A DNA stretch of 64,000 bases from Candidatus Binatia bacterium. GTDB lineage: Bacteria > Eisenbacteria > RBG-16-71-46 > SZUA-252. Both the position numbers and the translations under genes were made by a program. Within the stretch, counting starts at the first letter, position 1, and every line of letters begins with the position of its first letter. The notes below the pieces were generated by a model. The model did not search any database and was not told the origin of the DNA. It saw only the letters and a list, made by a program, of their open reading frames with translations. The stretch lies in contig DASQJL010000108.1 in NCBI GenBank assembly GCA_035631035.1, positions 1 through 64,000 on the forward strand, read 5' to 3'. This document shows, piece by piece, positions 1-64,000 of the stretch.

Positions 1-110
1 GTCCGCCGGCCGAATTGATCAGGGGGACATCCCCCACCATCAATGGCTTATTCGGCGACCATTCCTATTCGCATTCACGCGCGACAATTCATGGCACCAT
101 TCGGCGCCGT

Positions 111-166
111 ACGCCTCGCCGGTCGCCGGTCACGCCGTACGCCTCGCCGGTCGCCGGTCACGCCGT
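111..166. repeat. 28-base tandem repeat, two perfect copies
   Basis: Two identical 28-base units lie head to tail (111-138 and 139-166), with the last six bases of a further unit just before them. The following block 168-187 (GAGGCGTCACCAGCCGGCCG) is identical to part of the 35-base repeats at 2781-2943, so related repeats flank the small gene cassette on both sides. Confidence 0.9.
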
Positions 167-254
167 AGAGGCGTCACCAGCCGGCCGAGAGCTGGAGCAA
201 GGCCGCGGGCCTGCTCTTTGTCACCCGATCGGCCGAACACGCTAGGCCGCGCAG

Positions 255-325
255 CCTGTATTGACGCTGCGGACTCGGACACTCGGGCACGGCCGGGCCG
301 CGCATGCGCCATACCTGTATTGACA
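255..325 (+). promoter_or_regulatory. Duplicated TTGAC-containing motif, possible promoter region
   Basis: The 11-mer CCTGTATTGAC occurs at 255-265 and again at 314-324, giving TTGACG and TTGACA hexamers 59 bases apart upstream of the first gene at 375. I see no convincing -10 box at the usual distance after either, so this could be a -35 element with an activator or an operator pair. Assignment is tentative. Confidence 0.3.
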
Positions 326-374
326 GCGTGCGCACGCTCAGGCCAAAGGCCAGCGACGACGGAAGGAACGCAGC

Positions 375-542
375 ATGAGCACCCAGCACACAGCGACAGC
401 GACAGCCCGAAGGCTGCACAGCGGAGCGATACAGGCTGCGCGCGAAGCTACGGCCGATGGCGACATGCAGGCATGCGCAGCGTTCCTGGCCTTCGCTGGC
501 ACGGTACGGCGCGCACTGGAGCAGTGGCGCCGCACAGCATGA
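375..542 (+). CDS. Small protein of unknown function (55 aa)
   Basis: A 55-residue protein that starts at the ATG following a strong GGAAGGAA ribosome binding site (361-368). It is Ala/Arg/Thr-rich and probably helical, ending in EQWRRTA. Its stop overlaps the ATG of the next, ribbon-helix-helix gene (ATGA), so the two are translationally coupled. I recognise no family. Its size and pairing with a DNA-binding partner would fit a small accessory or toxin-antitoxin-like pair, but nothing in the sequence shows that. Confidence 0.6.
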   Translation: MSTQHTATATARRLHSGAIQAAREATADGDMQACAAFLAFAGTVRRALEQWRRTA

Positions 543-685
543 GCACTCCAGCCCGATCAGTCCGAGTGCCAGACGCTCTCTGGCGCGCAGCCATGCGGGC
601 CGCGGCCGACGACGGCCGGACACTCACAGACGTAATCGTGTCCGCACTGCTCGACTATGTACGCAAGTCAAGGAAGGAAAAGTAA
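539..685 (+). CDS. Ribbon-helix-helix (CopG/Arc-type) DNA-binding protein
   Basis: A 48-residue protein with the ribbon-helix-helix layout. A short basic strand (SVRVPDALW) is followed by helix A (WRAAMRAAADDG), the turn, and helix B beginning TLTDVIVSALLDYV. Proteins of this type bind DNA as dimers through the strand and usually act as repressors or antitoxins. It overlaps the preceding 55-residue gene by four bases and is followed closely by the 252-residue gene, so it may autoregulate this cassette. The fold is judged from the pattern only. Confidence 0.65.
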   Translation: MSTPARSVRVPDALWRAAMRAAADDGRTLTDVIVSALLDYVRKSRKEK

Positions 686-687
686 TC

Positions 688-1446
688 GTGACTGCTCAGA
701 CGATTAAGCACGGCGCACCCGAGGCCATGCAGCCGGAACCTGCCGACACTACGGCGCCGTATATTGCGGCGCAGGTTGCGGAGTGTGCAGCTCTCGGGCT
801 GGCCATCAATACACGTATCGCCATGGCCATTGCGGCGCAATACCAGGCGCCGTACGGCGCTGGCGAAGACTTCGCAGCCTTCGCCAGCACGGGCACCATT
901 ACGACCGACTTCGCAGACGTAATCACTGATCAGTGCGCCGATATCGCATTGCATCCTGAGACATACAGTTTCGGCGCGGCCGACGACAGCGACGACGCGC
1001 ACGCTCAGGCATGCCAGGCTGCACAGAGTGAGCTTCGGGCACTGCTCGACTACGTGCACAGCAGTACCGTGACGCCATGGTCGGTCGGCCGCAATACGGC
1101 CGGATACCTGCCCGAGTCTGCGCCGTACGTGACGCTGGAATACGCAGACGCTGTGCAGGCGTACCGTACTGAACTGGAGCAGGCCCCGGACGCCATCTAT
1201 GGCGACATGTACGAGTGCACGTGCGACGACAACGAGCTGTGCGCGTACCACTTGGAAGAAGCCGCTATTGCGGCCCACCTGAGTGACGATGCGCCATCGG
1301 TCGTATCGGGCCGAGTGTTCGGCCGGGAAGCGACGCTGTCGTACGCAGTGACTGAAGATCAGACACTCAACACTGTGTATTGGCTGGAGCAGTGCGAACC
1401 GATGTCGTATCGCGCGTTCCTTGACGACCGCAACAACGACTACTGA
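688..1446 (+). CDS. Protein of unknown function, 252 aa
   Basis: Starts at GTG 688, seven bases after an AGGAAGGAA ribosome binding site. The protein is acidic and alanine-rich, with many Asp/Glu/Tyr residues and a Cys/His cluster near residue 175 (CTCDDNELCAYH) that could hold a metal. The first half (VAECAALGLAINTRIAMAIA) looks helical. I recognise no family. It is the largest gene of the left cassette and is probably co-transcribed with the two genes before it. Confidence 0.7.
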   Translation: MTAQTIKHGAPEAMQPEPADTTAPYIAAQVAECAALGLAINTRIAMAIAAQYQAPYGAGEDFAAFASTGTITTDFADVITDQCADIALHPETYSFGAADDSDDAHAQACQAAQSELRALLDYVHSSTVTPWSVGRNTAGYLPESAPYVTLEYADAVQAYRTELEQAPDAIYGDMYECTCDDNELCAYHLEEAAIAAHLSDDAPSVVSGRVFGREATLSYAVTEDQTLNTVYWLEQCEPMSYRAFLDDRNNDY

Positions 1447-1525
1447 GACCGAAACACAGAGCGCCATGCGCTCTGTGTCCGCACGTGACGCGTGCGCTGA
1501 TGAGGCCAGCAGGAAGGAATACGCA

Positions 1526-2227
1526 GTGACGACCGAATATTTTGACGTCAACCCGACGGGCTGGGGGACGCTCGACCCCATCCGGATCAAACAGGTGGGA
1601 TCATCCGAGCAGTGCGCTAAAGCCGGCTGCGCCGTACGCGCACCATGGTGGAGACTCGGGCTGGGTGGGTACGACGTGCAAGTTTACGTCTGCTCGGCCC
1701 ACCTGGGCTGGGCCGTAGCGCTCGACATGATCCGAGAGAGCACGGCTAAAGCGATGGGGTGGGAACGCAAACACACCATCGGCAGCTCCTGGGTAGAGCC
1801 GAACATGCCTGCCATCATGCGGACCGACTACGCACGCACGCTTGACGTATCGGCACAGTTTCCTCAGGCCCGACCATGCGCCGATGGCGAAGGCTACAGG
1901 AGCAGGAAGGAACGCAGCATGACACTCGACATGAGCGCACGCTATCGCGTGAACGGATATCCGGGTATTGCCTTCGCTGTGCGAGGCTACGCACAGCAGT
2001 GGGAACCCTTTACGTGCCTGACACTCGACCCTGAGTCTGGCGAAGAATGCGAAGCACAGACAGCCGATGGGGAATGGTACGACGACGTAACGCAGGTAAT
2101 CGTCACGGCCATCGGCGACGACCGCAAAGTTACAGTGCCGATTGACGACTTAACGCCATTGTCCGACGACGCATATTGCCATGAGTGCGGACAGCTTGAC
2201 TGCACAGCAGACGGAAGGAACGAATAA
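1526..2227 (+). CDS. Two-part unknown protein, 233 aa, with internal start
   Basis: Starts at GTG 1526 behind AGGAAGGAA. The N-terminal half has Cys/His pairs (QCAKAGC, VCSAHLGW) that suggest a zinc site. The C-terminal half ends with CHECGQLDC. Between them, at ATG 1919, there is a second full ribosome binding site (AGGAAGGAACGCAGC) in the same reading frame, identical in style to those of the neighbouring genes. The downstream part alone would be a 102-residue protein. The reading frame may be a fusion of two former genes that lost a stop codon, or may give both products. Function unknown. Confidence 0.65.
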   Translation: MTTEYFDVNPTGWGTLDPIRIKQVGSSEQCAKAGCAVRAPWWRLGLGGYDVQVYVCSAHLGWAVALDMIRESTAKAMGWERKHTIGSSWVEPNMPAIMRTDYARTLDVSAQFPQARPCADGEGYRSRKERSMTLDMSARYRVNGYPGIAFAVRGYAQQWEPFTCLTLDPESGEECEAQTADGEWYDDVTQVIVTAIGDDRKVTVPIDDLTPLSDDAYCHECGQLDCTADGRNE

Positions 2228-2631
2228 TGAAGTCCACCATCGCTAACGCTGGCCATTACATGAGCAGGCTTACGGCCTTTGTGGCCGATAACCTGCGCGC
2301 CGAAACTCTGTTTGTGCTCTCAGGCATGCCTGAGACTGGCAAGCTTCCTGGCCCGTACGCTAGCGCGCTACGTGACGCACAATCGGAGCGTAAGGAGCGC
2401 TACCTTACCGGCGAAGGCCGTAACGCTGCGCCGCACGCTCCGATGTATGTCGTGTTCAGCTACGGCACTCCCATTGCGTGGGTAACCATCGCAGGTTCCG
2501 TCGTAATACCCGATGTGCGCTACTCGGCCACTACGTCAAGGCACCAGAAGCTCGCACGCGAAGCGCTGTCGACAATCGCACCTGAGCATCTGCGCGCCAT
2601 GCAGGCCAGCAATGATTACGTGACGCCATGA
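2227..2631 (+). CDS. Protein of unknown function, 134 aa
   Basis: ATG at 2227 overlaps the last base of the preceding stop codon and follows GGAAGGAACG. The central part (YVVFSYGTPIAWVTIAG) looks like beta strands, flanked by charged helical segments. I recognise no family. Its stop overlaps the start of a tiny membrane peptide gene, so it is part of the same coupled left cassette. Confidence 0.65.
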   Translation: MKSTIANAGHYMSRLTAFVADNLRAETLFVLSGMPETGKLPGPYASALRDAQSERKERYLTGEGRNAAPHAPMYVVFSYGTPIAWVTIAGSVVIPDVRYSATTSRHQKLAREALSTIAPEHLRAMQASNDYVTP

Positions 2632-2711
2632 GGTTCCTAGTCACGTACCTGGGAACGCTCGCAGTGTCAATCGGAGTAGTCGAGTACCTGCGCGGCCGAC
2701 GACGCAGGTAA
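2628..2711 (+). CDS. Tiny membrane peptide (27 aa)
   Basis: A 27-residue peptide whose ATG overlaps the stop of the previous gene (ATGA). It consists of one hydrophobic helix (FLVTYLGTLAVSIGVVEYL) and a basic tail RGRRRR, the look of a small single-pass membrane protein with its tail in the cytoplasm. A strong hairpin follows directly, so it is the last gene of the cassette. Being so short, it could be a chance frame, but the coupling and composition favour a real gene. Confidence 0.5.
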   Translation: MRFLVTYLGTLAVSIGVVEYLRGRRRR

Positions 2712-2726
2712 GCAGCAACCCACCTA

Positions 2727-2759
2727 GCGGCCCACCTTCCCATCCGGAAGGTGGGCCGC
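2727..2759 (+). terminator. Hairpin terminator after the left cassette
   Basis: A perfect 14-base-pair stem (GCGGCCCACCTTCC paired with GGAAGGTGGGCCGC) with a five-base loop lies 15 bases after the last stop codon. It is followed by ATTGCC rather than a real T run. Such long GC stems without a U tract are usual terminators in actinobacteria. Confidence 0.75.
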
Positions 2760-2780
2760 ATTGCCATGCACAGCCTGGCC

Positions 2781-2943
2781 AGCCGGCCGTACCCAGCACG
2801 GCCTGAGGCGTCACTAGCCGGCCGTACCCAGCACGGCCTGAGGCGTCACTAGCCGGCCGTACCCAGCACGGCCTGAGGCGTCACCAGCCGGCCGTACCCA
2901 GCACGGCCTGAGGCGTCACCAGCCGGCCGTACCCAGCACGGCC
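2781..2943. repeat. 35-base tandem repeat array (4 full copies plus a partial)
   Basis: Units begin at 2781, 2816, 2851, 2886 and 2921 with a strict 35-base period. The last copy stops after 23 bases. The only variation I see is a T or C at the final position. Each unit contains GGCCGT and ACGGCC in inverted orientation seven bases apart, so each can form a small hairpin. A 20-base part of the unit is also present at 168-187. There are no spacers, so it is not a CRISPR array. Confidence 0.95.
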
Positions 2944-3100
2944 CGACCGCCAGGTTGAATCGGACATCTGTCACAGGGATCACTACTGCCACGCCAGTCA
3001 CACACGACCCACGTCGATGTCTGCCGCCCACCGGGCCAGCTCGCCCGCGGGCCGCCGGGGGCTTGGCCGGCGAAAACGGCCGAGCCGAACAGGTCGGTCA

Positions 3101-3213
3101 GATGCAATGCGCGGTTAGATGCAATGCGCGCGTCGCGCGTAAATGCAAAAGGTCGACCAGATGCAACGCGCGTGCCGCGCAGATGCGACGCGGGTACCCG
3201 AACGCGATGCACG
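3101..3213. repeat. Iteron-like GATGCAAYGCGCG motifs
   Basis: The motif GATGCAATGCGCG occurs at 3101-3113 and 3118-3130. Variants follow: AATGCAAAAGG near 3142, GATGCAACGCGCG at 3160-3172, GATGCGACGCGGG at 3182-3194 and GATGCACG at 3206-3213. All are in the same orientation with spacing of roughly 17-24 bases. Directly repeated sites like these usually bind a replication or regulatory protein. The role here is inferred only from the arrangement. Confidence 0.6.
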
Positions 3214-3224
3214 TGTACGCGTAC

Positions 3225-3479
3225 CTAGTCGTCCTCGTCGGCGGCCTGGTTCATCTCATGTTCGAAGTAGATCTGGGCGGTGCGCAGCATGCCGATGGTC
3301 TGCCAGCGGGGCTGCCGGTCGTCGGACAGTCGGGTCAGCCAGTAGTCGCCGTCGCTGTCCATCCAGGACGCGACCAGGACCCAGCCCGAGCAGTAGGCGC
3401 CCTTGTTGTCGACCGTGGCGGCGGTGGAGGCGATGGCCTCGGCGATCACGTCGGCCGGGGTGCGCTCAGCGTGGCTCAC
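3225..3479 (-). CDS. Small protein of unknown function, 84 aa
   Basis: The GTG start overlaps the stop of the HNH gene upstream (GTGA), showing coupling. The protein begins SHAERTPADVIAEAIAS and contains aromatic-rich strands (GWVLVASWMDSDGDYWL) with an acidic tail (NQAADEDD). I recognise no family. It is the last gene of the long leftward early operon, ending at the repeat-filled spacer. Confidence 0.65.
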   Translation of the reverse strand: MSHAERTPADVIAEAIASTAATVDNKGAYCSGWVLVASWMDSDGDYWLTRLSDDRQPRWQTIGMLRTAQIYFEHEMNQAADEDD

Positions 3480-3820
3480 CGGGCGTTCCATCCTCCGGGC
3501 TGGTGGCGGTTGGTCTCCACCCGGTGGCAGGGCAGGCACAGTGGACGTAGCCGGTGCTCGGCATCGGGATCGGGTACACCGGCCGCGACCAGGTCGCGGC
3601 GGCTGGTCGGGTAGTGGTCGGCGACCACGGCCATCGCGCCGCAGAGACAGCAGATCGGGTGCCGGCTGAGGTAGCGACGGCGGACCCGCTCCCAGACGGC
3701 GTCGTAGCCGCGGGCCTGCCGGCTGCCGCGACGTTCCTCGACGGCCTTGGCGTGGCGGTCGCACGCGCCGCCGAGGCCGGGGCAGCCGGGTACCCGGCAG
3801 GGTTTGCCGTAGCTTGGCAC
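3476..3820 (-). CDS. HNH endonuclease
   Basis: A 114-residue HNH nuclease. Two zinc-type CxxC pairs frame the active centre: PICCLCG near residue 57 and LRPLCLPCHRVE near residue 95. ADHYPTSRRDL between them supplies the His of the beta-beta-alpha metal finger. The N-terminus has another Cys/His cluster (CRVPGCPGLGGACDRH) common in phage HNH proteins. Such nucleases nick or cut DNA and are often needed together with the terminase for packaging. Here the gene sits at the end of the early operon, far from the terminase, unless the genome is circularly permuted. Start GTG. Three G-rich repeats lie just upstream. Confidence 0.85.
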   Translation of the reverse strand: MPSYGKPCRVPGCPGLGGACDRHAKAVEERRGSRQARGYDAVWERVRRRYLSRHPICCLCGAMAVVADHYPTSRRDLVAAGVPDPDAEHRLRPLCLPCHRVETNRHQPGGWNAR

Positions 3821-3860
3821 CGGCTAGATTTTCGGGTTCGCCTGGCGCGGGCGCATTTTC

Positions 3861-3933
3861 AAAGGCCCCCACCCCTGCCCGCGTGCGCAAAGGCCCCCAC
3901 CCCTGCGGGCAGATGCGAAGGCCCCCACCCCCG
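3861..3933 (-). repeat. Three G-rich direct repeats in the transcript
   Basis: An 18-base unit AAAGGCCCCCACCCCTGC occurs identically at 3861-3878 and 3889-3906, and a third close copy lies at 3917-3933, ending at the stop codon of the gene before it. Read on the minus, transcribed-sense strand, each copy gives GGGG-T-GGGGG, so six runs of G lie within 73 bases between two genes. This could form a G-quadruplex or pair with itself. Confidence 0.8.
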
Positions 3934-4077
3934 TCAGGCGGCGTCCTTGTCCTTGTCGCCGTGACCCAGGGCGGCCTTGAGTCCGCGCGTCGCCGCGTAC
4001 AGACCGAGCCCGGCGGCGGCAACCCGGAGTAGATGCAGGGCCACGTCCGCTTTGATGAACTTGCCGAGTGCGCTCAC
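3934..4077 (-). CDS. Small protein with amphipathic/hydrophobic helix, 47 aa
   Basis: Starts at GTG 4077 after a good GGAG site (GTAGGAGACCGAT). The 47-residue product has a moderately hydrophobic middle (VALHLLRVAAAGLGLYAA) and a charged tail GDKDKDAA. It may be a small membrane-associated protein. It belongs to a run of tiny genes between the tRNA and the HNH gene, three of which have membrane character. No family was recognised. Confidence 0.55.
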   Translation of the reverse strand: MSALGKFIKADVALHLLRVAAAGLGLYAATRGLKAALGHGDKDKDAA

Positions 4078-4086
4078 ATCGGTCTC

Positions 4087-4308
4087 CTACGCGTTGTCGT
4101 TGGGGTCGGCCTTGCGCGCCGAGAGTGCGGCGACCGCACCGACCACATGCGAGAGCACGATGGCGTACAGGCTGATGAAGACCACGAACGGCACGCTGTT
4201 GCGCCAGGTGGTCAGGCCGGGCCAGCACAGCCCGGTCCAGATCAGTGCGCCGATGCCGTGTACCCAGACCCAGACCCGCCCGCTGGTGAGGGTGTGGCGG
4301 GCGGGCAC
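4087..4308 (-). CDS. Small membrane protein, 73 aa
   Basis: Two predicted membrane segments (VWVHGIGALIWTGLCW and VVFISLYAIVLSHVVGAV), with a positively charged N-terminus and a polar, acidic C-terminus (ADPNDNA). Starts at GTG 4308. Its two-helix layout resembles small phage membrane proteins, but the holin-like gene of this phage is at the lysis locus, so this is more likely an early membrane protein of unknown purpose. Confidence 0.6.
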   Translation of the reverse strand: MPARHTLTSGRVWVWVHGIGALIWTGLCWPGLTTWRNSVPFVVFISLYAIVLSHVVGAVAALSARKADPNDNA

Positions 4309-4314
4309 CGCCGG

Positions 4315-4566
4315 CTACTGGGTGTCGGTGTCGGCGGACAGCGTCGCGGTGCCGCTGCGCTGTTCGGGTGCGACCGGCTGGTTGGCCTCGTCGGCGGTGG
4401 TGTCGGCCTCGGTGAGCAGGTTCACCTGGCCGTGGTACTGGGTGTAGATGGTGGCCGAACCGGCGCCCGCGACGGGGTCGGCGAGCGTGGCGTGCAGCTC
4501 GTCGAGGAACGTGCGCTCGGCGTCCTGGTCCGGGCAGTGCCCGGAGGCCGACAGCGACCAGCTCAC
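4315..4566 (-). CDS. Small protein of unknown function, 83 aa
   Basis: GTG 4566 overlaps the stop of the preceding 26-codon peptide gene. The product is acidic and Thr/Ser-rich in the second half (ATIYTQYHGQVNLLTEADTT). No family was recognised. It is probably expressed together with the adjoining tiny genes. Confidence 0.5.
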   Translation of the reverse strand: MSWSLSASGHCPDQDAERTFLDELHATLADPVAGAGSATIYTQYHGQVNLLTEADTTADEANQPVAPEQRSGTATLSADTDTQ

Positions 4567-4643
4567 AGCAGGCCGCCCAGCAGGTTGCCGAGGCTGACGG
4601 CGAGGTGGACGGCGACCTGGACGGCGGCGTCGAGCGAGAGCAT
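4563..4643 (-). CDS. Tiny hydrophobic peptide, 26 aa
   Basis: ATG at 4643 is preceded by a good GGAGG ribosome binding site. The peptide MLSLDAAVQVAVHLAVSLGN is followed by LLGGLL, and its stop overlaps the start of the next gene. It may be an amphipathic membrane peptide or a leader that couples translation to the gene downstream. The strong ribosome site is the main reason for calling it. Confidence 0.45.
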   Translation of the reverse strand: MLSLDAAVQVAVHLAVSLGNLLGGLL

Positions 4644-4680
4644 GAATCCTCCGGTGGATAGGTGTTGTGCGTGTCACGAA

Positions 4681-4734
4681 TGGACGATGCCGCGCCTAGC
4701 TGTAGGGGGCCACCCCGAGGCGCGGCATCGTCCA
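4681..4734 (-). terminator. Perfect 17-bp inverted repeat beside the tRNA
   Basis: TGGACGATGCCGCGCCT (4681-4697) is perfectly complementary to AGGCGCGGCATCGTCCA (4718-4734), with a 20-base loop. It lies 22 bases downstream of the tRNA-Met gene on the same strand, and is symmetrical enough to act in either direction. No T run follows. It could be the terminator or processing structure for the tRNA transcript. Confidence 0.5.
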
Positions 4735-4755
4735 CCCGCAGGTCGACTTGCAGCG

Positions 4756-4831
4756 TTGCGCGGGCCGGATTTGAACCAGCGATCTTCGGCTTATGAGGCC
4801 GACGAGGACGACCGAACTCCTCTACCACGCA
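4756..4831 (-). tRNA. tRNA-Met (CAT anticodon)
   Basis: A complete 76-base cloverleaf can be drawn. The acceptor TGCGTGG pairs with CCGCGCA (one G-T pair), the D stem is GAGG/CCTC and the anticodon stem TCGGC/GCCGA holds the loop CTCATAA (anticodon CAT). The T stem GCTGG/CCGGC holds the loop TTCAAAT. The 3' end is A followed by CGC, so CCA would be added after transcription. The anticodon stem lacks the three G-C pairs typical of initiator tRNA, so this is probably an elongator Met tRNA, or an Ile tRNA with modified C34. Phages often carry one such tRNA. Confidence 0.9.
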
Positions 4832-4849
4832 GCGGCGGGGGATGTGATC

Positions 4850-4885
4850 GTGGGCCGCTCGAAGATGCCCCAGCGAGCGGCCCAC
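4850..4885 (-). terminator. 12-bp stem hairpin after the 335-aa gene
   Basis: GTGGGCCGCTCG (4850-4861) pairs perfectly with CGAGCGGCCCAC (4874-4885) around a 12-base loop. It lies between the end of the 335-residue gene at 4978 and the tRNA gene, in the sense of leftward transcription, and probably ends or attenuates the upstream operon. Confidence 0.5.
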
Positions 4886-4977
4886 GTCCCGGCAGCGACC
4901 GGCAGAGCCTCGGGGGCGGTCTGGGGGCCGCGCGACATTCTTCTGAGCTGGTCCGACACGTCGGCTCAGCCTCACGT

Positions 4978-5985
4978 TCAGGGTGTTTCAGGTGCGTCCA
5001 CTGTGTCAAGTCGACGCCGTTCGCGTGTCCGGTTCGGGCGGTACGGTGGCCCCCAGACCTTCTCGGCGTGCGCGGTGGCCTCGGCGATGACGTACTGGGT
5101 GCGGCCCTTGTCGTCACGGACCACGGTGACCCGGTCCGGGTCGGCCGGCGTGGGGGCGGCGACGGTGACCGGGTTGATGTGGCCGCGGTGCGCCCAGGTG
5201 CGGATGGTGGCAGGGTCGACCGGACGCATCCAGCACAGCGCCAGGTGGGCGGCGACGGCGTAGGCGTCGCAGATGCCGCGCACGGTGCCAACGATCTGGC
5301 GCTGCCACCACTCGATGGTCTCGTCGGTGCCGCAGCCGGGGCATTGCAGCAGCGGCCGGTCGGGCAACTGGTACAGCCGGGCGCCGCAGACCGACTCGTT
5401 GCCGTCGAGGTCGACCAGCATGAGCGGGCAGTCGCCGATGTAGAGACGGTCCGAGCCGGACGGGTAGGCAAGTCCGTACGGTCTGCCGTGGGTGACCGCC
5501 TTGAGGTCGTCGGCGAACGTGCCGGCGTCGGGATGGGCGGCGAGCCACTCGGCGTGGCCGGCGACGAACTCGCCCAGCGCGTCGGGGCGACTGTCCAGGT
5601 AGGGCCGGTCGTCGACAAACCGCACGGGCGGCGTCACGCCGCGCTCGGTGCAGATCAGCTTCGCGAGGTTTATGAGGGTGACGCGGATGGCGAGCCGGGC
5701 GTCCATCACGTCGTCGTCGGGTACCGGCGCGCCGGTCGGCGAGCCGGACATCCGCTCGCCGTCGCGGCCGCGGCGCACCAGCACCAGGCCGAGGTCGGCG
5801 TACAGGTCGGGTGCCCCGCGGGCGTCGTCGGCGAGCCAGGCGGCGTGCACGGGGCACAGCCGCAGCCCGTCGGCGGCCTTGCGGCGCAGGCAGCCGGGGC
5901 ACTGCTCGTCCACACAGCCGGACTGGTGGCGGCCCCGCGCGGCGCAAGTGGCCTCGCAGAGTACGGCGGCGGGCAGTCGGGTCAT
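4978..5985 (-). CDS. Zinc-cluster and helix-turn-helix protein, 335 aa
   Basis: N-terminal Cys/His clusters in the first 50 residues (CEATCAARGRHQSGC, CPGCLRRK, CPVH) and a second set near residues 190-225 (CPLMLVD, CGARLY, QCPGCG) suggest two zinc-binding modules. Near residue 255-275 a helix-turn-helix-like segment reads RPVDPATIRTWAHRGHI. The ATG overlaps the stop of the BldC-like gene (ATGA). Proteins with this mix occur in actinobacterial phages as early proteins of unknown role. DNA binding is likely but the function is not known. Confidence 0.7.
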   Translation of the reverse strand: MTRLPAAVLCEATCAARGRHQSGCVDEQCPGCLRRKAADGLRLCPVHAAWLADDARGAPDLYADLGLVLVRRGRDGERMSGSPTGAPVPDDDVMDARLAIRVTLINLAKLICTERGVTPPVRFVDDRPYLDSRPDALGEFVAGHAEWLAAHPDAGTFADDLKAVTHGRPYGLAYPSGSDRLYIGDCPLMLVDLDGNESVCGARLYQLPDRPLLQCPGCGTDETIEWWQRQIVGTVRGICDAYAVAAHLALCWMRPVDPATIRTWAHRGHINPVTVAAPTPADPDRVTVVRDDKGRTQYVIAEATAHAEKVWGPPYRPNRTRERRRLDTVDAPETP

Positions 5986-6230
5986 GCGGACTCCTGCCGG
6001 CCGACCGGCGGGCGCCGTGGCCAGCGGGTGTCGACCGGCGGCGGCGCGTTGAGGATGGCGCGGATCTGGGAGCGGCGGAAGCGGCGGTGCCCGCCGATGG
6101 TGCGGATCGCGTCCAGGCGACCCTCCTTGGCCCAGCGGCCCACGGTCTTCGGGTCGACCCGGAACACGTCGGCGACCTCGCCGGGGGTCATCAGGTCTTC
6201 GGCGTTGGGGAACTCGTCGGGCGCGTTCAT
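5982..6230 (-). CDS. BldC-like (MerR-superfamily) DNA-binding protein
   Basis: An 82-residue protein with a MerR-type winged helix: LMTPGEVADVFRVDPKTVGR, WAKEGRL, then the wing IRTIGGHRRFRRSQIR. This is the pattern of actinobacterial BldC and related excisionase-like proteins, which bind DNA without an effector domain. It is coupled by four-base overlaps to the Xre-type gene upstream and the zinc protein downstream, so two DNA-binding proteins are made together. It could act as an early regulator or as a recombination directionality factor. Confidence 0.85.
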   Translation of the reverse strand: MNAPDEFPNAEDLMTPGEVADVFRVDPKTVGRWAKEGRLDAIRTIGGHRRFRRSQIRAILNAPPPVDTRWPRRPPVGRQESA

Positions 6231-6583
6231 GCGGCTGCCGCCAGTCGCTCGATGCGGCTGTCCACGGTGGAGGCGACCTTGGCGATGCGGACCGCGCCGG
6301 CCAGCGCGTCCACGCTGGGCTTAAGCGCGACCAGGGTGGCCAGGCCGCGCAGCACGTCGACCACGGCGCCGTAGTCGGTGTCGTCGAGCGGCAGCAGCAC
6401 CGGGCGTACGCCGAGCTGGTGAGCCCACCGGGTCAGCTCGGCGTACGAGACGTGTCGCTCGTCGCGCTCCCAGGACCCGAGGGTCGCCTTGGAGATCTTG
6501 AGCAGGGTGGCCAGGTCCTCGATGGACATGCCCCGGTCAAGGCGCAAGTTGCGCAGGTGGACGAGAAGCGGGTCTCTGGTCAT
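6227..6583 (-). CDS. Xre-family helix-turn-helix regulator
   Basis: A 118-residue protein with a Cro/CI-type helix-turn-helix at residues 8-60. LRNLRLDRGMSIEDLATLLK is helix 1 to the start of helix 2, and ISKATLGSWERDERHVSY is the recognition helix region. The C-terminal half is a helical tail that may dimerise. It is located in the early leftward operon rather than facing the integrase, so it may be a Cro-like or late-switch regulator rather than the immunity repressor. Its ATG and stop overlap both neighbours. Confidence 0.8.
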   Translation of the reverse strand: MTRDPLLVHLRNLRLDRGMSIEDLATLLKISKATLGSWERDERHVSYAELTRWAHQLGVRPVLLPLDDTDYGAVVDVLRGLATLVALKPSVDALAGAVRIAKVASTVDSRIERLAAAA

Positions 6584-6852
6584 CGGCGCTCCACCGCGGC
6601 GGCATCACGGAGCCGGGCGACCGCGTCGTCGTCGCGGGGGTAGCCCCACACGTGGTAACCGATGCGGTCGACGCGTACGAGGCCGACGGTGGCGGGGTCA
6701 GCGCAAGTGCCTTCGCCCGCGCCTCTACGGATGCGGTGCTCGTCGAAGGCGGTGGGCGAGGAGAACGAGTGGTGACAGCCGCTACCGCAGTGGCAGGTGC
6801 TGTCACCGGCCCATCGGGTGCCGCATCGGCCGCAGGCGTGGGGGAGGGTCAC
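6580..6852 (-). CDS. Zinc-finger-like phage protein, 90 aa
   Basis: The N-terminus carries a zinc-binding set (CGRCGTRWAGDSTCHCGSGC) followed by HHSFSSPTAFDEHR and GTCADPATVGL. The FDxHR and CxDPA motifs recur in small proteins of many actinobacterial phages and look like a single treble-clef or C2H2-type finger, probably binding nucleic acid. GTG start after GAAAGGAC. Coupled to the Xre regulator downstream. The role is not known. Confidence 0.65.
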   Translation of the reverse strand: MTLPHACGRCGTRWAGDSTCHCGSGCHHSFSSPTAFDEHRIRRGAGEGTCADPATVGLVRVDRIGYHVWGYPRDDDAVARLRDAAAVERR

Positions 6853-6912
6853 GGACGAGTCCTTTCAGGAATCGGTCGGGTCGACACTGGATTGCAATAG
6901 CCCATCCGACCG

Positions 6913-7389
6913 TCAGGCAGAGAAATCTGAGACGTTTCCAGGGCGCTGTGGTGGTAGGGGTTGGGTCCCGACCTGATCGGGGCTCCACGCAGCGGCCGGG
7001 GCCAGTCGGGTGCGGCGCAACTTCGGCCCGGTCATCCGCAGGTACGCCACGCCGCTGCGGCCGGGCCGGTACGCCACGATGGGCAGCGCACCGACCCGGA
7101 CCGCGACCTCGTACAGCGCGTTCCACTCGCCCGGCGGCACGCCGCCGGGGCCGGGCAGCTTGCACTGCACCAGCAGCACCTCGCCGGCCTTGAGCGCGAC
7201 CAGGTCCGCCTTGCCGTGGCTACCGGCCGCCCGGTACACCACGTACCCGTCGCCGGTCAGTGCGGCGGCCACGGTGCGCTCGAAGTACGCGCCGCGGGCG
7301 TAGTTGGTGCGGTTGCGCCCCCACCGGCCCGAGCCGGACCCGCCGGGGTCCGGCTCGGGCGTGGCGAGGGCTACAGGTGCAGCAGCCAC
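6913..7389 (-). CDS. Holliday-junction-resolvase-like nuclease (PD-(D/E)XK)
   Basis: A 158-residue protein. ARGAYFERTVAAALTGDGYV supplies the early Glu, and the core AAGSHGKADLVALKAGEVLL followed by VQCKLPG supplies the D and Q-x-K residues of a PD-(D/E)XK nuclease in the style of archaeal Hjc. Such enzymes resolve branched DNA during phage replication and packaging. Start chosen at GTG 7389, overlapping the end of the small membrane gene upstream. The sequence after residue 100 is basic, which fits DNA binding. Confidence 0.75.
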   Translation of the reverse strand: MAAAPVALATPEPDPGGSGSGRWGRNRTNYARGAYFERTVAAALTGDGYVVYRAAGSHGKADLVALKAGEVLLVQCKLPGPGGVPPGEWNALYEVAVRVGALPIVAYRPGRSGVAYLRMTGPKLRRTRLAPAAAWSPDQVGTQPLPPQRPGNVSDFSA

Positions 7390-7544
7390 AGCAGCCCCTC
7401 CGCGAGGCCGATGCCGATGGTCACCGCGCCGACGAACACGCAGGCGAACAGGAACACGACCGAGAGCCCGGCCCGCCAGCCCTCGGCGCGGAAGCGGAAG
7501 CAGTACTCGCGGCGGCGACCGTCCGGGTCGCGGTGCTCGCTCAC
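7371..7544 (-). CDS. Small membrane protein, 57 aa
   Basis: GTG 7544 overlaps the upstream stop codon. A basic head (VSEHRDPDGRRREYCFRFRA) precedes one long hydrophobic segment (LSVVFLFACVFVGAVTIGIG) and a second short one (LLWLLHL). The 3' end overlaps the start of the nuclease gene. The first 13 bases of the gene are identical to the starts of the genes at 15593 and 24502. Confidence 0.65.
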   Translation of the reverse strand: MSEHRDPDGRRREYCFRFRAEGWRAGLSVVFLFACVFVGAVTIGIGLAEGLLWLLHL

Positions 7545-7921
7545 GCCGCGCCCCGAACCTCAACGCCGGTCAGCGGCGCCCGCCACGGGTCCGCGGTCAG
7601 GTCGGCGAGGTTGACCGCGGCGCGCACCTGCGCCTCGGTCGGCTCGCTCACCGAGCGGAAGGTGACGCTGCCGCGCGGGCTGAACGCGGTCCACTGCACG
7701 ACGTGGGTGTAGCGGTCGCGGATGACGCCCGTGTCGCCGTTGTTCCACAGCCAGGTCTGCTTGCGGCGCCGACCGTCGGCCTTGTCCTCGTACTCGGCCG
7801 GGCCGAGATGCGCGCTGGTCTCGCGCAGCCAGCGCGGCATCCGTCCGGTCGGGACGGTCGGGGTGGCGGTCGGCTCGACCGGGGCGGTCGACGCGTCGAA
7901 GGTGAACGGGTCGGCGATCAT
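7541..7921 (-). CDS. Protein of unknown function, 126 aa
   Basis: Proline/threonine-rich N-terminus (STAPVEPTATPTVPTG) followed by a mixed alpha/beta portion (WLWNNGDTGVIRDRYTHVV, VTFRSVSEPTEAQVRAAV). It is coupled at both ends by four-base overlaps. No family was recognised. Its position between the primase and the nuclease suggests an early replication-associated role, which is inference only. Confidence 0.6.
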   Translation of the reverse strand: MIADPFTFDASTAPVEPTATPTVPTGRMPRWLRETSAHLGPAEYEDKADGRRRKQTWLWNNGDTGVIRDRYTHVVQWTAFSPRGSVTFRSVSEPTEAQVRAAVNLADLTADPWRAPLTGVEVRGAA

Positions 7922-8385
7922 GCAGTGCCTCCTGGGGCGATCGTAGCGAATTCATCCATACGGGCTACATCGGACACGTCCGACACGGCCACGGGTTCGG
8001 TGTCGGGTTCGACCTCGGGCCAACCGAGGAAGGCCCGGATGTGGACCACCGCGTCGGCGATCTCCGTCACGCCGGTACGGGTCAGCGTCTGCTCGGGCGT
8101 GTACGCGCTGACCACGCCGGTGCAGACCGCGCTGGGCGGCTCGTACCCGGCGCTGGCGACCTGGTCCGGGCAGGCCACCGACCAGGCGCCGGTCGCCAGG
8201 TCGAGGGTCAGCGCCCAGTCGCGGGCGTTGGCCTGCCGCCACAGTGGAACCGCAGCGGCAAACCGCACGTCGATCGGTGGCAACGGTGGCGCGGGCGGGT
8301 CGGGCAGCACCTCGACGGTGTAGAACGCGTGGTCGACACCGTCCTCGGCGCGGCGGGGTATCTCGGGTACGGGTTGGTCGGTCAT
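7918..8385 (-). CDS. Protein of unknown function, 155 aa
   Basis: ATG 8385 overlaps the stop of the preceding gene. It has a proline-rich segment (LPDPPAPPLPPID) near residue 30 and a Thr/Val-rich C-terminal half. No recognised domain. Coupled to the next gene by an ATGA overlap, hence co-expressed with the replication genes. Confidence 0.6.
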   Translation of the reverse strand: MTDQPVPEIPRRAEDGVDHAFYTVEVLPDPPAPPLPPIDVRFAAAVPLWRQANARDWALTLDLATGAWSVACPDQVASAGYEPPSAVCTGVVSAYTPEQTLTRTGVTEIADAVVHIRAFLGWPEVEPDTEPVAVSDVSDVARMDEFATIAPGGTA

Positions 8386-8675
8386 CGGAACTCCTCTCCT
8401 CGGGCGTGCGCCGAACCGCAGACGTGCGGCGCGACGAGATGGCGGCGAGGGGTGGTCAGGTCGTGGTCAGGGGTCCAGGGCTGCGCCCACAGGCCGGTGT
8501 GGCGGTGGTCGACGACGAGCACGGGTACGCCGTAGCGGCGCAGAACCGTGGCGGCGCGGGGCGGCACGGTGTACCGGTCGACCCGCCAGAACAAGCCGTC
8601 GGCCCAGCCGGTCAGAGTCGGGCCGCCGCAGCGGGGGCACTCGGACAGGGTCAGCCGGGTGTCGGGGGCGGTCAT
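8382..8675 (-). CDS. Zinc-ribbon-like protein, 97 aa
   Basis: CPRCGGPTL near residue 13 and HVCGSAHARG near the C-terminus could form a zinc site. Between them lie an aromatic strand region (GLFWRVDRYTVPP) and VPVLVVDHRHTGLWA. It begins a new sub-operon just downstream of the large inverted repeat at 8731-8788, so a promoter may lie in that gap. Function unknown. Confidence 0.6.
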   Translation of the reverse strand: MTAPDTRLTLSECPRCGGPTLTGWADGLFWRVDRYTVPPRAATVLRRYGVPVLVVDHRHTGLWAQPWTPDHDLTTPRRHLVAPHVCGSAHARGEEFR

Positions 8676-8730
8676 GATGTCGTGTCCCTAACCTCTCGGC
8701 GCGATATAGACGAGTATTGGTTTGTGTCTG

Positions 8731-8788
8731 TGTGTGTCGTCCCGTCCCAATCCCCCCCCGTAGGGGGATTGGGACGGGACGACACACA
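8731..8788. repeat. Perfect 26-bp inverted repeat downstream of the primase gene
   Basis: Bases 8731-8756 (beginning TGTGTGTCGTCCCGTCCCAA) are exactly complementary to 8763-8788, leaving a six-base loop CCCGTA. Related TGGGAC motifs continue at 8789-8832 (CTGTCCCAG, TTGGGACAGG, TTGGGACGAC). The structure lies in the only gap of this operon, between the end of the primase-polymerase gene and the next start. It may be a terminator, an origin element or an operator. Confidence 0.85.
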
Positions 8789-8835
8789 GACCTGTCCCAG
8801 TGGTCCCGGGGACGGTTGGGACAGGTTGGGACGAC

Positions 8836-11454
8836 TCATGTCGTGGGTGTGTCGTTGGGTACCGCAATTGCGAAGATTCGGGCGCGGTGTGGCCCCTGCG
8901 TCTCGACCAACCTGCCGGACTCCCGCAGCGCCTCCAGGCCGTCGCGGAACTCGTCCTTGTTGCCGCCGATGACCGCCCAGAGGTCGCTGTACTTGATGCT
9001 CGGCGGTCGGCTGGCCACCACTCGTTCGATGCGGTCCAGCAGCGCCCGCCGTCGGTTGGATGCCGCCCCGGCCTTCTGCGTCGCGGACCGCGGCCCGTCG
9101 CCGATGCGGGGGATGCTCAGCAGCTTGGTGTCGTCGTCGTATTCGACCCGGCTGCGGGGCAACTGCACGTCACGGCCGAAGGCGCGCAGGTACCGCGCCG
9201 GCTGGGCCAGCGCGATGTTGGCGAGCAGGCCACTGTCGTCCTCGTCGTCTTCGACGGGCGTCTCGTCGTCGGCGGTGTAGAACCAGATCGCATCGGGAGT
9301 GTCCATCAACTTGGACGAACCCCGGGTGCGCTCATTGCTGTGCCCGAAGTGGTGGGTTAGGAACTGGTCGCTGACCTCGGCTGCGGCGACCACGTCGTTG
9401 AGTCCGCCGAACCAGCGGCCCACGTCGTTGGCCGAGTTCTCGTCCACGTCGGCCGCCGCGAACAGCGGTCCAAGCGGATCGAGCAGCAGCGCAGTGACCC
9501 CGTGATCTTTCAGGTACGCCACCAACTCCCGCCGCGCGACCGGGTTGAGCAGGTTGAAGTCGGACAGCCGCGCCTCGCGCAGGTGCAGTGCCAGGATCTT
9601 GTCGCGGTTGTCGATCGGCGCCTTCCGTAGCCAGTCGCGGTACTGCCGGCCGGTCATTTCCGCGTTGACCACGAGCAGGTTGCCGGTGATGGCCGTGGTC
9701 TCGAACTGTCCGCAGAACGGCTTGCCGTCCACCAGCGAGCGTTCCAGGTTGATGTTCACGGTCGTCTTGCCGACCTTCATCTTCGCGGCGAGCATCACGC
9801 GCTGGCCCTGCATCCACAGCCCGTCGACACGCCACCGGACCTCCTGCTCGTCGTCGGGGAGTTCGCTGGCCCGGTCGGTGGCGGCGTCGAGCCGGGCACG
9901 CAAGCCGCGGGCATCGGCGTGGCCCTGCATCTCCTCGAAGATGGTCTTTGCCCGGTCGCGGATGTAGAGCTGACTGACCTCGAAGCGCAGCCGCCGGTTG
10001 CGGGCCAACTCGTCGCGGTACGCCTCGATGCCCGGCAACTCTGTGCTCGCCGCCGGACCGTCATCGGTGGCGGTCGAGTCCGTCCCCGCCGAGTTCGTGG
10101 CGGTCGAGTCCGCAGCCGCCGAATCCGTGGCGGTCGAGTCCGGCGCGGACCCGCCCAGGTCGTCGGCGTACGTGCCGGCAGGCTCTGCTTGCGAGTGTGT
10201 TTCCGCGATCGGCACCGTTGTTTCCGGTTGCGGAACCACCGGTGACGGTTCGTCCCCGGCTGCCAGCGCGTCGAGCATGGCCAGCAGCTCGTCGCGAATC
10301 TCGCCGTCCTCGCCGTAGATCGCGCTGATTTCCAGATCGGACATGGCGGCACGCACATCGCCGTCGTGGTGGCGCGCTGCGTGGTACTGCAACTTGCTCA
10401 GCGACTTCTTACCGGAGCGCGCCACCCAGTCGGCAAGGAACTGTGGCGGGCTGTCTGTCCACAGCCGCATGAAGCCGCCACGGTCTTCGCTGATCTCGAA
10501 GTTGGTGCAGCCCGGCTCGTGTGTGGTGGCGCTCTTCCAGTGCGCCGCGTCGCCTGGTCGGGTCCAGATCGGGCAACTACAGCGGTCCACCTTGCCGGTG
10601 TTCGTCCAGCCATCCGCCTCCAGCAGGTCCGCCCACGGCGTGGCTGCGCTCCAAATGTCGATCGGGTCGCCGTCATAACGGACCTTGGCGGCTTGCTGCG
10701 CCCGCCGTAGCGCCCACGACTCGGCGGCCATCCAGATCCGGTCCAGCAGCCATTTCGGGGCTTTGCCGACCTGCCCGCGCAGGATGTAGGGACCTTCGGG
10801 CCGCAGCGACGGCGGCACCAGGCCCTGGTGGTCGCGCCAGTACACCTGAAAGCCGGTGTCGTCGCGCAAGGTTCCGTGGCCGGGCAAACCGTCCAGGTTG
10901 CAGTCGTCGGGCAGCTCGTACCAGAAGTGCCCGCCGTCCTTGTGTCGCCACTGCTCCACGCCGTTCTCGTCGGTCTGCATCACGCCCGGCGTGGACACGG
11001 TCGGCATCATGACGGCGAGATTCATATCGGGCTGCTCGGCCTGCCAGGTGGCGATGTACGCCTTGACCTGCTCGTCGGTGTCCGCGTCGACCAGGACCAT
11101 GCGCGAGCGGCCGACCTCGACACCGATGTTGATCGGGCCGCCGCGCTCCTTGGTGAGCCGCTTGAACACCCGGTCGGCCACCGCCGGGTCGGTGATGGCG
11201 TGCGCGATGCCGCAGGCGTGCCGGGCGTCCTCCCAGTTGCCGCGCCCGGCCTCGCGTGCCGCCTCCTGCGCGGCCTTGTCGGCGGCCTTGGCCTGTCGCG
11301 CGGTCAGCGTGCACAGTGGCGTCTTGCCGTTGGGCGCGATCGGCACCACGGCGTACCCGTTGCGCGCCGCGGTGCGCGCGATGGTCGGCATGATCGACCG
11401 GTCGCCCGGCGGCATCAGCGCGAACGTGGCGGCGAACTTGTCGGTGGCGATCAC
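8836..11454 (-). CDS. Primase-polymerase/helicase fusion (AEP primase plus RecA-like ATPase)
   Basis: An 872-residue replication protein. The N-terminal 300 residues look like a bifunctional primase-polymerase domain (NGYAVVPIAPNGKTPL; the DxD-type VLVDADTDEQ near residue 120; GGHFWYELP near 190). Cys/His residues near 300-330 (CSCPIWT, HEPGC) may bind zinc. Residues about 436-470 are a low-complexity D/S/T/A linker. The C-terminal part is an AAA_25/RepA-type ATPase with Walker A KMKVGKTT near residue 557 and Walker B-like LLLDPLGPLF. It probably primes and unwinds DNA at the phage origin. Start GTG 11454 overlaps the CoiA-like gene by four bases. Confidence 0.85.
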   Translation of the reverse strand: MIATDKFAATFALMPPGDRSIMPTIARTAARNGYAVVPIAPNGKTPLCTLTARQAKAADKAAQEAAREAGRGNWEDARHACGIAHAITDPAVADRVFKRLTKERGGPINIGVEVGRSRMVLVDADTDEQVKAYIATWQAEQPDMNLAVMMPTVSTPGVMQTDENGVEQWRHKDGGHFWYELPDDCNLDGLPGHGTLRDDTGFQVYWRDHQGLVPPSLRPEGPYILRGQVGKAPKWLLDRIWMAAESWALRRAQQAAKVRYDGDPIDIWSAATPWADLLEADGWTNTGKVDRCSCPIWTRPGDAAHWKSATTHEPGCTNFEISEDRGGFMRLWTDSPPQFLADWVARSGKKSLSKLQYHAARHHDGDVRAAMSDLEISAIYGEDGEIRDELLAMLDALAAGDEPSPVVPQPETTVPIAETHSQAEPAGTYADDLGGSAPDSTATDSAAADSTATNSAGTDSTATDDGPAASTELPGIEAYRDELARNRRLRFEVSQLYIRDRAKTIFEEMQGHADARGLRARLDAATDRASELPDDEQEVRWRVDGLWMQGQRVMLAAKMKVGKTTVNINLERSLVDGKPFCGQFETTAITGNLLVVNAEMTGRQYRDWLRKAPIDNRDKILALHLREARLSDFNLLNPVARRELVAYLKDHGVTALLLDPLGPLFAAADVDENSANDVGRWFGGLNDVVAAAEVSDQFLTHHFGHSNERTRGSSKLMDTPDAIWFYTADDETPVEDDEDDSGLLANIALAQPARYLRAFGRDVQLPRSRVEYDDDTKLLSIPRIGDGPRSATQKAGAASNRRRALLDRIERVVASRPPSIKYSDLWAVIGGNKDEFRDGLEALRESGRLVETQGPHRARIFAIAVPNDTPTT

Positions 11455-12020
11455 AAGGCGCCGTCCAAGGTGATGATTCGGCCCCACCCACCACAGGGCG
11501 CCTCAGTGTGGATCTTCTTCACGTGCAGCAACTGGCCGTAGCCGATGTCGAGCAGTACCGGACGCTGACACCACGCCAAGCTCTTGCGAGGCTGCTTCCA
11601 GCGGAAGCTGACGTACCCATCTCGCGGCCGGATGAGTAGCCGGTCATTGGCATACGGTTCGATGGCGTTGAAGATCCACAGCATGTTGCCGTAGTGGTGT
11701 TCGCGTACCCGGATCTCCGTCGGCGGCAGGTACGAGTCCTGCAACTCGATGACCCGCCCGCTGCGGGTCAGCATGTCAGCGCGGTGCTTACCGATGCGTA
11801 CTTCTCGCCGGTCGGGTGGCACGAGCATCTGCCACCCTCGGTGCCACTCGTTATTGGGCTCTGCCCACGGGTCGCAGTCCTCAATGGACATGTGCGCCCA
11901 GTGCCATGTCAAAATGTCACCGCACTTAGCAATCACCGGGGCCTCGCAGCAGGGGCAGATGGCCCGCAGACCAGGTGCTGACTCAACTCGGTCGCCGTGT
12001 TGGTCGAGTGCGTACCTCAC
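11451..12020 (-). CDS. CoiA-like nuclease
   Basis: A 189-residue protein. Near residue 20 is a zinc-type CPCCEAP followed by the CoiA signature DILTWHWAH. Near residues 60-95 the nuclease core reads EVRIGKHRADML and then RSGRVIELQDS, matching the H-x-A-D and E-x-Q motifs of CoiA-family restriction-like endonucleases. CoiA proteins assist DNA recombination in competence. In phages, homologues sit with replication genes and probably process DNA ends or branches. Here it is coupled by four-base overlaps between the polymerase and the primase. Confidence 0.75.
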   Translation of the reverse strand: MRYALDQHGDRVESAPGLRAICPCCEAPVIAKCGDILTWHWAHMSIEDCDPWAEPNNEWHRGWQMLVPPDRREVRIGKHRADMLTRSGRVIELQDSYLPPTEIRVREHHYGNMLWIFNAIEPYANDRLLIRPRDGYVSFRWKQPRKSLAWCQRPVLLDIGYGQLLHVKKIHTEAPCGGWGRIITLDGAL

Positions 12021-13843
12021 GCCGCCGCCCACCGCTCGCCGAGGTCGGCCCGGTCGGTACGCAGCACCGGGTGCCGCCCGGCCATCTGACACAACCGCTC
12101 GGGCGGGGTCCGCATGATCCGTTCGACCTCGTCGGCCGCGTCGGTGGACACCACCAGTTCGTCGTGCATCGCCAGGTACACCGCATCCGACAACCCGGCC
12201 GCGTCGATGCGCACCAGCGCCTCCGCGAGCACGTCGTAGGCCGAGCCCTGCACGAAGTAGTTGACCGCCTTGTGGACGGCGACACCGAACTGGCCGATCG
12301 GGATCGGCAGGATGCGGCCGGACAGCGTGATCACCAACCGGTGCTGGTCGCCGATGTTGCGCAACTTGGTGATCAGCTTGGCCACGCCGGGCATGGCGTT
12401 GAACACCGTGTCCCGCAGCCGGTATGCGGCGTTCTGGCTGATGCCCAGGTCGGCGGCGAGCTTCTTCATCCCTTCTCCGTACATTTGTGCGAGAACGACG
12501 ACCTTGGCGTGCTTACGGGTAATGCCGGCCACCGCCGCGACAGTGGAGTACAGGTCGCTGCTGCCGTCCTCGTAGCCGGCCAGCACCTTGTGGTCCTTGG
12601 CCAGGTTCGCCGCCACCACTGGCTCGATCTGTGACCAGTCGATGGAGGTCAACTGGTCGCCCTCGTCGGCGAGCACGATGCCGCGGGCCTCGGCCGGGAA
12701 CTGCTGCAACGGCGGACCGGACATCGACATCCGACCGGTCGCCGCACCGAGGATCGTGGTCGTCGGGTGTACCCGGTAGCAGCCGGTCGCGTCGTCGGCC
12801 AGGTCGACGACTTTCTGTAGATAGTCCTTCTCCACCTTCTCGGTCATCTTCAGCCGCACGAACGCCTGCGCGATCGGGTGGTCGAGCACCTTCAGGTGAT
12901 CGGCCTGGCTTGACGCCGCCCCGGTCTTGGCGGTGCGCGGATGGTCGGCCGGCAGCGCGCCGCGCTCCTCCAGCCACCGGGTCAACGACCCGCCGTTGCC
13001 CGGCTTGACCCCGACCGTCTCCAGCGCGGCCCGGTCCTTGTCCTGCTGGGCGAGCACCGACGCCCGGTACGCGTCGAGGCGGTCCAGGTCGACGCGCAGC
13101 CCCTTGGCCGCGCGGGCGATGAACATCCGGTTGATCACCTGCTCGCGGTCGACCAACTCCCAGGCGTCCGCACCGGACACCCCGCTGCCCTTGAACGGAT
13201 GCCCCTCGGTGAGCCGCCGGTACGCGGCCTCCCGCACCAGCGGGTACAGCCGAGCGGTCACGATCACATCCAGCGCCGCACCGCGCTGGTAGATGCCGCG
13301 GTCCAGGTCGAACGTCTTGAACCCGACCGTCTTGGTCAGGCCAAGATCCTTGAACGCCTTGGTCAGTACGTCGTTAACCTCGCCGCCGAGGTAGCGGCCA
13401 CCTGCGGCGAGCAGCGATTTACTGGTCAACTCGTCCGGTTCGGCGAGTCGGCAGTACACCAGCGTGTCCCGTACCTTGCGAATGTCCACCGACCGCATCA
13501 GCCCGAGGCGGACCAGGACCGGAATGTCGAACGGCGCGTTGTGCAACACGATTGTCGGTACGGTCTGCAAGACCGAGCGAACCGTGTCCGCCTGGACCGG
13601 GTCACGTGGGTCGAGTATGACCGCATGGTTGGCGGTGCCGACGGTGACCGCCTTGACGCGCATCGCGGCGGCCCCGACCCCTTCGGTCTCGATGTCGACG
13701 GCCAGCCACGGCTCGCTGCGGGCCAGCAGCGTCGCCCAGCGGGTGGCCGGCTCGCGACCGATGACGTAGTGGGCGTTGAGAAGGTGCAGCGGTATCAGGC
13801 CGGATTCGGCCAGTTGAACAGGCGCGCCGAGATCAAGCTCCAT
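12017..13843 (-). CDS. Family A DNA polymerase with 3'-5' exonuclease
   Basis: A 608-residue polymerase. The exonuclease domain shows Exo I VDIETEG near residue 49 and Exo II VLHNAPFDIPVL near 100. The polymerase domain shows motif A TSIDWSQIEP near 404, motif B KHAKVVVLAQMYGEGM near 448, and motif C AMHDELVV near 563. This is the phage type lacking the 5'-3' exonuclease of bacterial Pol I. It copies the phage genome together with the adjacent primase-helicase. ATG 13843 is chosen because the upstream extension is out of character. Its 3' end overlaps the CoiA-like gene. Confidence 0.95.
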   Translation of the reverse strand: MELDLGAPVQLAESGLIPLHLLNAHYVIGREPATRWATLLARSEPWLAVDIETEGVGAAAMRVKAVTVGTANHAVILDPRDPVQADTVRSVLQTVPTIVLHNAPFDIPVLVRLGLMRSVDIRKVRDTLVYCRLAEPDELTSKSLLAAGGRYLGGEVNDVLTKAFKDLGLTKTVGFKTFDLDRGIYQRGAALDVIVTARLYPLVREAAYRRLTEGHPFKGSGVSGADAWELVDREQVINRMFIARAAKGLRVDLDRLDAYRASVLAQQDKDRAALETVGVKPGNGGSLTRWLEERGALPADHPRTAKTGAASSQADHLKVLDHPIAQAFVRLKMTEKVEKDYLQKVVDLADDATGCYRVHPTTTILGAATGRMSMSGPPLQQFPAEARGIVLADEGDQLTSIDWSQIEPVVAANLAKDHKVLAGYEDGSSDLYSTVAAVAGITRKHAKVVVLAQMYGEGMKKLAADLGISQNAAYRLRDTVFNAMPGVAKLITKLRNIGDQHRLVITLSGRILPIPIGQFGVAVHKAVNYFVQGSAYDVLAEALVRIDAAGLSDAVYLAMHDELVVSTDAADEVERIMRTPPERLCQMAGRHPVLRTDRADLGERWAAA

Positions 13844-13955
13844 GCGACACTCCCCGGTGGATTGAATGCGGATGATCAGAACCCCAGAACCGCCCACCGA
13901 CCCGCTTCCTCGGGCCACGAAGACCCCGCGCCGGTGGGCGGCGCTCAGGCGCCGG

Positions 13956-14375
13956 TCAGAACGGCGGCTTGTTGCCGGTGCTGGCGGCCCGCGTGCCGGC
14001 CCCGCGGCGCACCGCTGCCTTGTACGCGTGGAACTCCCGCTTGCCGTCCTTGGTGGACTTGCGACCCAGGTACTTGCAGGCGAACAGGTCGCCCCGCTGC
14101 GGGTCGACCTCCTCGATCTCCCGGCGCAGTACCGACTGGTAACCGGTGACCCGCACCTTCTCACCGGTCGCGGTCTCCAGCGTGATCACCGGGATTGGGT
14201 CGGACACGTACTCGGACGTGGTCTTGCTGACCGCGACCACCGTGCCCTGTACGCCCTGACCAGCCTCAGTCGGCATCCACGCGGACGCGTCCGCGCCCTC
14301 GCCGAGTCCGTCGAGCAAGTCGACGACACCGTCGGGCGCGTCGTTGCCGAGGCTGTCGAGCAGGTCGTTTGCCAT
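13956..14375 (-). CDS. Possible single-strand-binding/recombination accessory protein, 139 aa
   Basis: An acidic N-terminus (MANDLLDSLGNDAPDG) is followed by strand-rich sequence that could be an OB fold (VQGTVVAVSKTTSEYVSD, VITLETATGEKVRVTGY) and a basic tail (RRGAGTRAASTGN). The ATG has an AAGGAGAG ribosome site. Phages often place an ssDNA-binding protein between a Cas4/RecB-type exonuclease and the polymerase, as here. The OB assignment is a guess from pattern, not a recognised match. Confidence 0.55.
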   Translation of the reverse strand: MANDLLDSLGNDAPDGVVDLLDGLGEGADASAWMPTEAGQGVQGTVVAVSKTTSEYVSDPIPVITLETATGEKVRVTGYQSVLRREIEEVDPQRGDLFACKYLGRKSTKDGKREFHAYKAAVRRGAGTRAASTGNKPPF

Positions 14376-14400
14376 GTGCGTTCTCTCCTTCGTGTGGTTC

Positions 14401-15396
14401 CTAATTGGTGTGCGAGAGGTCGTACTTGCGCGCCTTGGCGGCGCTGGTGTGCTCGCCGGTCCACGCACCCCGCGAGACTGCGCGCTGCCAGATCAGTTCC
14501 AGTTCGGTTACCGACTCGGCCGCGCGGATCTCGGCAATGACCGATTCCTCGTCGCCGGCCCGCCAGTCCGCCCAGGGCATGGCGAGGTTCTTGCGGGTAC
14601 GCCAGCGGCGCACGTCGGCGCACAACTGCGCGGCCTCCCAGCCGGCCTTGATGTCGACCGCGTACAGGTCGCAGGTGCCCGAGCCGACCGGCATGTGCAT
14701 CACCACGGCCACGTCCTGGTCGATCGGCGGCAGTGGCCGGTACGTCTGGGTACGGGTGTCCCACAGCGCGGCGCCGTGGGCGTAGCAGGCCAACTGCACG
14801 CTGATCTCCAACATGCCGAACGAGATCACGTCCCTACCCGACTTAAGGTCACCGACCAGGTGGCCGGTCGGCCGCCACAGCGGTCGCAGCAGCCGGTCGA
14901 AGCTGCCAGCGAGGTTGAACTCCGGGATGACCACCAGGCCCTCGATCCAGTTCGGATCGACCGCGAGCTTGCCGGCCGCCAGCGCCCGCGAGTACGCCGA
15001 GATATCAGCGGCGAACTCGGGCGGCACCACCACGTCCTCGCCGCGGTCGACCCGCTCGGTGATCGTGTGCTTCGCGGTACCCTGCCGGGCCGCGACCGAC
15101 GAGCCGGCGGCCTCCTTGGCGTCGACCGCGACCTGATCGAGGGTCTTTTTGTCGGTGGTCGGTGTAACACTGACCAGGCTGAACAGGTCCGGCCGCAGGG
15201 TCAGCCCCTTGAGGGCCATCCTCAACTCCCATTTCGTCAGCGCGAACGTGTCGCTGATCGACTTTGCGAACGTAGTGACGCGGGTGAATGCCATCTCCCT
15301 GCCGGTCTGCGGATGCGGGATCAACGGGCGACCCCACCGATCTCGCTTCGGCTCGGGCGCGGCGTGCAGGCTGTCGAGTAGCGTCGGGCCGGTCAC
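14401..15396 (-). CDS. Cas4/RecB-type exonuclease
   Basis: A 331-residue PD-(D/E)XK nuclease. GTAKHTITERVDRGED near residue 107 gives the conserved His, and EFNLAGSFDRLLRPL near 160 gives the E and D. LVGDLKSGRDV near 180 supplies the D-x-K motif, followed by EISVQLACYAHG, the QxxxY motif typical of the RecB/Cas4 family. In actinophages this protein resects DNA ends for recombination or replication restart. No CRISPR genes are nearby. GTG start overlaps the small Cys-rich gene upstream. Confidence 0.9.
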   Translation of the reverse strand: MTGPTLLDSLHAAPEPKRDRWGRPLIPHPQTGREMAFTRVTTFAKSISDTFALTKWELRMALKGLTLRPDLFSLVSVTPTTDKKTLDQVAVDAKEAAGSSVAARQGTAKHTITERVDRGEDVVVPPEFAADISAYSRALAAGKLAVDPNWIEGLVVIPEFNLAGSFDRLLRPLWRPTGHLVGDLKSGRDVISFGMLEISVQLACYAHGAALWDTRTQTYRPLPPIDQDVAVVMHMPVGSGTCDLYAVDIKAGWEAAQLCADVRRWRTRKNLAMPWADWRAGDEESVIAEIRAAESVTELELIWQRAVSRGAWTGEHTSAAKARKYDLSHTN

Positions 15397-15593
15397 CTGT
15401 CGGCCACCTCACGCAGCGGTGCCGTCAGGCAGCCGCCGTCGGTGCACCAGCAGTCCGACAGGCAGTGCAGGTGCGTGCCGGCCGCCGCCGGGCGGGTCGA
15501 GCTGGCCGAGAACATGCACCGCGAACCACGACCGCACAGCACCGCCGGGTACGTCTGGTGTCCGCAGATGTCGCAGATCTGGTGCTCGCTCAC
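15393..15593 (-). CDS. Cysteine-rich small protein, 66 aa
   Basis: It has ten Cys and several His residues (CDICGHQTY, CGRGSRC, HLHCLSDCWCTDGGC), so it probably folds around one or more metal ions. GTG start 15593 begins with the same 13 bases as two other genes in this window. Coupled to the exonuclease gene downstream. No function can be assigned. Confidence 0.6.
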   Translation of the reverse strand: MSEHQICDICGHQTYPAVLCGRGSRCMFSASSTRPAAAGTHLHCLSDCWCTDGGCLTAPLREVADR

Positions 15594-15865
15594 GCCGGCA
15601 CCTCGTCGGTCTCGCTGTAGACCGCGGGCTTGAGCGCGACGTACACCCGCCCGCCGCCCTCGGTGGTACCGATGAATGTCCACTCCGTGATGGCGACCAG
15701 GCCGGTGGCGGACAGCTCTTTGACCGCGTACCCGGCCAGACACCGCGCGCAGACGGTGACCCTCTCGTCGGGCGCATCGCAGCCGTCGGCCTTGCGCATG
15801 GCGGATTCCATGACGTTGTACCAATCGACCCATGAGCCGCACGGTGGATCGTTGTGGTCGCTCAC
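15590..15865 (-). CDS. Protein of unknown function, 91 aa
   Basis: Begins SDHNDPPCGSWVDWYNVM at GTG 15865. A CxRC pair (TVCARCLAGYAV) lies at its centre, followed by strand-like sequence (VAITEWTFIGTTEGGGRVYV). It overlaps both neighbours by four bases. No family was recognised. Confidence 0.55.
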   Translation of the reverse strand: MSDHNDPPCGSWVDWYNVMESAMRKADGCDAPDERVTVCARCLAGYAVKELSATGLVAITEWTFIGTTEGGGRVYVALKPAVYSETDEVPA

Positions 15866-16179
15866 GCCGCCACCTCGCCGTCGTCGCCGGCTGCCGCGTA
15901 GACCCTTGCCATCCGCCCGGACCAGGTCGGCCGGCGCCGCTCGGTGGCCACGACCTGCTTGGCGCGCTTCAGCTCGGTCAGGCGGGCGCTCGCCGTCTGG
16001 TGTCGCATCCGCAGTGCGTGCTCCACCTCGTCGCAGGTCGCGCCGACCAGGCCGCGGCTCTCGATGTAGCGCAGCACCGCCTGGCGCATCCGCGCCTTGT
16101 CCGGCTCGATGGACTCGTTGGCCTCGGCGCTCTCGGCGTTGCCGCCGTGCAACCGGCTCGTGATGTCGTATGTGGTCAT
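15862..16179 (-). CDS. Winged-helix DNA-binding protein, 105 aa
   Basis: Residues 30-85 form a probable winged helix-turn-helix: MRQAVLRYIESRGLVGATCD begins it, EVEHALRMRHQTASARLTEL is the recognition part, and KQVVATERRRPTWSGRMARV the wing. This layout is seen in small phage proteins that control early genes or assist replication. ATG 16179 overlaps the stop of the upstream gene. Confidence 0.65.
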   Translation of the reverse strand: MTTYDITSRLHGGNAESAEANESIEPDKARMRQAVLRYIESRGLVGATCDEVEHALRMRHQTASARLTELKRAKQVVATERRRPTWSGRMARVYAAAGDDGEVAA

Positions 16180-16427
16180 AGGTCTTCTCCCCCGTGTAGT
16201 TGGCGCACCAGCTCGTCGGCGGCCCGTTCGCAGGTCCGTAGCCGGTCGGCGTAGTCCTGGCAGATCCGGTCGTGTTCGTCGGGGTGCATGACGTAGCCGA
16301 GGTCGTAGAGCACGCTCAGCCCGTAGGCGACCTGCTCGCGGACCAGCCCGCGCGACGGCAGGTGCCGCAGGAACGCCGATGCGGCGTCCAGCCACACCTG
16401 CGGCAGGGTCGGGTCGTTGCGGGGCAT
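16176..16427 (-). CDS. Protein of unknown function, 83 aa
   Basis: A mostly helical, charged protein (DAASAFLRHLPSRG, ADRLRTCERAADELVRQLHG). ATG 16427 is used (GTG 16430 just before it is also possible), overlapping the upstream stop as TGATG. Coupled to the winged-helix gene downstream. No recognised family. Confidence 0.55.
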   Translation of the reverse strand: MPRNDPTLPQVWLDAASAFLRHLPSRGLVREQVAYGLSVLYDLGYVMHPDEHDRICQDYADRLRTCERAADELVRQLHGGEDL

Positions 16428-16867
16428 CACCACGGCGACACCGCCTCGTCGTCGTCTTGCAGTTCGCCGACCAGATCGGCCCAGGCCCGCCGCTGCCGCG
16501 CCGGCATGTCGGGCACCCGGTCGCGTTCGCGCGCCTGCGCCCCGATCCAATGCACCGCCGGGTTGCGGTCGAGCGCCCGCATCCGCCCGGCCATCGCGTC
16601 CGCGTCAAGCTGGTCGACCAGGTACTCGTCCAGCGGGGCGCGGTGCAGGTCGGTGTGGTACACGTCGCCGTCGCCGTACTCGTCGGGTTCGGCGTCGTAC
16701 TCGTCGGCGTCGAGCGACCGGCGCAGCCGCAGGTTCAGGTACGCCAATCCGCCGACGACGTAGGTCAGCAGCGAGGCCGCCATCCAGTGCCCGTCGTCGG
16801 TGACCAGGTACGCGGCGGACTCCGCGCCGGCCGCGACGAACGCGCCGATGGTGAAGATCCTCAGCAC
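16427..16867 (-). CDS. Membrane protein with charged cytoplasmic tail, 146 aa
   Basis: The N-terminal 50 residues hold two hydrophobic segments (VLRIFTIGAFVAAGAESAA and WMAASLLTYVVGGLAYLNLR). The rest is a long acidic and arginine-rich tail (LDADEYDAEPDEYGDGDVY, ARERDRVPDMPARQRRAWA). This suggests a small anchored protein with a soluble helical domain. GTG 16867 overlaps the end of the upstream gene by seven bases. Confidence 0.55.
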   Translation of the reverse strand: MLRIFTIGAFVAAGAESAAYLVTDDGHWMAASLLTYVVGGLAYLNLRLRRSLDADEYDAEPDEYGDGDVYHTDLHRAPLDEYLVDQLDADAMAGRMRALDRNPAVHWIGAQARERDRVPDMPARQRRAWADLVGELQDDDEAVSPW

Positions 16868-17223
16868 GCCGCACCGGCCCGCTGCTCGTGGCCAGCGGCG
16901 TGGAGGATGGCGTCTACGCCGTCCCTCCAGCCGGCAGCGCGACCGAACCGGTAGATAGAGGAGAAGGTCGCCGGTAGCAGGCCCAGCGCGGCGAGCACGT
17001 CGGCGGCCTGCTGTACCGAGGTCACGTCGACCTGCGACCGGCGCGCCGTGTTCCACGCGTGCCGGTCGAGCAGCGTTACCGACATGTGTCCGTCGGGCGT
17101 CCAGGACACTTCCGCGGTCCAGTCGGTTCGCCGCCAGCAGCGCGGCGCGGCGGCGCGCTCCCACCCGTTGGCGCGCGCCCAGCGGGGCATCGCGGCGAGC
17201 AGGTGGCGGTTGGTGCGGTTCAT
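16861..17223 (-). CDS. Protein of unknown function, 120 aa
   Basis: A basic, tryptophan-rich first half (MPRWARANGWERAAAPRCWR, WTAEVSWTPDGHMSVTLLDR) is followed by a helical half. The ATG has a strong AAAGGAGG ribosome site (about 17235-17242 on the minus strand). The gap upstream has a weak hairpin (17265-17280), so translation is freshly initiated here. No family was recognised. Confidence 0.6.
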   Translation of the reverse strand: MNRTNRHLLAAMPRWARANGWERAAAPRCWRRTDWTAEVSWTPDGHMSVTLLDRHAWNTARRSQVDVTSVQQAADVLAALGLLPATFSSIYRFGRAAGWRDGVDAILHAAGHEQRAGAAC

Positions 17224-17309
17224 TTCAGGCGTCCTCCTTTCTTGTTTGCGGGGTCGCCAAAGACAGCCCTCATAGGGGCTGGTTCATGGGCGTTGGTGAG
17301 TGGTGGGTG

Positions 17310-17534
17310 CTAGGCGGCGGGCCGACGGTGCCTGACCGGTGCGGGTCGTGGCTCGGCACAGGCGGCCAGCCACAGGTCAAAGTCGGCGCGACGGAATCGC
17401 ACGTGCTTGCCGACCTTGGTGACGCGCGGCCCCTTGCCCCGCACCCGCCAGGCCCGGACCGTCGCCGGGGACACCTTCAGCACGGCGGCGATGTCGTCGA
17501 TGGTGAGTAGGTCGTCCGCGCTGGTCGTCTTCAT
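17310..17534 (-). CDS. Excisionase-like helix-turn-helix protein (HTH_17 type), 74 aa
   Basis: The sequence LLTIDDIAAVLKVSPATVRA, WRVRGKGPRVTKVGKHVRFR and RADFDLWLAA is the compact winged-helix domain of phage excisionases and AlpA-like regulators. It overlaps the larger HTH_17 gene upstream by four bases. Proteins of this type bend DNA at attachment sites or regulate early promoters. The integrase gene is 1.4 kb away on the other strand, so this or its neighbour is a good excisionase candidate. Confidence 0.8.
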   Translation of the reverse strand: MKTTSADDLLTIDDIAAVLKVSPATVRAWRVRGKGPRVTKVGKHVRFRRADFDLWLAACAEPRPAPVRHRRPAA

Positions 17535-17851
17535 CGGTCGGTCCCGTACACGTCGTCGCCTTCGTCGTCGCCGTCCAGGTCGGCCGGGGTCACGACGGTG
17601 TCGTTCAGGTACGCGCCGACGCTCTCGGTCACCACGGCGAACTTGCGCCCGTCCGCCCCGACCTTGTGCGCGGCGAGCTTGTCCTTCTTGATCAACCTCT
17701 TGACGGTCTTCGGTGAGACGGTGAGCAGGTACGCCGCCGCCGCGAGCGAGATCAGCGGAGGCAGCCAGACCCCGAAGCCGCCGGCCAGCGACAGCCTCAC
17801 CTTCGGTGCGTCGACCGGCTCCGGACTGTCCGTATTGATGGGTATGTTCAT
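17531..17851 (-). CDS. Helix-turn-helix protein with excisionase-like domain, 106 aa
   Basis: First gene of the leftward early operon. Residues 30-85 contain a probable DNA-binding domain (YLLTVSPKTVKRLIKKDKLA and HKVGADGRKFAVVTESVGAY) of the excisionase or MerR-like type, with an acidic C-terminus (DLDGDDEGDDVYG). ATG 17851 is chosen as the most plausible methionine start. It is transcribed away from the gene at 18185, so the region between probably holds the early leftward promoter. Confidence 0.7.
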   Translation of the reverse strand: MNIPINTDSPEPVDAPKVRLSLAGGFGVWLPPLISLAAAAYLLTVSPKTVKRLIKKDKLAAHKVGADGRKFAVVTESVGAYLNDTVVTPADLDGDDEGDDVYGTDR

Positions 17852-18184
17852 GTATCCGCCCGTTGGTTCAAAAAACTTCGTACGTTTGCCTTGTTGCCCC
17901 TTCCGGACTGTTGTGCTCCGGTTGGCGGTGTTCGTCACGTTACTCAGGGCGGAAACGCGGCGCAAGCTGGGGTTATGACTCAGGGTGACGTCGAGTCCAC
18001 CCCTGTCCACTCCTGTCCACTCGGGACCGTTACGGGTTCACCCGTTCGGGCGTCGGCGCGGGGGCAGGGTGAAGATCGACACGCCGGGCGGACATGGAAA
18101 AACCCCGGGCCCCGCTCTCCCGATCGGGTGACCTGGCGGCGCGCCATAAGTAAGCGGGCGCCCAGTGGGCAGTTCGATCGGAAC
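17852..18184. promoter_or_regulatory. Divergent control region between early operon and rightward gene
   Basis: A 333-base gap between divergently transcribed genes. It contains direct repeats of TGTCCACTC (near 18004-18021), a homopolymer of six A near 17871-17876, and two CGTTAC motifs (near 17937 and 18027). No clear -35/-10 pair could be fixed by eye. This is the most likely place for the early leftward promoter and repressor operators. Confidence 0.45.
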
Positions 18185-18655
18185 ATGACAGATGAACGAA
18201 GGTGTGGCCGCCCGACGAAATCGGGCCAGCCTTGCCGCTCCATTTTGAATGGCCCAGGTATTCGCGCCTGCAGTGTTCATGCGACCGCGGAGGACCGCGC
18301 CTATGAAGAGGGTTGGAGTGCAGGACGGCGGCATTCCGACGAAAGCGACCGAGCGGAGATCACCAGGCTCCACAGGCGGGTGCTGGAATTGGAGCAGGAG
18401 CGACGCCCGAAACCAATCGAGCCACCACTTCGCGAAAAGACGGCTGACGGAGATCAAATCATTCGGTGCAGTAAGGGATACGCGTACGCCTGGCGCGGTA
18501 GCCCGCTCCAGGTCGGTGACCGGGTTGTGCTTCCGGGGAACTGGTTGTTCCCGAACGCTCGCGAGGACGTGGTCTCCGGGCTCGGTACCACCTACACCGG
18601 GAGTCTGTCGTACGTCGTGCGGTTGATCGCGCGGGCGGAGGCTCCGGACCAATAA
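18185..18655 (+). CDS. Protein with N-terminal Cys/His cluster, 156 aa
   Basis: Starts at ATG 18185. The N-terminus (RCGRPTKSGQPCRSILNGPG followed by ACSVH) is a CxxxxxGxxC...C..H pattern seen in several small actinophage proteins and probably binds zinc. A charged helical middle (EITRLHRRVLELEQERRPK) looks like a coiled coil. The C-terminus has beta-type sequence (LQVGDRVVLPGNWLFPN). It lies between the divergent control region and the integrase. No function is known. Confidence 0.65.
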   Translation: MTDERRCGRPTKSGQPCRSILNGPGIRACSVHATAEDRAYEEGWSAGRRHSDESDRAEITRLHRRVLELEQERRPKPIEPPLREKTADGDQIIRCSKGYAYAWRGSPLQVGDRVVLPGNWLFPNAREDVVSGLGTTYTGSLSYVVRLIARAEAPDQ

Positions 18656-18717
18656 GGCTGCGCGACTGGCGCGCAAGTAGCCGTTTAGTCGACCCGAGCC
18701 TCCACCAAAAGTTCTGT

Positions 18718-18891
18718 CCACTTTGGATTTTATTACGGAAAAATAACTATTTCTTGACGTCTATATCCGCAGGTCAGAGGCTGAAAGAAGAGAAGTTCAA
18801 TTTCCGTATTTTAGAGCGATTCGATACCCTATCGGCAATGAAGTCCTATGAGGCACTGTAGGGCATTGTGTGTTGTTATTCAATACTGATC
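18718..18891. promoter_or_regulatory. AT-rich stretch before the integrase, possible attachment/promoter region
   Basis: This is the most visibly AT-rich block in the window (for example TTTTATTACGGAAAAATAAC at about 18728). It contains an inverted pair TACGGAAA / TTTCCGTA, about 65 bases apart, and a TTGACG hexamer at 18754-18759. The attachment site and integrase arm sites of tyrosine-recombinase phages commonly lie just upstream of the gene, but no core repeat can be identified without the host junctions. Confidence 0.45.
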
Positions 18892-18907
18892 AGGAGGTTT
18901 GTCTGAA

Positions 18908-19960
18908 TTGAGCGTTAACATGCGAACCGCCGCCGACGAGTTCCTACAGAAGGGACTGACGCACCGGTCGGCCGGCACGCGGCGCGCCTACGCCCGGCCG
19001 CTCGATGTGTTGGTCAACGTCACCGGCGAGCGGATGCCGATCACCCGGCTCGACCGCACGCACATCGATGAGGCCCTACGACTCAGCAAGGGGGGCATCG
19101 CGCTCAAGGTGCCGGCGTCGCGCCGGCAGGAATTGCACGGCCGCTCCGAGGAGTCGCTGAACGTGGACCGGACCGCATACAGCCGGTTCGTTCATTACTG
19201 GCAGACGCGGGGGTACTTCCACGGCAAGATCAGCCCGACAGCTCATATCGAATACGCGAAGCGGAAGCGCAAGAGCGGCGAGCGCAAGCGCCCGCTAACG
19301 ATCGAGGTGGGCATGGAGGTCATGCGACTAGCTGGTGAGACTCACCCACGGGACCGCATGGCCGTCGCGCTTGCGCTTTTCACTGGCATGCGCGTCTCCG
19401 AAATCGCCGCCCTTCGGTGGGGTCACGTGAAGTGGGCCGATAAGGAGATCCACTTCCCGCGCGACAAGGCGGACGATGAACACGTGGCCATGTTCAACCC
19501 GCCGCTGGAGCGGGAGCTGCAAACATGGCACGGCATCTATGGCGAACGGCACGGCACTATCAGCGATGACTGGTACGTCGTGCCCGGCCGACTGCAAGGC
19601 AAGTACCGCGATCGGTTTGATCGCATGAACCCCGACTGGCCGATGATCCCGAACCGGCCAGCCACCAACTTGTACGTCTGCCTCAAGCCGTTGTTGGTCG
19701 CGGCTGGCGTGCAACACCTGGACGGCAAAGCGTGGCATACCCTGCGCCGGACGTTCGCCAACGAGTTCTACGAGGAGAAGCGCGACATCCGGTCCGTGCA
19801 GGAAGCGCTGGGCCACAAGAGTGAGAAGACCACGGAGATCTACCTTGACATGGATGAGCAGCGCAACAAGAACAAGATCGCGATGAGGAACTGGGACCCA
19901 ACCCGCAAGATTGCCCAGGCCACCGGCAACGTGGTGCCGTTCCAGCGCAAGGCTCAGTAG
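18908..19960 (+). CDS. int: Tyrosine integrase
   Basis: A 350-residue site-specific recombinase. The N-terminal arm- and core-binding region covers about residues 1-145. The catalytic residues are visible: Arg in FTGMRVSEIAALRW near 160, the HTLRR box near 276, LGHKSEKTT near 300, and the nucleophile Tyr in EIYLDMDEQ near 311. It inserts the phage into the host chromosome and, with a directionality factor, excises it. I chose TTG 18908 because AGGAGG at 18892-18897 is ten bases upstream. TTG 18899 is too close to that site, and ATG 18920 is a third option. Confidence 0.95.
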   Translation: MSVNMRTAADEFLQKGLTHRSAGTRRAYARPLDVLVNVTGERMPITRLDRTHIDEALRLSKGGIALKVPASRRQELHGRSEESLNVDRTAYSRFVHYWQTRGYFHGKISPTAHIEYAKRKRKSGERKRPLTIEVGMEVMRLAGETHPRDRMAVALALFTGMRVSEIAALRWGHVKWADKEIHFPRDKADDEHVAMFNPPLERELQTWHGIYGERHGTISDDWYVVPGRLQGKYRDRFDRMNPDWPMIPNRPATNLYVCLKPLLVAAGVQHLDGKAWHTLRRTFANEFYEEKRDIRSVQEALGHKSEKTTEIYLDMDEQRNKNKIAMRNWDPTRKIAQATGNVVPFQRKAQ

Positions 19961-19975
19961 TCCGCCTCCTGAACC

Positions 19976-20014
19976 GATCGACCCTCGCCATCCCGAACGT
20001 GGCGAGGGTCGATC
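19976..20014. terminator. Bidirectional terminator hairpin after int
   Basis: GATCGACCCTCGCCA (19976-19990) pairs perfectly with TGGCGAGGGTCGATC (20000-20014) around a nine-base loop. It lies between the end of the integrase gene and the end of the convergent gene at 20025, so it can serve both. No U run follows on either side. Confidence 0.8.
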
Positions 20015-20024
20015 CATGCGCAGC

Positions 20025-20510
20025 CTACGATGTCGCCTGCTCCGATGATCTGGCCGCGCGGATGCCCGCCAGAGCTGCGAGCAGTGTCTCGCGGTTCCGC
20101 CCCTCCACGTCTGGCGGCAAGGGTTCATTGATCACCGTGTAGACCAAGACGGTCCCGTCAGAGCGCTCGTGCGTGCTCACGAATGTCTCAACGGTGTAGC
20201 CCATCTCTCGCACGGCCCGCCGCCCCGCCTTCCGGATGTAGGCGATCAAGTCCGTGTCCGCCCGCTGTACCGGGATCGCGCAACTCCATTCCTTCTTTAG
20301 TTCGGCCTTGATCGCGGCCACCAACTCATCGAAATGATCGTCAACCACTCTTGACCGTCTCCCTCTTGTTGATGCCCTATGCCGCGCCCGCGGCGCCGGC
20401 CGTCGCTTCGGCGTACCGACCCGCACGATCACCATCGCCAGGCCGCTACCGGCCAGCACGCCGGCCGGGATCGACACGATGCCCAGTACGGCCAGCTCGG
20501 TCAGCGACAT
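20025..20510 (-). CDS. Membrane-anchored protein of unknown function, 161 aa
   Basis: ATG 20510 gives an N-terminal membrane helix (ELAVLGIVSIPAGVLAGSGL and AMVIVRV), then a basic stretch (PKRRPAPRARHRASTRGRRS), then a soluble domain with DDHFDELVAAIKAELKKEW and TVETFVSTHERSDGTVLVYT. The gene stands alone, convergent with the integrase and divergent from the ribbon-helix-helix gene. An expressed single gene beside int is a usual place for lysogenic-conversion or exclusion functions, but this is inference. Confidence 0.6.
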   Translation of the reverse strand: MSLTELAVLGIVSIPAGVLAGSGLAMVIVRVGTPKRRPAPRARHRASTRGRRSRVVDDHFDELVAAIKAELKKEWSCAIPVQRADTDLIAYIRKAGRRAVREMGYTVETFVSTHERSDGTVLVYTVINEPLPPDVEGRNRETLLAALAGIRAARSSEQATS

Positions 20511-20609
20511 GCTCTGCTCAACGAGCCTGAGTCCGGTATGCCCCGGAATGTGGCAACGGTCCACCCGATCGGACGACAGGCGTCTACTGGATCTCGTATC
20601 CCAGCGGGG

Positions 20610-20615
20610 TACACT
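20610..20615 (+). promoter_or_regulatory. Possible -10 box of a leaderless promoter
   Basis: TACACT ends six bases before the ATG at 20622, and there is no ribosome binding site between them. This spacing would start transcription at or next to the ATG, a leaderless arrangement common in actinobacteria. No good -35 box is visible. Confidence 0.4.
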
Positions 20616-20621
20616 GCGACC

Positions 20622-20969
20622 ATGGACCTCACCGAGCAGGACATCCGCGCCGCGATGGACAGCGGCGACTTTTCCGCCGTGTTCGACCTACCCGCGCCGC
20701 GTACCGGCTACCTCGCGCCATTCGAGGTCACGCCGCTGTCGCCGCATGCCGAGACCACCCAGATCAGCCTGCGGCTGCCGGTGGCGCTGCTAGCGGTCTA
20801 CGACTCGATCGCCGACCGCGACCGCGTCTCGCGCTCAGATCTGATCCGGGCCGCGATGTACCGCGAGCTGGCCCGCCACAGCCGCCCGGTGGCCACCGAC
20901 GAGGACGAGGTACGCCACGCCCTCGACGTGCTGCGCGCCGCGCTGCTGCCGCTGCGAGACGCCGCATGA
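20622..20969 (+). CDS. Ribbon-helix-helix protein, 115 aa
   Basis: The C-terminal half carries a ribbon-helix-helix domain: strand TTQISLRLPVALLAVYDS, helix A IADRDRV, and SRSDLIRAAMYRELARHSRP as helix B. The N-terminal 45 residues are an acidic extension. It probably binds DNA as a dimer and may regulate its own operon. The next gene, coupled by an ATGA overlap, is also a probable ribbon-helix-helix protein. No partner toxin was recognised in the operon. Confidence 0.7.
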   Translation: MDLTEQDIRAAMDSGDFSAVFDLPAPRTGYLAPFEVTPLSPHAETTQISLRLPVALLAVYDSIADRDRVSRSDLIRAAMYRELARHSRPVATDEDEVRHALDVLRAALLPLRDAA

Positions 20970-21589
20970 GGGAGGAGTGCGTCGCGGCATTCTGGGATGC
21001 AGTTGCCCGCGCCCATGCCGACAACCTGCGGCGTCGGTCTGTCAGCCAGGTTTCGCCGCTCCGTCCCATTTTCGGGGCGGCGAACGAGGGGCACAAGTAC
21101 ACCGTCGGCCCCGACGTCAACCTCGACAAGGAAGAGATCTACGTGGACGGCGAGCGACTGACCGAGCAACGCGCCGAGGAGATCGCGGAAGAGGTACGGG
21201 CGAGAGCGCGTCCCGCCATCAGCCGGGAGCGCCTAGAGGAACTGATCGCGATGGCGAAGGCCGATATCGACATCTCTGGCGAGCCCGAGGTCGGGACGCC
21301 GGTGGCCGTCTATGGGCCGGTGGCTCCAGCCCCGCGGACCGGCAAGAACCCGAGCGATATGACCGAAGCCGAGCTGGCCGAGTATTACTACGAGCACCGC
21401 GACGACCCGGATATGTGGGGCGAGCCAGTGTCCAGTCGTGAACCCGAGCGACTGGACACGGTCATCTCGTTGCGCTTCACCAGTGACGAGGCGGCCAGTC
21501 TGCGCGAGGCCGCCAAGTCGGCCGGGATCAACGTGTCGGCACTGCTGCGCGCTGCGGCGCTCAAGGCGATCACAAAGGAAGGCCCCTAA
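20966..21589 (+). CDS. Second ribbon-helix-helix protein, 207 aa
   Basis: The middle contains VNLDKEEIYVDGERLTEQRA, followed by EEIAEEVRARARP, a strand-helix pattern, and the C-terminus (LDTVISLRFTSDEAASLREA, AKSAGINVSALLRAAALKAI) is a second, clear ribbon-helix-helix motif. Proteins with two such elements can bind long operator arrays. It is coupled to the RHH gene before it and to the small gene after it. Its likely job is transcription control or antitoxin-type activity; the actual role is unknown. Confidence 0.65.
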   Translation: MREECVAAFWDAVARAHADNLRRRSVSQVSPLRPIFGAANEGHKYTVGPDVNLDKEEIYVDGERLTEQRAEEIAEEVRARARPAISRERLEELIAMAKADIDISGEPEVGTPVAVYGPVAPAPRTGKNPSDMTEAELAEYYYEHRDDPDMWGEPVSSREPERLDTVISLRFTSDEAASLREAAKSAGINVSALLRAAALKAITKEGP

Positions 21590-21813
21590 TGGACGACCGC
21601 ATTGACCTGATCTGCGCCGCGCTTGATGCGCAGAATCCGAACACCCCGCCGATGCGCGAGAGCACCAAGCAGGCGATACGGGCACTTGTCGACAGCGCAC
21701 CACCGATGACCAACGAGCAGGTGCTGCGTGTAGGCCGCATCCTGCGCGGCTCGCGGTATTGGCCGACCTGCGACCAGGGGCGCCGCGCCGGAGACAGCGA
21801 GGAGACCGCATGA
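21589..21813 (+). CDS. Protein of unknown function, 74 aa
   Basis: ATG 21589 overlaps the last base of the upstream stop codon. The product is helical (DLICAALDAQNPNTPPMRES, EQVLRVGRILRGSRYWP) with a charged tail. The pattern resembles short DNA- or protein-binding accessory proteins, but no family was recognised. Confidence 0.55.
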   Translation: MDDRIDLICAALDAQNPNTPPMRESTKQAIRALVDSAPPMTNEQVLRVGRILRGSRYWPTCDQGRRAGDSEETA

Positions 21814-22154
21814 GCGACGACAACGACTTCGAGCGCCACCTCGCCGAGCAGTTCCCGTTCCGGCCGAGCCACCCCGACTTCCAGCGCCTGCAAGAGGTCG
21901 TCAAGCAGGTCGAGGCATGGAAGGCTGACAGGGTTGACCCCGAGGCGGCGTACGCGTCGATCGCCGACCTGATCAGCGTGACGTACATGGGCGTGCAGCG
22001 CGCGGGCATGAACCTGCCCCCGGCCAGCGCGAGCCGCAAGCAGGTGACCAACTACATGGCCAACGCGTGGGTCGAGGGCTTCCTGTACGGGGTGCTGTTC
22101 CAGCAGCTCGGCGGGCGGCAGGTCACCGACGACGACATCACCGGCGGCGGCTGA
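21810..22154 (+). CDS. Protein of unknown function, 114 aa
   Basis: Coupled to its neighbours (ATGA upstream, TGATG downstream). It is acidic at the start (MSDDNDFERHLAEQFPF) and mostly helical, with VNYM-type aromatic sequence near the end (QVTNYMANAWVEGFLYGVLF). No recognised family. The organisation indicates one transcript from 20622 to 22758. Confidence 0.6.
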   Translation: MSDDNDFERHLAEQFPFRPSHPDFQRLQEVVKQVEAWKADRVDPEAAYASIADLISVTYMGVQRAGMNLPPASASRKQVTNYMANAWVEGFLYGVLFQQLGGRQVTDDDITGGG

Positions 22155-22453
22155 TGGGTACGCGGGTGCGCTACGGCGTGATGGGTGACCGGATGGCCCG
22201 CGGCGACGAGATCACCTGCGCGCCGTCGTGCCGGAGCGTCGCGACGTGGACGATCAAGTTCTTCTACATGGACGGCAAGGAGGCCCGCCGGCCGGTGGTC
22301 TGCTGCAACCGGCACCTGTCCGACCGGCAGTCGTACTGGAAGGAGCGCGACAGGAACTCGCACGGCGTCACGCAGGTGGTCGAGCCGTTCCAGGACCAGA
22401 CCCAACCGCCACCCGGCAAGACCAACGCCGGCCGCAGGAAGGCGGGCCGATGA
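22154..22453 (+). CDS. Small Cys/His-containing protein, 99 aa
   Basis: The first half contains ITCAPSCRSVATWTIKFFYM and VVCCNRHLSDRQSYW, a possible zinc site of the kind found in many tiny actinophage proteins that follow the pattern C..C....CNRHL. The second half is polar and basic. No function is known. Confidence 0.6.
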   Translation: MGTRVRYGVMGDRMARGDEITCAPSCRSVATWTIKFFYMDGKEARRPVVCCNRHLSDRQSYWKERDRNSHGVTQVVEPFQDQTQPPPGKTNAGRRKAGR

Positions 22454-22758
22454 CCTCCGCCCGACCCTGGCAGGGCGAGACCCGCACCCTACCGGAGCGC
22501 CTCGACGGGCAGCGGGTCGTCGCGCACATCAAGCTGCCGACCCGCCCGATCCACCTCACGCACCAGTGGATCGCGGTGACCGAGGTCAGCAACTCGACCG
22601 TGTTCTTCGACCTGGTCGCCGTGGCGTACCAGGAGCAGGCCCGCCCGCCGCTGGTGCTCAACGGACAGGGCCGCAACCTGTCCTACCGCGAGGCGGTCGA
22701 GAAGATGTACGGGTACGCGATGCGCGCCTTCGTGCGCGCGGGCATCGGGCCGGGGTAG
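22450..22758 (+). CDS. Protein of unknown function, 102 aa
   Basis: Last gene of the rightward 20.6-22.8 kb operon. It is a mixed alpha/beta protein (RVVAHIKLPTRPIHLTHQWI, AVTEVSNSTVFFDLVAVAYQ) ending in a helix (YREAVEKMYGYAMRAFVRAG). ATG overlaps the previous stop by four bases. A strong hairpin follows 22 bases after the stop. Confidence 0.6.
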   Translation: MTSARPWQGETRTLPERLDGQRVVAHIKLPTRPIHLTHQWIAVTEVSNSTVFFDLVAVAYQEQARPPLVLNGQGRNLSYREAVEKMYGYAMRAFVRAGIGPG

Positions 22759-22780
22759 CCCGCGCCCCGAACGACGAAAC

Positions 22781-22813
22781 GGCCCGGCCACCCCTCTGCG
22801 GGATGGCCGGGCC
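22781..22813. terminator. Bidirectional hairpin terminator
   Basis: GGCCCGGCCA (22781-22790) pairs with TGGCCGGGCC (22804-22813) with a 13-base loop. It is followed by TCT on the plus strand and GTTTC on the minus strand. It lies between two convergent operons (ending at 22758 and 22861) and probably stops both. Confidence 0.75.
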
Positions 22814-22860
22814 TCTGTGCGTCTCGACCCGACGGGGAAGCGGGCCGAGAGGTTCGTGTG

Positions 22861-23088
22861 CTAGTGGGACAGCCGCGCCCACACCCAGCGCCGCCCGCCG
22901 CAGGCGGTGCAGTACGTACCGGTCTGGGTGCCCGCGGCGGCGGCCTTGGCCGCGCCGGACGGCTTGAGGTAACCCAGCGAACAGTCCGGGCAGGCGATAG
23001 CGTGGAAGCCTGGAGGCGGCTGTCCGGGGTCGGTGTAGCGGCTCAGCTCGCCGCTATCGGCGTTGTCGTCGCCGGGGTCGTTGCTCAT
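22861..23088 (-). CDS. Zinc-finger-like protein, 75 aa
   Basis: Two CxxC pairs (AIACPDCSLGYLKP and GTYCTACGGRRWVWARLSH) are separated by an alanine-rich stretch, the spacing of a zinc ribbon. It is coupled to the CxxCxGxG repeat protein upstream. Both may be nucleic-acid- or chaperone-type metal proteins. Function unknown. Confidence 0.6.
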   Translation of the reverse strand: MSNDPGDDNADSGELSRYTDPGQPPPGFHAIACPDCSLGYLKPSGAAKAAAAGTQTGTYCTACGGRRWVWARLSH

Positions 23089-23579
23089 CGGTATCCCCTT
23101 CCGCCGCAGGATCGGCAGGCGACCTGTACCCGGCTGGTGCGGTGCACAGCGCCGCGCCCGCCGCAGCCGCCGCAGGTCACGTCGACCTTGCCGCTGCGCC
23201 GCGAGCCGCGCCCGCCGCACGATCCGCAGGTGTCGCGGCGCTGCACCTCTTCGGTCTTGCTACCACGTCCGCCGCAGCCGCCGCAGACCTGCCGCTGGCC
23301 GCCGGCCCACGTCGGCAGCCGGGGCGTGAACATCGGCGCGGTGATCGGCACGCCGAGGATCAGCGCCAGCTCGGGCCGGCTGCCCGTGGTGCGGCGCGCG
23401 GGCAGGTCGGCGTAGCGGCTGTAGAACACCCGCACCGCGTCCTCGCGCAGCGGGCACTGCGGGGTGTTGCAGGCCAGGCAGCGCCCGTCGTGGCCGTATT
23501 CGTGGATGGACAGGATCTCCTGCGCGCGGGCCATCACGTCGCGGCCACTGTGGAACGCGGGGTCGTCGAGCATGCTCAC
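23085..23579 (-). CDS. DnaJ-type cysteine-rich repeat protein, 164 aa
   Basis: The C-terminal half carries four CxxCGGRG repeats (VCGGCGGRG, TCGSCGGRG, TCGGCGGRG, ACRSCGGRG), the hallmark of the DnaJ/Hsp40 zinc domain that pairs repeats 1+4 and 2+3 around two zinc ions. The N-terminal half has another CxxC (GRCLACNTPQCPL) and no J domain. So it is not a full DnaJ. It may act as a small zinc scaffold or nucleic-acid-binding protein, as similar phage proteins are thought to do. Confidence 0.75.
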   Translation of the reverse strand: MSMLDDPAFHSGRDVMARAQEILSIHEYGHDGRCLACNTPQCPLREDAVRVFYSRYADLPARRTTGSRPELALILGVPITAPMFTPRLPTWAGGQRQVCGGCGGRGSKTEEVQRRDTCGSCGGRGSRRSGKVDVTCGGCGGRGAVHRTSRVQVACRSCGGRGYR

Positions 23580-23743
23580 CGCCCCACCAGCACGTAGCCG
23601 CGCACCAGGTCGGCGGTGTCGGTGCCAAGCACGGGAAGCTCCATGGTCGGGTGCGTCCAGGACGGCGGGACGGCGGCTCGGGTACGCAACGGTGTGCCGG
23701 GATGCCGGCGGCGGGCAGCCTTACGGCGTCGGAAGATAGCCAT
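23576..23743 (-). CDS. Small basic protein, 55 aa
   Basis: ATG 23743 begins MAIFRRRKAARRRHPGTPLR, a strongly basic head, followed by a short acidic/hydrophobic tail (LGTDTADLVRGYVLVGR). Its stop overlaps the GTG of the repeat protein. It could bind DNA or RNA through the basic head. No family was recognised. Confidence 0.5.
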   Translation of the reverse strand: MAIFRRRKAARRRHPGTPLRTRAAVPPSWTHPTMELPVLGTDTADLVRGYVLVGR

Positions 23744-23775
23744 AGGCGCACGCTAATGCGTTGCCCGTGGCCGGA

Positions 23776-24282
23776 TCATGACTCGTGGTCATGTTCCTCG
23801 GACGGGTGCGAGGCCGCCGCTGCCGCCTGCACGGCCAGCCCGGCGACCTCGCCCCGTACGTAGTCGAAGGTGCGGTAGGTCTGGTGCGCCTCGATCTGTT
23901 CGCGCAGGTCGGATGGCAGGCTGTCCAGCATGCCGGGGCTGAGGTCCATGTAGTGGCCGCAGTCGAACCCGAGCCACCACACGTCGGCGGGCCGGCCCGG
24001 CTCGGGCACGTGGCAGATGCCGGGGCCGTCTTCGGCGCCTTCCTGGCAGGCGCCGGCGAAGGTCAGCCCGCCGTGCGCGAAGGCGTCCACGTCGTCGTAG
24101 TCCTTGCCGTGCCAGGGATGCGATGGCGGCACGCCGACGTACCCGCACAGCGCGCCGAAGTGGTTGCGCACGATCAGGCAGTCCAACCCGGTCGCCTCAT
24201 CGATCCACTGTGCCTTGTCCGGCTCGTCGTCCCACGGGCCACCGGCCGGCGGGCGGCGCTCGGGGAAGGTGTAGGTACGCAT
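23776..24282 (-). CDS. Conserved phage-type protein, 168 aa, unknown function
   Basis: The sequence has motifs I recognise from a protein common in actinobacterial phages and plasmids: RNHFGALCGYVGVPPSHPWH, FAHGGLTFAG and WWLGFDCGHYMDLSPG, followed by TYRTFDYVRGEVAGLAVQ. The invariant Cys, His, Trp and Asp residues suggest a compact metal- or ligand-binding fold, but the family has no established role. ATG start at 24282, immediately after a two-helix membrane protein gene. Confidence 0.7.
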   Translation of the reverse strand: MRTYTFPERRPPAGGPWDDEPDKAQWIDEATGLDCLIVRNHFGALCGYVGVPPSHPWHGKDYDDVDAFAHGGLTFAGACQEGAEDGPGICHVPEPGRPADVWWLGFDCGHYMDLSPGMLDSLPSDLREQIEAHQTYRTFDYVRGEVAGLAVQAAAAASHPSEEHDHES

Positions 24283-24283
24283 C

Positions 24284-24502
24284 TCAGTCCTCCTGGTTGT
24301 CGTCGCGCGGACGCGACGGTTCCATCAGTCGCCAGAACACCAAGCTGGCGCCGAGGCCGACCACGAGCATCAGTCCGCACGCCAACCACAGCCCGATGGC
24401 GGTTGGCGTATCGCTGTGCAACGCCTGCTGGCTGAACGTGCCGACCGCCAGCCCGAGCAGTCCGAAGAAGGCCATCGCGACGACGTGGTGGTGCTCGCTC
24501 AC
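24284..24502 (-). CDS. Two-helix membrane protein, 72 aa
   Basis: GTG 24502 overlaps the stop of the regulator gene upstream. Two hydrophobic segments (VVAMAFFGLLGLAVGTF and AIGLWLACGLMLVVGLGASL, VF) are followed by a charged tail SRPRDDNQED. The first 13 bases of the gene are identical to those at 7544 and 15593. Function unknown. Confidence 0.6.
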   Translation of the reverse strand: MSEHHHVVAMAFFGLLGLAVGTFSQQALHSDTPTAIGLWLACGLMLVVGLGASLVFWRLMEPSRPRDDNQED

Positions 24503-25671
24503 GCCGCCACCCCCATCGCCTGCACCAGCCGGCGCAGTTCGGCCGACCCGCCGCCCCTGGCGTCGCGCTGCATCTGGCCGACGATCTCGCGCACCGAGGA
24601 GCGGGTGCGGGTCTCCTGCGGGGCGACCTCGTGGGCGCGCAGGAAGAACGCGACGGCCCGCTCCGGTTTGCCGGCGAGATACCAGGCCCGGCCGGCGTCC
24701 ATGTCGAAGCGGCTGGCCCGCTGGCGGGTGACCAGGTGCGTCCGGTTGACCTGCAGGGACAGGTTGACCGCCCGGTCGGGGTCGGTGCCGTTCGCCTCCA
24801 GCGCGCCCGCGATCCGCCAGGTGCGCACGTTGTCGCGGGTGAACTCCATCAGCCACGGGTCGACCTCGTCGCCGGGGGTGGCGGCCAGCGTCTCGGCCTG
24901 CTCGAAGTGTGAGGCCGCGCCGCCCTGCTCGCCCGCGCTGGACGCGCACAGGCCGGCGTGCAGGTGCAGCATGCCGGCCCAGACCCGCTCGGTCGGCGGC
25001 AGCGCGTCGGCGGCCTGTACGGCGACCGACCTAGCGCGGCGGCGGCTGCCCGAGGCGAGCAGGGCCTGCGCGTAGGCGAACTCGGCGGCGGCGTAGTCGT
25101 CGGCGTGGCCGGTGTCGGTGGCCACCCGCCGAGCGGCCTCGGCCAGCCGCATGGCGAGATCCTGCCAGCCGATCGGGCGCAGGGTCAGCGAGCCGGCGAC
25201 CAGGCCGCGCACCAGCAGCGGACCGGCCCAGCGGTGTCCGGCGTCGTGCGCGGCGCGGGTCTCGGCGAGCAGCGCGGGCAGACCGGCGCTGATCAGGCCG
25301 TAGTCGCACGCCATCCGCGCGGCCATGATGGTGCGGGCCAGCACGACCAGCTCGCGGCGGGGCCGCCAGATCACCGGCTCGTCGGGGTAGTCCAGCGCGG
25401 CGCGGATGCCGGCGACCGCGGACAGGCTGACCAGATCCTCGCGCGTGGACGCGGGCAGCGGGATGCCGAGCAGTTCCTGGCTGGGCACGTGCAGCGCCTC
25501 GGCCAGCGCGAGCAGCGTGTGCCGGCTGGTCACCGGTTTCTTGAGGCTTTCAATTTTGCTGATGAACGGCTGGCTTAACCCGGCCGCGTCGGCGAGCTGC
25601 TGCTGGCTCATGCCGCCGGCCAGCCGGAATCTGCGTACCTGCCGGCCGATCCCGGCATCGTCGGTCGTCAT
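24499..25671 (-). CDS. Xre-type regulator with long helical (TPR-like) C-terminus, 390 aa
   Basis: The N-terminal 65 residues are a Cro/CI-type helix-turn-helix (GRQVRRFRLAGGMSQQQLAD, AAGLSQPFISKIESLKKPV). The remaining 320 residues are repeated helical hairpins rich in Ala and Arg, in the manner of TPR repeats (EFAYAQALLASGSRRRARSV, GRAWYLAGKPERAVAFFLRA). Such regulators are frequent in Streptomyces-type genomes and their mobile elements, where the TPR part senses a peptide or protein. It is the best candidate in the window for the lysogeny repressor. A possible leaderless promoter lies directly upstream. Confidence 0.8.
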   Translation of the reverse strand: MTTDDAGIGRQVRRFRLAGGMSQQQLADAAGLSQPFISKIESLKKPVTSRHTLLALAEALHVPSQELLGIPLPASTREDLVSLSAVAGIRAALDYPDEPVIWRPRRELVVLARTIMAARMACDYGLISAGLPALLAETRAAHDAGHRWAGPLLVRGLVAGSLTLRPIGWQDLAMRLAEAARRVATDTGHADDYAAAEFAYAQALLASGSRRRARSVAVQAADALPPTERVWAGMLHLHAGLCASSAGEQGGAASHFEQAETLAATPGDEVDPWLMEFTRDNVRTWRIAGALEANGTDPDRAVNLSLQVNRTHLVTRQRASRFDMDAGRAWYLAGKPERAVAFFLRAHEVAPQETRTRSSVREIVGQMQRDARGGGSAELRRLVQAMGVAA

Positions 25672-25678
25672 GGCGGTT

Positions 25679-25684
25679 ACTGTA
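25679..25684 (-). promoter_or_regulatory. Possible -10 box of a leaderless promoter
   Basis: On the minus strand TACAGT lies seven bases before the ATG of the regulator at 25671, with no ribosome binding site in between, as in leaderless actinobacterial transcripts. No -35 consensus is seen. The arrangement matches that before the gene at 20622. Confidence 0.4.
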
Positions 25685-25688
25685 GCGC

Positions 25689-25880
25689 TCACTGCGGGCC
25701 ACTCTCCGTCGGTTCTACTAGGGGGTGGCGCGGGGCGGGAGTCAGGCCGCGTTCCCCGCGGTCTGCATGCCCGCCCCGCGCCGGACGCGCCGCCGGGGCG
25801 TGCGGCTCCCAGTGGTTGGCGGCGCGCTGGTGCGGTACGCCCCGGCTGACCTCCCACAGCCAACTGCAACCGGGGCGCAC
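25689..25880 (-). CDS. Doubtful small reading frame, 63 aa
   Basis: An open frame from GTG 25880 encodes RPGCSWLWEVSRGVPHQRAA followed by a proline/histidine-rich tail. It fills the gap between the membrane protein and the regulator, but has no ribosome binding site I can identify and its composition is like translated non-coding GC-rich DNA. Listed because nothing else occupies the interval. Confidence 0.25.
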   Translation of the reverse strand: MRPGCSWLWEVSRGVPHQRAANHWEPHAPAARPARGGHADRGERGLTPAPRHPLVEPTESGPQ

Positions 25881-25884
25881 GTCT

Positions 25885-26307
25885 CTATTCGTGCCGGTCG
25901 TGGCTGGTGAACCGCCGCCTGGACCAGCGCCAGCTCATGTGTCGCACGTACGGGTAGGCCATCCCGAAGAAGACCGCGATGGTGCGGGTCGGCTGGTCGG
26001 CGACCGAGAAGCACAGTGCCGCCACCGCGACGAAGGCCAGGAACAGCGCGTTCCAGCCCCACCAGGTGCGTTGGTCGATCGCGCCGGTGACCACGCCGGA
26101 CACCTTGGCGGGCCTGGGCAGCCGACCGCTGGTGGTGCCGGCGATGATGTGCCGCGCGTTGATCCAGACGGCGCCGATGTTGCCGTCGGCCTTGTGGTCG
26201 TGGATCGAGGTCAGCAGCGCCTCGGCCCGCTCCGGCGGCATCGACAGGAACAGCGTAACCAGGTCGTTGTCCTGGTCACGTCGCTCGTCGGCCTCGACTT
26301 CGGTCAC
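25885..26307 (-). CDS. Membrane protein of unknown function, 140 aa
   Basis: An acidic soluble N-terminal half (TEVEADERRDQDNDLVTLFL) precedes one or two membrane helices (ALFLAFVAVAALCFSVA and IAVFFGMAYPYV) and a basic C-terminus (RHMSWRWSRRRFTSHDRHE). It reads away from the ParB-like gene, sharing the divergent region 26308-26471. Its function is unknown. It may be part of a lysogenic transcript with the regulator. Confidence 0.6.
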   Translation of the reverse strand: MTEVEADERRDQDNDLVTLFLSMPPERAEALLTSIHDHKADGNIGAVWINARHIIAGTTSGRLPRPAKVSGVVTGAIDQRTWWGWNALFLAFVAVAALCFSVADQPTRTIAVFFGMAYPYVRHMSWRWSRRRFTSHDRHE

Positions 26308-26471
26308 GCCCGCGCCCCTTCCCTCGTTGTCCCCGCCAACGGGTGACCTTGCGCTCGGTTACGCCTGCCGGGTGATGTTCATCCGATGGCGTTACTTACG
26401 TTGCGTGCCCTCGTTGCCCTACCTTAGTAGTCACCCCTGGTGGCCCGGCTCGGGCTGAGAGGTAGGGAAAG
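26308..26471. promoter_or_regulatory. Divergent intergenic region
   Basis: A 164-base gap between genes read in opposite directions. It contains CGTTAC motifs (GGCGTTACTTACGTTGC near 26388 and CTCGGTTACGCC near 26355), echoing the CGTTAC copies in the divergent region at 17.9-18.2 kb. A plausible ribosome site (GGTAGGGAAAG) precedes the TTG at 26472. Promoters for both directions are likely here but not fixed by eye. Confidence 0.4.
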
Positions 26472-27776
26472 TTGTCGAATTACAACGGCGACGTGCTCGA
26501 CATGATCGCGCGGTGTCGCCGCATCGGGTGGGTCGTAGAGAGCGCGCCGCGTGATCGTGGCGTGCGGTGGTGGTACCGGGTCTGTCCACCGGGGACGGCC
26601 AAGAAGATCGAGATCCACGGCAGCCCGCGCAACGGCGTCACCGAGATCCGCAAGCGGTGGAAGGATCTCAACGACCTTGGGTTCGCCGCGGCCGAGGCCG
26701 AGTGGGAGCGCCGGTACCGGGCCACCAAGAACAAGCGGCTCACCGAGGAACGCGAGAAGGCCGAGGCCGAGGCGAAGCGCCTGTCCGATGAGGCCACCAA
26801 GAAGGCCAAGCAGGCGGCGCTGACCGAGCGCGCGGCCGGACCGTACGCGGAGAAGGAACTGGAACTGGACTGGTTCCTGACGCCCACCCAGTTTCCGGAA
26901 ACCCGGTGGCGCTGGGTCACTCCCGAAGCGGCCGAAAAGGTGCTGGAATCCATCAACACGCATAACCGCGACGAGTCCGAGGGTCGGATTCAGTACTTCG
27001 TCGACGAAATCGAAAACGAAGGCGAACTCGCCTCCACGCACCAGGGCGTCGCGGTGGACTGGAATGGCGTCTTCCAGGATGGACAATCGCGGTTCGCGGC
27101 CATCAGGCGCACCGGCAAGAAGCAGTTCATGGCCTGCACGGTGGGCATGGCCCCGAAGAACTTCGATTGCATCGATACCGGCCAGCCACGTACCGCCGCG
27201 CAGAACGCGAAAGTGGAGGGCGAGGCCGATCCGAGCATTCTCACCGGGGCCGCCGCGATGCTGTTGCGCATCGAGCGCGACAACACCCGCGCGCATGCCT
27301 CGACGCGGCGGATCAGCAACTCTGCGGTGCGCCGCTTCATCCGCGAGGCCGGCGATCCGCTGCGCGCCGCCGTGGTCGAGGCCAAGCACATTCGCAAGTC
27401 GCTGCGCCGGGCGAACGCGAACGCGCTGGTGGCAACCATCTATCTGATCCGCCAGGCGCTTCCCGGCGACACGCGGGTGGATGAATTCTTTGAGGCGCTG
27501 CGCACCGGCAACGCCCCCGAGACGGACTACGCCTGGGAATTGCGCCAGAAATTCATCAACGGCCGGACCGTCAACGGCGGTAACCGGGCGTATCCGCAGT
27601 GGATCGCCGCCGCGCTCATCCTCAAGGCGTGGCGGCACAAGCACAGCGGTTCCGACAAGAGGTTGCAGTTCCGGCCCGCCGACGAGCCATTCCCCTACGT
27701 CTACCTGCCGCCCAAGGATGACGAGACTGCCGCTGCGGTCGTCGCGGCCTCCGTCGAATTGAGCGAGGCGGCCTAG
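26472..27776 (+). CDS. ParB/Srx-like domain phage protein, 434 aa
   Basis: Residues about 150-260 resemble the ParB-like nuclease/sulfiredoxin domain of phage proteins: EKVLESINTHNRDESEGRIQ begins it, and ELASTHQGVAVDWNGVFQDG and QSRFAAIRRTGKKQFMACTV carry the HQG and DGQsR motifs, followed by FDCIDTGQPRTAAQNAK. The N-terminal 120 residues are charged and coiled-coil-like (KRLTEEREKAEAEAKRLSDE). The C-terminal part is helical. Such phage proteins may hydrolyse nucleotides or nick DNA; no partition partner is present. TTG start after GGTAGGGAAAG. It heads the rightward small-gene operon. Confidence 0.7.
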   Translation: MSNYNGDVLDMIARCRRIGWVVESAPRDRGVRWWYRVCPPGTAKKIEIHGSPRNGVTEIRKRWKDLNDLGFAAAEAEWERRYRATKNKRLTEEREKAEAEAKRLSDEATKKAKQAALTERAAGPYAEKELELDWFLTPTQFPETRWRWVTPEAAEKVLESINTHNRDESEGRIQYFVDEIENEGELASTHQGVAVDWNGVFQDGQSRFAAIRRTGKKQFMACTVGMAPKNFDCIDTGQPRTAAQNAKVEGEADPSILTGAAAMLLRIERDNTRAHASTRRISNSAVRRFIREAGDPLRAAVVEAKHIRKSLRRANANALVATIYLIRQALPGDTRVDEFFEALRTGNAPETDYAWELRQKFINGRTVNGGNRAYPQWIAAALILKAWRHKHSGSDKRLQFRPADEPFPYVYLPPKDDETAAAVVAASVELSEAA

Positions 27777-27778
27777 GC

Positions 27779-28078
27779 ATGTACGACGTGTACGGGGGCG
27801 TGACCGAATCCGGCGCGGAGATGCGCCGGCTGCTGGAGCGGGTGCGCGAGGACGCCGAGCGCACCGGCTGGCACTGGCGCTACCTGGAAACCGGCATGAT
27901 TGCGCACGCGTTGGCCGCCGGTGCCCATGGTGGATTGAACCGGGTGGCCGCCTGCGGCATGTTCCCGCGCGGCTATTGGAGTGAATGGCTGGGCGGCGGC
28001 AGTCAGCGCGAGTACGAGCGGGCGGCGACGATGCCCAAGTGCCGGCGCTGCATGCGGAGGGCGGTGGAGCAGGCGTGA
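27779..28078 (+). CDS. Protein of unknown function, 99 aa
   Basis: Helical protein (AEMRRLLERVREDAERTGWH) ending in a CxxC pair (TMPKCRRCMRRAVEQA). Starts at ATG 27779, two bases after the stop of the ParB-like gene, and overlaps the next gene by four bases. No family was recognised. Confidence 0.6.
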   Translation: MYDVYGGVTESGAEMRRLLERVREDAERTGWHWRYLETGMIAHALAAGAHGGLNRVAACGMFPRGYWSEWLGGGSQREYERAATMPKCRRCMRRAVEQA

Positions 28079-28716
28079 GTCTGGCGGCGGTCGGGCCGGC
28101 CGGTGGCGGGCACCTGGACGGGCTGTGCGTGACGGTGCGCCGGGAGAGGCGCAAGAAGCACAAGCGGGCACGCCCGCAGGTGGGGTTCACGCTGCACGAG
28201 GCGACCTGTGGCTACGTGGCGCGGGCCGGGGACGGCAATGTCATGCCGGCCCCGGCCACGCCGTACCCGAACACGGTGGACTGCACGTACTGCAAGCCGA
28301 CCGGCAAGCACAAGCTGACCTACGTGGACCTACCCGACGGGACGGTCGAGGCGGCCTGCTCGTGCGGGTCGGCCTCGGCCGTCGCGGGCACCCGCGGCGC
28401 CGCCTACCTGCGGCTGCTGCGCAGCCACGAGGAGATCCGCACCAGGCCGCCGCGACCGGCACAGAAGGCGACCCGCAAGTCGACAACGACCACGGTGACA
28501 ACGACCACGGTGACAACGACGGACGGCAGACGACGTGGTCGCCACAACGGCGACCACGTCGTCAGGCTTGACTTCTCCACCCTGCCGAGCGGGCAGGTGC
28601 TCGTCACCTGCACGGGCTGCGGTGAATCCGCGGACGGCCCGACCAGGAACGCGGCGAAGCTGCGGATGTGGCGGATGCACAGGAGGGCGAAAGATGTCTC
28701 GATCTCCGACTCATGA
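28075..28716 (+). CDS. Protein with two cysteine clusters and a Thr/Val repeat linker, 213 aa
   Basis: GTG 28075. The first half has basic sequence and CTYCKPTGKHKLTYVDLPDG then EAACSCGSASAVAGTRGAAY; the second half repeats the pattern with LVTCTGCGESADGPTRNAAK followed by LRMWRMHRR. The two halves may therefore be duplicated domains (C-x-C-G-x-S-x-x-x-x-T-R-x-A-A). Between them a 15-base tandem repeat encodes TTTTVTTTTVTTT. Probably a two-domain metal or nucleic-acid-binding protein of unknown role. Confidence 0.65.
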   Translation: MSLAAVGPAGGGHLDGLCVTVRRERRKKHKRARPQVGFTLHEATCGYVARAGDGNVMPAPATPYPNTVDCTYCKPTGKHKLTYVDLPDGTVEAACSCGSASAVAGTRGAAYLRLLRSHEEIRTRPPRPAQKATRKSTTTTVTTTTVTTTDGRRRGRHNGDHVVRLDFSTLPSGQVLVTCTGCGESADGPTRNAAKLRMWRMHRRAKDVSISDS

Positions 28717-28909
28717 CCTGCCCCGGTTCACCGAGAACGAGGAAGTGGCGGTGAACCTGCCCGGCCTGCGCCAGTCGCTGTACGGGCGGGTCGTCCGTCA
28801 GGACGGCCTCACAATCACGGTCACCGTCTTCCGCGGCGAGGAACGCGCGAGGATGACCGTGGACGCCGACCTGGTCCGGCCGTGGTTCACCCGTGGGAGT
28901 GGACGGTGA
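28694..28909 (+). CDS. Small protein of unknown function, 71 aa
   Basis: ATG 28694 lies inside the end of the previous gene, with an AGGAGGGCGAAAG ribosome site in front. The sequence (EEVAVNLPGLRQSLYGRVVR, QDGLTITVTVFRGEERARMT) is strand-rich like a small SH3- or Tudor-type barrel, and ends DADLVRPWFTRGSGR. Overlaps the next gene by four bases. Confidence 0.6.
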   Translation: MSRSPTHDLPRFTENEEVAVNLPGLRQSLYGRVVRQDGLTITVTVFRGEERARMTVDADLVRPWFTRGSGR

Positions 28910-29430
28910 GCGGACTGGTCCTGCGCTCGCCGCGCTGCCCCGGCTGCGACACCCCGCCCGTGTTCGCGTTCGACGCGCAGGGCTTCTGCGGCACCTCGGA
29001 CTGCCAGGTGGTCACCTGGGACCGCACCGACCGGCCCGAGACGTTCAAGGCCAAGGCGGTGAAAGTCGACCTGTCGCCGTTGCTGGGCGACAACGTCGTC
29101 GTTGCAGTACCCGTGAGCAAGCCCGCAGAGGACTGGCAGGAGTTCAGCAAACCGATCCCCGAGATGGACCCGCGACACGTCGCCGCGCTCGACCACGCGC
29201 ACGCCATGTCCCGGGACATGGCGTCCTGGGCGTACGGCTACGCGCGGCACCTGATCGGGGAGGGTGTCGGCGACATGGAGGCGTTCACCCGCGTCGCGGG
29301 GGGCGTCGCGCAGCAGTTGGCCCAGTGCGCCGGCAACCCGAGTGACGCGTTCGGGCTGGCCATGACCACGATCGCCTTCTTCGCCACCAACACCGAGGCG
29401 GAACCCGAGGACCAGGACGGGTCGGCGTGA
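28906..29430 (+). CDS. Zinc-ribbon-like protein, 174 aa
   Basis: N-terminal metal site SPRCPGCDTPPVFAFDAQGF followed by CGTSDCQVVTWD, then an acidic linker and a helical C-terminal half (DHAHAMSRDMASWAYGYARH). GTG 28906 overlaps the previous stop and the 3' end overlaps a tiny membrane gene. No family was recognised. Confidence 0.6.
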   Translation: MSGLVLRSPRCPGCDTPPVFAFDAQGFCGTSDCQVVTWDRTDRPETFKAKAVKVDLSPLLGDNVVVAVPVSKPAEDWQEFSKPIPEMDPRHVAALDHAHAMSRDMASWAYGYARHLIGEGVGDMEAFTRVAGGVAQQLAQCAGNPSDAFGLAMTTIAFFATNTEAEPEDQDGSA

Positions 29431-29549
29431 GCCCAGTCGCGGTGTCCGTGCTGGCCGGACTCGCCGGGGGCACCGGCGCGCTCCTCGGGGTCGTCGTCGG
29501 CGGCGCCGTGCTGATCACGCGCCGGGACCGGCGGGAGGGCCGACGATGA
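29427..29549 (+). CDS. Tiny single-pass membrane protein, 40 aa
   Basis: GTG 29427 and the stop both overlap the neighbouring genes by four bases. The product is one glycine-rich hydrophobic helix (VSVLAGLAGGTGALLGVVVG, GAVLI) and a basic tail TRRDRREGRR. The tight coupling on both sides is the best evidence that it is real. Confidence 0.55.
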   Translation: MSPVAVSVLAGLAGGTGALLGVVVGGAVLITRRDRREGRR

Positions 29550-29848
29550 GCGACAGGATCCACGTCCCGGACGGCGCGAAGCTCGACGTGCTGTTCGCGG
29601 GCGGCGCGCACCACTACTGGTCCACGCACTGCCGCCACGACGACCACGACGCCTGTAGTGCAACCGAGCTGGCGCCCGGCGTGCCGCGCAAGCCGGCCCA
29701 GTGCAAGAGGTGCGGCGCGGCGTGCATCTGCCCGTGCCACGACACACGCCGGGCAATGCTCGACCTGCTCGACGCCCTGCAAGGCGTGGAGCTACCCGAG
29801 CACGTCAAGTCCGCGCACCGGATCGCACTGGCGGCGGTGGACCGGTGA
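29546..29848 (+). CDS. Cys/His-rich small protein, 100 aa
   Basis: The middle is dense in metal ligands (HHYWSTHCRHDDHDACS and CKRCGAACICPCHD), then a helical end (RRAMLDLLDALQGVELPEHV). Coupled by overlaps to the membrane genes before and after. It likely binds zinc. Role unknown. Confidence 0.6.
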   Translation: MSDRIHVPDGAKLDVLFAGGAHHYWSTHCRHDDHDACSATELAPGVPRKPAQCKRCGAACICPCHDTRRAMLDLLDALQGVELPEHVKSAHRIALAAVDR

Positions 29849-30066
29849 CCAGCCGCGTCCCGGCGACGCGCCGCCTGCGCTACCTCAGCGCCGCGTTCGT
29901 GACGTGCATGTTCACCGTCGCCGCCCTGGCCCGCTTCATCCGGCCGGGCGGCAACTGGGCAACCTGGACCGCGCTGACCCTGTGCGGGGTGTCGTTCGTG
30001 CTGCTGTCCATCGCGTTCCGCGACGCGAAGCGCGTATACGGCGACCACACCGACGAGGTCGAGTAA
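29845..30066 (+). CDS. Two-helix membrane protein, 73 aa
   Basis: A basic N-terminus (TSRVPATRRLRYL) is followed by two membrane segments (LSAAFVTCMFTVAALARFI and WTALTLCGVSFVLLSIAF) and a charged end (RDAKRVYGDHTDEVE). GTG start coupled to the gene before it. Function unknown. Confidence 0.6.
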   Translation: MTSRVPATRRLRYLSAAFVTCMFTVAALARFIRPGGNWATWTALTLCGVSFVLLSIAFRDAKRVYGDHTDEVE

Positions 30067-30098
30067 GAGGCCGGGCGCGATGGGGTTGGATCAGAGTC

Positions 30099-30410
30099 AT
30101 GAGCCCGCTCGCCCGTTTCCTGCACAAGTGGTCCGCCGCGCTCGCCGCCTACGAGGAGGCGAGCGCCCGGTTCAACCGGGTGACCGGCGAGTACCTGGCG
30201 CTGATCGGCACGCCCAAGCACGGCGAGCCGGGTGCGATGGCCAAGCTGCGCGGCGAGCGGGCCCAGCTCTACACCGAGACCGAGGTGCGCATCCTGGCCA
30301 AGAAAGACTTCTACCGGCAGAAGGCCATCTCCGACCAGCAGTTCTGGTCGGCCGAGGCGACCATGTACGGCATCGCGGCACTGGTCGAGATGCTGCGTGA
30401 GGAGGGGTGA
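30099..30410 (+). CDS. Helical protein of unknown function, 103 aa
   Basis: ATG 30099. The product is almost entirely helical and charged (RFLHKWSAALAAYEEASARF, MAKLRGERAQLYTETEVRIL, AKKDFYRQKAISDQQ), suggesting a coiled-coil or bundle. The ribosome site is poor, though a stop-start gap of 32 bases separates it from the membrane gene. No family was recognised. Confidence 0.55.
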   Translation: MSPLARFLHKWSAALAAYEEASARFNRVTGEYLALIGTPKHGEPGAMAKLRGERAQLYTETEVRILAKKDFYRQKAISDQQFWSAEATMYGIAALVEMLREEG

Positions 30411-30411
30411 C

Positions 30412-30702
30412 GTGAACGGTGAGCCGATGATCGACGCTGGGGCCAATCCCGCGCGGCGCAGCCTGGGGTTCGACCTCGCCCGCCTGCTGGGTGACGCGTC
30501 GTTTCGTGCGCGCCTGCGCGCGATCGGCCACGAGGGCGAGGTCCTTGTCCCGATCTTGCCTGGCGACAGCTTCGCCGCCTTCTTGGAACGCCTGGACGAC
30601 CACACCGACCGCTGCCTGCTCGCCTTCCGCGACGCCCGCGCGCCGCATGGCTGGCGGCTGGCGTGGTGGCACGAGCCGCGCGCCACCGACGCGGCGTACT
30701 GA
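30412..30702 (+). CDS. Protein of unknown function, 96 aa
   Basis: GTG 30412 directly follows GGAGGGGTGAC, the end of the previous gene serving as ribosome site. The sequence LLGDASFRARLRAIGHEGEV, LVPILPGDSFAAFLERLDDH and CLLAFRDARAPHGWRLAWW is a mix of helices and strands. No recognised domain. Confidence 0.55.
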   Translation: MNGEPMIDAGANPARRSLGFDLARLLGDASFRARLRAIGHEGEVLVPILPGDSFAAFLERLDDHTDRCLLAFRDARAPHGWRLAWWHEPRATDAAY

Positions 30703-30776
30703 GAGGACTGCCGAAAACTGCCCGCGCTGTGGCCAACCACCGGTCCGTCGCCGACCTGGTACCGGCGGCTGTGGCG

Positions 30777-30968
30777 GTGACGAGTAGACGGATGTGGAAG
30801 GTGATCGATACCCTGGCGCACTTCCTGTACTGCCCGACCATGTTCTTCCGGCGGTGCGCCCGCGAACGGTGGCACCACCGCATCCACCTGATGCCCGGCC
30901 GGTGGTTGGCACCGATCTGTGACCGGTACGAGCGGTGGCTGGGCGTGACGCCGGACGAGTTGACGTAG
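30777..30968 (+). CDS. Small Trp/Arg/His-rich protein, 63 aa
   Basis: GTG 30777 (or ATG 30792) starts a product with TLAHFLYCPTMFFRRCARER, WHHRIHLMPGRWLAPICDRY and ERWLGVTPDELT. It could be membrane-associated through its aromatic segments. Its stop codon lies in a TTGACGTAG sequence, the first hint of the intergenic repeat found in the genes that follow. Confidence 0.5.
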   Translation: MTSRRMWKVIDTLAHFLYCPTMFFRRCARERWHHRIHLMPGRWLAPICDRYERWLGVTPDELT

Positions 30969-30997
30969 GGACCGCACTAGTGGGAGGGGCATGCCCC

Positions 30998-31318
30998 GTG
31001 ATCCGAGACGACCTCATCAACGCCCTGCGGAGCGTCGAGCTGCCGGCCGAGGTGCGCGCCCGCGTGCCGTACGGTGAGCTGGCCGATGCCGTGGAGCCGG
31101 TGCTGCTCGGGGCGGCCGAGCGCATGGCGGCCAAGTGCTATCTCGACGCCGAGATGCGAGCCGCCCGCAAGCGCGGCCAGGAGTTGGGCAGCGTCGCCGC
31201 CGAGCAGCCGTCGATCACCTGCCCGAAGTGCGGTGGAACCTCGTACAACGCCAACGACATCCGCAAGGGCTACTGCGTCAAGTGTCACGAGCGGACCGGC
31301 ACGCCGACGCGGCTCTAG
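30998..31318 (+). CDS. Zinc-ribbon protein, 106 aa
   Basis: GTG 30998 after GGGAGGGG. The N-terminal 70 residues are helical and acidic (RDDLINALRSVELPAEVRAR). The C-terminus is a compact zinc ribbon (ITCPKCGGTSYNANDIRKGY followed by CVKCHERTGTP). Zinc ribbons of this type bind nucleic acid or protein partners. It is the first gene of the block separated by the intergenic repeat. Confidence 0.65.
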   Translation: MIRDDLINALRSVELPAEVRARVPYGELADAVEPVLLGAAERMAAKCYLDAEMRAARKRGQELGSVAAEQPSITCPKCGGTSYNANDIRKGYCVKCHERTGTPTRL

Positions 31319-31348
31319 TTGACGAAATCCGTTATCGACCAAGGGAGG
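31319..31348 (+). promoter_or_regulatory. Start-associated intergenic repeat, copy 1
   Basis: TTGAC, seven bases, then GTTATCGACCAA and GGAGG, directly after the stop codon of the zinc-ribbon gene and ahead of the gene at 31354. The ribosome binding site of the next gene is part of the repeat. Confidence 0.85.
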
Positions 31349-31353
31349 TGTTC

Positions 31354-31560
31354 ATGCAGGTTGCGTCGTGGCAGCCGGACGAGCCGGTTGCCGAGGTGCG
31401 TTCGGGCGAGACGGTCGCCGAGTTGTACGCGGCCCTGCCCGAGAGCGAGTGGGTGATCGTGCACGGGATGCTCGTCAAGCGGATGGGCGACCCGCCGACC
31501 CCGGAGGACATCCAAGACTTTCGGCGCATCGCAGAGACGCGGGGCAAGGGGCCAATCTGA
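31354..31560 (+). CDS. Small protein of unknown function, 68 aa
   Basis: ATG 31354 sits five bases after the GGAGG that ends repeat copy 1. The protein (MQVASWQPDEPVAEVRSGET, VAELYAALPESEWVIVHGML) ends DFRRIAETRGKGPI. Overlaps the next gene as TGATGG. No family was recognised. Confidence 0.6.
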   Translation: MQVASWQPDEPVAEVRSGETVAELYAALPESEWVIVHGMLVKRMGDPPTPEDIQDFRRIAETRGKGPI

Positions 31561-31760
31561 TGGACCTGTACTTAGCGAACGGCCGAAAGCTGGGCCGCGT
31601 GGAATCCCATGCCCTGCAAGCGATGGAGGCCAACGGCCAGCCACCCGAGGTGGTCGTGTGGGGTGAGCGGATGTTCGCACTCAACGCACACGGTCGCTAC
31701 GTCGAGGGGCTGGCGTGGGTCATCACCGATACCGAGGACAACCGGCTCGTGCTGAGTTGA
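31560..31760 (+). CDS. Small protein of unknown function, 66 aa
   Basis: ATG 31560 overlaps the previous stop by one base. Strand-rich sequence (MDLYLANGRKLGRVESHALQ, VVVWGERMFALNAHGRYVEG). The final TGA stop is embedded in the TTGAC of repeat copy 2, so the repeat element abuts the coding region. Confidence 0.55.
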   Translation: MDLYLANGRKLGRVESHALQAMEANGQPPEVVVWGERMFALNAHGRYVEGLAWVITDTEDNRLVLS

Positions 31761-31788
31761 CGAATTCAGGTTATCGACCATTGAGGAG
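31757..31788 (+). promoter_or_regulatory. Start-associated intergenic repeat, copy 2
   Basis: TTGACGAATTCAG, GTTATCGACCA and TTGAGGAG: the same layout as copy 1. Its first bases contain the stop codon of the preceding gene, and its last bases are the ribosome binding site of the gene at 31794. Confidence 0.85.
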
Positions 31789-31793
31789 TGTTC

Positions 31794-32027
31794 ATGCAGG
31801 TCAGAGGGCCGTGCGCCAACCATCCGAACCGGCCCGGTGCGTGGCTGATGGAAGACGGCTCGATGCGGTGCGACCCGTGCTACTACCGCCGGCAGGGCCG
31901 GATCGAGGCCGCCGAGACGATCTGGGCCAAGGCCAAGCAGTTGCGCGCCGAGTTCCGCACCGGCCAGTACGGCATCGAGTACGTCAACGGCTTCGAGGAC
32001 GCCTTCGCGCTGATCGACCCCGAGTAG
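31794..32027 (+). CDS. Cys-containing small protein, 77 aa (CDPCYYRRQ family)
   Basis: It begins MQVRGPCANHPNRPGAWLME and continues GSMRCDPCYYRRQGRIEAAE. The Cys/His residues (C..H and CxxC) suggest a small zinc site. The gene at 33158 encodes a paralogue with the same GxC..H, WLxDGxxxCDPCxYRRQ core. The second half is a charged helix. Confidence 0.65.
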   Translation: MQVRGPCANHPNRPGAWLMEDGSMRCDPCYYRRQGRIEAAETIWAKAKQLRAEFRTGQYGIEYVNGFEDAFALIDPE

Positions 32028-32060
32028 TTGACATACTTCGATGTTATCGACCAACGGAGG
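32028..32060 (+). promoter_or_regulatory. Start-associated intergenic repeat, copy 3
   Basis: TTGACATACTTCGAT, GTTATCGACCAA and CGGAGG immediately after a TAG stop codon. Nearly the same sequence as copy 4. Confidence 0.9.
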
Positions 32061-32064
32061 CTCG

Positions 32065-32550
32065 ATGAGCACCAAGAAGGGCCGGTACGGCGACCCGCGT
32101 AAGCGCAGGCCGATGGGCGATCTGTACGCGGCGGCGCAGCCCAGTGGAGCCAGCGATCCGCGCAAGCTCGGCGGCTCGATGTCCGGGCCGGGCGGACCGC
32201 ACGACCGGGGCGCGACGGTCATCGACGCGACCGACGCCATCCTGCTCGACTACACCGAGGTCTGCACGATCGACACCGTGCGCGGCGGCGTGCTGGGCGG
32301 GCAGGCGATCTTCATGACGCTCGACGGGCGGATCAACAAGACCACCGACCGGGTGCGGGTCGGCTACATCTTCGACACCGACGGGGCCGCCGCCATCATC
32401 ACCGAGCTACTGGCGCTGGCCGACCGATTCGGCCCGGAGATGCTCGACGATGTGACCCGCCGGCTGACCTCGCTGTACCGCGACAAGCACGTCGACCTCG
32501 CCTGGCTGCGCGCGGCCATCGACAACGCGATCGAGAACGCATCAGGTTGA
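32065..32550 (+). CDS. Protein of unknown function, 161 aa
   Basis: ATG 32065 follows the GGAGG of repeat copy 3. A basic disordered-looking N-terminus (STKKGRYGDPRKRRPMGDLY, GGSMSGPGGPHDRGA) leads to a strand-rich domain (YTEVCTIDTVRGGVLGGQAI, FMTLDGRINKTTDRVRVGYI) and a helical end. The largest gene of the repeat-separated set. No recognised family. Confidence 0.6.
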   Translation: MSTKKGRYGDPRKRRPMGDLYAAAQPSGASDPRKLGGSMSGPGGPHDRGATVIDATDAILLDYTEVCTIDTVRGGVLGGQAIFMTLDGRINKTTDRVRVGYIFDTDGAAAIITELLALADRFGPEMLDDVTRRLTSLYRDKHVDLAWLRAAIDNAIENASG

Positions 32551-32579
32551 CATACCTCCTGATTATCGACCAACGGAGG
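32547..32579 (+). promoter_or_regulatory. Start-associated intergenic repeat, copy 4
   Basis: TTGACATACCTCCTG, ATTATCGACCAA and CGGAGG. Its TTGAC includes the TGA stop of the preceding gene, and the GGAGG serves the gene at 32584. Confidence 0.9.
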
Positions 32580-32583
32580 GCTA

Positions 32584-32859
32584 ATGCTGCGACTGCACCT
32601 GTACTGGAAACGCGACAGCGGCGACATTGACCTGGGCGACTGCTACCACGATGTGCTGCCGCCGGTTGGGTCGTTGATCTCGCACACGTCGCCGGAGCAC
32701 GAGGGCGGGGTGTGGCGGGTCGCTCTGGTCTACTTGCACCCGGCGTATGAGGGGTCGATGGCGGTGCGAGCCGTTGAGATGGGCCGGACGCCGCCGGACG
32801 GGCAGGTCGGGATGGTGGAGCTGTTCGTGGAGCCCGCCGCGGGGCCGCACGCACCTTGA
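32584..32859 (+). CDS. Small protein of unknown function, 91 aa
   Basis: Beta-rich sequence (MLRLHLYWKRDSGDIDLGDC, YHDVLPPVGSLISH, VWRVALVYLHPAYEGSMAVR, AVEMGR) that could be a small barrel. The stop TGA is embedded in repeat copy 5. No recognised family. Confidence 0.55.
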   Translation: MLRLHLYWKRDSGDIDLGDCYHDVLPPVGSLISHTSPEHEGGVWRVALVYLHPAYEGSMAVRAVEMGRTPPDGQVGMVELFVEPAAGPHAP

Positions 32860-32890
32860 CGTAAGTCGCGGTTATCGACCAACAGGGAGG
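32856..32890 (+). promoter_or_regulatory. Start-associated intergenic repeat, copy 5
   Basis: TTGACGTAAGTCGCG, GTTATCGACCAA and CAGGGAGG: same order of blocks as the other copies, again containing the upstream stop and the downstream ribosome site. Confidence 0.9.
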
Positions 32891-32895
32891 GCGAT

Positions 32896-33108
32896 ATGGC
32901 ACGTGACCAGGGCGTCTACGGCCTGATCTTCAATGGACTGACGACGGCACTGACCAAAGAGCAGTGGATGCCGCTGTCCGAGCGGGAACGCGTCGCCGCC
33001 GCGATCTACGACACGCTCGAGGGTGCGGGGGTGGAGTTCCATCGCGGCGGCCTGGACCGCCTGTGGCGGGTGGCGGCCGAGCACGCCAACAAGCTGCGGC
33101 AGAACTGA
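32896..33108 (+). CDS. Small protein of unknown function, 70 aa
   Basis: ATG 32896 after GGGAGGGCGAT. Helical product (TKEQWMPLSERERVAAAIYD, LDRLWRVAAEHANKLRQN). The TERERxAxAIxxxL pattern looks like a small amphipathic bundle. Function unknown. Confidence 0.55.
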   Translation: MARDQGVYGLIFNGLTTALTKEQWMPLSERERVAAAIYDTLEGAGVEFHRGGLDRLWRVAAEHANKLRQN

Positions 33109-33119
33109 CGGCAGCCGGG

Positions 33120-33152
33120 TTAACAGAATCACCGTTACCGACCAAAGAGGAG
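33120..33152 (+). promoter_or_regulatory. Start-associated intergenic repeat, copy 6 (variant)
   Basis: TTAACAGAATCACC, GTTACCGACCAAA and GAGGAG. A diverged copy, with one change in each of the two conserved blocks. It lies 11 bases after the stop codon instead of touching it. Confidence 0.75.
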
Positions 33153-33157
33153 ACGTC

Positions 33158-33424
33158 ATGGCCGGTCAGGGCGGTCCGGCGCGCATGCCGGTTCACGGGG
33201 ACTGCCGCTGGCACCGAGGCAGGGCCGCCGCGTGGTGGCTGCCGGACGGCACATTCCTGTGCGACCCGTGCATGTACCGACGGCAAGCGATCAACGAGGT
33301 CATCGACTACGTCACCAACGATCTACCTGGGATGGACCCGGCGACGCGGGCCGGGGTGCTCATGTCGATGCGCAGCTTCCTTGCCAACCGCCCCGAGGCC
33401 AATATTGACGTACGCACGGCTTGA
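33158..33424 (+). CDS. Cys-containing small protein, 88 aa (paralogue of the gene at 31794)
   Basis: The core MPVHGDCRWHRGRAAAWWLP, DGTFLCDPCMYRRQAIN matches the gene at 31794 in its Cys, His, Trp and CDPCxYRRQ motif. It probably has the same small zinc site. The C-terminal half is helical (ATRAGVLMSMRSFLANRPEA). Its stop is embedded in copy 7 of the repeat. Confidence 0.65.
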   Translation: MAGQGGPARMPVHGDCRWHRGRAAAWWLPDGTFLCDPCMYRRQAINEVIDYVTNDLPGMDPATRAGVLMSMRSFLANRPEANIDVRTA

Positions 33425-33443
33425 CGTAATCACGATCGAGGAG
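33421..33443 (+). promoter_or_regulatory. Start-associated intergenic repeat, copy 7 (shortened)
   Basis: TTGACGTAATCACG then ATCGA and GGAG: the middle GTTATCGACCAA block is reduced to ATCGA, so the copy is about ten bases shorter. It still links a stop codon to the ribosome site of the next gene. Confidence 0.6.
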
Positions 33444-33447
33444 CGTC

Positions 33448-33795
33448 GTGACCCAGATGATCCCGGACCCGACCGACGACACGGTGTGGTTCATCGGCTC
33501 CGCTGCCGAAGCCGAACTGGGCGTGCAGGTCGGCGACGCCACCCTGTTCAACGTCCATACCCCCGACCTGTGCGCGGGACAGCACTGTGTGGTCCACCGC
33601 CCGTCGGCGCACCACATGCGCGGCTGGCGGCTGAACTGGCGCGGCGACCGGGGCCTGATGGAGCGGCTGTGCCCGCACGGCACCGGCCACCCGGACCCCG
33701 ACGACCTCGCCTACCACTACCGTGTCGGTCGGGGCTGGATGGGCGTGCACGGCTGCGACGGCTGCTGCGCGGCCCGCGACCTGCCCGTCCGTTGA
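33448..33795 (+). CDS. Cys/His-rich actinophage-type protein, 115 aa
   Basis: GTG 33448. The sequence DLCAGQHCVVHRPSAHHMRG, then WRLNWRGDRGLMERLCPHGT and GHPDPDDLAYH, is a pattern I know from small proteins of many actinobacterial phages. The dense Cys and His point to metal binding, but no function is established. It ends HGCDGCCAARDLPVR and overlaps the next gene. Confidence 0.7.
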   Translation: MTQMIPDPTDDTVWFIGSAAEAELGVQVGDATLFNVHTPDLCAGQHCVVHRPSAHHMRGWRLNWRGDRGLMERLCPHGTGHPDPDDLAYHYRVGRGWMGVHGCDGCCAARDLPVR

Positions 33796-34061
33796 TCGTT
33801 GAACCCGGCGTGGATGACGGGGACGGGACGCATCCGCTCGCGGATCTGGTCATCACCTGCACCCGCCGGGACGGCTCGACCTACATCCGGCGCATCCCGC
33901 GCCCGCGCTGGTACGCCGAGGTGTACCGGCTGTGGCGGCTCGGGCTCAACGACGGGGAGATCGCCCGCTCGCTGGAGCGGCCGGTCGACACGATCTACAC
34001 CGCGCGGGCGCGGCAGATGAAGCTACCCCGCAACACCTACCCCGGCGGGCAGGACCGGTGA
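33792..34061 (+). CDS. Helix-turn-helix protein, 89 aa
   Basis: TTG 33792 overlaps the previous stop (TTGA); GTG 33810 is an alternative. Residues 40-80 read RWYAEVYRLWRLGLNDGEIA and RSLERPVDTIYTARARQMKL, a helix-turn-helix of the sigma-70 region 4/GcrA-like kind. It could regulate late genes, since it is the last gene before the strong late terminator. No direct evidence of a target. Confidence 0.6.
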   Translation: MIVEPGVDDGDGTHPLADLVITCTRRDGSTYIRRIPRPRWYAEVYRLWRLGLNDGEIARSLERPVDTIYTARARQMKLPRNTYPGGQDR

Positions 34062-34310
34062 GCGACGCATAGTTGCGGCCCGGCCGGGTGCGACCGACCG
34101 GGCCTGGTGGGCGAGGAGGCAGTGGGTCGACGCGCCCGCTCCTGCCCAGGCCACGTCGCGTCGACCTTTTCAGTTGTGTCTCCCTGCGGTGCGCCTCGCG
34201 GGTTTGGGGCCTCGCGGGGATTGCCCATCAGGATGCGGTACGCGCCGGTTTGATCGGAAGACTCCGGCGGGTGAATGAATACACCCATGCATCCTGCAAG
34301 GTGCGGAATG
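34062..34310. other. Gap between the small-gene operon and the late operon
   Basis: No gene is supported on either strand between the stop at 34061 and the late terminator. There are GC-rich partial inverted repeats near 34077-34110 (GGCCCGGCCGGG and CCGGGCC) that could end rightward transcription, but the stem is imperfect. Confidence 0.4.
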
Positions 34311-34352
34311 CAAAAAGCCGCCCCGCTCCCGACCGGAGTCGGGAGCGGGGCG
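34311..34352 (-). terminator. Strong intrinsic terminator of the late operon
   Basis: Read on the minus strand, GCCCCGCTCCCGAC pairs perfectly with GTCGGGAGCGGGGC around TCCG, followed by GGC and TTTTT. This is a classical rho-independent terminator, 36 bases after the holin-like gene, the last of the late genes. Confidence 0.95.
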
Positions 34353-34387
34353 TACCCCCTGGTGCATCGAGCGTCTCGGAGCAGATC

Positions 34388-34657
34388 CTACTTGCTGCGG
34401 GCGGCGGCGAGTAGCCGCGCCACGGTCTGTGGCGAGTAGACCCGGCCGCGGGTCCACAGTGCGGTGACGATCGGCGCGGCGGTGGCGATGACGGCGAGCA
34501 GGGCGGCCTGGACGTGGTCGTTGATCGGCAGGCCGAGCGCGACGATCAGCGTCAGCAGCGCGGCGACGGCGGTCGAGATCATGCCGATGGTGACTGCGGG
34601 TTCCGCGTCGGTGTTGTCCGGGGCGGGCTCGGGCGGCAGGCTGTTGTAGACGGTCAC
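34388..34657 (-). CDS. Holin-like membrane protein, 89 aa
   Basis: Two membrane segments (IGMISTAVAALLTLIVALGL and AALLAVIATAAPIVTALW) connected by a short polar turn (PINDHVQ), with a charged C-terminus (RGRVYSPQTVARLLAAARSK). This is the layout of a class II holin, or of the LydA-like holins common in actinophages, which make the hole that releases the endolysin. GTG 34657 overlaps the PAPS-reductase-like gene. It is the last late gene before the terminator. Confidence 0.75.
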   Translation of the reverse strand: MTVYNSLPPEPAPDNTDAEPAVTIGMISTAVAALLTLIVALGLPINDHVQAALLAVIATAAPIVTALWTRGRVYSPQTVARLLAAARSK

Positions 34658-35451
34658 GCGCTCTCCTGTTCGGTGAAGCAGCCGCAGCCGCCCCAGTCAT
34701 CGCGGTCGACGTCCTGCGTAACCTCGACGCGCTCGCGCAGCGCGGTCAGCGTGAGCGGCTTAAGCGTGCCGCCGCGCCGGTTCCGCAGGATTGATACGTC
34801 CTTGCCGAGGTAGTCGCGCATCTCAGCCTCGGCCCGCTCCTCGGCGGCGTAGCGCTCCGGGTTGACCTCCAGCAGTCGCGCCCATTGCGCCTGCCCGCCC
34901 CGCACGCAGGCGCCGCCGCAGTTGTTGTGGGCGAACCCTTGGGCGTACATCCGGGGTGGCTCGATGCCGCGCGCCCTGGCCTGCTCGATCAGGTGGCGCT
35001 TCTCGACGTAGGGCGGCGAGCACAGCGGTGCGGCGACCGACCACTGCCCGTACCCGCGCCGGATGGCCGGCAGGCGGTGGGTCTCGGTCCAGTCGATGCC
35101 GACATACACGGTAGTGGCGGCCGGGTCGGTGTTGGCCTCCAGCCATTCCCGGCACGGCACCTGCTTGAGCTTGTGCGAGCACGGCGCGATCCGGGTGTTG
35201 CCGATGTGCCGCACGTCGCGGAAGAGCTGCCACGGTGTGCGCCCGTCGGCCACCACGGTGATCGGCACGCCGATGTCGCGGGCCACGTCCTCGTTGAATC
35301 GGTACAGGTCCGGGTCTTCGACCTTGGTGTCCGCGAACAGCAGCACGAGATCATCGGTGCCGTGTTCGTCGGCGACCCGGCGCGCGGCGGCCCAGCTCGT
35401 GATGCCGCCGGAGTACATGACGACGTGGCGCACGGTGGGCACAACGATCAA
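34654..35451 (-). CDS. PAPS-reductase/adenine-nucleotide alpha-hydrolase-like protein, 265 aa
   Basis: The N-terminal PP-loop VVMYSGGITSWAAARRVADE is that of adenylate-transferring PAPS-reductase/ThiI-type enzymes, followed by VLLFADTKVEDPDLYRFNED. Later motifs include APCSHKLKQVPCREWLEAN, NNCGGACVRGGQAQW and WGGCGCFT with several Cys. Members of this superfamily activate or reduce sulfate or modify nucleic acid; in phages their substrate is unknown. TTG 35451 is used, one base after the previous stop. The gene sits inside the lysis cluster between a membrane protein and the holin. Confidence 0.75.
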   Translation of the reverse strand: MIVVPTVRHVVMYSGGITSWAAARRVADEHGTDDLVLLFADTKVEDPDLYRFNEDVARDIGVPITVVADGRTPWQLFRDVRHIGNTRIAPCSHKLKQVPCREWLEANTDPAATTVYVGIDWTETHRLPAIRRGYGQWSVAAPLCSPPYVEKRHLIEQARARGIEPPRMYAQGFAHNNCGGACVRGGQAQWARLLEVNPERYAAEERAEAEMRDYLGKDVSILRNRRGGTLKPLTLTALRERVEVTQDVDRDDWGGCGCFTEQESA

Positions 35452-35452
35452 C

Positions 35453-35926
35453 TCACCGGCTCGGCGACGGGCTGACCGACGGGGTCACGGTCGGCGGGCC
35501 GGGATCGGTGGCGATGCGCTGGTAGACGCAATCGCGCAGCTTGTTGTCGAAGTCGGGGCCGGATTCACCGGGGTACAGGCGCGAGCACTCCCCCAGCGCG
35601 ATCTGGGCACGCAGGATCGCGGCGATCGCGCTGCCGGTGCGGGCCGCGCCCTGCCGGTAGCAGGTGCCGGTCGCGGTGGTGCAGTCGGCGATGCGGGCGT
35701 TGGTTTCGCGGGTCTGGCTGGCGATGGTGTTGTTCTGCCCGGCGACGATCAGCACGGCGATCATGCAGACGGTCAGCACGCAGAGCAGGCCGAACATGAC
35801 CATGGTGGCCTTGCGGCGGGCCAGCTCGGCGGCCGACACGTCGCCGCGTAGCCGCTGCGCGTCGCGGTGGATCTCTGCCAGGAACTCGCCGAGGGTCGGC
35901 GGCACCGGCACGTTGGGGTCGGTCAT
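35453..35926 (-). CDS. Single-pass membrane protein, 157 aa
   Basis: ATG 35926. A soluble charged N-terminus (EFLAEIHRDAQRLRGDVSAA) is followed by one membrane helix (TMVMFGLLCVLTVCMIAVLI, VAG) near residue 55, then an outward Cys-containing domain (CTTATGTCYRQGAARTGSAI, LGECSRLYPGE) and a Pro/Ser tail. Because it lies between the endolysin and the holin, a role in lysis is plausible. No family was recognised. Confidence 0.6.
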   Translation of the reverse strand: MTDPNVPVPPTLGEFLAEIHRDAQRLRGDVSAAELARRKATMVMFGLLCVLTVCMIAVLIVAGQNNTIASQTRETNARIADCTTATGTCYRQGAARTGSAIAAILRAQIALGECSRLYPGESGPDFDNKLRDCVYQRIATDPGPPTVTPSVSPSPSR

Positions 35927-36081
35927 GGGTTGGGCTCCCGTGGCGGCGGAAAGGTTTGCTCGTGCTTGTCGTCGTCGGTCTTGATGTCGGCCGACAGCCG
36001 CCGGACCTCGGCCACCGCGCGTTCCAGCATCTCGACGATGACCATCACGCGGGTTTCGATGTCGGCTCCCGAAGCGGGCAC
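35923..36081 (-). CDS. Small coiled-coil protein, 52 aa
   Basis: GTG 36081 directly follows the stop of the upstream gene. The product is a predicted helix (DIETRVMVIVEMLERAVAEV, RRLSADIKTDDDK) with a proline-rich tail. It overlaps the next gene by four bases (ATGA). A short coiled coil like this may act with the neighbouring membrane proteins. Confidence 0.55.
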   Translation of the reverse strand: MPASGADIETRVMVIVEMLERAVAEVRRLSADIKTDDDKHEQTFPPPREPNP

Positions 36082-36420
36082 TTACAGCACCTCCGGGTCG
36101 ATGGGCGCGGCACGGCGACGGGCGACCTCGGCACGCACCTCGCGCTCGCGCTGCATGGCGTTGAGCAGCCGGCCGGATTCCTCGGCGGCGTTGGTGGCAC
36201 TGTTCAGCGCCGGGATGACCCGGTCGACGATGAGCGCGTTGAGCCGCTTGTTGTCGTCTTCGAGCCGGTCGGCGCGCTCGCGCTCGCGCTGCACGGTGCC
36301 TTTGGCGAACCAGATGCCGCCGGCGGCGATGAGCCCGACCGCGCCGTACTGGGCGAGCGCGCCGAGGTCGACCCCTTCGCTGGCTACCGCGTACGCAGGC
36401 CACAGCGCGGCTACGACCAC
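36082..36420 (-). CDS. Membrane protein with coiled-coil tail, 112 aa
   Basis: GTG 36420 lies inside the end of the endolysin gene. One membrane helix (ALAQYGAVGLIAAGGIWF) near residue 25 precedes a coiled coil (KGTVQRERERADRLEDDNKR, ESGRLLNAMQREREVRAEVA). This topology is frequent next to endolysin genes in actinophages and may help timing or localisation of lysis. The holin at 34388 is a separate gene. Confidence 0.6.
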   Translation of the reverse strand: MVVAALWPAYAVASEGVDLGALAQYGAVGLIAAGGIWFAKGTVQRERERADRLEDDNKRLNALIVDRVIPALNSATNAAEESGRLLNAMQREREVRAEVARRRAAPIDPEVL

Positions 36421-37421
36421 GGGCGGTCCGCGAAGGTGTCGATGGCGAGCAGGCCGGGGCCGTGGTTTTCCACGGTGACCTTGTCGCCGGCCGCGCCGTC
36501 CAGCGGAAACGACCAGTGGGCGCCGGTGTCGCTGACCTGCACCTGCGCGTCGGTCCAGGACTTGCCGCCCACGAACCGGGCCACCCGCACGTCGCAGTCG
36601 CCGAACGCGGCGGACAGGCACAGCCAGCCCTTGCCGCCGACCACGGCGTGCGAGGTGAACAGGGCGCGCTCGCCGGGTGGAAGTTCTACGTGCACGTCGT
36701 CGTCCTCTCCGGGCGCGCTGGTGGATGCCGGCGTCGTTGCGTTTATGGCGGTTACGGCGCCGGGGTGGATCAGCGCCTTGAACTCGTCGAGCGAGCCGCG
36801 GAAGGCGTTGGCGTCGACCGTGGGCTGGCGTCCGACCGTGGTCTTGGAGCCGAATTGCAGGACGTGCGGCGTGATGCCGCCGTAACCGGCCCAGCGCCCA
36901 CTGGTGTCGCCGGGATAGGCGCTGCGGTAGTGCGCGCTCGGGTTGGTGCCGTAGTTGGAGGCGACCACCGGGCAGGTGATGCCGCGCAGGCTGGCGTAGA
37001 CCCACTTCGGGCAGTAGGCCAGCGGCTGGTGGTGGGGCAGCCGCGTGACGAAGTGCGCGGTGGCGGCGTTGATGGTGGCGAGGCTGGGCGCGCCGCCGTT
37101 GTAGGCGAACGGCTCGCAGTCCCACATCCACTCGAACGGCTCGGTCGCCGCCCATGGTGCGGCGGCGAGCACGGTGTCGATGAACCAGTCGACCTGCTCG
37201 ACCACGTTGGTGTTCCACAGCACGTGGTACGCGCCGAGGATCGGGATGCCGGCGGTCCGGCCGCGCCGCATCGCCTGGGCGAAGTACGGGTCGCGGTAAT
37301 GCTTCGGCCCGTCCGTGGCCTTGTGGATGAACACGTCCACGCCGTCGCGGCGCATCGCCGCGAGGTCCATGCCGCCGCGCTGCCAATCGTGGTTTGAGCA
37401 ATCAACCTTGTAGATGGTCAC
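36411..37421 (-). CDS. Endolysin, glycoside hydrolase family 25 (muramidase)
   Basis: Residues 1-210 form a GH25 lysozyme: YKVDCSNHDWQRG gives the N-terminal Asp, FIHKATDGPKHYRDPYFAQ follows, and MWDCEPFAYNG near residue 102 carries the Asp/Glu pair that cleaves the peptidoglycan sugar chain. GAYHVLWNTN is the usual strand pattern. After an Ala/Thr linker (TPASTSAPGEDDD), residues 240-336 form a beta-rich domain (ELPPGERALFTSHAVVGGKG, WLCLSAAFGDCDVRVARFVG) that may bind the cell wall. Released by the holin, it lyses the host. GTG start. Confidence 0.9.
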   Translation of the reverse strand: MTIYKVDCSNHDWQRGGMDLAAMRRDGVDVFIHKATDGPKHYRDPYFAQAMRRGRTAGIPILGAYHVLWNTNVVEQVDWFIDTVLAAAPWAATEPFEWMWDCEPFAYNGGAPSLATINAATAHFVTRLPHHQPLAYCPKWVYASLRGITCPVVASNYGTNPSAHYRSAYPGDTSGRWAGYGGITPHVLQFGSKTTVGRQPTVDANAFRGSLDEFKALIHPGAVTAINATTPASTSAPGEDDDVHVELPPGERALFTSHAVVGGKGWLCLSAAFGDCDVRVARFVGGKSWTDAQVQVSDTGAHWSFPLDGAAGDKVTVENHGPGLLAIDTFADRPWS

Positions 37422-37437
37422 GCGGGCTGGCCTCCGT

Positions 37438-39912
37438 TCAGCGTCGGTTCAGGTCGCGGACGGAGTTGGACAGGAACTTGAGCATGTTGGGGCGCAGCCG
37501 GCCGACGGTCAGCGTGACGGTTTCCCGGTCGGACGAGTCGAGTTCGATGGCGATCGAGGTGACCCGCAGCTTGTCGTTGACTTGCAGCCGGCCGGACGTG
37601 ATGGACACGTGCACGATGTCGCCGAGCCCGATCAGCGCCGGGTCCCACACGCCGGGCGCGAGGGTGATGTCGTAGACGGGCTGGAGCCGGGCGTACTGGT
37701 CGTAGACGGTCGCGCCGAACTGGAGCAGGGTGTCCGGGGTGAGCACGTTGGGGTTGCCCTCGCTCTTTTCCCAGCGGCCTTCCGGGCGGCGGAGCAGGTC
37801 GGCTTCCTCGGGGCTGCCGGCGGCCGGGATGATGATCGGGTTCTTGGTCAACTCGTTGCCGCCGGATACCCGCACCAGGTTGGCGTAGTCCTGTACCAGG
37901 TCGAGGGTGCGGTTGACCTGTTGGATCGCCCCGCCGTAACCGGCGGCGAAGTCCAGGCGCACCCCGTTGTCCGCGCCGCGCATCGAGTAGTACAGGTTGA
38001 CCCGCTTGGCCGGGTCGATGTCGATGTCGAAGCCGGGCAGGTTGACCATGAGCACGTCGAGTTGGGTGTCGTTGTCGTGCTGGCTGGCCACGATCGACAC
38101 CGGGCCGGGCGCGCCGATCCGCTTGATCGCTGCCCAGACGGTGTCGCCGTCGGGCACCTGGTAGCCGGGTGAGTAGATCGGCGTGCTGACCGGCCAGATC
38201 CCCTTGGTCAGGCCGAGCGCCCCGCCGGGCAGGCCCTGGGTGTCGCTGATCAGCGTCCAGACGATGTCGGAGAGCATCGTGCCGTCGGGGAACGACTTGT
38301 AGCCCGAGCTGGCCAGTGGTCCGGACGTGTCCTGGTAGACCAGGCGCCGGTCGAGCAGTCCGCGGTAGTCGACGCACCGGCAGGAGACGGTGTGCGTGTT
38401 GGCGTCGATGCGGTCGTCGGCGGCGGCGAGCCGGCAGAGCACCATGTCGACGCCGTTGCGGCGCCAGAGCACGTCGGTGACGCCCTCACCGATCTGGGTG
38501 GCGTCGAACCGGCCGGTGAGCGGGTCGGGGTAGCCGGTCAGTTGGAACTCGATGGTGGACGGCTCGGTGAGGTTGAGGGTGATTTTCCGGCCGGACGCCT
38601 GGGCCAGCTCGTAGTTCACGCCGGTGCGCCACGGCCCGACGACGAGTGCCTGGGTGGGTGCGGCCGGCAGGTCGGCCACCGCCGGGCCGGACCAGATCGG
38701 CGGCGGAGGTGGTGGTGGCGGCGCGGGCACGTTGACGCTGTCGATCGACATCGCGCCGTACATGCCGAACCCGGCGTTGGATAGATCGATCGGCAGGGTC
38801 GACGTGACGGCGGTCGTCCACACGCGACCGTCTGGTGAGTTGTCGAAGTAGAAGATGCCGGCCGCGTCCTGCCGGAAGCGCACCCACGGCTGGTACGGGA
38901 CCTCGTTGTACACGAGGACGCCGTCCACTTGGGATCGCCACCAGACCTGCTGGAAGGCGGATCGGTCACCGCTGCCGGTGCCGAACAGCCAGCCGACGTA
39001 CGGCCCGGTGTTTTCGTTGGGGCGGATGTAAATCTCGTGATCGCCGCCGGCCGACTCGTAGTCGACGGCGCCCACGTGCAGCGTGAGCGCCGAGTCGGTC
39101 AGGTCGTAGGTGGTCTGCGAGTAGACCGCGCCGAAGACCGGAATGTCGAGCGTGCCGGTGCCCTGGGTGCCGCCGTCGGTCCAGAGCGTCGAGTCGATGG
39201 ACGTGCCGCTGAAGTCGTCGACCAGGGTCGCGAACTTGGCCGGGGCGCGCAGCCCGAGCACCTGGGCGATCGACGTGACCGGCGCGGCGAAAGTCCACTG
39301 TGGCGCGGTGACCGTTCCGGCGTTCACGTTGCGCCAGACGACGGCGGTCGTGCCGCCGTTGGCCGCGCCGGTGTAGAGGGTCGTCCACTGGGCCGGGTCC
39401 GGGCTGGTGACCGGCGTGGCCGACGAGTTCCACCACATCGCGACGATAGCGGCCGACCCGTCTTCGGTCGGTTCGATCGAGCCAGCCGACGGCGGGGTGG
39501 CCGTCGTGTCGCTCTGCCCGGAGTTGGCGAGCCACGCGTGCAGCGGGTCGCGGGCGCCGGTCCAGACCGTGACGTCGACCCGCGCGTTGGCGCTGTATCC
39601 GAAGGAGACGGTCAGCGTCGCGTTGCTCAGCCCGAGCTGCCCGATCCAGGTCGTCCACACCATCATGCCGGCGGGGCTGGGCGCGTTCGTGTTGAGGAGG
39701 TAGTTCGGGGCGAGCGGGTACGTGGTGTACCACGGTCCGCCGTCAACCAGTTGGATGTTGGTGACGCCGTTGTTGTACGCGCCGCCGAGCGCGGTCGAGG
39801 TCGTGATGACCCAGAGCGTCGCACCGGGTGGCGCGTAGATGCCGTGCACGACGGCCGACGTGGCGTTGCTCGCGGTCGCCGTATAGATCGGCGGGTGGGA
39901 CGCGACGGTCAC
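37438..39912 (-). CDS. Minor tail protein, tail-tip type, 824 aa
   Basis: GTG 39912 overlaps the previous stop by one base. The N-terminal 400 residues are beta-rich and lectin-like (VSFGYSANARVDVTVWTGAR, FYFDNSPDGRVWTTAVTST), possibly host-binding. An octaproline linker (NVPAPPPPPPPPIWSG) lies near residue 400. The C-terminal half (TEPSTIEFQLTGYPDPLTGR, HTVSCRCVDYRGLLDRRLVY) resembles the Gp37-like family of siphovirus tail-hub proteins. It probably forms the tail tip downstream of the tape measure and Dit. The N-terminus may be the host-range determinant. Confidence 0.75.
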   Translation of the reverse strand: MTVASHPPIYTATASNATSAVVHGIYAPPGATLWVITTSTALGGAYNNGVTNIQLVDGGPWYTTYPLAPNYLLNTNAPSPAGMMVWTTWIGQLGLSNATLTVSFGYSANARVDVTVWTGARDPLHAWLANSGQSDTTATPPSAGSIEPTEDGSAAIVAMWWNSSATPVTSPDPAQWTTLYTGAANGGTTAVVWRNVNAGTVTAPQWTFAAPVTSIAQVLGLRAPAKFATLVDDFSGTSIDSTLWTDGGTQGTGTLDIPVFGAVYSQTTYDLTDSALTLHVGAVDYESAGGDHEIYIRPNENTGPYVGWLFGTGSGDRSAFQQVWWRSQVDGVLVYNEVPYQPWVRFRQDAAGIFYFDNSPDGRVWTTAVTSTLPIDLSNAGFGMYGAMSIDSVNVPAPPPPPPPPIWSGPAVADLPAAPTQALVVGPWRTGVNYELAQASGRKITLNLTEPSTIEFQLTGYPDPLTGRFDATQIGEGVTDVLWRRNGVDMVLCRLAAADDRIDANTHTVSCRCVDYRGLLDRRLVYQDTSGPLASSGYKSFPDGTMLSDIVWTLISDTQGLPGGALGLTKGIWPVSTPIYSPGYQVPDGDTVWAAIKRIGAPGPVSIVASQHDNDTQLDVLMVNLPGFDIDIDPAKRVNLYYSMRGADNGVRLDFAAGYGGAIQQVNRTLDLVQDYANLVRVSGGNELTKNPIIIPAAGSPEEADLLRRPEGRWEKSEGNPNVLTPDTLLQFGATVYDQYARLQPVYDITLAPGVWDPALIGLGDIVHVSITSGRLQVNDKLRVTSIAIELDSSDRETVTLTVGRLRPNMLKFLSNSVRDLNRR

Positions 39913-40883
39913 TAGCTCGCCCGGTACATCCGCCGGTACGCGGAGAACCGCAACCCGGTCATGGTGACGCCGGTGTTGCCGGCCAGCGAGTACGGCTCCA
40001 CGTAGTACCCGGCGCCGGGGATGATCTTCACGCCGAGCGCGGTGGCGGTCAGGATGTTGCCGTTGGGGATCGCGTCGCCCTTGTTCTGTGCGAGCAGCGT
40101 GCCGGTGATGCCGTTGACGCCGATGCCGATCTCGCCCCAGGTGGTGACGCCGCTGAACACGGCGCTGACTTGCAGGTCCCAGATGCCGGGGTGGCGTAGG
40201 AAGATCTGCGTGCCGCCCGAGTTGAGCGTGGTCAGGTGCCACGGGTCGTCGTCTTCGGCGATGAAGTGGATGCCGTCGCGGTCGGCCTCGCCCGATCCGT
40301 TGGGCACGGCCAGGCTGGTCGAGCGGGACAGGGTGACCCCGCACTGGTGTCCGCACGGGTCGCGCAGGTCGGTGATGGTGTAGCCGGACGACTGACCGGG
40401 GTTGACCTTGACCTGGGCGAGCGAGATGGCGTTCATGTTGGCCGCACTGGGCATGCCGGACCCGGTGTCGAGCATGAGCCGGTAGCACCAGGCGCTGTCG
40501 GACACGCCCATCGCGAGCTGCTGGTCGTCGACCTGGGCGATCAGCCGGTGAAACAGCGACGTGCCGCCGCCGTTGGCCGGGATCGGCACGTCGACCGGCC
40601 CGGACGCGGCGAACACGTACCGCTCCTGGGCGGACGCCCCGGCAATGCCGGTGGGGGCAGTGACGCCGACGCCGGCCGAGACGGTGACCGTGTTGGCCGA
40701 CGTGGTGGTGACGTTGAAGTCGTCCGGGTTGGCCACACCCGCCGACGGGCAGGCCGGCGCGATCAGCGTGCGCAGGTCACCGACCGACCAGTTGTAGGCC
40801 GTGGTGCCGGCCGGCGCCTGCATCCACACGGCGTAGTCGCGCATGTTGGCCTGGTCGTTCGAGTACACAAAGGTGTCGGCCAC
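39912..40883 (-). CDS. Minor tail/baseplate protein, 323 aa
   Basis: Follows the distal tail protein and precedes the tail-tip protein. The N-terminus FVYSNDQANMRDYAVWMQAP is typical of baseplate-type proteins of actinophages, then a repeated beta pattern (SANTVTVSAGVGVTAPTGIA) and a C-terminal jelly-roll-like domain (FLRHPGIWDLQVSAVFSGVT) resembling TNF-like receptor-binding heads. It may contribute to attachment. The fold is judged by pattern. Confidence 0.65.
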   Translation of the reverse strand: MADTFVYSNDQANMRDYAVWMQAPAGTTAYNWSVGDLRTLIAPACPSAGVANPDDFNVTTTSANTVTVSAGVGVTAPTGIAGASAQERYVFAASGPVDVPIPANGGGTSLFHRLIAQVDDQQLAMGVSDSAWCYRLMLDTGSGMPSAANMNAISLAQVKVNPGQSSGYTITDLRDPCGHQCGVTLSRSTSLAVPNGSGEADRDGIHFIAEDDDPWHLTTLNSGGTQIFLRHPGIWDLQVSAVFSGVTTWGEIGIGVNGITGTLLAQNKGDAIPNGNILTATALGVKIIPGAGYYVEPYSLAGNTGVTMTGLRFSAYRRMYRAS

Positions 40884-40925
40884 GGCGACCCTTTCGGACG
40901 GTGGAGGCGGTGGTGGGCAGCGGGG

Positions 40926-41843
40926 CTAGAAGAAGCGCGGGCTGTGCTGGACGACCAACTGCCCGCTGGCCCCGTCGTCGCCGCTGGCGAACGCGAGGGT
41001 GGTCGTGCCGGGCTCGAGCAGGAACCACCGCGACACCGACCAGTCGACGCGGTTGTAGAGGCTCTGCGCCGGGTCGCCGTCGAGCAGGACGGTGCGGCGG
41101 GCCACGTCGATGACCACGGAGTGCCCGTCCGGCACGGTGTAGTTGCCGAAGGCGATCCGCACGCCGGTGGTGTAGTTGATGATCTGCGGCGACGCGCACG
41201 GCCCGGTGATGGTGAACACCGGCGCGGCCGGCGCGCTGCCCACGTTGGTGATGGTGAGCAGGTTGCCGCCGTCGCCCGCGGCGAGGCTGAGCGCCGGGCT
41301 GCCCGCGTCGCCGGGGGCCAGGTACAGCGCCGCGCTGCCGGCGTCGCCGGGGTCGAGCGAGAACCCGGCCCCGGTCTGCGGGTACGCCGGCCCGGTGACG
41401 ACCGGCTCCAGCGCCTCGAACAGCCCGGTCGGCGCGGCGAACGCCAGCGACACCTCCAGATAGGACGTGTTCTTGCTGCCCACCGTGCAGGTCATCGGCG
41501 TGGCCCGCAGTTGGATGCGGCGCTGCTGCTCCCAGCCGTCGCACTGCGCGTACAGCCAGGGCCGCCGCGCCGGCTGGCAGATCGCGCGCAGCGTGTCCAG
41601 GTGCTGGTGGCGGGTGCCGGCGTCGTCGTTCCACACGGTCAGCGCGAGCTGTACCTGCCGCGAGCCGGTCAGGCTGGACAGGTCGACGGTGCCGGACACC
41701 CCGGTCGCGTCGGTGACCACCTCGCGGATCGTCGGCGAGCCGAAGTCGTAGCTCTTGCACTTGTACGGGCTGTCGTAGTTCATCCCGGCGGCGGCGAACC
41801 GGACCTCGGCGGCCCCGTCCACGAGGGAGAGCGTGGTACCCAC
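40926..41843 (-). CDS. Distal tail protein (Dit-like), 305 aa
   Basis: Directly after the tape measure gene (TGAGTG junction). The N-terminal half (TIREVVTDATGVSGTVDLSS and SRQVQLALTVWNDDAGTRH) has the strand pattern of siphovirus Dit proteins. A glycine/alanine repeat (DPGDAGSAALYLAPGDAGSP) lies in the middle, and the C-terminus is beta-rich (YTVPDGHSVVIDVARRTVLL, DG). Dit forms the hub ring between tail tube and tip. The central DAGS repeat is unusual. Confidence 0.75.
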   Translation of the reverse strand: MGTTLSLVDGAAEVRFAAAGMNYDSPYKCKSYDFGSPTIREVVTDATGVSGTVDLSSLTGSRQVQLALTVWNDDAGTRHQHLDTLRAICQPARRPWLYAQCDGWEQQRRIQLRATPMTCTVGSKNTSYLEVSLAFAAPTGLFEALEPVVTGPAYPQTGAGFSLDPGDAGSAALYLAPGDAGSPALSLAAGDGGNLLTITNVGSAPAAPVFTITGPCASPQIINYTTGVRIAFGNYTVPDGHSVVIDVARRTVLLDGDPAQSLYNRVDWSVSRWFLLEPGTTTLAFASGDDGASGQLVVQHSPRFF

Positions 41844-44800
41844 TCAGAACCTCCGGGTCAGGTGCGGGATGACCGCGTCGGCGACCCTGCGGCCATCCAG
41901 GTTGAGGTGGGCCGGGCGGGTGGACAGCGCCTGCGCGAGCCGGTTGATCGTCCAGTCGTCGAGGCGCATCTCGCCGCCGTTGCTGCTGACCGCCTCGGCG
42001 TGCTTGACGTAGGCGCGGGACTCGGTCGGGGTCAGCACCGCCTCGGGCGAGCCGGTCGCGTTGTACCCGAAGTCTTTGAGCCAGCCGCCCGCGTCGTAGC
42101 CGTGCCCGTGGCCGAGTACCCCGAGCACGTCACCGTGGTAGCGGTGCTTGACGTAGTTGAGCGCGGCGAGCAGGTTGTCGTAGCCGTTGTAGATGTTGCC
42201 GTGGCCGGGGAAGGCGTACTGCAAGAACGTCGGCGGCGTGGTCTGCATCAGGCCACGGGCCAGGTTGTTGGGCCAGTTGACGTCGTGCACCTTCTGGATC
42301 GCCAGCTCGTTGCCGCTGGACTCGGTGACGATCTGGCGCAGCACCGCGTTGACGTAGTCGTTGCTGGCCGGGAATCCGTTGTCCCGCAGCGCCTGCTCGA
42401 CGGTGGCCCGCCACCGGTTCACGCCGGTGCCGGCCGCCTTGCCGGGGTCGCCACCCCCGGCGATGCCCGAGTTGACCCGGGCCGCGCTGGTCAGGATCTG
42501 CTTGATGATCCCGCCCCACAGCCCGCCGACGGTGACGTTGGCCGCCTTGGGTGCCGCCGTGCCGCCGCCGGGGACGCTGACGAACTTGTCGCCGAGCTGC
42601 GGCAGGTACATGACGTTGGGGAAGCTGAGCACGTTCGACGTGTGCGGGCCGATGAGGATGCCGTCGCGGGAGTTGGCCGCCTCGAAGTTCAGCCCGCCGA
42701 GGTTACCCATCGTGTGCCCGGCGTTGAACCCGACGGTGAACGTGCCGGTGCCCGGCTTGAACCCGTGCGCGGTCAGGAACGCCCGCTCGTTGCCGGTGAC
42801 GAAGTACCGCTTGTAGTCGGCGTTGCCGGTCAGCCGCGCCCACACCTCGCCGACCAGCGACGAGCAGTCGTAGGCGGTCGGCCCGTTGGCGCCCATCACG
42901 TAGGGCAGCGGGTCGACGGTGCCCTTGAGCCAGTTCTGCACCGCCGCGACGGACGAGCCGCCGGCCGCCGAGGACAACACGCCGGCCGAGCCCATCAGGG
43001 CGTTGATGTTCTGCTGGATCGGCTCCCACCAGGTGTCGATCGGCTTGTTCAGCGGCAGCACGAACCCGCCGCCCGAGTAGAACCGGTCGGCGTTGATGGC
43101 CTCCAGTGCCATGCGGTGCTTGCGGGTGGACTTCGCGTTGACCACGAACTCTTCGGCGTTGAGCATCGCCGGGATGTTGTCGGCCGCGTCGTGCGGCGAC
43201 CAGCCGCCGACCAGGCCGCCGGCCGCCTTGAACTGGACGGGACCCTTGTGCTGCGGCACTGGGCCGAACGGCACTGTCTCACCAGTCGACGGTGGCGTCC
43301 ACTGCACAACGTCGATGCCGTACAGCTTCGCGAGCTGCGCCAGCCCTTGGTACTGCTGGTAGATGTGATCGAGGCTGATCTTCGCAGAGCCGTTGTCGGT
43401 GATCTGCAAGTTAAATTGGTGGTCGAGCAGCTTCGAGTTTTCGTAGAGAGCCTTGGCCGCATCCTTGGTCAGGTTCAGGTGACCCAGAAGATCACCGAGG
43501 GCCTTCCCCTGCTTGTCAAACGCGGTGTTCGCGTCGTCAACCGCCCGCCGGGCCAGCTCGTTCTGGTGCCGGCTGCTTTCCAGCGTGTTGGCGTAGTTTT
43601 CGTGGGCCAGCTTGAGGTTGCGCTGCTGTTCCAGTTCGTTGCGGCGCGACTCGGCAAGGCTGTGCTTAGCGTCGACCACGTCGGGCGTGCCCTCGACGCC
43701 CTGCTTCTGCGCGAGTGCGAGCTTGTCGCGCAGGGCCGGCGCGTCGGCCTGAAAGTCGGCGAGCGCGTTGCGGGCCTCGTCGAGGCTGACCACCGCCTGG
43801 CGACGGGCCAGCGCCTCGGCGGGCAGGCCGCGGGTCTGTACCTCGGCCAGTTGCGCCTCGACGAGCCGGATCTTCAGCTCTTCCTCGTTGTCGCCGATGT
43901 CGCGAACCTGCCGCTGCAAATCCTTGAGGTTCTGGATCGCGTCTTTGCGGGCCTGGGTCAGCGACTTCTGCGCCTGCTCGGTGGCGTAGTGCGCCTCGGC
44001 CAGACCGTGCTCGGCCTCGGTGACACCGTGCAGCGCGTTCTCGTTGGCCTGTGCGGTGGACTGCGCGGTCTGCGCCGCGCTGTACCGGGCGTCGTCCGCG
44101 CTGCGCTGCGCGCTGAGGTAACTGGCGTACGCGTCGGCGACCGTGTTGACGGTCTTGACCTCGGGGCTGAACTCGTCGCCGAGCTGGCTCTGGAAGTTGG
44201 AGAAGACCGTGTTGTTGGCGGTGATCGCGTCGGTGACCTTCTTCCACGACACCGCGTTCTGGTCAAGCGCCGGGGTCAACGCGTCCATCGCGGCCTTGAC
44301 AGCCTCGGCGGCGGCCTTGTCGTCGGTCAGCGCGTCGGCGGCGGCGTCGAAGTCCTTTTCGTTGAAGTACTTCTTGACGGCGAGAATCGGCGACAGGGCC
44401 GCCAGTCCGGTGGGAGTCTTGTCGGCTGCACCCTGCTTCGTGCGGATCGCGTCGATCTGCGCCTGGATCGCCTCGGGGCTGCCGCTGGCGATGGCCTGCA
44501 CGACGCTGGGCAGTTCCACCCCGTACTTATGGGAGTGCAGGGCCAGGTCACGCAGCGCCGAGTCGCCGGCCGCCAACTGGCTCACAAACTCCTGCGAGAT
44601 CTGGCCGGTGGACTTGTAGCTGTCGGCAAGTTGCTTGAGCGACGACGCGAGGGTGTCCGAGGTCTGCTTCTGTGCGGACATGGCACCGGTGACGCTGCCG
44701 ACGGCCGCGCCAACCGCGGCGCCACCAGCCGCTGCAACCGGGCTGCCAAACATGCCGACACCGGCACCGACACCGGCGCCGGACAGCGCGCCGCCGAGGA

Positions 44801-46607
44801 TCGGGTGACCCGCATTGGCCAGCGCGCTACCACCAGCGGTGGCCGCCAGCGAAGCGCCGAGAATGACGCCGGTACCCAGTCGACTATTCGCCAGCGCGCC
44901 CATGCGGCCGAAGAAACCAGGCTGAGCTTGCGGGCCAGCCGGCCCGGTGTACATGCCGAAGCCGACACTGCTGGCGGAGGTAGTGGCGTTGTAGCCTTTC
45001 GCGGCGGCGGTGGCCTCGGCCCACATGGTCTTGACGCCAATAGCCGCCGCCCGAACCCGCGCCCCGAACACGGTGTACGCGGCGGCGATGGTGAGGATGC
45101 CGGCCGCGAAGCCGGGATTGCCCATCTGTGACAGCCCACCCACCAGGGAGGTGACGCCGTCCACAACATCGCCGACGACCGACAGCACCGGGTGAAGCAC
45201 CGCGTACAGGTCGGTGAACGCCTTGACCAACTTGCCGATGTCGACCACCGCGGCGTCGATGAAGTCGAGGAGTCCCTTGAGGAACCCGACACCCTTCGGG
45301 TCGGTCAGGTCGGCGACCAGCGTGCCGAACGCCTTGCCGATCGCCGGCCCCTTCTTGGCGATGGCGTCGATGTACTGTGCCGCGTTGCGCGCCGCGGTGG
45401 CCATGCCGGGCAGGGCCGCCTGGGCGAACCCGGCCAGCCCCTGCTCGATCTTGGGAAGTGTCTTGCCGAGCGGCGTGAGTACGTCGGCGATCTTCGGCTT
45501 GAGCGCCGCGAAGTCGATGCCGATCTGCGGGATGACCAGCGCCAGCTCGTCGGCAAACGGCCGGGCCGCGCCTTGCAGGGTCTGGCCCATGTCGGCGGCG
45601 AGGCTGGTCGCGGCAGCCTTGACCCGGTAGTCCTTGGCCGCGATGACGATGCCGGTGGCGATGCCACCGACGCCGAAGCCGAGCGCGACCGCAGAACTGA
45701 TCGCGGCGCCAATGAGCGGCGCCCCGGCGGTGATGCCGATGGCGATGGTGCGGGCCGCGTGCGGGCCGACGCCGCCGATGCCGGGCAGCACGTTCAGGTA
45801 CTCGGCGAACTTCCGGAAGCCCTGGGTGCGCTCGTTCTGCTCGCGCTTAGCGTTTTCCCGGTACGCCTGCGCCTCGGCCTTGCCGAGGACCTCGCGCTGC
45901 TTGCGGGCCTTCTCTGCGGCGGCATCCGCGTCGTCGGCGGCCTTCTTGTTGCGACGGTCGTTCTCGGCGTGCGCGGCGCGCTCGGCCTTTTCGATGTCCT
46001 GTTGCAGCTTCTGGGCGTCGGCGACCTTCTTAGCCGTGCGCTGCCGATCTTCGTTGTACGCCTGCTCTTCTAGGCGGCCCATCTTGGCGCGCTGCGCCTG
46101 CGCGCGGCGGTAGTCCTCGGCGTACGCGGCCACCTCGGCGTCGGCACGCTTCTTGGTCGCCGCGACCGACGCCGCCGTCGCGGCGGCCTCCCGGCGCGCC
46201 TTTTCCCGGTATGCCTCAGCCTCGGCCGACCCCATCTGCTTCTGGGCGGCCCGCTGCGCTGCGAGCAGATCGGTGACCTGTTGCCGCAACATGCGTTGCT
46301 GCACCGGCGATATGAAATCGCCTTCGGCCTCGACCTTAGCCTTGACGGTGACCTTCTCGGAGGACAGCGCCTTGAGCTTGGCCTTGGCCGGCGCGGTGTC
46401 CACATCGGCCTTGACCTTGGCGGTGGTCTTGCCGGCCTCGTCCGCCGCGGCCCTGACCTTGGCGACCACGGCTGCGGTGTCCGCCTCGACGGTGACCTTG
46501 ACCTTGGTGCCGGCGGTGGCTTCCTTGAGTCCGGCGGTCAGCTCCTCCTTGAACCTGGAGAAGTCCGGCTTGATGGCGATGAGTGCTTCTTCGATGACAG
46601 TCGCCAT
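41844..46607 (-). CDS. Tape measure protein with two wall-hydrolase domains, 1587 aa
   Basis: The longest gene. The N-terminal 270 residues are coiled coil (EAEAYREKARREAAATAASV), membrane segments lie near residues 300-320 and 560-640 (GVGGIATGIVIA, GGSALANAGHPILGGALSGA), and more coiled coil follows to about 1130. Near residue 1246 YDCSSLVGEVWARL with the His of GHTMGNLGGLNFEA near 1300 is an NlpC/P60-type peptidase; near 1427 IVTESSGNELAIQ is a lytic transglycosylase domain. The length sets tail length, and the enzymes open the wall for DNA entry. Ends at the Dit gene. Confidence 0.95.
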   Translation of the reverse strand: MATVIEEALIAIKPDFSRFKEELTAGLKEATAGTKVKVTVEADTAAVVAKVRAAADEAGKTTAKVKADVDTAPAKAKLKALSSEKVTVKAKVEAEGDFISPVQQRMLRQQVTDLLAAQRAAQKQMGSAEAEAYREKARREAAATAASVAATKKRADAEVAAYAEDYRRAQAQRAKMGRLEEQAYNEDRQRTAKKVADAQKLQQDIEKAERAAHAENDRRNKKAADDADAAAEKARKQREVLGKAEAQAYRENAKREQNERTQGFRKFAEYLNVLPGIGGVGPHAARTIAIGITAGAPLIGAAISSAVALGFGVGGIATGIVIAAKDYRVKAAATSLAADMGQTLQGAARPFADELALVIPQIGIDFAALKPKIADVLTPLGKTLPKIEQGLAGFAQAALPGMATAARNAAQYIDAIAKKGPAIGKAFGTLVADLTDPKGVGFLKGLLDFIDAAVVDIGKLVKAFTDLYAVLHPVLSVVGDVVDGVTSLVGGLSQMGNPGFAAGILTIAAAYTVFGARVRAAAIGVKTMWAEATAAAKGYNATTSASSVGFGMYTGPAGPQAQPGFFGRMGALANSRLGTGVILGASLAATAGGSALANAGHPILGGALSGAGVGAGVGMFGSPVAAAGGAAVGAAVGSVTGAMSAQKQTSDTLASSLKQLADSYKSTGQISQEFVSQLAAGDSALRDLALHSHKYGVELPSVVQAIASGSPEAIQAQIDAIRTKQGAADKTPTGLAALSPILAVKKYFNEKDFDAAADALTDDKAAAEAVKAAMDALTPALDQNAVSWKKVTDAITANNTVFSNFQSQLGDEFSPEVKTVNTVADAYASYLSAQRSADDARYSAAQTAQSTAQANENALHGVTEAEHGLAEAHYATEQAQKSLTQARKDAIQNLKDLQRQVRDIGDNEEELKIRLVEAQLAEVQTRGLPAEALARRQAVVSLDEARNALADFQADAPALRDKLALAQKQGVEGTPDVVDAKHSLAESRRNELEQQRNLKLAHENYANTLESSRHQNELARRAVDDANTAFDKQGKALGDLLGHLNLTKDAAKALYENSKLLDHQFNLQITDNGSAKISLDHIYQQYQGLAQLAKLYGIDVVQWTPPSTGETVPFGPVPQHKGPVQFKAAGGLVGGWSPHDAADNIPAMLNAEEFVVNAKSTRKHRMALEAINADRFYSGGGFVLPLNKPIDTWWEPIQQNINALMGSAGVLSSAAGGSSVAAVQNWLKGTVDPLPYVMGANGPTAYDCSSLVGEVWARLTGNADYKRYFVTGNERAFLTAHGFKPGTGTFTVGFNAGHTMGNLGGLNFEAANSRDGILIGPHTSNVLSFPNVMYLPQLGDKFVSVPGGGTAAPKAANVTVGGLWGGIIKQILTSAARVNSGIAGGGDPGKAAGTGVNRWRATVEQALRDNGFPASNDYVNAVLRQIVTESSGNELAIQKVHDVNWPNNLARGLMQTTPPTFLQYAFPGHGNIYNGYDNLLAALNYVKHRYHGDVLGVLGHGHGYDAGGWLKDFGYNATGSPEAVLTPTESRAYVKHAEAVSSNGGEMRLDDWTINRLAQALSTRPAHLNLDGRRVADAVIPHLTRRF

Positions 46608-46978
46608 CAGCTCACCTCCACGAGGCCATCGCCCATTGCGGCGCCGAGATTGCGGATGCTCAGGTCCTGTTCGTAGTCCTCATCGAGCAGCAGACGCGTC
46701 TCGGTGATTTGCTCGCCTTCGGGCGTGAAGTCGACGCGGGCAGCGAGGTCGAGGCGCTGCTTGCGCATCTCGTCGACCACGGCTTCCTCCATGACGAGGA
46801 ATGCCTGGCGGGCGCTGAGTTTGGAGAACTGCATGAGCGCGCGTTCAACCGCGCCCCAGTACGCGGCGGCGCGGGACAGGATCAGCCGGCGCCGCTCGGC
46901 GGTTTTGCCGGTGTAGCGTTCCAGCAGCCAGCGCACCAGTTCGCTGATCTGCCGGGTGTCGATACCGGCTAGCTGGCC
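46607..46978 (-). CDS. Tail assembly chaperone, frameshift-translated second part
   Basis: This open frame lacks its own good start and is entered by a -1 frameshift from the first chaperone gene. The sequence after the shift reads GQLAGIDTRQISELVRWLLE, RYTGKTAERRRLILSRAAAY and continues to a stop at 46607, just before the tape measure ATG. The -1 frame is open for a long way upstream as well. Such gpG/gpGT-type pairs guide assembly of tape measure and tube. The shorter independent frame would start at 46936. Confidence 0.8.
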   Translation of the reverse strand, partial: GQLAGIDTRQISELVRWLLERYTGKTAERRRLILSRAAAYWGAVERALMQFSKLSARQAFLVMEEAVVDEMRKQRLDLAARVDFTPEGEQITETRLLLDEDYEQDLSIRNLGAAMGDGLVEVS

Positions 46979-47355
46979 TTCGGGTTCAGCGACACCACAT
47001 TGGACGGCTGACTGTCGGTGCTGACCGGCTTGTCCTTCTCGCCCTTGCCGGTGTAGATGCCCAGCAGCCAGTCCAGGATTTTTCCCACCTGCTCCGAGGC
47101 CAGGATCTGCTCATCGTCGTCGCCGTCGTAGTCGATGGCCGCGACGAACCGCTCCCGGTCGGCCGGAACCAGTACCATCCGGAAGAAGTCCTTGGTGGAC
47201 TCGATGCCGTCGGTGTCTTCGCCGAGCGACATCAGGTACTTGTTCATCTTCTGCCACGGCACGCGCTTGCGGCCGGTGTAGGTCTGGCCGCCGACGGTGA
47301 ACGTGACCTCGCCACGCTGCTCGGCCAGCCAGCTATCAAAATCTTTATAGCTCAA
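46969..47355 (-). CDS. Tail assembly chaperone, first part (gpG-like), 128 aa
   Basis: TTG 47355 follows AAAAGGGG by about nine bases; a longer frame upstream to 47394 has no ribosome site. The protein SYKDFDSWLAEQRGEVTFTV, FFRMVLVPADRERFVAAIDY, DGDDDEQILASEQVGKILDW ends SNVVSLNPKAS. It lies between the major tail protein and tape measure genes, the usual place for this pair. Its last codons overlap the shift site that yields the longer product. Confidence 0.8.
   Translation of the reverse strand: MSYKDFDSWLAEQRGEVTFTVGGQTYTGRKRVPWQKMNKYLMSLGEDTDGIESTKDFFRMVLVPADRERFVAAIDYDGDDDEQILASEQVGKILDWLLGIYTGKGEKDKPVSTDSQPSNVVSLNPKAS
46978..46984 (-). promoter_or_regulatory. Candidate -1 frameshift site (CCCGAAG)
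   Basis: On the minus strand C CCG AAG lies six bases before the TAG of the first chaperone frame. Slipping back one base moves the ribosome into the downstream frame (GGC CAG CTA GCC), which is open to 46607. The heptamer is not the classic A-rich form, but is the only suitable place near the stop. Confidence 0.6.
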
Positions 47356-47460
47356 CGAACATGCCCCTTTTGCTATGTGCCTGATAAGCCTCACGGCGGC
47401 GGTTCAGGCGGGGCTATTTGTTACGCGCGGCCCCGCCAGGCGCGCGGTGGATTCACCGGA

Positions 47461-48054
47461 TCAGGTCTCGTCCGGGTTGAGCGTGTCCGAGCCCATGATC
47501 TTGAGGATCTTGGAGCCGTCGGTCGGCTTCTCCAGCGAGAACGAGCACACGATGAGCTGCTTCTGCGTGCCCTTCTTGTTGTCGATGTTGAGCGACCCGC
47601 CATTGAGGACGCGCCGGAAGATGAAGCGCAGGTCGTTGTTGGTCGGGTCGGGGCTCGCGTCCCAGCCGAGCATCACCCGCTGCTCGGTGCCCAGGTCCGG
47701 CGGCTCGAATGTCCAAGAGGTGCCGTCCCCGAGAATCACGCCGCCGTTGAAGGCGATCTGAAGATTGCGGTAGGTCATTTCCGCCAGCGACACGTCCACC
47801 TTGGCCTCGCGGGAGGTGGGCGTGTAGGCGATCGGCTCCAGCTCCTCGGCGACCTCGACCTTGTCGATGGTGGTCGAGTAAGTGAAGGTGCTACCTGCGT
47901 CGGTGTAGCCGAGCGGCACCCAGCCGACCGTGGCCGGGGCGACCGGCGCGGGCCAAGCGTCGGTCTCCGTGGTCGGCTCGGGCGTGCCGAGCGGCGCGAT
48001 GTAGAGCAGGCCGGGCTTACCGAAGCGCACCGCAGCCGAGTGGAAGTTCGCCAT
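47461..48054 (-). CDS. Major tail (tube) protein, 197 aa
   Basis: ATG 48054 after CGGAGGAAAAG. The protein has the strand pattern of tail tube subunits (SAAVRFGKPGLLYIAPLGTP, TFTYSTTIDKVEVAEELEPI, REAKVDVSLAEMTYRNLQIA, FNGG) and lies between the tail terminator and the chaperone pair, its standard position. It polymerises into the tail tube. A terminator-like hairpin precedes the gene, so it may also be set at a separate level from the head genes. Confidence 0.85.
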   Translation of the reverse strand: MANFHSAAVRFGKPGLLYIAPLGTPEPTTETDAWPAPVAPATVGWVPLGYTDAGSTFTYSTTIDKVEVAEELEPIAYTPTSREAKVDVSLAEMTYRNLQIAFNGGVILGDGTSWTFEPPDLGTEQRVMLGWDASPDPTNNDLRFIFRRVLNGGSLNIDNKKGTQKQLIVCSFSLEKPTDGSKILKIMGSDTLNPDET

Positions 48055-48082
48055 GGTCTTTTCCTCCGGACCTTGGGCATGG

Positions 48083-48111
48083 AAAAGCCCCCGGAACCTG
48101 CTTCCGGGGGC
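48083..48111 (-). terminator. Intrinsic-type hairpin upstream of the major tail gene
   Basis: On the minus strand GCCCCCGGAA pairs perfectly with TTCCGGGGGC around GCAGG, followed by TTTT. It is placed after the tail terminator gene (ends 48129) and before the tail tube gene. It would reduce read-through from the head genes, or stabilise the end of the upstream message. Confidence 0.85.
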
Positions 48112-48128
48112 GAGGGGTTCAGCCGCGG

Positions 48129-48542
48129 TTAGACGGCGCGTACAACCATTCGTGCATCCACGATGTATCGCGGAGTGTCGCTGACGGGATCAGGAAGCCA
48201 CAGCACATTGATGACTTCGGCCGCGTCGAGACGCCCGACCGGTGTGACCACCGCGTCGAGGTAGGCAAGAGATTCGATTTCACTGACCAGCGCGGCGGTG
48301 ATGGCTTTCGCCTGCGGGCGCTGGCTGGCGTAAATGTCGAAGCTGATCCGGGCTTCGTCGGCCGGCACATCGCTGCCGGCCTGCGGCGAGCCGCCGACCC
48401 GCGAGAGGATCACGCTGGGCAGCGGCGTGCCCTTCGGCATCGCCATGTAGATCTTGTTGCTGACCAGGGGCGCGACGGACGTGGTGAGCAGCCAGCTCTT
48501 GACCACATCCTCGGCGTCCACATAGACCCGTGGCAGCGTCAT
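48129..48542 (-). CDS. Tail terminator/completion protein, 137 aa
   Basis: Begins MTLPRVYVDAEDVVKSWLLT and carries SVILSRVGGSPQAGSDVPAD, EARISFDIYASQRPQAKAIT, matching the DUF3168/gpU-like layout of tail terminators. The gene order (connector, HK97 gp10-like, this, major tail) agrees. The protein caps the tail tube where it joins the head. ATG overlaps the previous gene by four bases. Confidence 0.75.
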   Translation of the reverse strand: MTLPRVYVDAEDVVKSWLLTTSVAPLVSNKIYMAMPKGTPLPSVILSRVGGSPQAGSDVPADEARISFDIYASQRPQAKAITAALVSEIESLAYLDAVVTPVGRLDAAEVINVLWLPDPVSDTPRYIVDARMVVRAV

Positions 48543-48856
48543 GACCGCAGCTTTCTGACGGCTTCGATGGCGGGCCGGACGTGGGCGCGCTGGCCGACCC
48601 GTTCGCCCTCGACCTCGCCGTACTGGTTGGCGATGGCGTGGCCGAATTCGACGTAGGACCAGAACGGCGACGACGGGTTGCCGATGGCCGCGCCGTTCTC
48701 GAACTCCTGCGCCTGGTAGCCGGCGGCAAGCCGGCCCGAGCTGCCAGCGAACTTCTTGGCGGCGATCTTCCTGGTCTCGTCGACCACGTGCTCGGCGACG
48801 ACCAGGCAGTGCCGCTTCGCGGCCTCGCCGAAGTGCTCTTCGGGTTCGCCGATCAC
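48539..48856 (-). CDS. HK97 gp10-like neck protein, 105 aa
   Basis: GTG 48856 overlaps the stop of the preceding gene. Helical N-terminus (PEEHFGEAAKRHCLVVAEHV, VDETRKIAAKKFAGSSG) followed by PSSPFWSYVEFGHAIANQYG and a conserved basic end (RAHVRPAIEAVRKLRS), the HK97 gp10 pattern: ...P-x-x-x-Y-x-x-x-x-E-x-G-t...h-v-R-P-a. It belongs to the head-tail interface between connector and tail terminator. Confidence 0.8.
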   Translation of the reverse strand: MIGEPEEHFGEAAKRHCLVVAEHVVDETRKIAAKKFAGSSGRLAAGYQAQEFENGAAIGNPSSPFWSYVEFGHAIANQYGEVEGERVGQRAHVRPAIEAVRKLRS

Positions 48857-49200
48857 GGCAGACCCTCCACCAGACGCAATTGGCCGGTCACGTACTTCAT
48901 GCCGAGTACGGTGCGGTGATCGACCCACACCACCCGGTAGACGGTGCCGTCCGCGGTGTCGCGTACCCACGAGGTGTGGGTCAGCGGCACCTCGTCGCAT
49001 TTGAACCGGCGGTACACGCTGGACTGTTCACCGCCCTGCATGATCTCCGCGCCGCTGACTGCCCGGCTGAGCACGGCGCGCACGTTCGACGAGCTGACGG
49101 TGCGGGTGGCCTCGGTGTCGTCGCCGTAGGGTTCGTCGTCGCTCTGCGCGACATCAAGGTCGAGGACGTCGATCAGGTGGGTGTGAAACGGGATCGGCAT
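48853..49200 (-). CDS. Head-tail connector (stopper-type) protein, 115 aa
   Basis: Mixed beta protein (MPIPFHTHLIDVLDLDVAQS, TRTVSSSNVRAVLSRAVSGA, DGTVYRVVWVDHRTVLGMKY, VTGQLRLVE) of the size and position of the head-closure or stopper protein. The GTGA overlap couples it to the gp10-like gene. It is the first canonical neck gene after the 49.2-54.9 kb block of unusual genes. Confidence 0.65.
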   Translation of the reverse strand: MPIPFHTHLIDVLDLDVAQSDDEPYGDDTEATRTVSSSNVRAVLSRAVSGAEIMQGGEQSSVYRRFKCDEVPLTHTSWVRDTADGTVYRVVWVDHRTVLGMKYVTGQLRLVEGLP

Positions 49201-49218
49201 CGACGTCGGCCCCTCTCG

Positions 49219-51159
49219 CTAGAGCGGCCGAACCACCAGGCCGGCGTTGGGACGGATGACGTAGCGGCTGGACGGGGCTGCATGCGGGCGGATCACGTAG
49301 CCGGTACGGGGACGAACCACGTGGCGGGTCAGCACCCGCAGCGGCGGGGCGATGTCGGATTCGATGGCCGTACCGAGGTTGACCGCGCGCACGCGGCTAA
49401 CCGGGAAAGCGGTGTCGGTCTCGACCGCGACGCCGGGGACAATCAGGCTCAGCCGTACCGGGTGGGCGGTGTCCGTCTCGACCGCGGTGCCGAGGCGCAC
49501 CGTACGGGTACGGGTGACCGGCTGCGCGGCGTCGGTCTCGGTCGCAGCCAGTGGGCTGACGGTCTTGACCGGCCGTACCGGGTTGGCGTGCCCGGTCTCG
49601 ACCGCGGCACCGACGGTCAAAGCGCTGAGCGCGCCGTGCGAGGCCAGAGCCGTCGAAGCCGCCGCGGTGGCCGTGCCGATGGCGCGCCGCCTACCGGCCG
49701 CGGTCGAGGTGATAGTGATCGACGAGCTGGCGCCGGCTCCAAAGGAGTGGCGACGACCGGCCGCCGCCACCATCAGCGTGACCGTGATGCCGTCCGCGGG
49801 ACCGGGCTCGGATGCCCCGCCGTGGCTGGCGATCCGGCTGGCGGCCGTGGTGGCGGCGGTGCCGGCGGCCACCTTCTGGAACGTGGCGTGCCCGGACGCG
49901 GCCAGGTAAACGGTCACCGGGATGGTGTCGAACAAGGCGCCGCCGGCAGCGGCGCCAGTCGAATCGATCGCCACCGAAGTCGGCACGTCGGCCGTACCCG
50001 TCCGGTCAGTGGCGCCCGGCGCGTCGATCGAACCGGCACCGGGCAGGTCCGCAGCGGTGCCGATGCGGCCGGTGAAGCCAGGCAGGCCGATCAGTGCGAA
50101 CGCCGACACCGCGTACGGCGCGCCGGTGGCCTTGGCGCCGGTCCCACTGCCGGTACCGGCGCCGCCCGCGTCGGCGCTGCCGGCGTCGGACTTGGCGCCC
50201 TGCGCGGCGGCCAGGGCGAGGTCGGCCACGTCGGCGCTGCCGGTGCGGCCCTGGGTGCCCTGCGCATCCAGGGTGGCGGTTGCCGGCGCGTCAGCGCTGC
50301 CATCAACCGTCTTGCCGCCGGCAGCCTGGGCACTCGATGTGCTCGCCGCGGCGGCGGGGCCGGTGTGCTCGCCACCACCCTCGGCGGCGAGGTCGGCGGC
50401 GCCAAGCAGGTCGACGCCGCCGCCGGTCGGCGCGGTCTGATTGTCGACGCTGCCGGTCGCCGGCAGGTCGGCGGTGCCGTTTCCGGTGTGCGCGCCGGCA
50501 CCGTCGGCGCTGGCGGTGGTGACCGTGGCGGCGGTGCCGGCGACGGTCTTGGTCCCCGTCGAGGCCGTGCTGGCGCTGGCCGGCTCGTCGACCCCACCGG
50601 TCCGACCCACCGTCGAGGTGGAACCGATGCTCGCCGCGGCCGTGGCGGCACCAGCGCCGCTGTGCCCACCCGCGCCGGCCTGCCCGGCGATGACGTCGGC
50701 GCCGCTGACCTGCCCGCTGCCCACCCCACGGTGCACGCCGGGGTTGACGATGGTCGCGGTGGCCGCGACGTTGACCGCGCCGCCGCGCGGGCCGTGCACG
50801 CCGGTGTCGTCGACCGCGCTGGTGGCCGGGAAGTCGAATGCACCCTCGCCGGCCTTGCCGCCCGTGTCGCCAAGCGTGTTGGACGTGGTGGCGACGGCGG
50901 CGGTGCCGGTGGCGTACCGACCGGCGACCAGCGCGAGGCTGCTCGTGTTGGTGGTGCCAGCCTGGCCGGCGGCGGTCTTGCTGCCCGTGTCGGCGAGCGT
51001 CGTGCTGGCCGGCAGGTCGGCGGTGCCGCTGTAGGCGGCGGCCGACGGCGCGCCGAACAGGTCCGGGTCGACCAGCGCGTCCTGCGGCGCGTAGACCGAC
51101 AGGTCGTTGAGGGCGCGGACCTCGGCGACGGTGAGCAGGCTCGGTGCCGGAGCGGCCAT
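49219..51159 (-). CDS. Ala/Gly/Thr-rich repeat protein with three repeat types, 646 aa
   Basis: Residues about 40-300 consist of degenerate repeats of the form TGxGTADLPATxSVDxTG with ADxPA and GTxTxxG motifs (for example NGTADLPATGSVDNQTAPTG and KTVDGSADAPATATLDAQG). Residues about 535-615 have near-exact 20-residue repeats such as RLGTAVETDTAHPVRLSLIV and LGTAIESDIAPPL, and the C-terminus has short RPxxxYVIRP repeats (RPRTGYVIRPHAAPSSRYVI, RP). No enzymatic domain was seen. It resembles a fibrous surface or decoration protein of the virion. It sits between the neck and the paralogue trio. Function unknown. Confidence 0.65.
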   Translation of the reverse strand: MAAPAPSLLTVAEVRALNDLSVYAPQDALVDPDLFGAPSAAAYSGTADLPASTTLADTGSKTAAGQAGTTNTSSLALVAGRYATGTAAVATTSNTLGDTGGKAGEGAFDFPATSAVDDTGVHGPRGGAVNVAATATIVNPGVHRGVGSGQVSGADVIAGQAGAGGHSGAGAATAAASIGSTSTVGRTGGVDEPASASTASTGTKTVAGTAATVTTASADGAGAHTGNGTADLPATGSVDNQTAPTGGGVDLLGAADLAAEGGGEHTGPAAAASTSSAQAAGGKTVDGSADAPATATLDAQGTQGRTGSADVADLALAAAQGAKSDAGSADAGGAGTGSGTGAKATGAPYAVSAFALIGLPGFTGRIGTAADLPGAGSIDAPGATDRTGTADVPTSVAIDSTGAAAGGALFDTIPVTVYLAASGHATFQKVAAGTAATTAASRIASHGGASEPGPADGITVTLMVAAAGRRHSFGAGASSSITITSTAAGRRRAIGTATAAASTALASHGALSALTVGAAVETGHANPVRPVKTVSPLAATETDAAQPVTRTRTVRLGTAVETDTAHPVRLSLIVPGVAVETDTAFPVSRVRAVNLGTAIESDIAPPLRVLTRHVVRPRTGYVIRPHAAPSSRYVIRPNAGLVVRPL

Positions 51160-51217
51160 GCGGTAGACGCCCCTCCCCGGTAGCGGTGGTCCGGCCGGTC
51201 AGCCTGGAACGCGCGGA

Positions 51218-52003
51218 TCAGGCTTGGAACGCGCGGATCAGGCCGTGCACCTGACGGTTTGCGCCGACGCCGCTGGCGTTATGGACGACATACAGGCACG
51301 GGTCGGGGCCGGCGTTGACGATGCTCGACCAGCCCTGCATGGTGGCCGCCTCGGCGATCGGCGCAAGGCCCGGCACCAGGCAGCGGGCCAAGATGAGGTT
51401 GATCGTGCCGGTGCTGCCGGCGTGGGTGAAGCTGGCGACGGCCTGAATGCCCGTGTCACCGGACGCCAGCGGCAATTGCAGGGTGGGCACGCCGCCGGCA
51501 GTCATGTAGCTGGCACCGGTGCTCGTCGCACCGACCCGGCCGGTGGTGCCGGCCTGGTTCGTGTAGGACGCCAGTTGCACCGACGTGAAGCTCATGCCGC
51601 CCGTGGTGGTGACGAACGCGCACACCGTCGAGTAGTCAGTGACCCGCGCGGGCAGGAGCATCCCGAGGCTGCTCGTCGTGGTGTTGCCGGCGACGGTGCG
51701 GTGGCAGAGCCGGTCCCACAGCGAGATCTCGCCGCCGCTGTCGCCGTTGGCGGCGGTCCACGTGGCGATGTACCAGTTCTTGCCGGCAGCGGCGGTGGCC
51801 AGCGGGATCGCGCCCGTGGTGACGTTGGTGCAAATGGTCGCGGTGGATGGCACCGTGCCGGGTGGCGGGCTGCCGTGGTAGCCCCAGGCGTCCTGGCGGG
51901 CCGGCTCGACGAGCGCCGCGTTGGAGCCCGAGCGTTTCACGACGGCGTACGTAACGCCGCCAGCCAGGCCGGCGATCAGTGCGTCACGGTTGGCTATCGA
52001 CAT
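51218..52003 (-). CDS. Paralogous structural-type protein C, 261 aa
   Basis: Begins MSIANRDALIAGLAGGVTYA and contains ISLWDRLCHRTV, SYTNQAGTTGRVGA, and DTGIQAVASFTHAGSTGTIN. The same blocks (LxDRLxHxG, YTNEAGvxGR, DxGvtSVExLTxxxSTGTAG) occur in the next two genes upstream, so the three arose by duplication. The beta-rich, Cys-poor sequence suggests an exposed virion protein. The paralogues at 52010 and 52828 are closer to each other than to this one. Confidence 0.6.
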   Translation of the reverse strand: MSIANRDALIAGLAGGVTYAVVKRSGSNAALVEPARQDAWGYHGSPPPGTVPSTATICTNVTTGAIPLATAAAGKNWYIATWTAANGDSGGEISLWDRLCHRTVAGNTTTSSLGMLLPARVTDYSTVCAFVTTTGGMSFTSVQLASYTNQAGTTGRVGATSTGASYMTAGGVPTLQLPLASGDTGIQAVASFTHAGSTGTINLILARCLVPGLAPIAEAATMQGWSSIVNAGPDPCLYVVHNASGVGANRQVHGLIRAFQA

Positions 52004-52009
52004 GCGCCG

Positions 52010-52831
52010 TCACCCCTGACAGACCGCGACCTGGCCGACCTCACCGAAACCGCCGTCAAGCATGCCGGCAAGCATCAGGCAGGGGTCTGCGCCGAGGTCG
52101 TAGAGGCCACCGGTGGCCAGGGTGATCTGGTCGCCGGAACTGACGCCGCTGCTGATGACCGCACTAAGCGCGGCCACCGGGCGCATCAGTACCACCGAGA
52201 AGTCCCCGGCGGTGCCGGTCGACCCGGACAGGGTCAGGGTCTCCACGCTGGTCACGCCGAGATCACCGGCTTGCAGGTCGCACGGCCCGTACAGGCTGCC
52301 GGCCATTTGGTTGTTGATGGTGGTGTTGTTCCACAACTTGGCCGTGCGCCCGGACACGCCGGCCTCGTTGGTGTACGAGATGGACACCGTACGGGAGGTC
52401 GACCCGACCGGAGTGTTGATCTCCAGGAATATCTGCACCTGCGTCTTGTCGCTCACGCGCGACGGCAGGCTCAGCCCGACCGTCTGGGCGGTGCTGACCG
52501 TGCCGGACAGGCCGCCCCGATGGGAGAGCCGATCGAACAGGTACAGCGGGCCGCGCGTCTGGGCGGATGTGCGGAAGTTCGTGAAGTTGGCCAGGTAGTT
52601 GCTCTGCCCGGTCCCTGGCGCGGGCACCGCGAACGCCCCCGGCGTCGCGGCACTGCACAGCGTCGGCGTGGTCGGCGTCGCGCCGGCCGCGCCGGGCTGG
52701 CCGGGCATCTTCCACCACGAGGCCAGCAACCCGTTGACCAACGCGCCGCTGAACGACCCGTACTTGGCGTACGCGTAGACCCGCTGCCCGGACAGGGCAT
52801 TGAGCAGATCGTCGCGGCTGGCGATGCTCAC
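52010..52831 (-). CDS. Paralogous structural-type protein B, 273 aa
   Basis: GTG 52831 (SIASRDDLLNALSGQRVYAY) overlaps the upstream gene by four bases. It shares with the other two LYLFDRLSHRGGLSGT, LPSRVSDKTQVQIFLEINTP, SYTNEAGVSGRTAK, LQAGDLGVTSVETLTLSGST and ends PCLMLAGMLDGGFGEVGQVA. Likely a beta-sandwich surface protein. Its precise role in the particle is unknown. Confidence 0.6.
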   Translation of the reverse strand: MSIASRDDLLNALSGQRVYAYAKYGSFSGALVNGLLASWWKMPGQPGAAGATPTTPTLCSAATPGAFAVPAPGTGQSNYLANFTNFRTSAQTRGPLYLFDRLSHRGGLSGTVSTAQTVGLSLPSRVSDKTQVQIFLEINTPVGSTSRTVSISYTNEAGVSGRTAKLWNNTTINNQMAGSLYGPCDLQAGDLGVTSVETLTLSGSTGTAGDFSVVLMRPVAALSAVISSGVSSGDQITLATGGLYDLGADPCLMLAGMLDGGFGEVGQVAVCQG

Positions 52832-53694
52832 CCCTGCACCACCTCCAGATAACCGCCGACCGGGCCGGCGAGCTGGCCGGGCACCATGAAGAACAGGCAC
52901 GGGTCCGCGCCCAGATCGGGCAGCCCGGTCTCCGCCCAGCCCAAGCGCACGGGGCCGGTCTGGTTGGACCCGGGCAGCGGGCACACGCCGACCAGTCGGG
53001 CCAGGGTGACACCGAAGTTGCCGGCGGTGCCGGTGCTCGTGGTGAACGTCAGGGTTTCCACGCTGGTGACTCCGTAGTCGCCGGCTTGCAGGTTGAACGG
53101 CCCCCAGATCGTGCCGACCGGCGAAGAACCACTGCCCGGCAGCGCCGCCCCGGTGGCGAGTGTGGCGGTGCGCCCGGCGACACCCGCCTCGTTGGTGTAG
53201 CTCGCGGAAACCGCCGTGCTCGTGGACCCACCGGCGACGTAGATCTCCAGGAAGATCTGCACCTGCCGCTTGTCGGACACCCGCGACGGCAGGCCGGCGG
53301 TAACGGTCTGCGCGTTGCCGGCACTGGTGGAGCTGAGGCCGCCCATCTGCGCGAGCCGGTCATACACCAGCAACTGCGAGCCCATCGCCTGGGCCGTGCC
53401 CGACGAAAACTCGTAGGACTGCACGTTGATCCCGGACAGATACCAGGTCGCGCCGGCGGCTGCGGTCGGCACCGGCGCGGCGCTGACCGACTGGCTGCTC
53501 ATCGTGACGCCGGGTGCGACACCGGCACCGCCTGCTTGGGGCGGTATCCCGGCCGCCGTCGAGTTCGCCCACGACGAATGGTTGCGCATGTACTGCGCGG
53601 TCTGGCTCGGGACGGCGGTCAGGTTCTTGTAGAACGGCAGGATCTTCCGGTTGGCCAGCGCCGCCACAAGCTGCGACCGGGTCGTGATTGCCAC
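52828..53694 (-). CDS. Paralogous structural-type protein A, 288 aa
   Basis: Begins MAITTRSQLVAALANRKILP and shares LVYDRLAQMGGLSS, LPSRVSDKRQVQIFLEIYVA, SYTNEAGVAGRTAT, LQAGDYGVTSVETLTFTTST with genes B and C. The RVSDK(T/R)QVQIFLEI segment is the best conserved part. It probably forms capsid or neck decoration. First member of the trio in transcription order. Confidence 0.6.
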   Translation of the reverse strand: MAITTRSQLVAALANRKILPFYKNLTAVPSQTAQYMRNHSSWANSTAAGIPPQAGGAGVAPGVTMSSQSVSAAPVPTAAAGATWYLSGINVQSYEFSSGTAQAMGSQLLVYDRLAQMGGLSSTSAGNAQTVTAGLPSRVSDKRQVQIFLEIYVAGGSTSTAVSASYTNEAGVAGRTATLATGAALPGSGSSPVGTIWGPFNLQAGDYGVTSVETLTFTTSTGTAGNFGVTLARLVGVCPLPGSNQTGPVRLGWAETGLPDLGADPCLFFMVPGQLAGPVGGYLEVVQG

Positions 53695-53707
53695 CGCGCG
53701 TCCCCGA

Positions 53708-54061
53708 TCAGGTGATGGTGATGGTCAGCGCTGTCAGGTTGTAGGTACCCTGCCCGCCGTAGGTTTCCGTGGCGGAGAGTGCCGCGCCGCCGTAGAACGT
53801 GCCGCCGGTGGCCGTCGACCACAGTCCGATGTAGCTGATCGAGGTGGAAGCGGGCACGTCAAAGGTGACGCCGCCGGAGATGGCGGCGACGCCGCCCGAG
53901 GCCGTCGACCAGGCAACCGCCTTGCGGGCGTATGCAGGCGTACCGCCGGTGACCTCGTTAGTGCCGGTGGTACCCGGATCGGCGGTGTGCAAGCTGACGT
54001 AGCCGACGTTGGAAGCGACGCCGTTTGCCGCCGCATTGCGACCACTGTTGTTCAATGCCAT
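53708..54061 (-). CDS. Paralogous small structural-type protein, 117 aa (copy 2)
   Basis: MALNNSGRNAAANGVASNVG, YVSLHTADPGTTGTNEVTGG, TPAYARKAVAWSTASGGVAA, and GQGTYNLTALTITIT. About half of the positions match the gene at 54134, so the two form a tandem pair. The sequence is a small all-beta unit rich in Gly, Thr and Ala, fitting a capsid decoration or fibre piece. ATG after GAGGGG. Confidence 0.65.
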   Translation of the reverse strand: MALNNSGRNAAANGVASNVGYVSLHTADPGTTGTNEVTGGTPAYARKAVAWSTASGGVAAISGGVTFDVPASTSISYIGLWSTATGGTFYGGAALSATETYGGQGTYNLTALTITIT

Positions 54062-54133
54062 GACGGCTTACCCCTCGCGGCTCGGTGTGTCGTGTGGTTG
54101 CGTGTTGTTTTCACGGCCCGCATCCCCTCCGGG

Positions 54134-54490
54134 TCACGGTGAAGTCACAGTGACGGTCAGGCTGGTCAACGTGTACGTGCCCTGCCCGGTGAAGGTTTCC
54201 GGCGCGGACAGTTGCGCCGCGCCCTCGTAGGTGCCCGCATTGGGCGCGTTCCACAGGCCGACGTAGGCGACCGTCGTACCGGGCGGCACATTGAACGTGA
54301 CCGGGCCGTTCAGCGAGGCAACACCGTTGGTTTCCGTCCAGGTGATCGGCTGCCGGGCATAAGCCGGCGTACCGCCGGTGATCTCGTTCGCCCCCGTCAT
54401 CGCGGGATCGGCGGTATGCAGGGACGCGAAGGTGATGGCGCCGCCGACACCGGTCGCGGCGGCGTTGCGGCCGGCAACGGTTAGTGCCAT
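54134..54490 (-). CDS. Paralogous small structural-type protein, 118 aa (copy 1)
   Basis: ATG 54490 follows GGAAGGG by nine bases; a TTG start at 54499 is less likely. The protein MALTVAGRNAAATGVGGAIT, FASLHTADPAMTGANEITGG, TPAYARQPITWTETNGV, GQGTYTLTSLTVTVTSP is the twin of the gene at 53708 (shared SLHTADPxxTGxNExTGGTPAYAR). Likely decoration or fibre protein of the virion. Confidence 0.65.
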   Translation of the reverse strand: MALTVAGRNAAATGVGGAITFASLHTADPAMTGANEITGGTPAYARQPITWTETNGVASLNGPVTFNVPPGTTVAYVGLWNAPNAGTYEGAAQLSAPETFTGQGTYTLTSLTVTVTSP

Positions 54491-54513
54491 GGGGCTCAAC
54501 CCTTCCGGTGCTT

Positions 54514-54966
54514 TTACTGGGCGCGGGCGAAGCCAGCGGCGGCGAGCTGCACGGTCACGTTGGTGCCGTCAGTGGTGAACACACAGTCGTGGTAGGTCAG
54601 TGGCACGGTGGCGGCATCGCTGGGCGCGGTGGTGTCGGGCACGTAGCAGAGCAGCAGCTTGGCCACGTCGTTGTTGCTCGCACCGCCGGCCGCCACATAC
54701 GTGAAGTCATTGGCGTCGAAGGCGACGGCGTCGGCCGCGTCGTCCTCATTGGTCACCACGCCGGTCAACGTCATGCGGGCGTAATTGGTGAAGTCGCATT
54801 CGGCGTTGGCGGCAAGCGCGCTGGCCAGGCTGAGGTGATCGGTCAGGATGGCGTCGGACTCGACGCCCGCCTTGAGCAGCACGGCCACGAGCGCGTCGTT
54901 GGCCGCGGGCAACCCGGCGTAGAACCGGAGCGCGCCCTTGGCCACGTTGAATACGCCGTCAGACAT
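54514..54966 (-). CDS. Structural-type protein of unknown function, 150 aa
   Basis: Begins MSDGVFNVAKGALRFYAGLP. Contains a strand region (CDFTNYARMTLTGVVTNEDD) and ends with TTDGTNVTVQLAAAGFARAQ. It sits after the gp6-like connector gene and before the decoration-type pair. The family is common in actinophage structural operons but without assigned function. Confidence 0.6.
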   Translation of the reverse strand: MSDGVFNVAKGALRFYAGLPAANDALVAVLLKAGVESDAILTDHLSLASALAANAECDFTNYARMTLTGVVTNEDDAADAVAFDANDFTYVAAGGASNNDVAKLLLCYVPDTTAPSDAATVPLTYHDCVFTTDGTNVTVQLAAAGFARAQ

Positions 54967-54996
54967 GACGGTTCCCTCCGGTGGTTATTGCTGGGG

Positions 54997-55623
54997 CTAT
55001 CCGCGCCAGTGCGCGTCGACTGGCCCGTATCCGGTGCTGAGCGCTGCCGAGCCAGTCGGACGGCCGTACCGGCGGCGCAGCGCGGTTTGCAGGAACGGGC
55101 TGGCGTCCATCTGCGCGGACATCGCGCCGTAGTTGGCGATGAAGTCGTCGAGCTGCAACTGGCTGGCGCCGATCGAGTTGCCGTACGCGCCTTTGATCAG
55201 CGCGAGGACGGCCTGCCGGGCGAGCTGGAGGCGCTGGTCGGTCGGGGCGTACCCGTGGCTGTAGGTCACGGTCACGCCGTAGGGCTGGTTGACCCAGCCG
55301 GTGGTCGCCGAGCGCCACCCGTACCGTCGCCACAGCCGGGCGCGTCGCGCCTGGAGGGTGTAGTCGGTGACCGGCAGGGCGCCGATGCGCACGGCGCTGA
55401 CGTTGATGATTGGCCGCTCGGGCAGCATCAGGTACGGGCCGTGGTCGACCTCGTCGAGGTCGAAGGTGACGGTCTCGTTGTTGACCAGCACGATCCGCTG
55501 GCCGGTGACCGCCTGCACCACAGCGGTGGCGCATTCGATGAGCAGTTCGGCTTTGGCGCGCTCAATGTCATCGCGCTCCAGCAGGCAGGCGAGGTCTTCC
55601 GGCGTCGCGAGCTGATCGGCCAT
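54997..55623 (-). CDS. Head-tail connector (gp6-like adaptor), 208 aa
   Basis: Residues 1-60 form a helical part (EDLACLLERDDIERAKAELL, IECATAVVQAVTG), then the conserved LMLPERPIINVSAVRIGALP, TDYTLQARRARLWRRYGWRS, VTVTYSHGYAP, the pattern of phage connector/adaptor proteins that join the portal to the tail. Gene order agrees. The C-terminal half is basic and helical. A long block of non-standard genes separates it from the next neck genes. Confidence 0.75.
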   Translation of the reverse strand: MADQLATPEDLACLLERDDIERAKAELLIECATAVVQAVTGQRIVLVNNETVTFDLDEVDHGPYLMLPERPIINVSAVRIGALPVTDYTLQARRARLWRRYGWRSATTGWVNQPYGVTVTYSHGYAPTDQRLQLARQAVLALIKGAYGNSIGASQLQLDDFIANYGAMSAQMDASPFLQTALRRRYGRPTGSAALSTGYGPVDAHWRG

Positions 55624-55656
55624 CGTGACCCCGCCTCCCGCGTGGAGTTGTGGTGG

Positions 55657-55857
55657 TTACTTGCTGGCGTTCTTGGTGACGCCTTCGACGGTGTATTCGG
55701 CGTCGTCGGTCTCATCGACCTTCGTGCCGAAGTAGCCCTGCTCGGTTGCGGTGTCGAACGCCTTCTGCACCTCGGCGTTGCCCGGGGCGTCCGCGTCGGC
55801 GGGCAGTTCGTTGGTCGCAGGTTCGGAATCAGCGGCGGTCTTGTCTTCGTCAGTCAT
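55657..55857 (-). CDS. Small acidic protein, 66 aa
   Basis: MTDEDKTAADSEPATNELPA then DTATEQGYFGTKVDETDDAE, YTVEGVTKNASK. The segment ATEQGYFGTKVD resembles the N-terminus of the next gene upstream (ATTKGYIGTATD). It is a very acidic small protein between capsid and connector genes. Possible decoration or assembly factor. Confidence 0.6.
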   Translation of the reverse strand: MTDEDKTAADSEPATNELPADADAPGNAEVQKAFDTATEQGYFGTKVDETDDAEYTVEGVTKNASK

Positions 55858-55885
55858 TGGCTCGGTCCTTCCGTGTGATTTCCGG

Positions 55886-56443
55886 TCAGGCCGCAGTGGC
55901 GCTGAGGGTGCCGTCGTTGGCGACGGCGAGCCGGTAGGCGGTGCCGTTGGGCGAGAGCAGCACGACCGAGGCGCCCTGGCCCAGCACGACATCGCCGCTC
56001 GGCTTCACGACGAACGGCCTGGTGTCGCCCTGACCGATGAACTCGATGACGTTGTCGGTCTGCGTGCCGGGCACGACGATCGAGACGCTCTGTCCAACGG
56101 TGTCGTTCGCGTTGAGTGCGACGTAACCGGTCGCGCTGGTGATCGAGCAGGCAGCGTTGCCGGGCCAGGCGCCGAGATCGACGTTCGTCGTTTCGGCAAA
56201 CATCAGCAGATCGACGCCGTTGATCGGGTCGCCGGGCGCGTTCTGGCCGGTCTGGACCTGGAGCAGCGCGCGGTCCGGGTCGCCGCCGTAGACGCCCAGC
56301 GGATTCGGCGCGTCGACGGTGGCGGTAAGGGCGGAGACCTGACCGCCACCGCCATGCGGGGCCTCGTACGTGCTGGCGGCTGCCTGGTCGGTGGCGGTGC
56401 CGATGTAGCCCTTGGTGGTCGCGTCCTCAAGTGGGGATGTCAC
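55886..56443 (-). CDS. Head-associated protein, 185 aa
   Basis: GTG 56443. N-terminus TSPLEDATTKGYIGTATDQA carries the same GYxGT motif as the small acidic gene after it. The rest is strand-rich (SVSIVVPGTQTDNVIEFIGQ, GDVVLGQGASVVLLSPNGTA). It follows the capsid gene, apart from the opposite-strand HNH insertion between them. Probably a decoration or cement protein of the head. Confidence 0.6.
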   Translation of the reverse strand: MTSPLEDATTKGYIGTATDQAAASTYEAPHGGGGQVSALTATVDAPNPLGVYGGDPDRALLQVQTGQNAPGDPINGVDLLMFAETTNVDLGAWPGNAACSITSATGYVALNANDTVGQSVSIVVPGTQTDNVIEFIGQGDTRPFVVKPSGDVVLGQGASVVLLSPNGTAYRLAVANDGTLSATAA

Positions 56444-56521
56444 GCGCGACCTCGCTTGTCGTATCTATGCATCGCTGACTTCCGATTAGTTCGGCAAGTA
56501 CCATTTGGATAGCATTTGGCC

Positions 56522-57154
56522 ATGGGTCGAAGCGCCGCCAATCCGATCGACAGATACTTGAGCAAAGTGGATCGTGGCGGTGCCGATGAGTGCTGGCCGT
56601 GGACCGCTGCGTGCTTTACGAACGGATACGGTGCGTTCCGGGTCGGAAACAAGCAACTCAAAGCCCACCGATTCGGCTACGCGGAACTGATCGCCCCGAT
56701 CCCGGTCGGGCTGTACGTCTGCCACACCTGCGACAACCGACCATGTCAAAATCCCGCCCACTGGTTTCTCGGCACCACGGGCGACAATGCCCGCGACCGC
56801 GAAGCCAAAGGTCGCGGAGCCCGGAACGGCAAGGTTCGATTTCAACCCGAACAGGTGCGAGAGATGCGACTGCTCGGCCTGAACGGAGTCACCCAGGCCG
56901 AGATCGCCAACCGCTTCGAAACTCAACAGTCATCGGTCTCACAGATACTGCGTCGCAAGACCTTCGCCCACCTCGACACCGACCTACCGGCATGGAAGAC
57001 GAGCCGCAGATACAAAGTCACACCAGCCATTGCGGACGCCGTACTCGCCGAACGCGGTCACGGGTTAACCATGAATGAGATCGGCGAGAGGCACGGCGTC
57101 AGCCGTGCCACCGTGAGGCACATCATCCGAGGCTGGCGACCGCTAGCCCACTAA
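56522..57154 (+). CDS. HNH homing-type endonuclease, 210 aa
   Basis: Opposite-strand gene between the major capsid gene and the next head gene. N-terminal part (CWPWTAACFTNGYGAFRVGN, and LYVCHTCDNRPCQNPAHWFL) is the HNH_3 homing endonuclease pattern: CHxCDNxxCxNPxHLxxG. The C-terminal part has two helix-turn-helix-like segments (TQAEIANRFETQQSSVSQIL and TMNEIGERHGVSRATVRHII). It probably cuts a homologous capsid region of related phages and spreads itself. Its stop overlaps the end of the capsid gene. Clearly an inserted element. Confidence 0.9.
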   Translation: MGRSAANPIDRYLSKVDRGGADECWPWTAACFTNGYGAFRVGNKQLKAHRFGYAELIAPIPVGLYVCHTCDNRPCQNPAHWFLGTTGDNARDREAKGRGARNGKVRFQPEQVREMRLLGLNGVTQAEIANRFETQQSSVSQILRRKTFAHLDTDLPAWKTSRRYKVTPAIADAVLAERGHGLTMNEIGERHGVSRATVRHIIRGWRPLAH

Positions 57155-58095
57155 CTCAAAAGCAGCGAACCTACGGGGTACCGGTCCGCCTCCACCGGCT
57201 GGTCGTTGTTGATCGTGTTGGACACCTGCCAGCCGACCCGGAAGGTCAGGCGGATCGCGGTCATGTCCTGCTGCGGCAGGTTGTAGACGATCGCGCCGGT
57301 GTTGTCCTGGATGACGGCCTGGTCGAGCACCTTCATGGTGATGTCCTGCCGGACGCCGACCACGAACTGGTCCCAGTCACCGCCGAACAGCCGCGGGCTG
57401 CCCGAGGCGGTCGGCCACAGGCCACGCATCGGGTACGCGATAGGCATGCCGTCGAGCGTGTCGACCGCGCCGCTGACCCGGCCAGTGTCCAGCTTGCGGC
57501 CCTGCGAGTCACGGGCGGTGCGCAGCTTGGACTTGGCGCTGGTCGCGGCGACCCAGCCCTTCACGTCGAAGCCGTCCGCCTCGACCGCGCCGTAGACCTG
57601 GTCGACGTCGCCGAAGTAGCCGCCGGCCGTGGCCGCCGAGCCCTCGGTGGTGTCGTTGCCGGCCGCGGTGACCGCGGCGTTGATGTTCGTCGGGAACGAG
57701 GCCGGGGCGTTGGTGCCGAAGAACACCGCCGAGTCGAGGGTGCGTGCCATCGCCTCGGTGAGCAGCGGCATCGCCTCGTCCCAGATGTTCGCGTCCACGT
57801 CGGCCAGCACGTTGTCCGGCACCGGCATGATGGTCGCGATCTCTTCGATGTTCAGGTACTTGTTTGTCCAGTTGACCTCGGTGGTCTGCTTGAGGCCGGT
57901 GTCCCCGGTGACCCAGTACGCGACCGGCAGCGCGGACAGCACGGGGAAGCGCACCTGCGCGCGGCCGACCGGCACCCGGCGGAACATCTGGAGCACGGCG
58001 GACTGCTCGGTCGCCTTGCCCAGCATCTCCTTGGAGACTTCCTCGGGGATAAGGGCGGCAGCGTCGCTGCGGGAGGTCAAGTTGGTGAAAGCCAC
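57151..58095 (-). CDS. Major capsid protein (HK97-fold), 314 aa
   Basis: GTG 58095 after GAAAGGGG. Sequence features of HK97-type capsid proteins: SDAAALIPEEVSKEMLGKAT, the strand RVPVGRAQVRFPVLSALPVA, EEIATIMPVPDNVLADVDAN, IWDEAMPLLTEAMARTLDSA, FFGTNAPASFPTNI, and the C-terminal VRQDITMKVLDQAVIQDNTG. It follows the scaffold gene, as usual. It forms the icosahedral shell. No signs of a fused protease. Confidence 0.9.
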   Translation of the reverse strand: MAFTNLTSRSDAAALIPEEVSKEMLGKATEQSAVLQMFRRVPVGRAQVRFPVLSALPVAYWVTGDTGLKQTTEVNWTNKYLNIEEIATIMPVPDNVLADVDANIWDEAMPLLTEAMARTLDSAVFFGTNAPASFPTNINAAVTAAGNDTTEGSAATAGGYFGDVDQVYGAVEADGFDVKGWVAATSAKSKLRTARDSQGRKLDTGRVSGAVDTLDGMPIAYPMRGLWPTASGSPRLFGGDWDQFVVGVRQDITMKVLDQAVIQDNTGAIVYNLPQQDMTAIRLTFRVGWQVSNTINNDQPVEADRYPVGSLLLS

Positions 58096-58164
58096 GAGAG
58101 AACCCCTTTCGGTTCAAGGTGATTCGGGCAGCGGTCCCCGCGTGGCGTTACGGGTGCTGCGTGG

Positions 58165-58707
58165 TTAGCGGATGCCGGCGCGTTCGCGTATGTACGCGTT
58201 CATGTCCTTGGCCGCGCCAGCGGTGCGACGGGCGCCACCGTCGAAGTTGGGCGCCTTCTGCGAGCCGCCGAGCTTCTTGATGGCGGCAGTGATGGCCTTG
58301 TCGTCGGGTTCGCCGTCCTCGCCGATGAACTTGCTCAGGTCGGCGTATTCGAGGAAGCCGTCGAGGGCGTCCTTGTCGACCGTGCCGGCCGCGGCGGCGC
58401 GCAGTTCGGCGCGGGCCAGGCGGACCGCGGCGGCCGACATGGCGGCCTTCTTGCCGCGTTCCTCGGCCTCGGCGACCGCCTTCTCCTGTTCGGACATGGA
58501 CGCCTTGCGCAGGCGCTCCAGCTCAGCCTTGGCGGTGGCGTTTTCCTTGGAGCGGGTTTCATGCTTGCGGGCCTGGGCCTTCCACTTGGCGGCCTCGGCC
58601 TTCCAGTCGGTGCTGTCGCCCTCGTCGTCGCCGTCCGTGTCGGAGTCGATGGCGTCGTCGAGAAGCTGCTGAGCGTTGGCGTCGTCGTCTTGCTGGTCTT
58701 CGGGCAT
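58165..58707 (-). CDS. Scaffolding protein, 180 aa
   Basis: An acidic N-terminus (DDANAQQLLDDAIDSDTDGD), a long coiled coil (KWKAQARKHETRSKENATAK, AELERLRKASMSEQEKAVAE), and a basic C-terminus (DGGARRTAGAAKDMNAYIRE, RAGIR) are the marks of phage scaffolds, whose C-terminal helix binds the coat protein. It is directly upstream of the capsid gene. No protease domain visible. Confidence 0.85.
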   Translation of the reverse strand: MPEDQQDDDANAQQLLDDAIDSDTDGDDEGDSTDWKAEAAKWKAQARKHETRSKENATAKAELERLRKASMSEQEKAVAEAEERGKKAAMSAAAVRLARAELRAAAAGTVDKDALDGFLEYADLSKFIGEDGEPDDKAITAAIKKLGGSQKAPNFDGGARRTAGAAKDMNAYIRERAGIR

Positions 58708-58760
58708 GGTTGTTTCTCTCCCGTGTCGGGTGTGGACACCGCCGTGTCGGCGGTGCGGTG

Positions 58761-59015
58761 TTACTTGAGCGAGCCGTCGCTGGCCCAGTTCTCCGGTAGG
58801 AGGTTGGTCAGTCCGAGCGCCTTGGCGCGGCGGATGATGTAGCGGCGTACCGCGGCGCGGCCGGCGTCGCCGCCCTTGGCGCGGCCCACGGCCTTGATGG
58901 CGCGCTGCAAGCTGGCCTTGTCGGTGATCGGGTATCGACCGCCGCGCTCGCTGTCGGGCATGGCCTGGCCCTTGTCGGCGAGACCCTTGCGCTGCTCCTT
59001 GCTGTAGTCAGGCAC
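58761..59015 (-). CDS. Small basic protein with SKEQRK/AMPDS motif, 84 aa
   Basis: GTG 59015. The sequence VPDYSKEQRKGLADKGQAMP, DSERGGRYPITDKASLQRAI, KAVGRAKGGDAGRAAVRRYI, IRRAKALGLTNLLPENW is a known short family found next to MuF and capsid genes in actinophages and bacterial prophages (possibly the one called DUF6582). Its role is not known; a nucleic-acid or head assembly function is likely. Overlaps the HIT gene by eight bases. Confidence 0.65.
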   Translation of the reverse strand: MPDYSKEQRKGLADKGQAMPDSERGGRYPITDKASLQRAIKAVGRAKGGDAGRAAVRRYIIRRAKALGLTNLLPENWASDGSLK

Positions 59016-59385
59016 CGGTGGCTCCCCGGACAATGAGGTGGACGTGCAGGTGGGCGATGGTGGCGCCGGTGCGCTGCATGTCGCCGCACCGCACACGTAG
59101 TTGGAAGTCGTCGATGCCGTAGAAGCCGCGCGCCAAATCGAGCCCGCACCAGAAGTCGGACCGTTCGGCCGTGGACAGGTCCCGCAGGTCGGTCAGGTGA
59201 CGCCGCGGCACCAGCAACAGGTGCGTGACCGCGTCCGGGTAGGGGTAGCGGTTGGGTGCCACCACCCAGTGCGTGGTGAACAGCCCGGTCCGGATGTCGC
59301 ACAGCACGCACGCGCCGGCCGCGTCCAGGCGACGCATCTCGTCGACCTGCTCGGGGTGGCGGGCGTTGGCGAGGCAATACAACAC
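59008..59385 (-). CDS. HIT-family (histidine triad) protein, 125 aa
   Basis: The triad IAHLHVHLIV near residue 112 is the H-x-H-x-H signature of nucleotide-binding HIT enzymes, with CVLCDIRTGLFTTHWVVAPN as the N-terminal zinc CxxC and THLLLVPRRHLTDLRDLSTA as the conserved middle. HIT enzymes hydrolyse or transfer nucleotides. It is embedded in the head gene operon between the MuF gene and the small basic gene, an uncommon but known arrangement in actinophages. Function in the phage is unknown. Confidence 0.8.
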   Translation of the reverse strand: MLYCLANARHPEQVDEMRRLDAAGACVLCDIRTGLFTTHWVVAPNRYPYPDAVTHLLLVPRRHLTDLRDLSTAERSDFWCGLDLARGFYGIDDFQLRVRCGDMQRTGATIAHLHVHLIVRGATGA

Positions 59386-59396
59386 GCCGGCCGCCT

Positions 59397-60362
59397 CTAG
59401 GTGATGTACCCGTGCAGACGTAGCAAGCGCAGCAACTCGGTCCGGTTGTCCCCCGCGATCTGGTAAATGCTCTCAGGGGTCAGTCGGATCACCTTGCGCT
59501 TCTTGCCGGCACCGAGGCGCTGCCCGGCGAGGCTGCGCTTGGTCACGCCTATCTGGGTGGCACGTAGCTGGCGCCCGGCCATCTGTACCCAGCGCATCTG
59601 CCGGCGGGCGTTGACCACTTGGAAGATGTCGGCGCCGTGCTCGCGGATCGCTGTCGCGCCAGCCTTGGTGAACACGCGGTTCTGTTCGTCCTCGATGAGC
59701 GAGTCGAAGTACGCGTGCGGGTCGGTGGTGTAGTGCCGGCCGTAGTCCTCGGACGCGGGCACGTGGATGCAGTCGCAATTGGGGTGGCGCTTGAACCCGG
59801 CGTTGGACTTGTACCACTTGCCGGCCAGGATGACGCACCGCGCGCACGAGGGCGGGGTGAGCATCCTGATGTAGCCCTCGGCATGCCGGGCAGCGTTGAT
59901 GGCGACCCCGACCGGCACGCGGGCCGCGTCGGAGATCTGGGTGTCCACGATGCGCTTGAGCCGGGTGCCGGCCTCGGCGAGCGCCACATCGGCCGCCGCG
60001 CCCTGGTCGATCGCGTTCTGCGCCCCGACGGCGGGTACGCGCAGCAGACCATCGAGGTCGTTGCCGTCGGAAGCCGTACCGACGAACGCGGTGGGCGACA
60101 CCGTGCCGTCGGAGTCCGGGTCGACACCCTGTACGTCCAGCGCCGCGGTGACGTACTGCTGGGCACCGGATGCGGCGGCGTATTGGGCGGCCCGCATGAG
60201 CTTGCCGATCGTGGGCGCGACGGTCCGGTCCCAGCTCCCGGCCGGGTCGTTGCGGTTGACCCGTCGCCACAGACCGTCGACCAGTCGCCAGGTGTTAGTG
60301 GCGGTGACCTGGGTGACGTAGCGGCGCTGGGCGGCGAGTGCGGCCAGCTCAGCCGGCAGCAC
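59397..60362 (-). CDS. MuF-like minor head protein, 321 aa
   Basis: GTG 60362 overlaps the portal end by 14 bases. The conserved part near residues 190-250 (EGYIRMLTPPSCARCVILAG, KWYKSNAGFKRHPNCDCIHV) has the Cys pairs of the MuF C-terminal domain, which is needed for assembly and ejection-protein packaging. The C-terminal basic region reads KRSLAGQRLGAGKKRKVIRL. It stands in the usual position after the portal. No fused toxin domain was seen. Confidence 0.85.
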   Translation of the reverse strand: MLPAELAALAAQRRYVTQVTATNTWRLVDGLWRRVNRNDPAGSWDRTVAPTIGKLMRAAQYAAASGAQQYVTAALDVQGVDPDSDGTVSPTAFVGTASDGNDLDGLLRVPAVGAQNAIDQGAAADVALAEAGTRLKRIVDTQISDAARVPVGVAINAARHAEGYIRMLTPPSCARCVILAGKWYKSNAGFKRHPNCDCIHVPASEDYGRHYTTDPHAYFDSLIEDEQNRVFTKAGATAIREHGADIFQVVNARRQMRWVQMAGRQLRATQIGVTKRSLAGQRLGAGKKRKVIRLTPESIYQIAGDNRTELLRLLRLHGYIT

Positions 60363-61842
60363 TGGTCGGGTTCCGGTCCGGGTGGCCCGGTACCGGTGGC
60401 AGCGCCGGGCCCGATCCCGGCGGCGCGCCCGGTGCCGGTTGCAAGCTCGGCCCACCCGGCTGGCCCGGTGGCGTACCGGGCTGAGGCTGCTTGAGGATGG
60501 CCGCCAGGTTGGCGGCGTCCGCCTCGGCCTTCATGTCTTTCCAGCGGGCGATCTCGACCTGGCTGGCGCCCCAGCGCTCCCACAGCGCCTCCTCGGGCAC
60601 GCCGAGGGTGGACATCTTGAGCAGCGCGTCGACCAGCTCGCCCTCGGTACGGTGCTCCGGGTTGCGCCAGATCGTCTCGGTGCGCTCGTCCGCGTTGGAC
60701 AGTCCCGCGGCGGTGCGCATCAGCCGCACGGCCTCCTCGAAGCCCTCGCCGTAGGTACGCATCCGCTGCCGGACCTTGCTGACCAGACCGGACTCGGCGG
60801 CTTGGAGCGTGGCTCCGTTCACATTATTTAGCTCGCCTAACAAATACTGGGCCGGGGTGCGGGTGCGCGAGGCGATGTCTTTGACATCCTCGCGCTTGGC
60901 CGCCGAGTACGGGTCGAGCGGGGCGGCGTCGAACTGGCCGAACTCAGTCTCGGCCGCATCCGAGGTGACCAGCCGGTTGCGGCCGATGTTGACCCGGTTC
61001 GGATTCCCGTCCGCGTCCGTGTCCGGGAAGCCGATGGCCCACTTCTGCGGGAACGCGCCGAAGTCCTGAGTCATCAGCCGGTCGGCCAGCGTCTTGGCGA
61101 TCCGGTCCTGGATGGAGATCACGTCGGCGATCTCGGACACGCCGCCGGTGAGTACCCGCGGGTTATTGGCCAGCTCGACCAGCGGCACCACGCCCAGTGG
61201 GTTGGGCGCGGGCCACCGTTCGGCGGTCACCTCGCGCGGCACCCAGTTCATGGTGGTCAGACCCTGCACCTGCGGCTTGTCGGTGACGAACTTGTAGAGC
61301 CCGTCCGGCAGGTACAGCGTGGCGTTGACCTTGCCGGTCCAGTCGTCCAGCCACACCTTGAGCCCGGCGGACCGCTCGCGCCGGCCCATGCCGGGCTGGT
61401 ACTCCACAATGGCCTGGGCGGGGTGTTCGACGTAGACCAGTGGCGTTTTCGGGTCATCCGGGTTGGGCGCGACCAGCAGGTACGACTGGCCGGCGATCAG
61501 CCCCTCCAGGATGGCCTGATCCGACTCGCTGTCGAGATTGTTGGCCTGCCAGATCCGCCAGGTCTCCTCGTCGGCGTCCCGCTCGTCACCGATGCGGAAG
61601 CCCTCGATCTGCATCCGCTCGGCCGTGGCGTCGACCACCAGACCCATGTAGTTGGAGCGGGTCAGATCCAGCAGCCGGCGGAACTCCTCGCGGGCCTGCT
61701 CGGGCAGCCACGGGTAGCGGGGCGGCACGCCGCGGTAGTACGCGTCGTAGCGCTCCACGTCGTCCAGGCGGGCGGTGAGCTGCTTGTACAGCCGCTTGAC
61801 CCACCACATCGGGGTGAGCGGTTCGTCGGTCGGCACGCTCAC
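60349..61842 (-). CDS. Portal protein (SPP1 gp6-type), 497 aa
   Basis: The protein PRYPWLPEQAREEFRRLLDL, TRSNYMGLVVDATAERMQIE, GFRIGDERDADEETWRIWQA and SDQAILEGLIAGQSYLLVAP matches the Phage_prot_Gp6 portal family. The C-terminal part (VRQRMRTYGEGFEEAVRLMR) is the helical crown, followed by a Pro/Gly tail (QPGTPPGQPGGPSLQPAPGA). Twelve copies form the channel for DNA. It precedes MuF and follows, after an inserted cassette, the terminase. Confidence 0.9.
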   Translation of the reverse strand: MSVPTDEPLTPMWWVKRLYKQLTARLDDVERYDAYYRGVPPRYPWLPEQAREEFRRLLDLTRSNYMGLVVDATAERMQIEGFRIGDERDADEETWRIWQANNLDSESDQAILEGLIAGQSYLLVAPNPDDPKTPLVYVEHPAQAIVEYQPGMGRRERSAGLKVWLDDWTGKVNATLYLPDGLYKFVTDKPQVQGLTTMNWVPREVTAERWPAPNPLGVVPLVELANNPRVLTGGVSEIADVISIQDRIAKTLADRLMTQDFGAFPQKWAIGFPDTDADGNPNRVNIGRNRLVTSDAAETEFGQFDAAPLDPYSAAKREDVKDIASRTRTPAQYLLGELNNVNGATLQAAESGLVSKVRQRMRTYGEGFEEAVRLMRTAAGLSNADERTETIWRNPEHRTEGELVDALLKMSTLGVPEEALWERWGASQVEIARWKDMKAEADAANLAAILKQPQPGTPPGQPGGPSLQPAPGAPPGSGPALPPVPGHPDRNPTSAAG

Positions 61843-61898
61843 TCCCGTTTCTATCTAGTTGGGTTGACTTTCACTGTCTAGTGACCTAGACTGGAGAT

Positions 61899-62111
61899 AT
61901 GAAGCGAAGCGCACTGCTCCGAAAGATCCGCAAAGCCGCCAACACGGCGGGCGTTGCGTTCGGGGAGGTCCGCGAAGGCGGCGACCACTCGATCTTCCGG
62001 TGCGGATCGACTTCGATCTCGGTCCCCCGTCACCGGGAGATCAACGAATTCACCGCGCGGGGCATCCTGCGCGACCTAGAAGACGAACTCGGAAAGGGGT
62101 GGTGGCGGTGA
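61899..62111 (+). CDS. HicA-like toxin, 70 aa
   Basis: A 70-residue protein on the opposite strand to the late genes. KRSALLRKIRKAANTAGVAF, GEVREGGDHSIFRCGSTSIS, VPRHREINEFTARGILRDLE is the double-stranded-RNA-binding-like fold of HicA mRNA interferases, with the catalytic His in the GxH motif (GGDHSIF). HicA toxins cut mRNA and are neutralised by HicB. It overlaps the next gene by GTGA. The pair sits between portal and terminase. Confidence 0.8.
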   Translation: MKRSALLRKIRKAANTAGVAFGEVREGGDHSIFRCGSTSISVPRHREINEFTARGILRDLEDELGKGWWR

Positions 62112-62479
62112 CCCGCTACACCGTGACCTGCCAGCGTTCGGGCGGCTGGTGGGCGATCAGTGCACCGAAGATCAAGGGACTCCACTCACAGGCACGCAGG
62201 CTCGATCAGGTCGAGGCGATGGCCCGCGACGCGATCTCGCTCCTGCTCGACGTGCCGGCCGACTCGTTCACCCTCGACGTGCGGCCCGAACTGCCCGACG
62301 AGGCCGTCGAAGCGTTACGGGCGCGCGAAGAAGCCGAGCAGGCGGAACGGCGGGCCGCAGCCGCCACCAGGTGGGCGATCGAGCAGTTGCGCGCAGCCGG
62401 GTTCAGCGTGCGCGACACGGGCTCGTTGTTGCACCTGTCACCGCAGCGGGTGTCGCAGATCGAACACGAGGCGGCGTGA
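62108..62479 (+). CDS. HicB-like antitoxin with C-terminal helix-turn-helix, 123 aa
   Basis: GTG 62108 overlaps the toxin stop. The N-terminus (TRYTVTCQRSGGWWAISAPK, IKGLHSQARRLDQVEAMARD, AISLLLDVPADSF) is the partial RNase-H fold of HicB antitoxins. The C-terminus (ATRWAIEQLRAAGFSVRDTG, SLLHLSPQRVSQIEHEAA) is a helix-turn-helix that may bind the module's own promoter. The order toxin then antitoxin is typical of hicAB. Confidence 0.8.
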   Translation: MTRYTVTCQRSGGWWAISAPKIKGLHSQARRLDQVEAMARDAISLLLDVPADSFTLDVRPELPDEAVEALRAREEAEQAERRAAAATRWAIEQLRAAGFSVRDTGSLLHLSPQRVSQIEHEAA

Positions 62480-62757
62480 TGGCGCGCCGCTGGGAGGAGG
62501 TGCGCGCCGAAGCCGGTCTCGACGAGCAGGCGATCGCCGCGCACCGCACCCGGCTCGACCGGGTACCGACGGAGCACCCCGTGTTCGACGTACTCGCCAA
62601 GCCGTGGGCCGGCGGCTGGGAACTACACATCGACGGCATCGGCGTCACCCAGTCGCACAGCCTCACAGACGCCGAGGCGATGGCGCGCGACTACATCGCC
62701 ACGGATCTCGACATCGACGCCAACTCGTTCGACGTCGAGATCAGGCCGGTTCAGTAA
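62479..62757 (+). CDS. Third gene of the HicAB-like module, HicB-like, 92 aa
   Basis: ATG 62479 overlaps the antitoxin stop (TGATG). The C-terminal half (LAKPWAGGWELHIDGIGVTQ, SHSLTDAEAMARDYIATDLD, IDANSFDVEIRPVQ) has the same fold as HicB: W-x-l..i.gig.tqs.sl.eae.mar..ia..l...., while the N-terminal 40 residues (RRWEEVRAEAGLDEQAIAAH) look like an N-terminal helix-turn-helix. Could be a second antitoxin or a regulator. A three-gene arrangement like this is unusual. Confidence 0.65.
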   Translation: MARRWEEVRAEAGLDEQAIAAHRTRLDRVPTEHPVFDVLAKPWAGGWELHIDGIGVTQSHSLTDAEAMARDYIATDLDIDANSFDVEIRPVQ

Positions 62758-64000
62758 CCGGACACCTTGCCGGTGACCCGCGTGTACTTGCTCTGACTGG
62801 ACTTGCCGCGCACCGTCCACGCGCCGACCGCGAGCGCGGCGGCGGGTACGGCGTCGATGCGCTTGCCGGTCTCGCCGCGCGCCGGCTTCTCGGGCCGGAT
62901 CAGTTCGGCGTTCTCGCGGGATCGGCGCACCTCGACGTTGTCGAAGCACCACTGCGCGACCGGGTTGGCGTGGTGGTGGAAGCGCTGTTCTTTGACCAGC
63001 CCCATCAGCGCGGTCATGCCCGGCGTCATGTCGGCGAATGTGTTGGAGCGCGGTACGAGCTGCGTCTCCTCGCGCAACCGGGTGCGCTTGGCGATCTCCT
63101 GGATGACCGGGAACATCGACCATTTGTCGCAGTCGCCGCCGACGATCTTGAACTGCTGGGCGTCGGCCTCGATGTCGTCGTAGACCCGGTCGTAGTCGAG
63201 CACTTCGCCGTCGGTCAGGGTGATGAACCCGGCCTGTACCCATCGCGAGATCTTGCCGTCGTTGTGCTTGTCGAGTTGCGGCACGGCGGCCTCGGGTAGC
63301 CAGAACCGCCACAGCACGTCGACCGGGGCGTTGTCGTCGCCGGGGAAGATCAGACACCAGGCGGTGAGGTCCATCTTGGCCGCCAGGTCGAACCCGGCCC
63401 AGGCGACGCGGCCGGCGAGCTGCTCGCGGCCCCACTCGGGGCGCAGCCACATGTCGCCGCACGAGTCGAGGTACAGGTGCATCGGCATCCAGCGCGACGC
63501 CTGCTGTACCCACTGGTTGAGCCGGAACTGCCGGAAGCCGTTCTCGGCGGCCGGGTCGTTGCGGGCCTCCAGCGCCTCTTTGCGCATCGCCTCGCGGGAC
63601 AGGAAGTCATCCAGCGCAGGGTTGGCGTGCGCCCAGTTCGCCTCGTCGAACGGATCGGCGTCGCGCGGCGTGTTGCGCATGTACGCAAACACGTGCGGCG
63701 CCCGCTCGGGGTCCTCGCTGACCCGCTGCATCTCGGTGTGCATCGCGGCGGCGAACCCAGCCGGGTCATTGCCGGCGGTGGTCGCGGCGACCATCAACGG
63801 CTGCCGGCGCGCACCAGAGCCCATGCCGGTGCGCAGCGCGTCCCACATGGACCGGTCGCGCCAGGCCAGGATCTCGTCGGCGGCGACCCCGGACGGGTTG
63901 GAGCCGAGCGCGCCGGCCGCGTCCGCGGCGATCACCTGGTAGAAGCTGTTGGTCTTCGGGTCGATGATGCGCTTGATGTGCGCGCGGATCTGGAGCCGCT
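62751..64000 (-). CDS. terL: Terminase large subunit, partial (N-terminus beyond the window)
   Basis: Open to the right edge (first visible residues RLQIRAHIKRIIDPKTNSFY). ADEILAWRDRSMWDALRTGM is the Walker-B/coupling region of the ATPase. The nuclease domain shows AGFDLAAKMDLTAWCLIF with the first Asp, KIVGGDCDKWSMFPVIQEIA with the second, and SRENAELIRPEKPARGETGK followed by a late Ala/Gly segment. The enzyme cuts and pumps phage DNA into the head. The last seven bases overlap the third gene of the HicAB-like module, read in the other direction. Confidence 0.9.
   Translation of the reverse strand, partial: RLQIRAHIKRIIDPKTNSFYQVIAADAAGALGSNPSGVAADEILAWRDRSMWDALRTGMGSGARRQPLMVAATTAGNDPAGFAAAMHTEMQRVSEDPERAPHVFAYMRNTPRDADPFDEANWAHANPALDDFLSREAMRKEALEARNDPAAENGFRQFRLNQWVQQASRWMPMHLYLDSCGDMWLRPEWGREQLAGRVAWAGFDLAAKMDLTAWCLIFPGDDNAPVDVLWRFWLPEAAVPQLDKHNDGKISRWVQAGFITLTDGEVLDYDRVYDDIEADAQQFKIVGGDCDKWSMFPVIQEIAKRTRLREETQLVPRSNTFADMTPGMTALMGLVKEQRFHHHANPVAQWCFDNVEVRRSRENAELIRPEKPARGETGKRIDAVPAAALAVGAWTVRGKSSQSKYTRVTGKVSGY

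Follow-up and report, generated by a model that had tools for sequence, protein, structure and literature searches.

The window analysed here comprises bases 1-64000 of a 65,379-base contig (C108) from a 3.35-Mb genome. That this contig belongs to a temperate phage or a prophage is indicated by genes for a tyrosine integrase, a Cro/C1-type regulator, a primase-polymerase and a family A DNA polymerase. Genes between the capsid and the tail tube are often left 'hypothetical', and this locus raises the question of what a 646-residue protein built almost entirely of short repeats does among the neck genes of a phage.

Reading frame and repeat architecture

The repeat protein is encoded on the minus strand (Table 1), with an ATG at 51159, the ribosome-binding sequence GGGGAGGGG upstream of it, and 18 nt between its stop codon and the next gene. 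The GC content at the three codon positions was 0.70/0.67/0.89, similar to that of the neighbouring genes, and was mirrored (0.89/0.64/0.70) in an antisense ORF at 48880-51183; therefore, the minus frame was considered the coding one. The plus-strand translation of 49219-51159 was unrelated to the repeat protein. It is hardly credible that the ORF is spurious, a frame forced open by GC-rich DNA, or that it encodes a non-virion protein. The long antisense ORF and a low-complexity product with no full-length relative would suit such a reading, but the codon-position GC, the ribosome-binding sequence, the 18-nt gap and the homologous ETDTA units in unrelated phages argue against it.

Table 1. Features of the repeat protein and of the neck region around it
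Feature	Position	Strand	Evidence or remark
Head-tail adaptor, upstream border of the island	54997..55623	-	phrog_442, E 8.8e-21
Linked partner, 150 aa, proposed anchor	54514..54966	-	phrog_26662; AlphaFold2 model, mean pLDDT 92.8; structural match to Bxb1 gp31
Gp80-like protein, copy b	54134..54499	-	PF23140 / phrog_240
Gp80-like protein, copy a	53708..54061	-	PF23140 / phrog_240; weak sequence match to 9c39_K, 8jou_a
Tandem paralogue C	52828..53694	-	43% identical to B
Tandem paralogue B	52010..52984	-	real start probably internal; homology to C from residue 52
Tandem paralogue A	51218..52003	-	32% identical to B
Repeat protein, 646 aa, likely appendage	49219..51159	-	ORF and coding-frame evidence
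N-terminal 44 residues, predicted helix at 11-19	51028..51159	-	AlphaFold2, block 11-20 mean pLDDT 71
Degenerate GTADLPATGSVD-type array, 23 units of 20 aa, residues 53-514	49618..51003	-	period and unit finding; weak at 421-515
Five ETDTAxPV units, residues 515-613	49321..49617	-	matrix; homology to IMG/VR arrays
Short VVRP/YVIRP/LVVRP tail, residues 614-646	49222..49320	-	autocorrelation and motif positions
Neck gene, downstream border, stopper by order only	48853..49200	-	no family match
Tail terminator	48129..48542	-	phrog_123, E 1.5e-11; PF11367

The original prediction had described three repeat families in this protein; the ORF is present, and repeat detection bore out all three types against shuffled sequences. 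BLOSUM62 autocorrelation gave a lag-20 peak for residues 41-345 (z 6.2, equalled by 0 of 2000 shuffles), peaks at lags 39 and 20 for residues 509-610 (z 6.9 and 6.5, 0 of 2000 shuffles) and a lag-8 peak for residues 606-646 (z 4.8, 1 of 2000 shuffles). Residues 421-515 alone had no significant period, 1040 of 2000 shuffles equalling it. De novo unit finding placed the GTADLPATGSVD-type array (the GTADLP array), which is very degenerate in sequence, in a 20-residue register of 23 units, with a score of 277.7 against a maximum of 253.4 in 60 shuffles. The ETDTA units start at residues 515, 535, 555, 574 and 594, and their score was attained by 0 of 1000 shuffles. All five, consecutively, fit the skeleton G-x-A-x-E-T-D-x-A-x-x-(I/L/V), and among 282 ORFs scanned in the window the repeat protein was the only one over the threshold of the ETDTA matrix. 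The YVIRP/LVVRP motifs of the C-terminal tail, of the type (Y/L/V)V(I/V)RP, are at residues 621, 633 and 641, and an extra VVRP was read at residue 614.

Kinship between the GTADLP and ETDTA repeats was expected at first, since both have a period of 20 and start with G-T-A. A single superfamily was rejected after two profiles gave no excess over shuffles at residues 44-515; the two families have their 20-residue spacing in common and no detectable common profile.

Alanine, glycine and threonine make up 49% of the residues, and there is no Cys or Trp. The array is preceded by residues 1-44, with no globular N-terminal region and no Pfam domain. The AlphaFold2 model was poor (mean pLDDT 40.4), which counts against the claim of a folded stalk; in this model the GTADLP part was unstructured, and strands were predicted at residues 497-601 with block means of about 50-69 pLDDT. 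Brushes of the polyglycine/polyproline-II type (Bxb1 gp33, S16 type) have tandem GGX triplets. The repeat protein has 12 GG and no tandem GGX, and this type was rejected. With regard to a whisker like T4 fibritin, Pfam gave no match at E ≤ 1, and no long helix was seen in the low-confidence model.

Database searches with the repeat protein gave no match in Pfam or PHROGs at E ≤ 1, in NCBIfam or among PDB sequences. A recognisable carbohydrate-binding or other binding domain was absent by Pfam, PHROGs and NCBIfam, and no profile matched a known enzyme; such a match is what the original prediction had named as contradicting its reading. Whole-protein relatives were not found in INPHARED, plasmids, the PDB or 193 relative genomes besides its own, and the pattern QDALVDPD from the N-terminal 44 residues gave no confirmed relative. 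In 13 loci of IMG/VR and in a single genome contig, matches fell in or around the ETDTA part. A text search of the literature did not find the string ETDTAQ, a weak negative, as sequence motifs are seldom printed.

Such repeats had also been described as familiar only from unannotated phage and metagenome proteins. This calls for correction: Streptomyces phages of the genus Hiyaavirus have ETDTA arrays in proteins labelled minor tail protein or hypothetical. The arrays matched the repeat part of phrog_14065, a family matched by 8 of 10 related or neighbouring proteins scanned, the other two being L012 and Pam4_35.

An island in the neck operon

On the minus strand, the adaptor is followed by the partner gene, two Gp80-like paralogues, three more paralogues, the repeat protein, the neck gene and the tail terminator. 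By gene order, we take 57151-58095 to be the capsid protein, 60349-61842 the portal and 47461-48054 the tail tube. The predicted position between adaptor and stopper is supported on the adaptor side by phrog_442, and phrog_123 identifies a tail terminator downstream; the stopper itself is assigned by order only.

The two Gp80-like proteins scored 48.9 bits (copy a) and 42.6 bits (copy b) against a PF23140 gathering cut-off of 27 and are 57% identical to each other. By sequence, copy a weakly resembled chain 9c39_K of the Sf14 neck (E 0.00072). Pfam, PHROGs and NCBIfam gave nothing for the three tandem paralogues at 51218-53694 (261-324 aa, 32-43% identical). Five genes and 3.4 kb separate the partner from the array in the window, which counts against the explanation preferred below.

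The gap from adaptor to tube was 1628-1745 bases in all 14 relatives with both hits, among 108 loci selected by capsid or portal protein, and 6943 bases in the window, an approximate comparison of alignment ends in the relatives with ORF ends in the window. The surplus of roughly 5.2 kb is an island inserted between adaptor and tail tube in an otherwise compact neck operon; it would consist of the partner, the Gp80-like proteins, the paralogous proteins and the repeat protein. Immediately ahead of the repeat gene, a 20-nt tandem duplication at 51202-51241 (95-100% identical by two repeat finders) spans the paralogue A stop codon and may have been left by recombination at the island.

Linkage of the arrays to the partner gene

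The partner matched phrog_26662 over residues 1-148 (E 4.3e-29). Twenty-five loci with ETDTA arrays were assembled: 13 from IMG/VR with the repeat protein as query, one Geminicoccaceae MAG, eight more from IMG/VR with the 20-unit protein L008 as query, and three of five Streptomyces phage records that L008 also found. The duplicate L021 was left out of this set, and L009 and L011, near-copies of L006 and L010, were counted. A partner homologue was present in 19 of the 25, downstream of the array in L014 and L027. In the six loci without it (L007, L009, L015, L023, L024, L029), no more than about 1.3 kb of contig is left upstream of the array.

The reverse search started from the partner. A scan with its single sequence found nothing; alignment A2 gave more than 600 candidates, of which 600 were examined. 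A relative was encoded by 412 of these, and the best 80 went forward. These were scanned with a position-specific ETDTA matrix built from 200 segments of 18 proteins. Among these best 80 of at least 412 partner loci, 54 had an array ORF, a count that does not represent independent events because near-duplicates occur (e.g., L050/L051, L057/L059, L061/L062, L099/L100 and L083/L084) and L065 is Hiyaa again. In total 56 of 2067 ORFs in these best 80 scored, all on the strand of the partner, against 0 of 2067 shuffled ORFs. The array ORF started less than 200 nt from the partner in 25 of the 54, and some overlapped the partner or ended just before it.

The other 26 of these best 80 had no matrix match. 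Eight of them had an ORF with a period of 18-22 no farther than 6 kb away (z above 5, and in six above 10), and 14 others had less than 2.5 kb left after the partner. In L039, L040, L068 and L110, at least 4 kb followed the partner and no array was found by the matrix or period criteria; three degenerate units could be seen by eye in L039. Partners with no detected array (cyanophage Pam4, L040, L068 and L110) count against strict pairing.

For the base rate, 108 loci selected by capsid or portal were used (80 and 33 rows, five of them common; 99 distinct contigs by name), with capsid identities of 67-86% across the 80 capsid rows. The partner was found in four of the 108 and the array in the identical four (L114, L141, L148, L158), never one alone. 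The base rate is thus low and the agreement of partner and array complete, in a control that is less than independent because the phages are related, and many loci are also short. Among the 47 genomes of the phylum search, phrog_26662 was found in one, namely the window's own.

In Hiyaa gp13 and its relatives (phrog_14065), arrays with the same 20-residue ETDTA skeleton have the partner gene immediately upstream and lie between capsid and adaptor genes. Hiyaa gp13 differs in its length (1110 aa) and in its long N-terminal domains, which match phrog_14065 positions 1-403, whereas the repeat protein has the GTADLP array in place of such domains and does not itself match phrog_14065.

Fold of the partner

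The AlphaFold2 model of the partner (Table 1) had no significant match in a Foldseek search of the PDB, the best being 8jou_a (E 0.086). VIA-align was run on Foldseek's top chains. Its best match was chain 9d93_Ra, the tail wing arm gp31 of Bxb1 (Z 9.9, rmsd 2.2, 101 aligned residues, 21% identity), the molecule name 'Tail wing arm, gp31' being taken from the PDB sequence hit for the 9d93 chain. It was followed by GP4 fibre I (Z 8.4), the Sf14 neck chain (Z 7.2), the Bas63 connector (6.6), and then by baseplate-arm and tail-fibre proteins. Arginine methyltransferases at ranks 13 and below (Z ≤ 4.5) were taken as background. A partner profile had one match among PDB sequences, again the Bxb1 gp31 chain (E 0.62, non-significant), and BFVD matches included several tail-collar fibre proteins. 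By these best matches, the modelled partner appears to have an appendage-attachment fold like those of Bxb1 gp31, GP4 fibre I and the Sf14 neck chain.

The Bxb1 tail wing (PDB 9d93) combines the gp31 arm with a brush, gp33, described as a polyproline-II bundle (PMC13243192); it differs in lying at the tail tip and in the non-significant sequence similarity of gp31 to the partner. Sf14 neck whiskers (PDB 9c39) are alike in the fold of the partner and in the Gp80-like match to chain K, which we infer from its length to be the whisker protein. Sf14 is a myovirus, and in the available portion of its description the whiskers are gp30/gp31 assemblies attached to the neck via the adaptor, with no 20-residue repeat fibre reported (PMC11821841). 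The Ralstonia phage GP4 has fibre I (PDB 8jou), a PF23140 (Gp80) protein, and so resembles the window in both the Gp80-like pair and the partner fold; it differs in being a podophage, and its capsid paper nowhere mentions gp80 or the fibre.

Placement in relatives and role of the repeat protein

Partner and array lie between the capsid and the adaptor or tail genes in Hiyaavirus, L042 and L101. In L101 a beta-helix-like protein, just under the cut-off (Beta_helix, 25.3 bits against 25.9), stands between them. In L031, L032, L080, L043, L055, L035 and L071, the pair comes after tape-measure, J-like or other tail genes; ten large upstream ORFs were examined for these placements, of which that of L078 was a primase and those of L067 and L057 matched no tail family. 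In L141, L148 and L158, some 7-8 kb separate the pair from the capsid gene, which lies downstream of it. In Pam4, the partner follows tape-measure and baseplate genes beside an annotated polysaccharide lyase, with no clear array adjacent. Tallies of neighbouring PHROGs, which drew on 84 of 229 gene calls downstream and 85 of 226 upstream, are a mere hint of mixed context, because genes were called mechanically and some calls probably have a wrong frame. Pairs among tail genes or upstream of the capsid gene count against a neck-only placement, and since pairs also occur near the tail tip the cassette is portable.

In L031 (9371-12424), ETDTA units occur within a 1018-aa ORF after the tape-measure gene, and its long C-terminal region is tail-hub-like by eye.

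The strongest hint of position came from L114, whose capsid is 86% identical to that of the window. Here the partner is followed by one 387-aa ORF comprising DUF4082 (80.9 bits, cut-off 28.4), four scored ETDTA-type units and a tail terminator (PF23841, 34.0 bits, cut-off 27; phrog_123, E 7.7e-19), and a tube-like ORF comes directly after it. The terminator part matched the terminator of the window weakly (E 0.011). This fusion, found in one contig only, hints that the array belongs at the head-tail junction and suggests a directly testable position in the virion.

Other relatives also have added domains. Laminin_G_3 heads were above the cut-off in L006 and L047 and just below it in L004 and L050, and many relatives have C-terminal ends of short repeats, comparable in kind to the YVIRP tail. 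At a guess, the three paralogues beside the repeat protein might supply the head that it does not have.

On this evidence, the repeat protein is probably a virion appendage, a fibre or brush, at the head-tail junction, and the partner is its likely anchor. The 20-residue repeats would act as a stalk or spacer. As an anchor, the partner would have counterparts in the tail-wing arm, whisker and fibre-adaptor proteins of other phages. Contact with a surface, if any, might fall to the repeats, to the short tail at the C-terminus or to other proteins, for example the three paralogues. The repeats, the linkage to the partner, its fold similarity, the insertion and the L114 fusion were observed; we infer from them that the protein is present in the virion, its oligomeric state, that it touches the partner directly and that it adheres to a surface. 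A point against this explanation is that the GTADLP array matches neither ETDTA-type profile. The linkage to the partner, the repeat type, the portability and the fusion to a terminator are new.

The suggestion of a flexible neck fibre thus gains indirect support from the attachment fold of the partner, the neck island and the relative in which ETDTA units are fused to a terminator. Binding to a host surface or polysaccharide fared less evenly: lectin-like or DUF4082 heads in relatives and an island beside a beta-helix-like protein favour it, and the repeat protein, with no binding domain of its own, does not. The neck fibres of Anabaena phage A-1(L) are also flexible and fixed to the neck by a dedicated anchor protein; they differ in being bead chains of many copies of a small trimeric protein, with genes far from the neck (PMC10966104). 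Their distal module is described there as not binding the host, which advises caution in assuming adhesion.

Three other readings were weighed against an appendage at the head-tail junction. A hydrophilic, disordered spacer or brush that binds no specific ligand and, for example, disperses particles or sets a distance seems rather doubtful, and it overlaps with the preferred explanation, which leaves adhesion open. The residue composition, the GTADLP part predicted as unstructured and the missing binding domain agree with such a brush, but the strict 20-residue register over about 460 residues and the conservation of ETDTA positions speak for a constrained structure, the model has strands in the ETDTA part, and many relatives have binding-type domains. 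We consider it unlikely that the protein sits at the tail tip or baseplate periphery despite its neck-operon gene, with the partner a baseplate-arm protein as in Bxb1. The top structural match of the partner does come from a tail tip, several pairs follow tape-measure or J-like genes, and L031 has its array in an ORF with the tail-hub-like region; against this, the genes of the window, Hiyaavirus, L042 and L101 lie between the capsid and tail-tube genes, and the closest capsid relative with the pair, L114, has the array fused to a tail terminator.

Very unlikely, finally, is a head fibre or capsid decoration on the shell rather than the neck. It would account for Gp80-like neighbours that match phrog_240, 'head protein', and for Sf14, Moo19 and B2 it has been proposed that decoration proteins contact surfaces or stabilise capsids. 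The partner, however, resembles neck, tail and fibre attachment proteins and no named decoration proteins, and arrays are also found among tail-tip genes and joined to a terminator.

Beyond this locus, we tentatively propose that the partner and the 20-residue-repeat protein may form a portable, unnamed class of appendage, possibly with one anchor fold, an exchangeable head or tail, and an extendable stalk whose repeats would have a new beta-structured fibre fold. It would move between neck, tail tip and other places in actinobacterial, proteobacterial and environmental phages and would sometimes be held covalently in the tail-terminator ring. If the appendage reading is right, a phrog_26662 anchor with a 20-residue array would be a two-gene signature by which such appendages, at neck or tail, could be recognised in hundreds of environmental phages, and would account for a low-complexity family now named 'minor tail protein' in some records. 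That the cassette moves between neck and tail tip is also relevant to the ways in which phages acquire additional points of surface contact.

Several other features of the window were recorded. A 1016-aa tail protein at 37438-40488 on the minus strand has about 26-30% identity over 160-210 residues to the middle of Hiyaa/Galactica/Keanu gp13/gp11, and one domain is therefore common to tail and neck proteins. A 1587-aa tape-measure-like protein (41844-46607, minus strand) has a transglycosylase SLT domain near its C-terminus. Within the head operon, an opposite-strand ORF just after the capsid gene (56516-57154, plus strand) resembles an HNH-type homing endonuclease by eye, and a HIT-domain protein (PF01230; 59008-59385, minus strand) was found by tblastn in only one of the 108 capsid/portal loci. 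In the non-structural part, a tandem array at 2779-2943 contains 4.7 copies of a 35-bp unit with 98% matches.

What the first reader, a model, noticed from the sequence alone, without database searches (positions are those of the whole stretch)
61899..62757. HicAB-type module inserted between portal and terminase, with a third HicB-like gene
Three rightward genes lie inside the leftward late operon: a HicA-like RNase, a HicB-like antitoxin with a helix-turn-helix, and a third protein with HicB-like C-terminus and probable helix-turn-helix N-terminus, all overlapping by one to four bases. The location between terminase and portal, where late transcription must cross it, could couple toxin control to the lytic switch or defend against other phages. 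A second antitoxin-like gene in one operon is unusual.
Basis: partly seen in the sequence, partly recalled or inferred. Interest (0 to 1): 0.75.

Follow-up and report, generated by a model that had tools for sequence, protein, structure and literature searches.

The report
Phage toxin-antitoxin module with extra antitoxin
A bacterial virus carries an ordinary HicA toxin / HicB antitoxin pair slipped backwards into its head-gene operon, followed by a third small gene that is a second antitoxin from a different lineage, stripped of its DNA-binding end; the pair is a known kind of module, the extra antitoxin is unusual and its job is not yet shown.

Summary
Three rightward ORFs (HicA 61899-62111, HicB 62108-62479, third gene 62479-62757) overlap by 4 and 1 nt inside the leftward terminase-portal operon of a temperate siphophage contig. 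The nearest relatives have terminase and portal only 11 nt apart, so about 900 nt was inserted. Genes 1-2 are a standard HicAB pair: HicA keeps the G..H motif; HicB has the HicB fold plus a C-terminal HTH. The promoter's -10 box lies in a palindrome (GTCTAG-N4-CTAGAC), and close versions of this layout precede hicA in other actinobacterial phages, plasmids and chromosomes. It is not a copy of gene 2: it belongs to another HicB clade (50-63% identity) whose HicAs differ, and it ends at the terminase boundary, without the HTH most relatives carry. No three-gene copy was found elsewhere. Best reading: a HicAB moron plus a foreign, HTH-less HicB that can probably still bind a toxin. Whether that is a trans-antidote, a second antitoxin for this HicA or an insertion relic is open. 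New variant of a known kind.

The parts
61843..62750 (.). whole segment between terminase stop and portal start; about 900 nt inserted relative to relatives with an 11-nt gap
   Evidence: L015/L016 empty site, terminase 79% and portal 72% identical
61853..61859 (+). upstream operator half-site ATCTAGT, repeat of the one 23 nt downstream
   Evidence: direct repeat; half-sites at similar places before other hicA genes
61864..61892 (+). promoter TTGACT-17-TAGACT; expected transcription start on or beside the hicA ATG (leaderless mRNA, inferred)
   Evidence: only promoter-like site in 60000-64000, 0.2 expected; layout shared with other hicA genes
61876..61891 (.). palindrome GTCTAG-TGAC-CTAGAC over the -10 box, presumed HicB operator
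   Evidence: unique in the window; same pattern 8 nt before hicA of a Paenarthrobacter plasmid
61899..62111 (+). gene A: HicA-type toxin, 70 aa, G27 and H30 kept in REGGDHSIF
   Evidence: phrog_353 E 1.1e-13; 46-52% to HicAs beside B-type HicBs; phage HicAs up to 46%
62108..62479 (+). gene B: HicB antitoxin, 123 aa, partial RNase H domain plus C-terminal HTH
   Evidence: phrog_8245 E 2.7e-25; model pLDDT 93.8; PDB HicBs 6u0i, 6g1n, 6hpb prob 0.99-1.00
62479..62757 (+). gene C: foreign, HTH-less HicB, 92 aa; residues 1-34 arm of unknown origin, 35-90 HicB domain; last codon and stop are antisense to the terminase end
   Evidence: model, viral fold match to HicB-like antitoxins, tree, junction sequence

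Best explanation
A temperate phage carries a moron of about 900 nt inserted in reverse orientation between its terminase and portal genes. Genes A and B are a conventional HicAB type II toxin-antitoxin pair (Gerdes class 3). B binds A and blocks its RNase activity, and through its C-terminal HTH represses the operon at a CTAG-type palindrome covering the -10 box, so the pair can be expressed from the prophage while the late genes are off. Gene C is a foreign HicB, not a duplicate of B. It keeps the toxin-binding domain but has no DNA-binding domain, because it ends at the insertion boundary. Most likely C is translated by coupling to B and binds HicA-type toxins without repressing; its likeliest target is a HicA of its own clade (the CPCG...CLPEGWLQ type found on chromosomes, plasmids and phages), making it a trans-antidote. 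Shown here: gene identity, domain structure, conserved promoter/operator layout, the insertion, the separate lineage of C, its end at the boundary. Inferred: toxicity, neutralisation, autorepression, expression in the lysogen, and the target of C (trans-antidote about 0.38, second antitoxin for A about 0.25, relic about 0.33).
For: HicA and HicB assignments. Conserved promoter/operator. Empty site. C has the HicB fold, belongs to the GVTQS clade, and the HicAs of that clade are only 26-36% identical to A while HicAs beside B-type HicBs are 46-52%. HTH-less small relatives without a clear HicA neighbour on two viral contigs, L009 and L052. Phage HicAB shown active in Adephagia (PMC11373665) and a toxic HicA in Amelie (PMC11797047).
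Against: No toxicity or binding data. The HicA Pfam score is below the curated cut-off. The whole-model PDB search of C is not significant. The tree rests on 58 columns with many weak forks. No second HicA was found in the assembly for C to neutralise, though the true host of the phage is uncertain.
Confidence: 0.7

Rival explanations
1. C is a relic: a HicB fragment left at the recombination junction when the cassette landed at the terminase stop codon, still open but without a selected function.
For: C ends at the boundary, its last codon and stop supplied by antisense terminase sequence; its relatives beside a HicA mostly carry an HTH that C lacks; no close homologue of the whole protein, and the N-terminal arm matches nothing convincingly.
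Against: The HicB domain is complete and folds confidently, codon-position GC is strongly coding-like, no stop codon or frameshift, and the TGATG junction with B keeps translation coupling.
Confidence: 0.33
2. C is a second antitoxin for A: a non-repressing partner that raises antitoxin dose without adding repression, for example to keep A silent when late antisense transcription lowers B.
For: Same operon, 1-nt overlap with B; antitoxins without a DNA-binding domain work alone in class 1 and 2 modules (PMC10865869), as in Adephagia gp90 (PMC11373665).
Against: C belongs to a clade whose HicA partners are a different type from A; no other hicAB locus examined needs a second HicB.
Confidence: 0.25
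3. C is a tandem duplicate of B that lost its HTH and diverged.
For: 41% identity over 51 aa and one short DNA match.
Against: C is 50-63% identical to other HicBs and groups with them; 0% of 200 bootstrap trees join B and C.
Confidence: 0.03

Closest known systems
Class 3 hicAB modules (Gerdes 2024, PMC10865869)
   Same: hicA first, overlapping hicB, HicB with partial RNase H domain and C-terminal HTH, palindromic operator in the promoter
   Different: an extra HicB gene follows, and the module sits reversed inside a phage late operon
Gordonia phage HicABs (Powerball 29/28, Santhid 56/57, Agueybana 36/35)
   Same: HicA 46% identical in Powerball; HicB 38% identical over its length in Santhid; the same kind of CTAG operator before hicA, close in Powerball and more diverged in the others
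   Different: two genes only, located near integrase or early genes, not between terminase and portal
Adephagia gp90/gp91 (PMC11373665)
   Same: temperate actinophage HicAB; HicA toxicity and antitoxin rescue demonstrated; G28/H31 correspond to G27/H30 here
   Different: antitoxin first (class 2), HicB without HTH, no second HicB
Actinobacterial GVTQS-clade HicBs (Streptomyces carminius, Kitasatospora, Pseudonocardia plasmids)
   Same: HicB domain 50-63% identical to that of C
   Different: those beside a HicA mostly carry a C-terminal HTH; none has the 34-aa N-terminal arm
Solitary HicB proteins
   Same: HicB domain without its own HicA partner; known in archaea and bacteria (PMC9694453, PMC10865869)
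   Different: C is joined to another, complete hicAB operon

Membership tests
HicAB class 3 (genes A and B) | hicA upstream of and overlapping or adjacent to hicB | tested here: met
   GTGA overlap
HicAB class 3 (genes A and B) | HicA homology with conserved Gly and catalytic His | tested here: met
   phrog_353 E 1.1e-13; GGDH motif aligned with phage HicAs. Pfam HicA_toxin is below its cut-off
HicAB class 3 (genes A and B) | HicB partial RNase H fold plus C-terminal HTH | tested here: met
   PDB HicB matches
HicAB class 3 (genes A and B) | palindromic operator in the hicA promoter | tested here: met
   sequence and conservation only; binding not shown
HicAB class 3 (genes A and B) | toxicity of A and rescue by B | not testable with these tools
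   needs expression assays
Class 1 hicAB (gene C as HicB) | small HicB (67-97 aa) without DNA-binding domain | tested here: met
   92 aa, HicB fold at residues 35-90, low-confidence helices before it
Class 1 hicAB (gene C as HicB) | bicistronic pair, hicB directly after its hicA | tested here: not met
   gene B lies between A and C
Known three-gene hicA-hicB-hicB arrangement | same gene order in other genomes | tested here: not met
   none in Streptomycetaceae, plasmid and phage loci examined; none of the 14 Gerdes classes has it
HigA-type antitoxin arm (N-terminus of C) | homology to the W-x-E-V-R-A-E-A start of some Xre antitoxins | tested here: inconclusive
   one intact Xre antitoxin (L092) and a shortened copy (L093) share the motif near their start, but motif counts are at control level (8 vs 12) and sequence searches find nothing

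The most novel reading that the evidence does not exclude
A three-component HicA-HicB-HicB' module in which the cognate pair serves prophage maintenance or exclusion while the foreign, HTH-less HicB' is an anti-defence antidote against HicA toxins of hosts, plasmids or rival phages; if its N-terminal arm derives from HigA it could be a bivalent antitoxin for two toxin families.
Probability: 0.12. Interest if true: 0.7.

Novelty: new variant of a known kind. Interest (0 to 1): 0.38.

Why it matters
HicAB pairs are common in actinophages but their use to the phage is unclear. A locus that couples a complete pair to an antitoxin of a different lineage gives a direct test of whether phages carry spare antitoxins against toxins of others. 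The hicA promoter/operator layout shared by phages, plasmids and chromosomes gives a concrete, testable binding site for actinobacterial HicBs and shows that such modules move with their own promoter, which would let one function inside a silent late operon.

Tried and rejected
C as a copy of B: rejected by the tree. N-terminal HTH in C: not supported, no Pfam match to the arm. HigA-arm origin: motif counts at control level, only one intact Xre antitoxin with the motif; kept as a weak lead. Apparent arm matches in a Rhizobium plasmid (E 6) and a faecal phage (E 0.3, antisense of another ORF): rejected. PDB sequence searches for A, B and C: no relevant match. PDB fold search of C: no significant match. 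PADLOC: nothing. Viral-contig scans with A and with B as single queries: no relatives. Scans of the window's own family and phylum (47 genomes): C only in this assembly. ORFs in other terminase-portal gaps: no TA-like Pfam match. Second HicA in the assembly: none convincing. Operator as a phage-wide repressor site: rejected, one copy in the window.

Full report
Observation. Reading 61500-63200 and listing ORFs confirms three rightward ORFs: A 61899-62111, B 62108-62479, C 62479-62757, joined by GTGA and TGATG overlaps. They lie between the leftward portal gene (phrog_104) and the leftward large-terminase gene (phrog_9; whole gene 62751-64433). A matches phage 'toxin' phrog_353 over its whole length (E 1.1e-13), B matches 'HicB-like antitoxin' phrog_8245 (E 2.7e-25), C matches phrog_5243 at residues 56-89 (E 5e-5). 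Pfam HicA_toxin gives A E 5e-5, below its gathering score.

Setting. The window is bases 1-64000 of a 65,379-base contig of a binned assembly in a small phylum. The contig holds a tyrosine integrase (18899-19960), an Xre repressor-like gene, an excisionase-like HTH, DNA polymerase, primase, tape measure, endolysin and head genes, so it is a temperate siphophage-type genome. It has no terminal repeat. The portal is about 65% identical to Arthrobacter phage portals, so the true host may be an actinobacterium rather than the binned organism; this was not settled.

Insertion. Among 33 viral contigs with a related portal, the closest full match (L015 and L016, terminase 79%, portal 72%) has 11 nt between terminase stop and portal start; L018 has 9 nt. 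The window has 908 nt. None of the 33 loci has a match to A, B or C. Some relatives carry other short inserts in the same gap (for example L020, L024, L030), so the junction tolerates extra genes. The net insertion is about 900 nt.

Promoter and operator. Upstream of A lies TTGACT-17-TAGACT (61864-61892), the only promoter-like site found in the surrounding 4 kb (0.2 expected). The -10 lies within the palindrome GTCTAG-TGAC-CTAGAC (61876-61891), unique in the window. A half-site copy ATCTAGT lies 23 nt upstream. The expected start of transcription falls on or beside the ATG, so the mRNA is probably leaderless (inference). A search of all fetched loci for GTCTAG-N4-CTAGAC hit a Paenarthrobacter plasmid hicAB (L105), 8 nt before its hicA. 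Close versions (TTGACTT ... GTCTAG-N3 to 6-CTAGACT ... start codon) stand before hicA in phage Powerball, a Janibacter plasmid and Streptomycetaceae chromosomes, with diverged versions in other phages. Both motifs occur in 6 of 20 hicA upstreams and in 0 of 4769 control windows; the pattern was chosen after inspection, so this is a description, not a blind test.

Gene B. The model (pLDDT 93.8) has the HicB partial RNase H domain, a long helix and an HTH. Its PDB matches include E. coli HicB (6u0i, prob 1.00, rmsd 0.9) and B. pseudomallei HicB (6g1n, prob 0.99), with E-values of only 0.1-0.2, the shared domain being short. HicBs like B occur in 26 plasmid records, and of six viewed several have a HicA just upstream.

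Gene C. Residues 35-90 fold as strand-strand-strand-helix-strand at pLDDT about 96-97, while residues 1-30 form two helices at 57-66. The PDB search of the whole model is not significant, but the viral library returns phage Nibb HicB-like antitoxin (prob 1.00, TM 0.89 on the target, rmsd 1.0) and Gordonia phage Skog HicB-like antitoxin (prob 1.00). By sequence C is 50-63% identical to a 'GVTQS' clade of HicBs in Streptomyces, Kitasatospora, Pseudonocardia plasmids and viral contigs. B and C are sisters in none of 200 bootstrap trees (58 columns, many weak forks). Most HicAs beside B-type HicBs are 46-52% identical to A, and those beside C-type HicBs 26-36% over the aligned stretch. So A and B are the matched pair, and C comes from a lineage whose HicA is absent here. 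C-type relatives beside a HicA mostly carry a C-terminal HTH. C lacks it: its final CAG and TAA codons are antisense to terminase's last Tyr and stop codons (62752-62757), so C ends at the insertion boundary. HTH-less small relatives without a clear neighbouring HicA occur on two viral contigs (L009, L052), and on a Pseudonocardia plasmid (L047) with a possible HicA remnant at E 0.3.

Three-gene order elsewhere. In 200 Streptomycetaceae genomes each HicB locus found has one HicB, and 12 of the best 30 loci have a recognisable HicA. No conserved third gene follows HicB there or in six plasmid loci. The phage loci viewed show no second HicB. The order is so far seen only in this contig.

Mechanism. 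From established HicAB biology (PMC10865869, PMC11594946) and phage precedents (Adephagia gp90/gp91, PMC11373665; Amelie gp73, PMC11797047), A is expected to cleave RNA and B to block it and autorepress. C cannot repress but can plausibly bind a HicA. Its clade argues for foreign HicAs as targets, its operon position argues for A, and its truncation argues for a relic; I rate these about 0.38, 0.25 and 0.33. Adephagia lysogens showed no difference in infection by about 60 phages (PMC11373665), so defence should not be assumed.

Verdict. The pair is ordinary for actinophages. The added foreign HTH-less HicB and the shared promoter/operator are the interesting parts. New variant of a known kind.

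Noticed in passing
61853-61898; upstream of hicA in L105, L104, L004, L063: A promoter/operator layout (TTGACTT ... GTCTAG-N3-6-CTAGACT, start codon about 7 nt on) recurs before hicA on phages, plasmids and chromosomes of actinobacteria.
   Followed up: partly
56516-57154 (+): An ORF with an HNH-like N-terminal half (by eye) and two C-terminal HTH matches lies on the opposite strand beside the major capsid gene: a second reversed gene inside the late operon.
   Followed up: partly
59008-59385 (-): A HIT-domain protein (PF01230, E 5e-9) lies in the late operon downstream of the head maturation protease gene.
   Followed up: no
G000:C108 whole contig: The contig looks like a whole or nearly whole temperate phage genome, and its portal is closest to Arthrobacter phages, although it is binned with a small phylum of 47 held genomes; it may be mis-binned.
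   Followed up: no
L020, L024, L025, L030, L036, L040, L045, upstream of portal: Several related phages carry other short inserts of about 200-600 nt between terminase and portal, so this junction may be a recurrent moron site.
   Followed up: partly
window 4755-4831 (-): Phage-borne tRNA-Met (CAT), the only tRNA found in the window.
   Followed up: no
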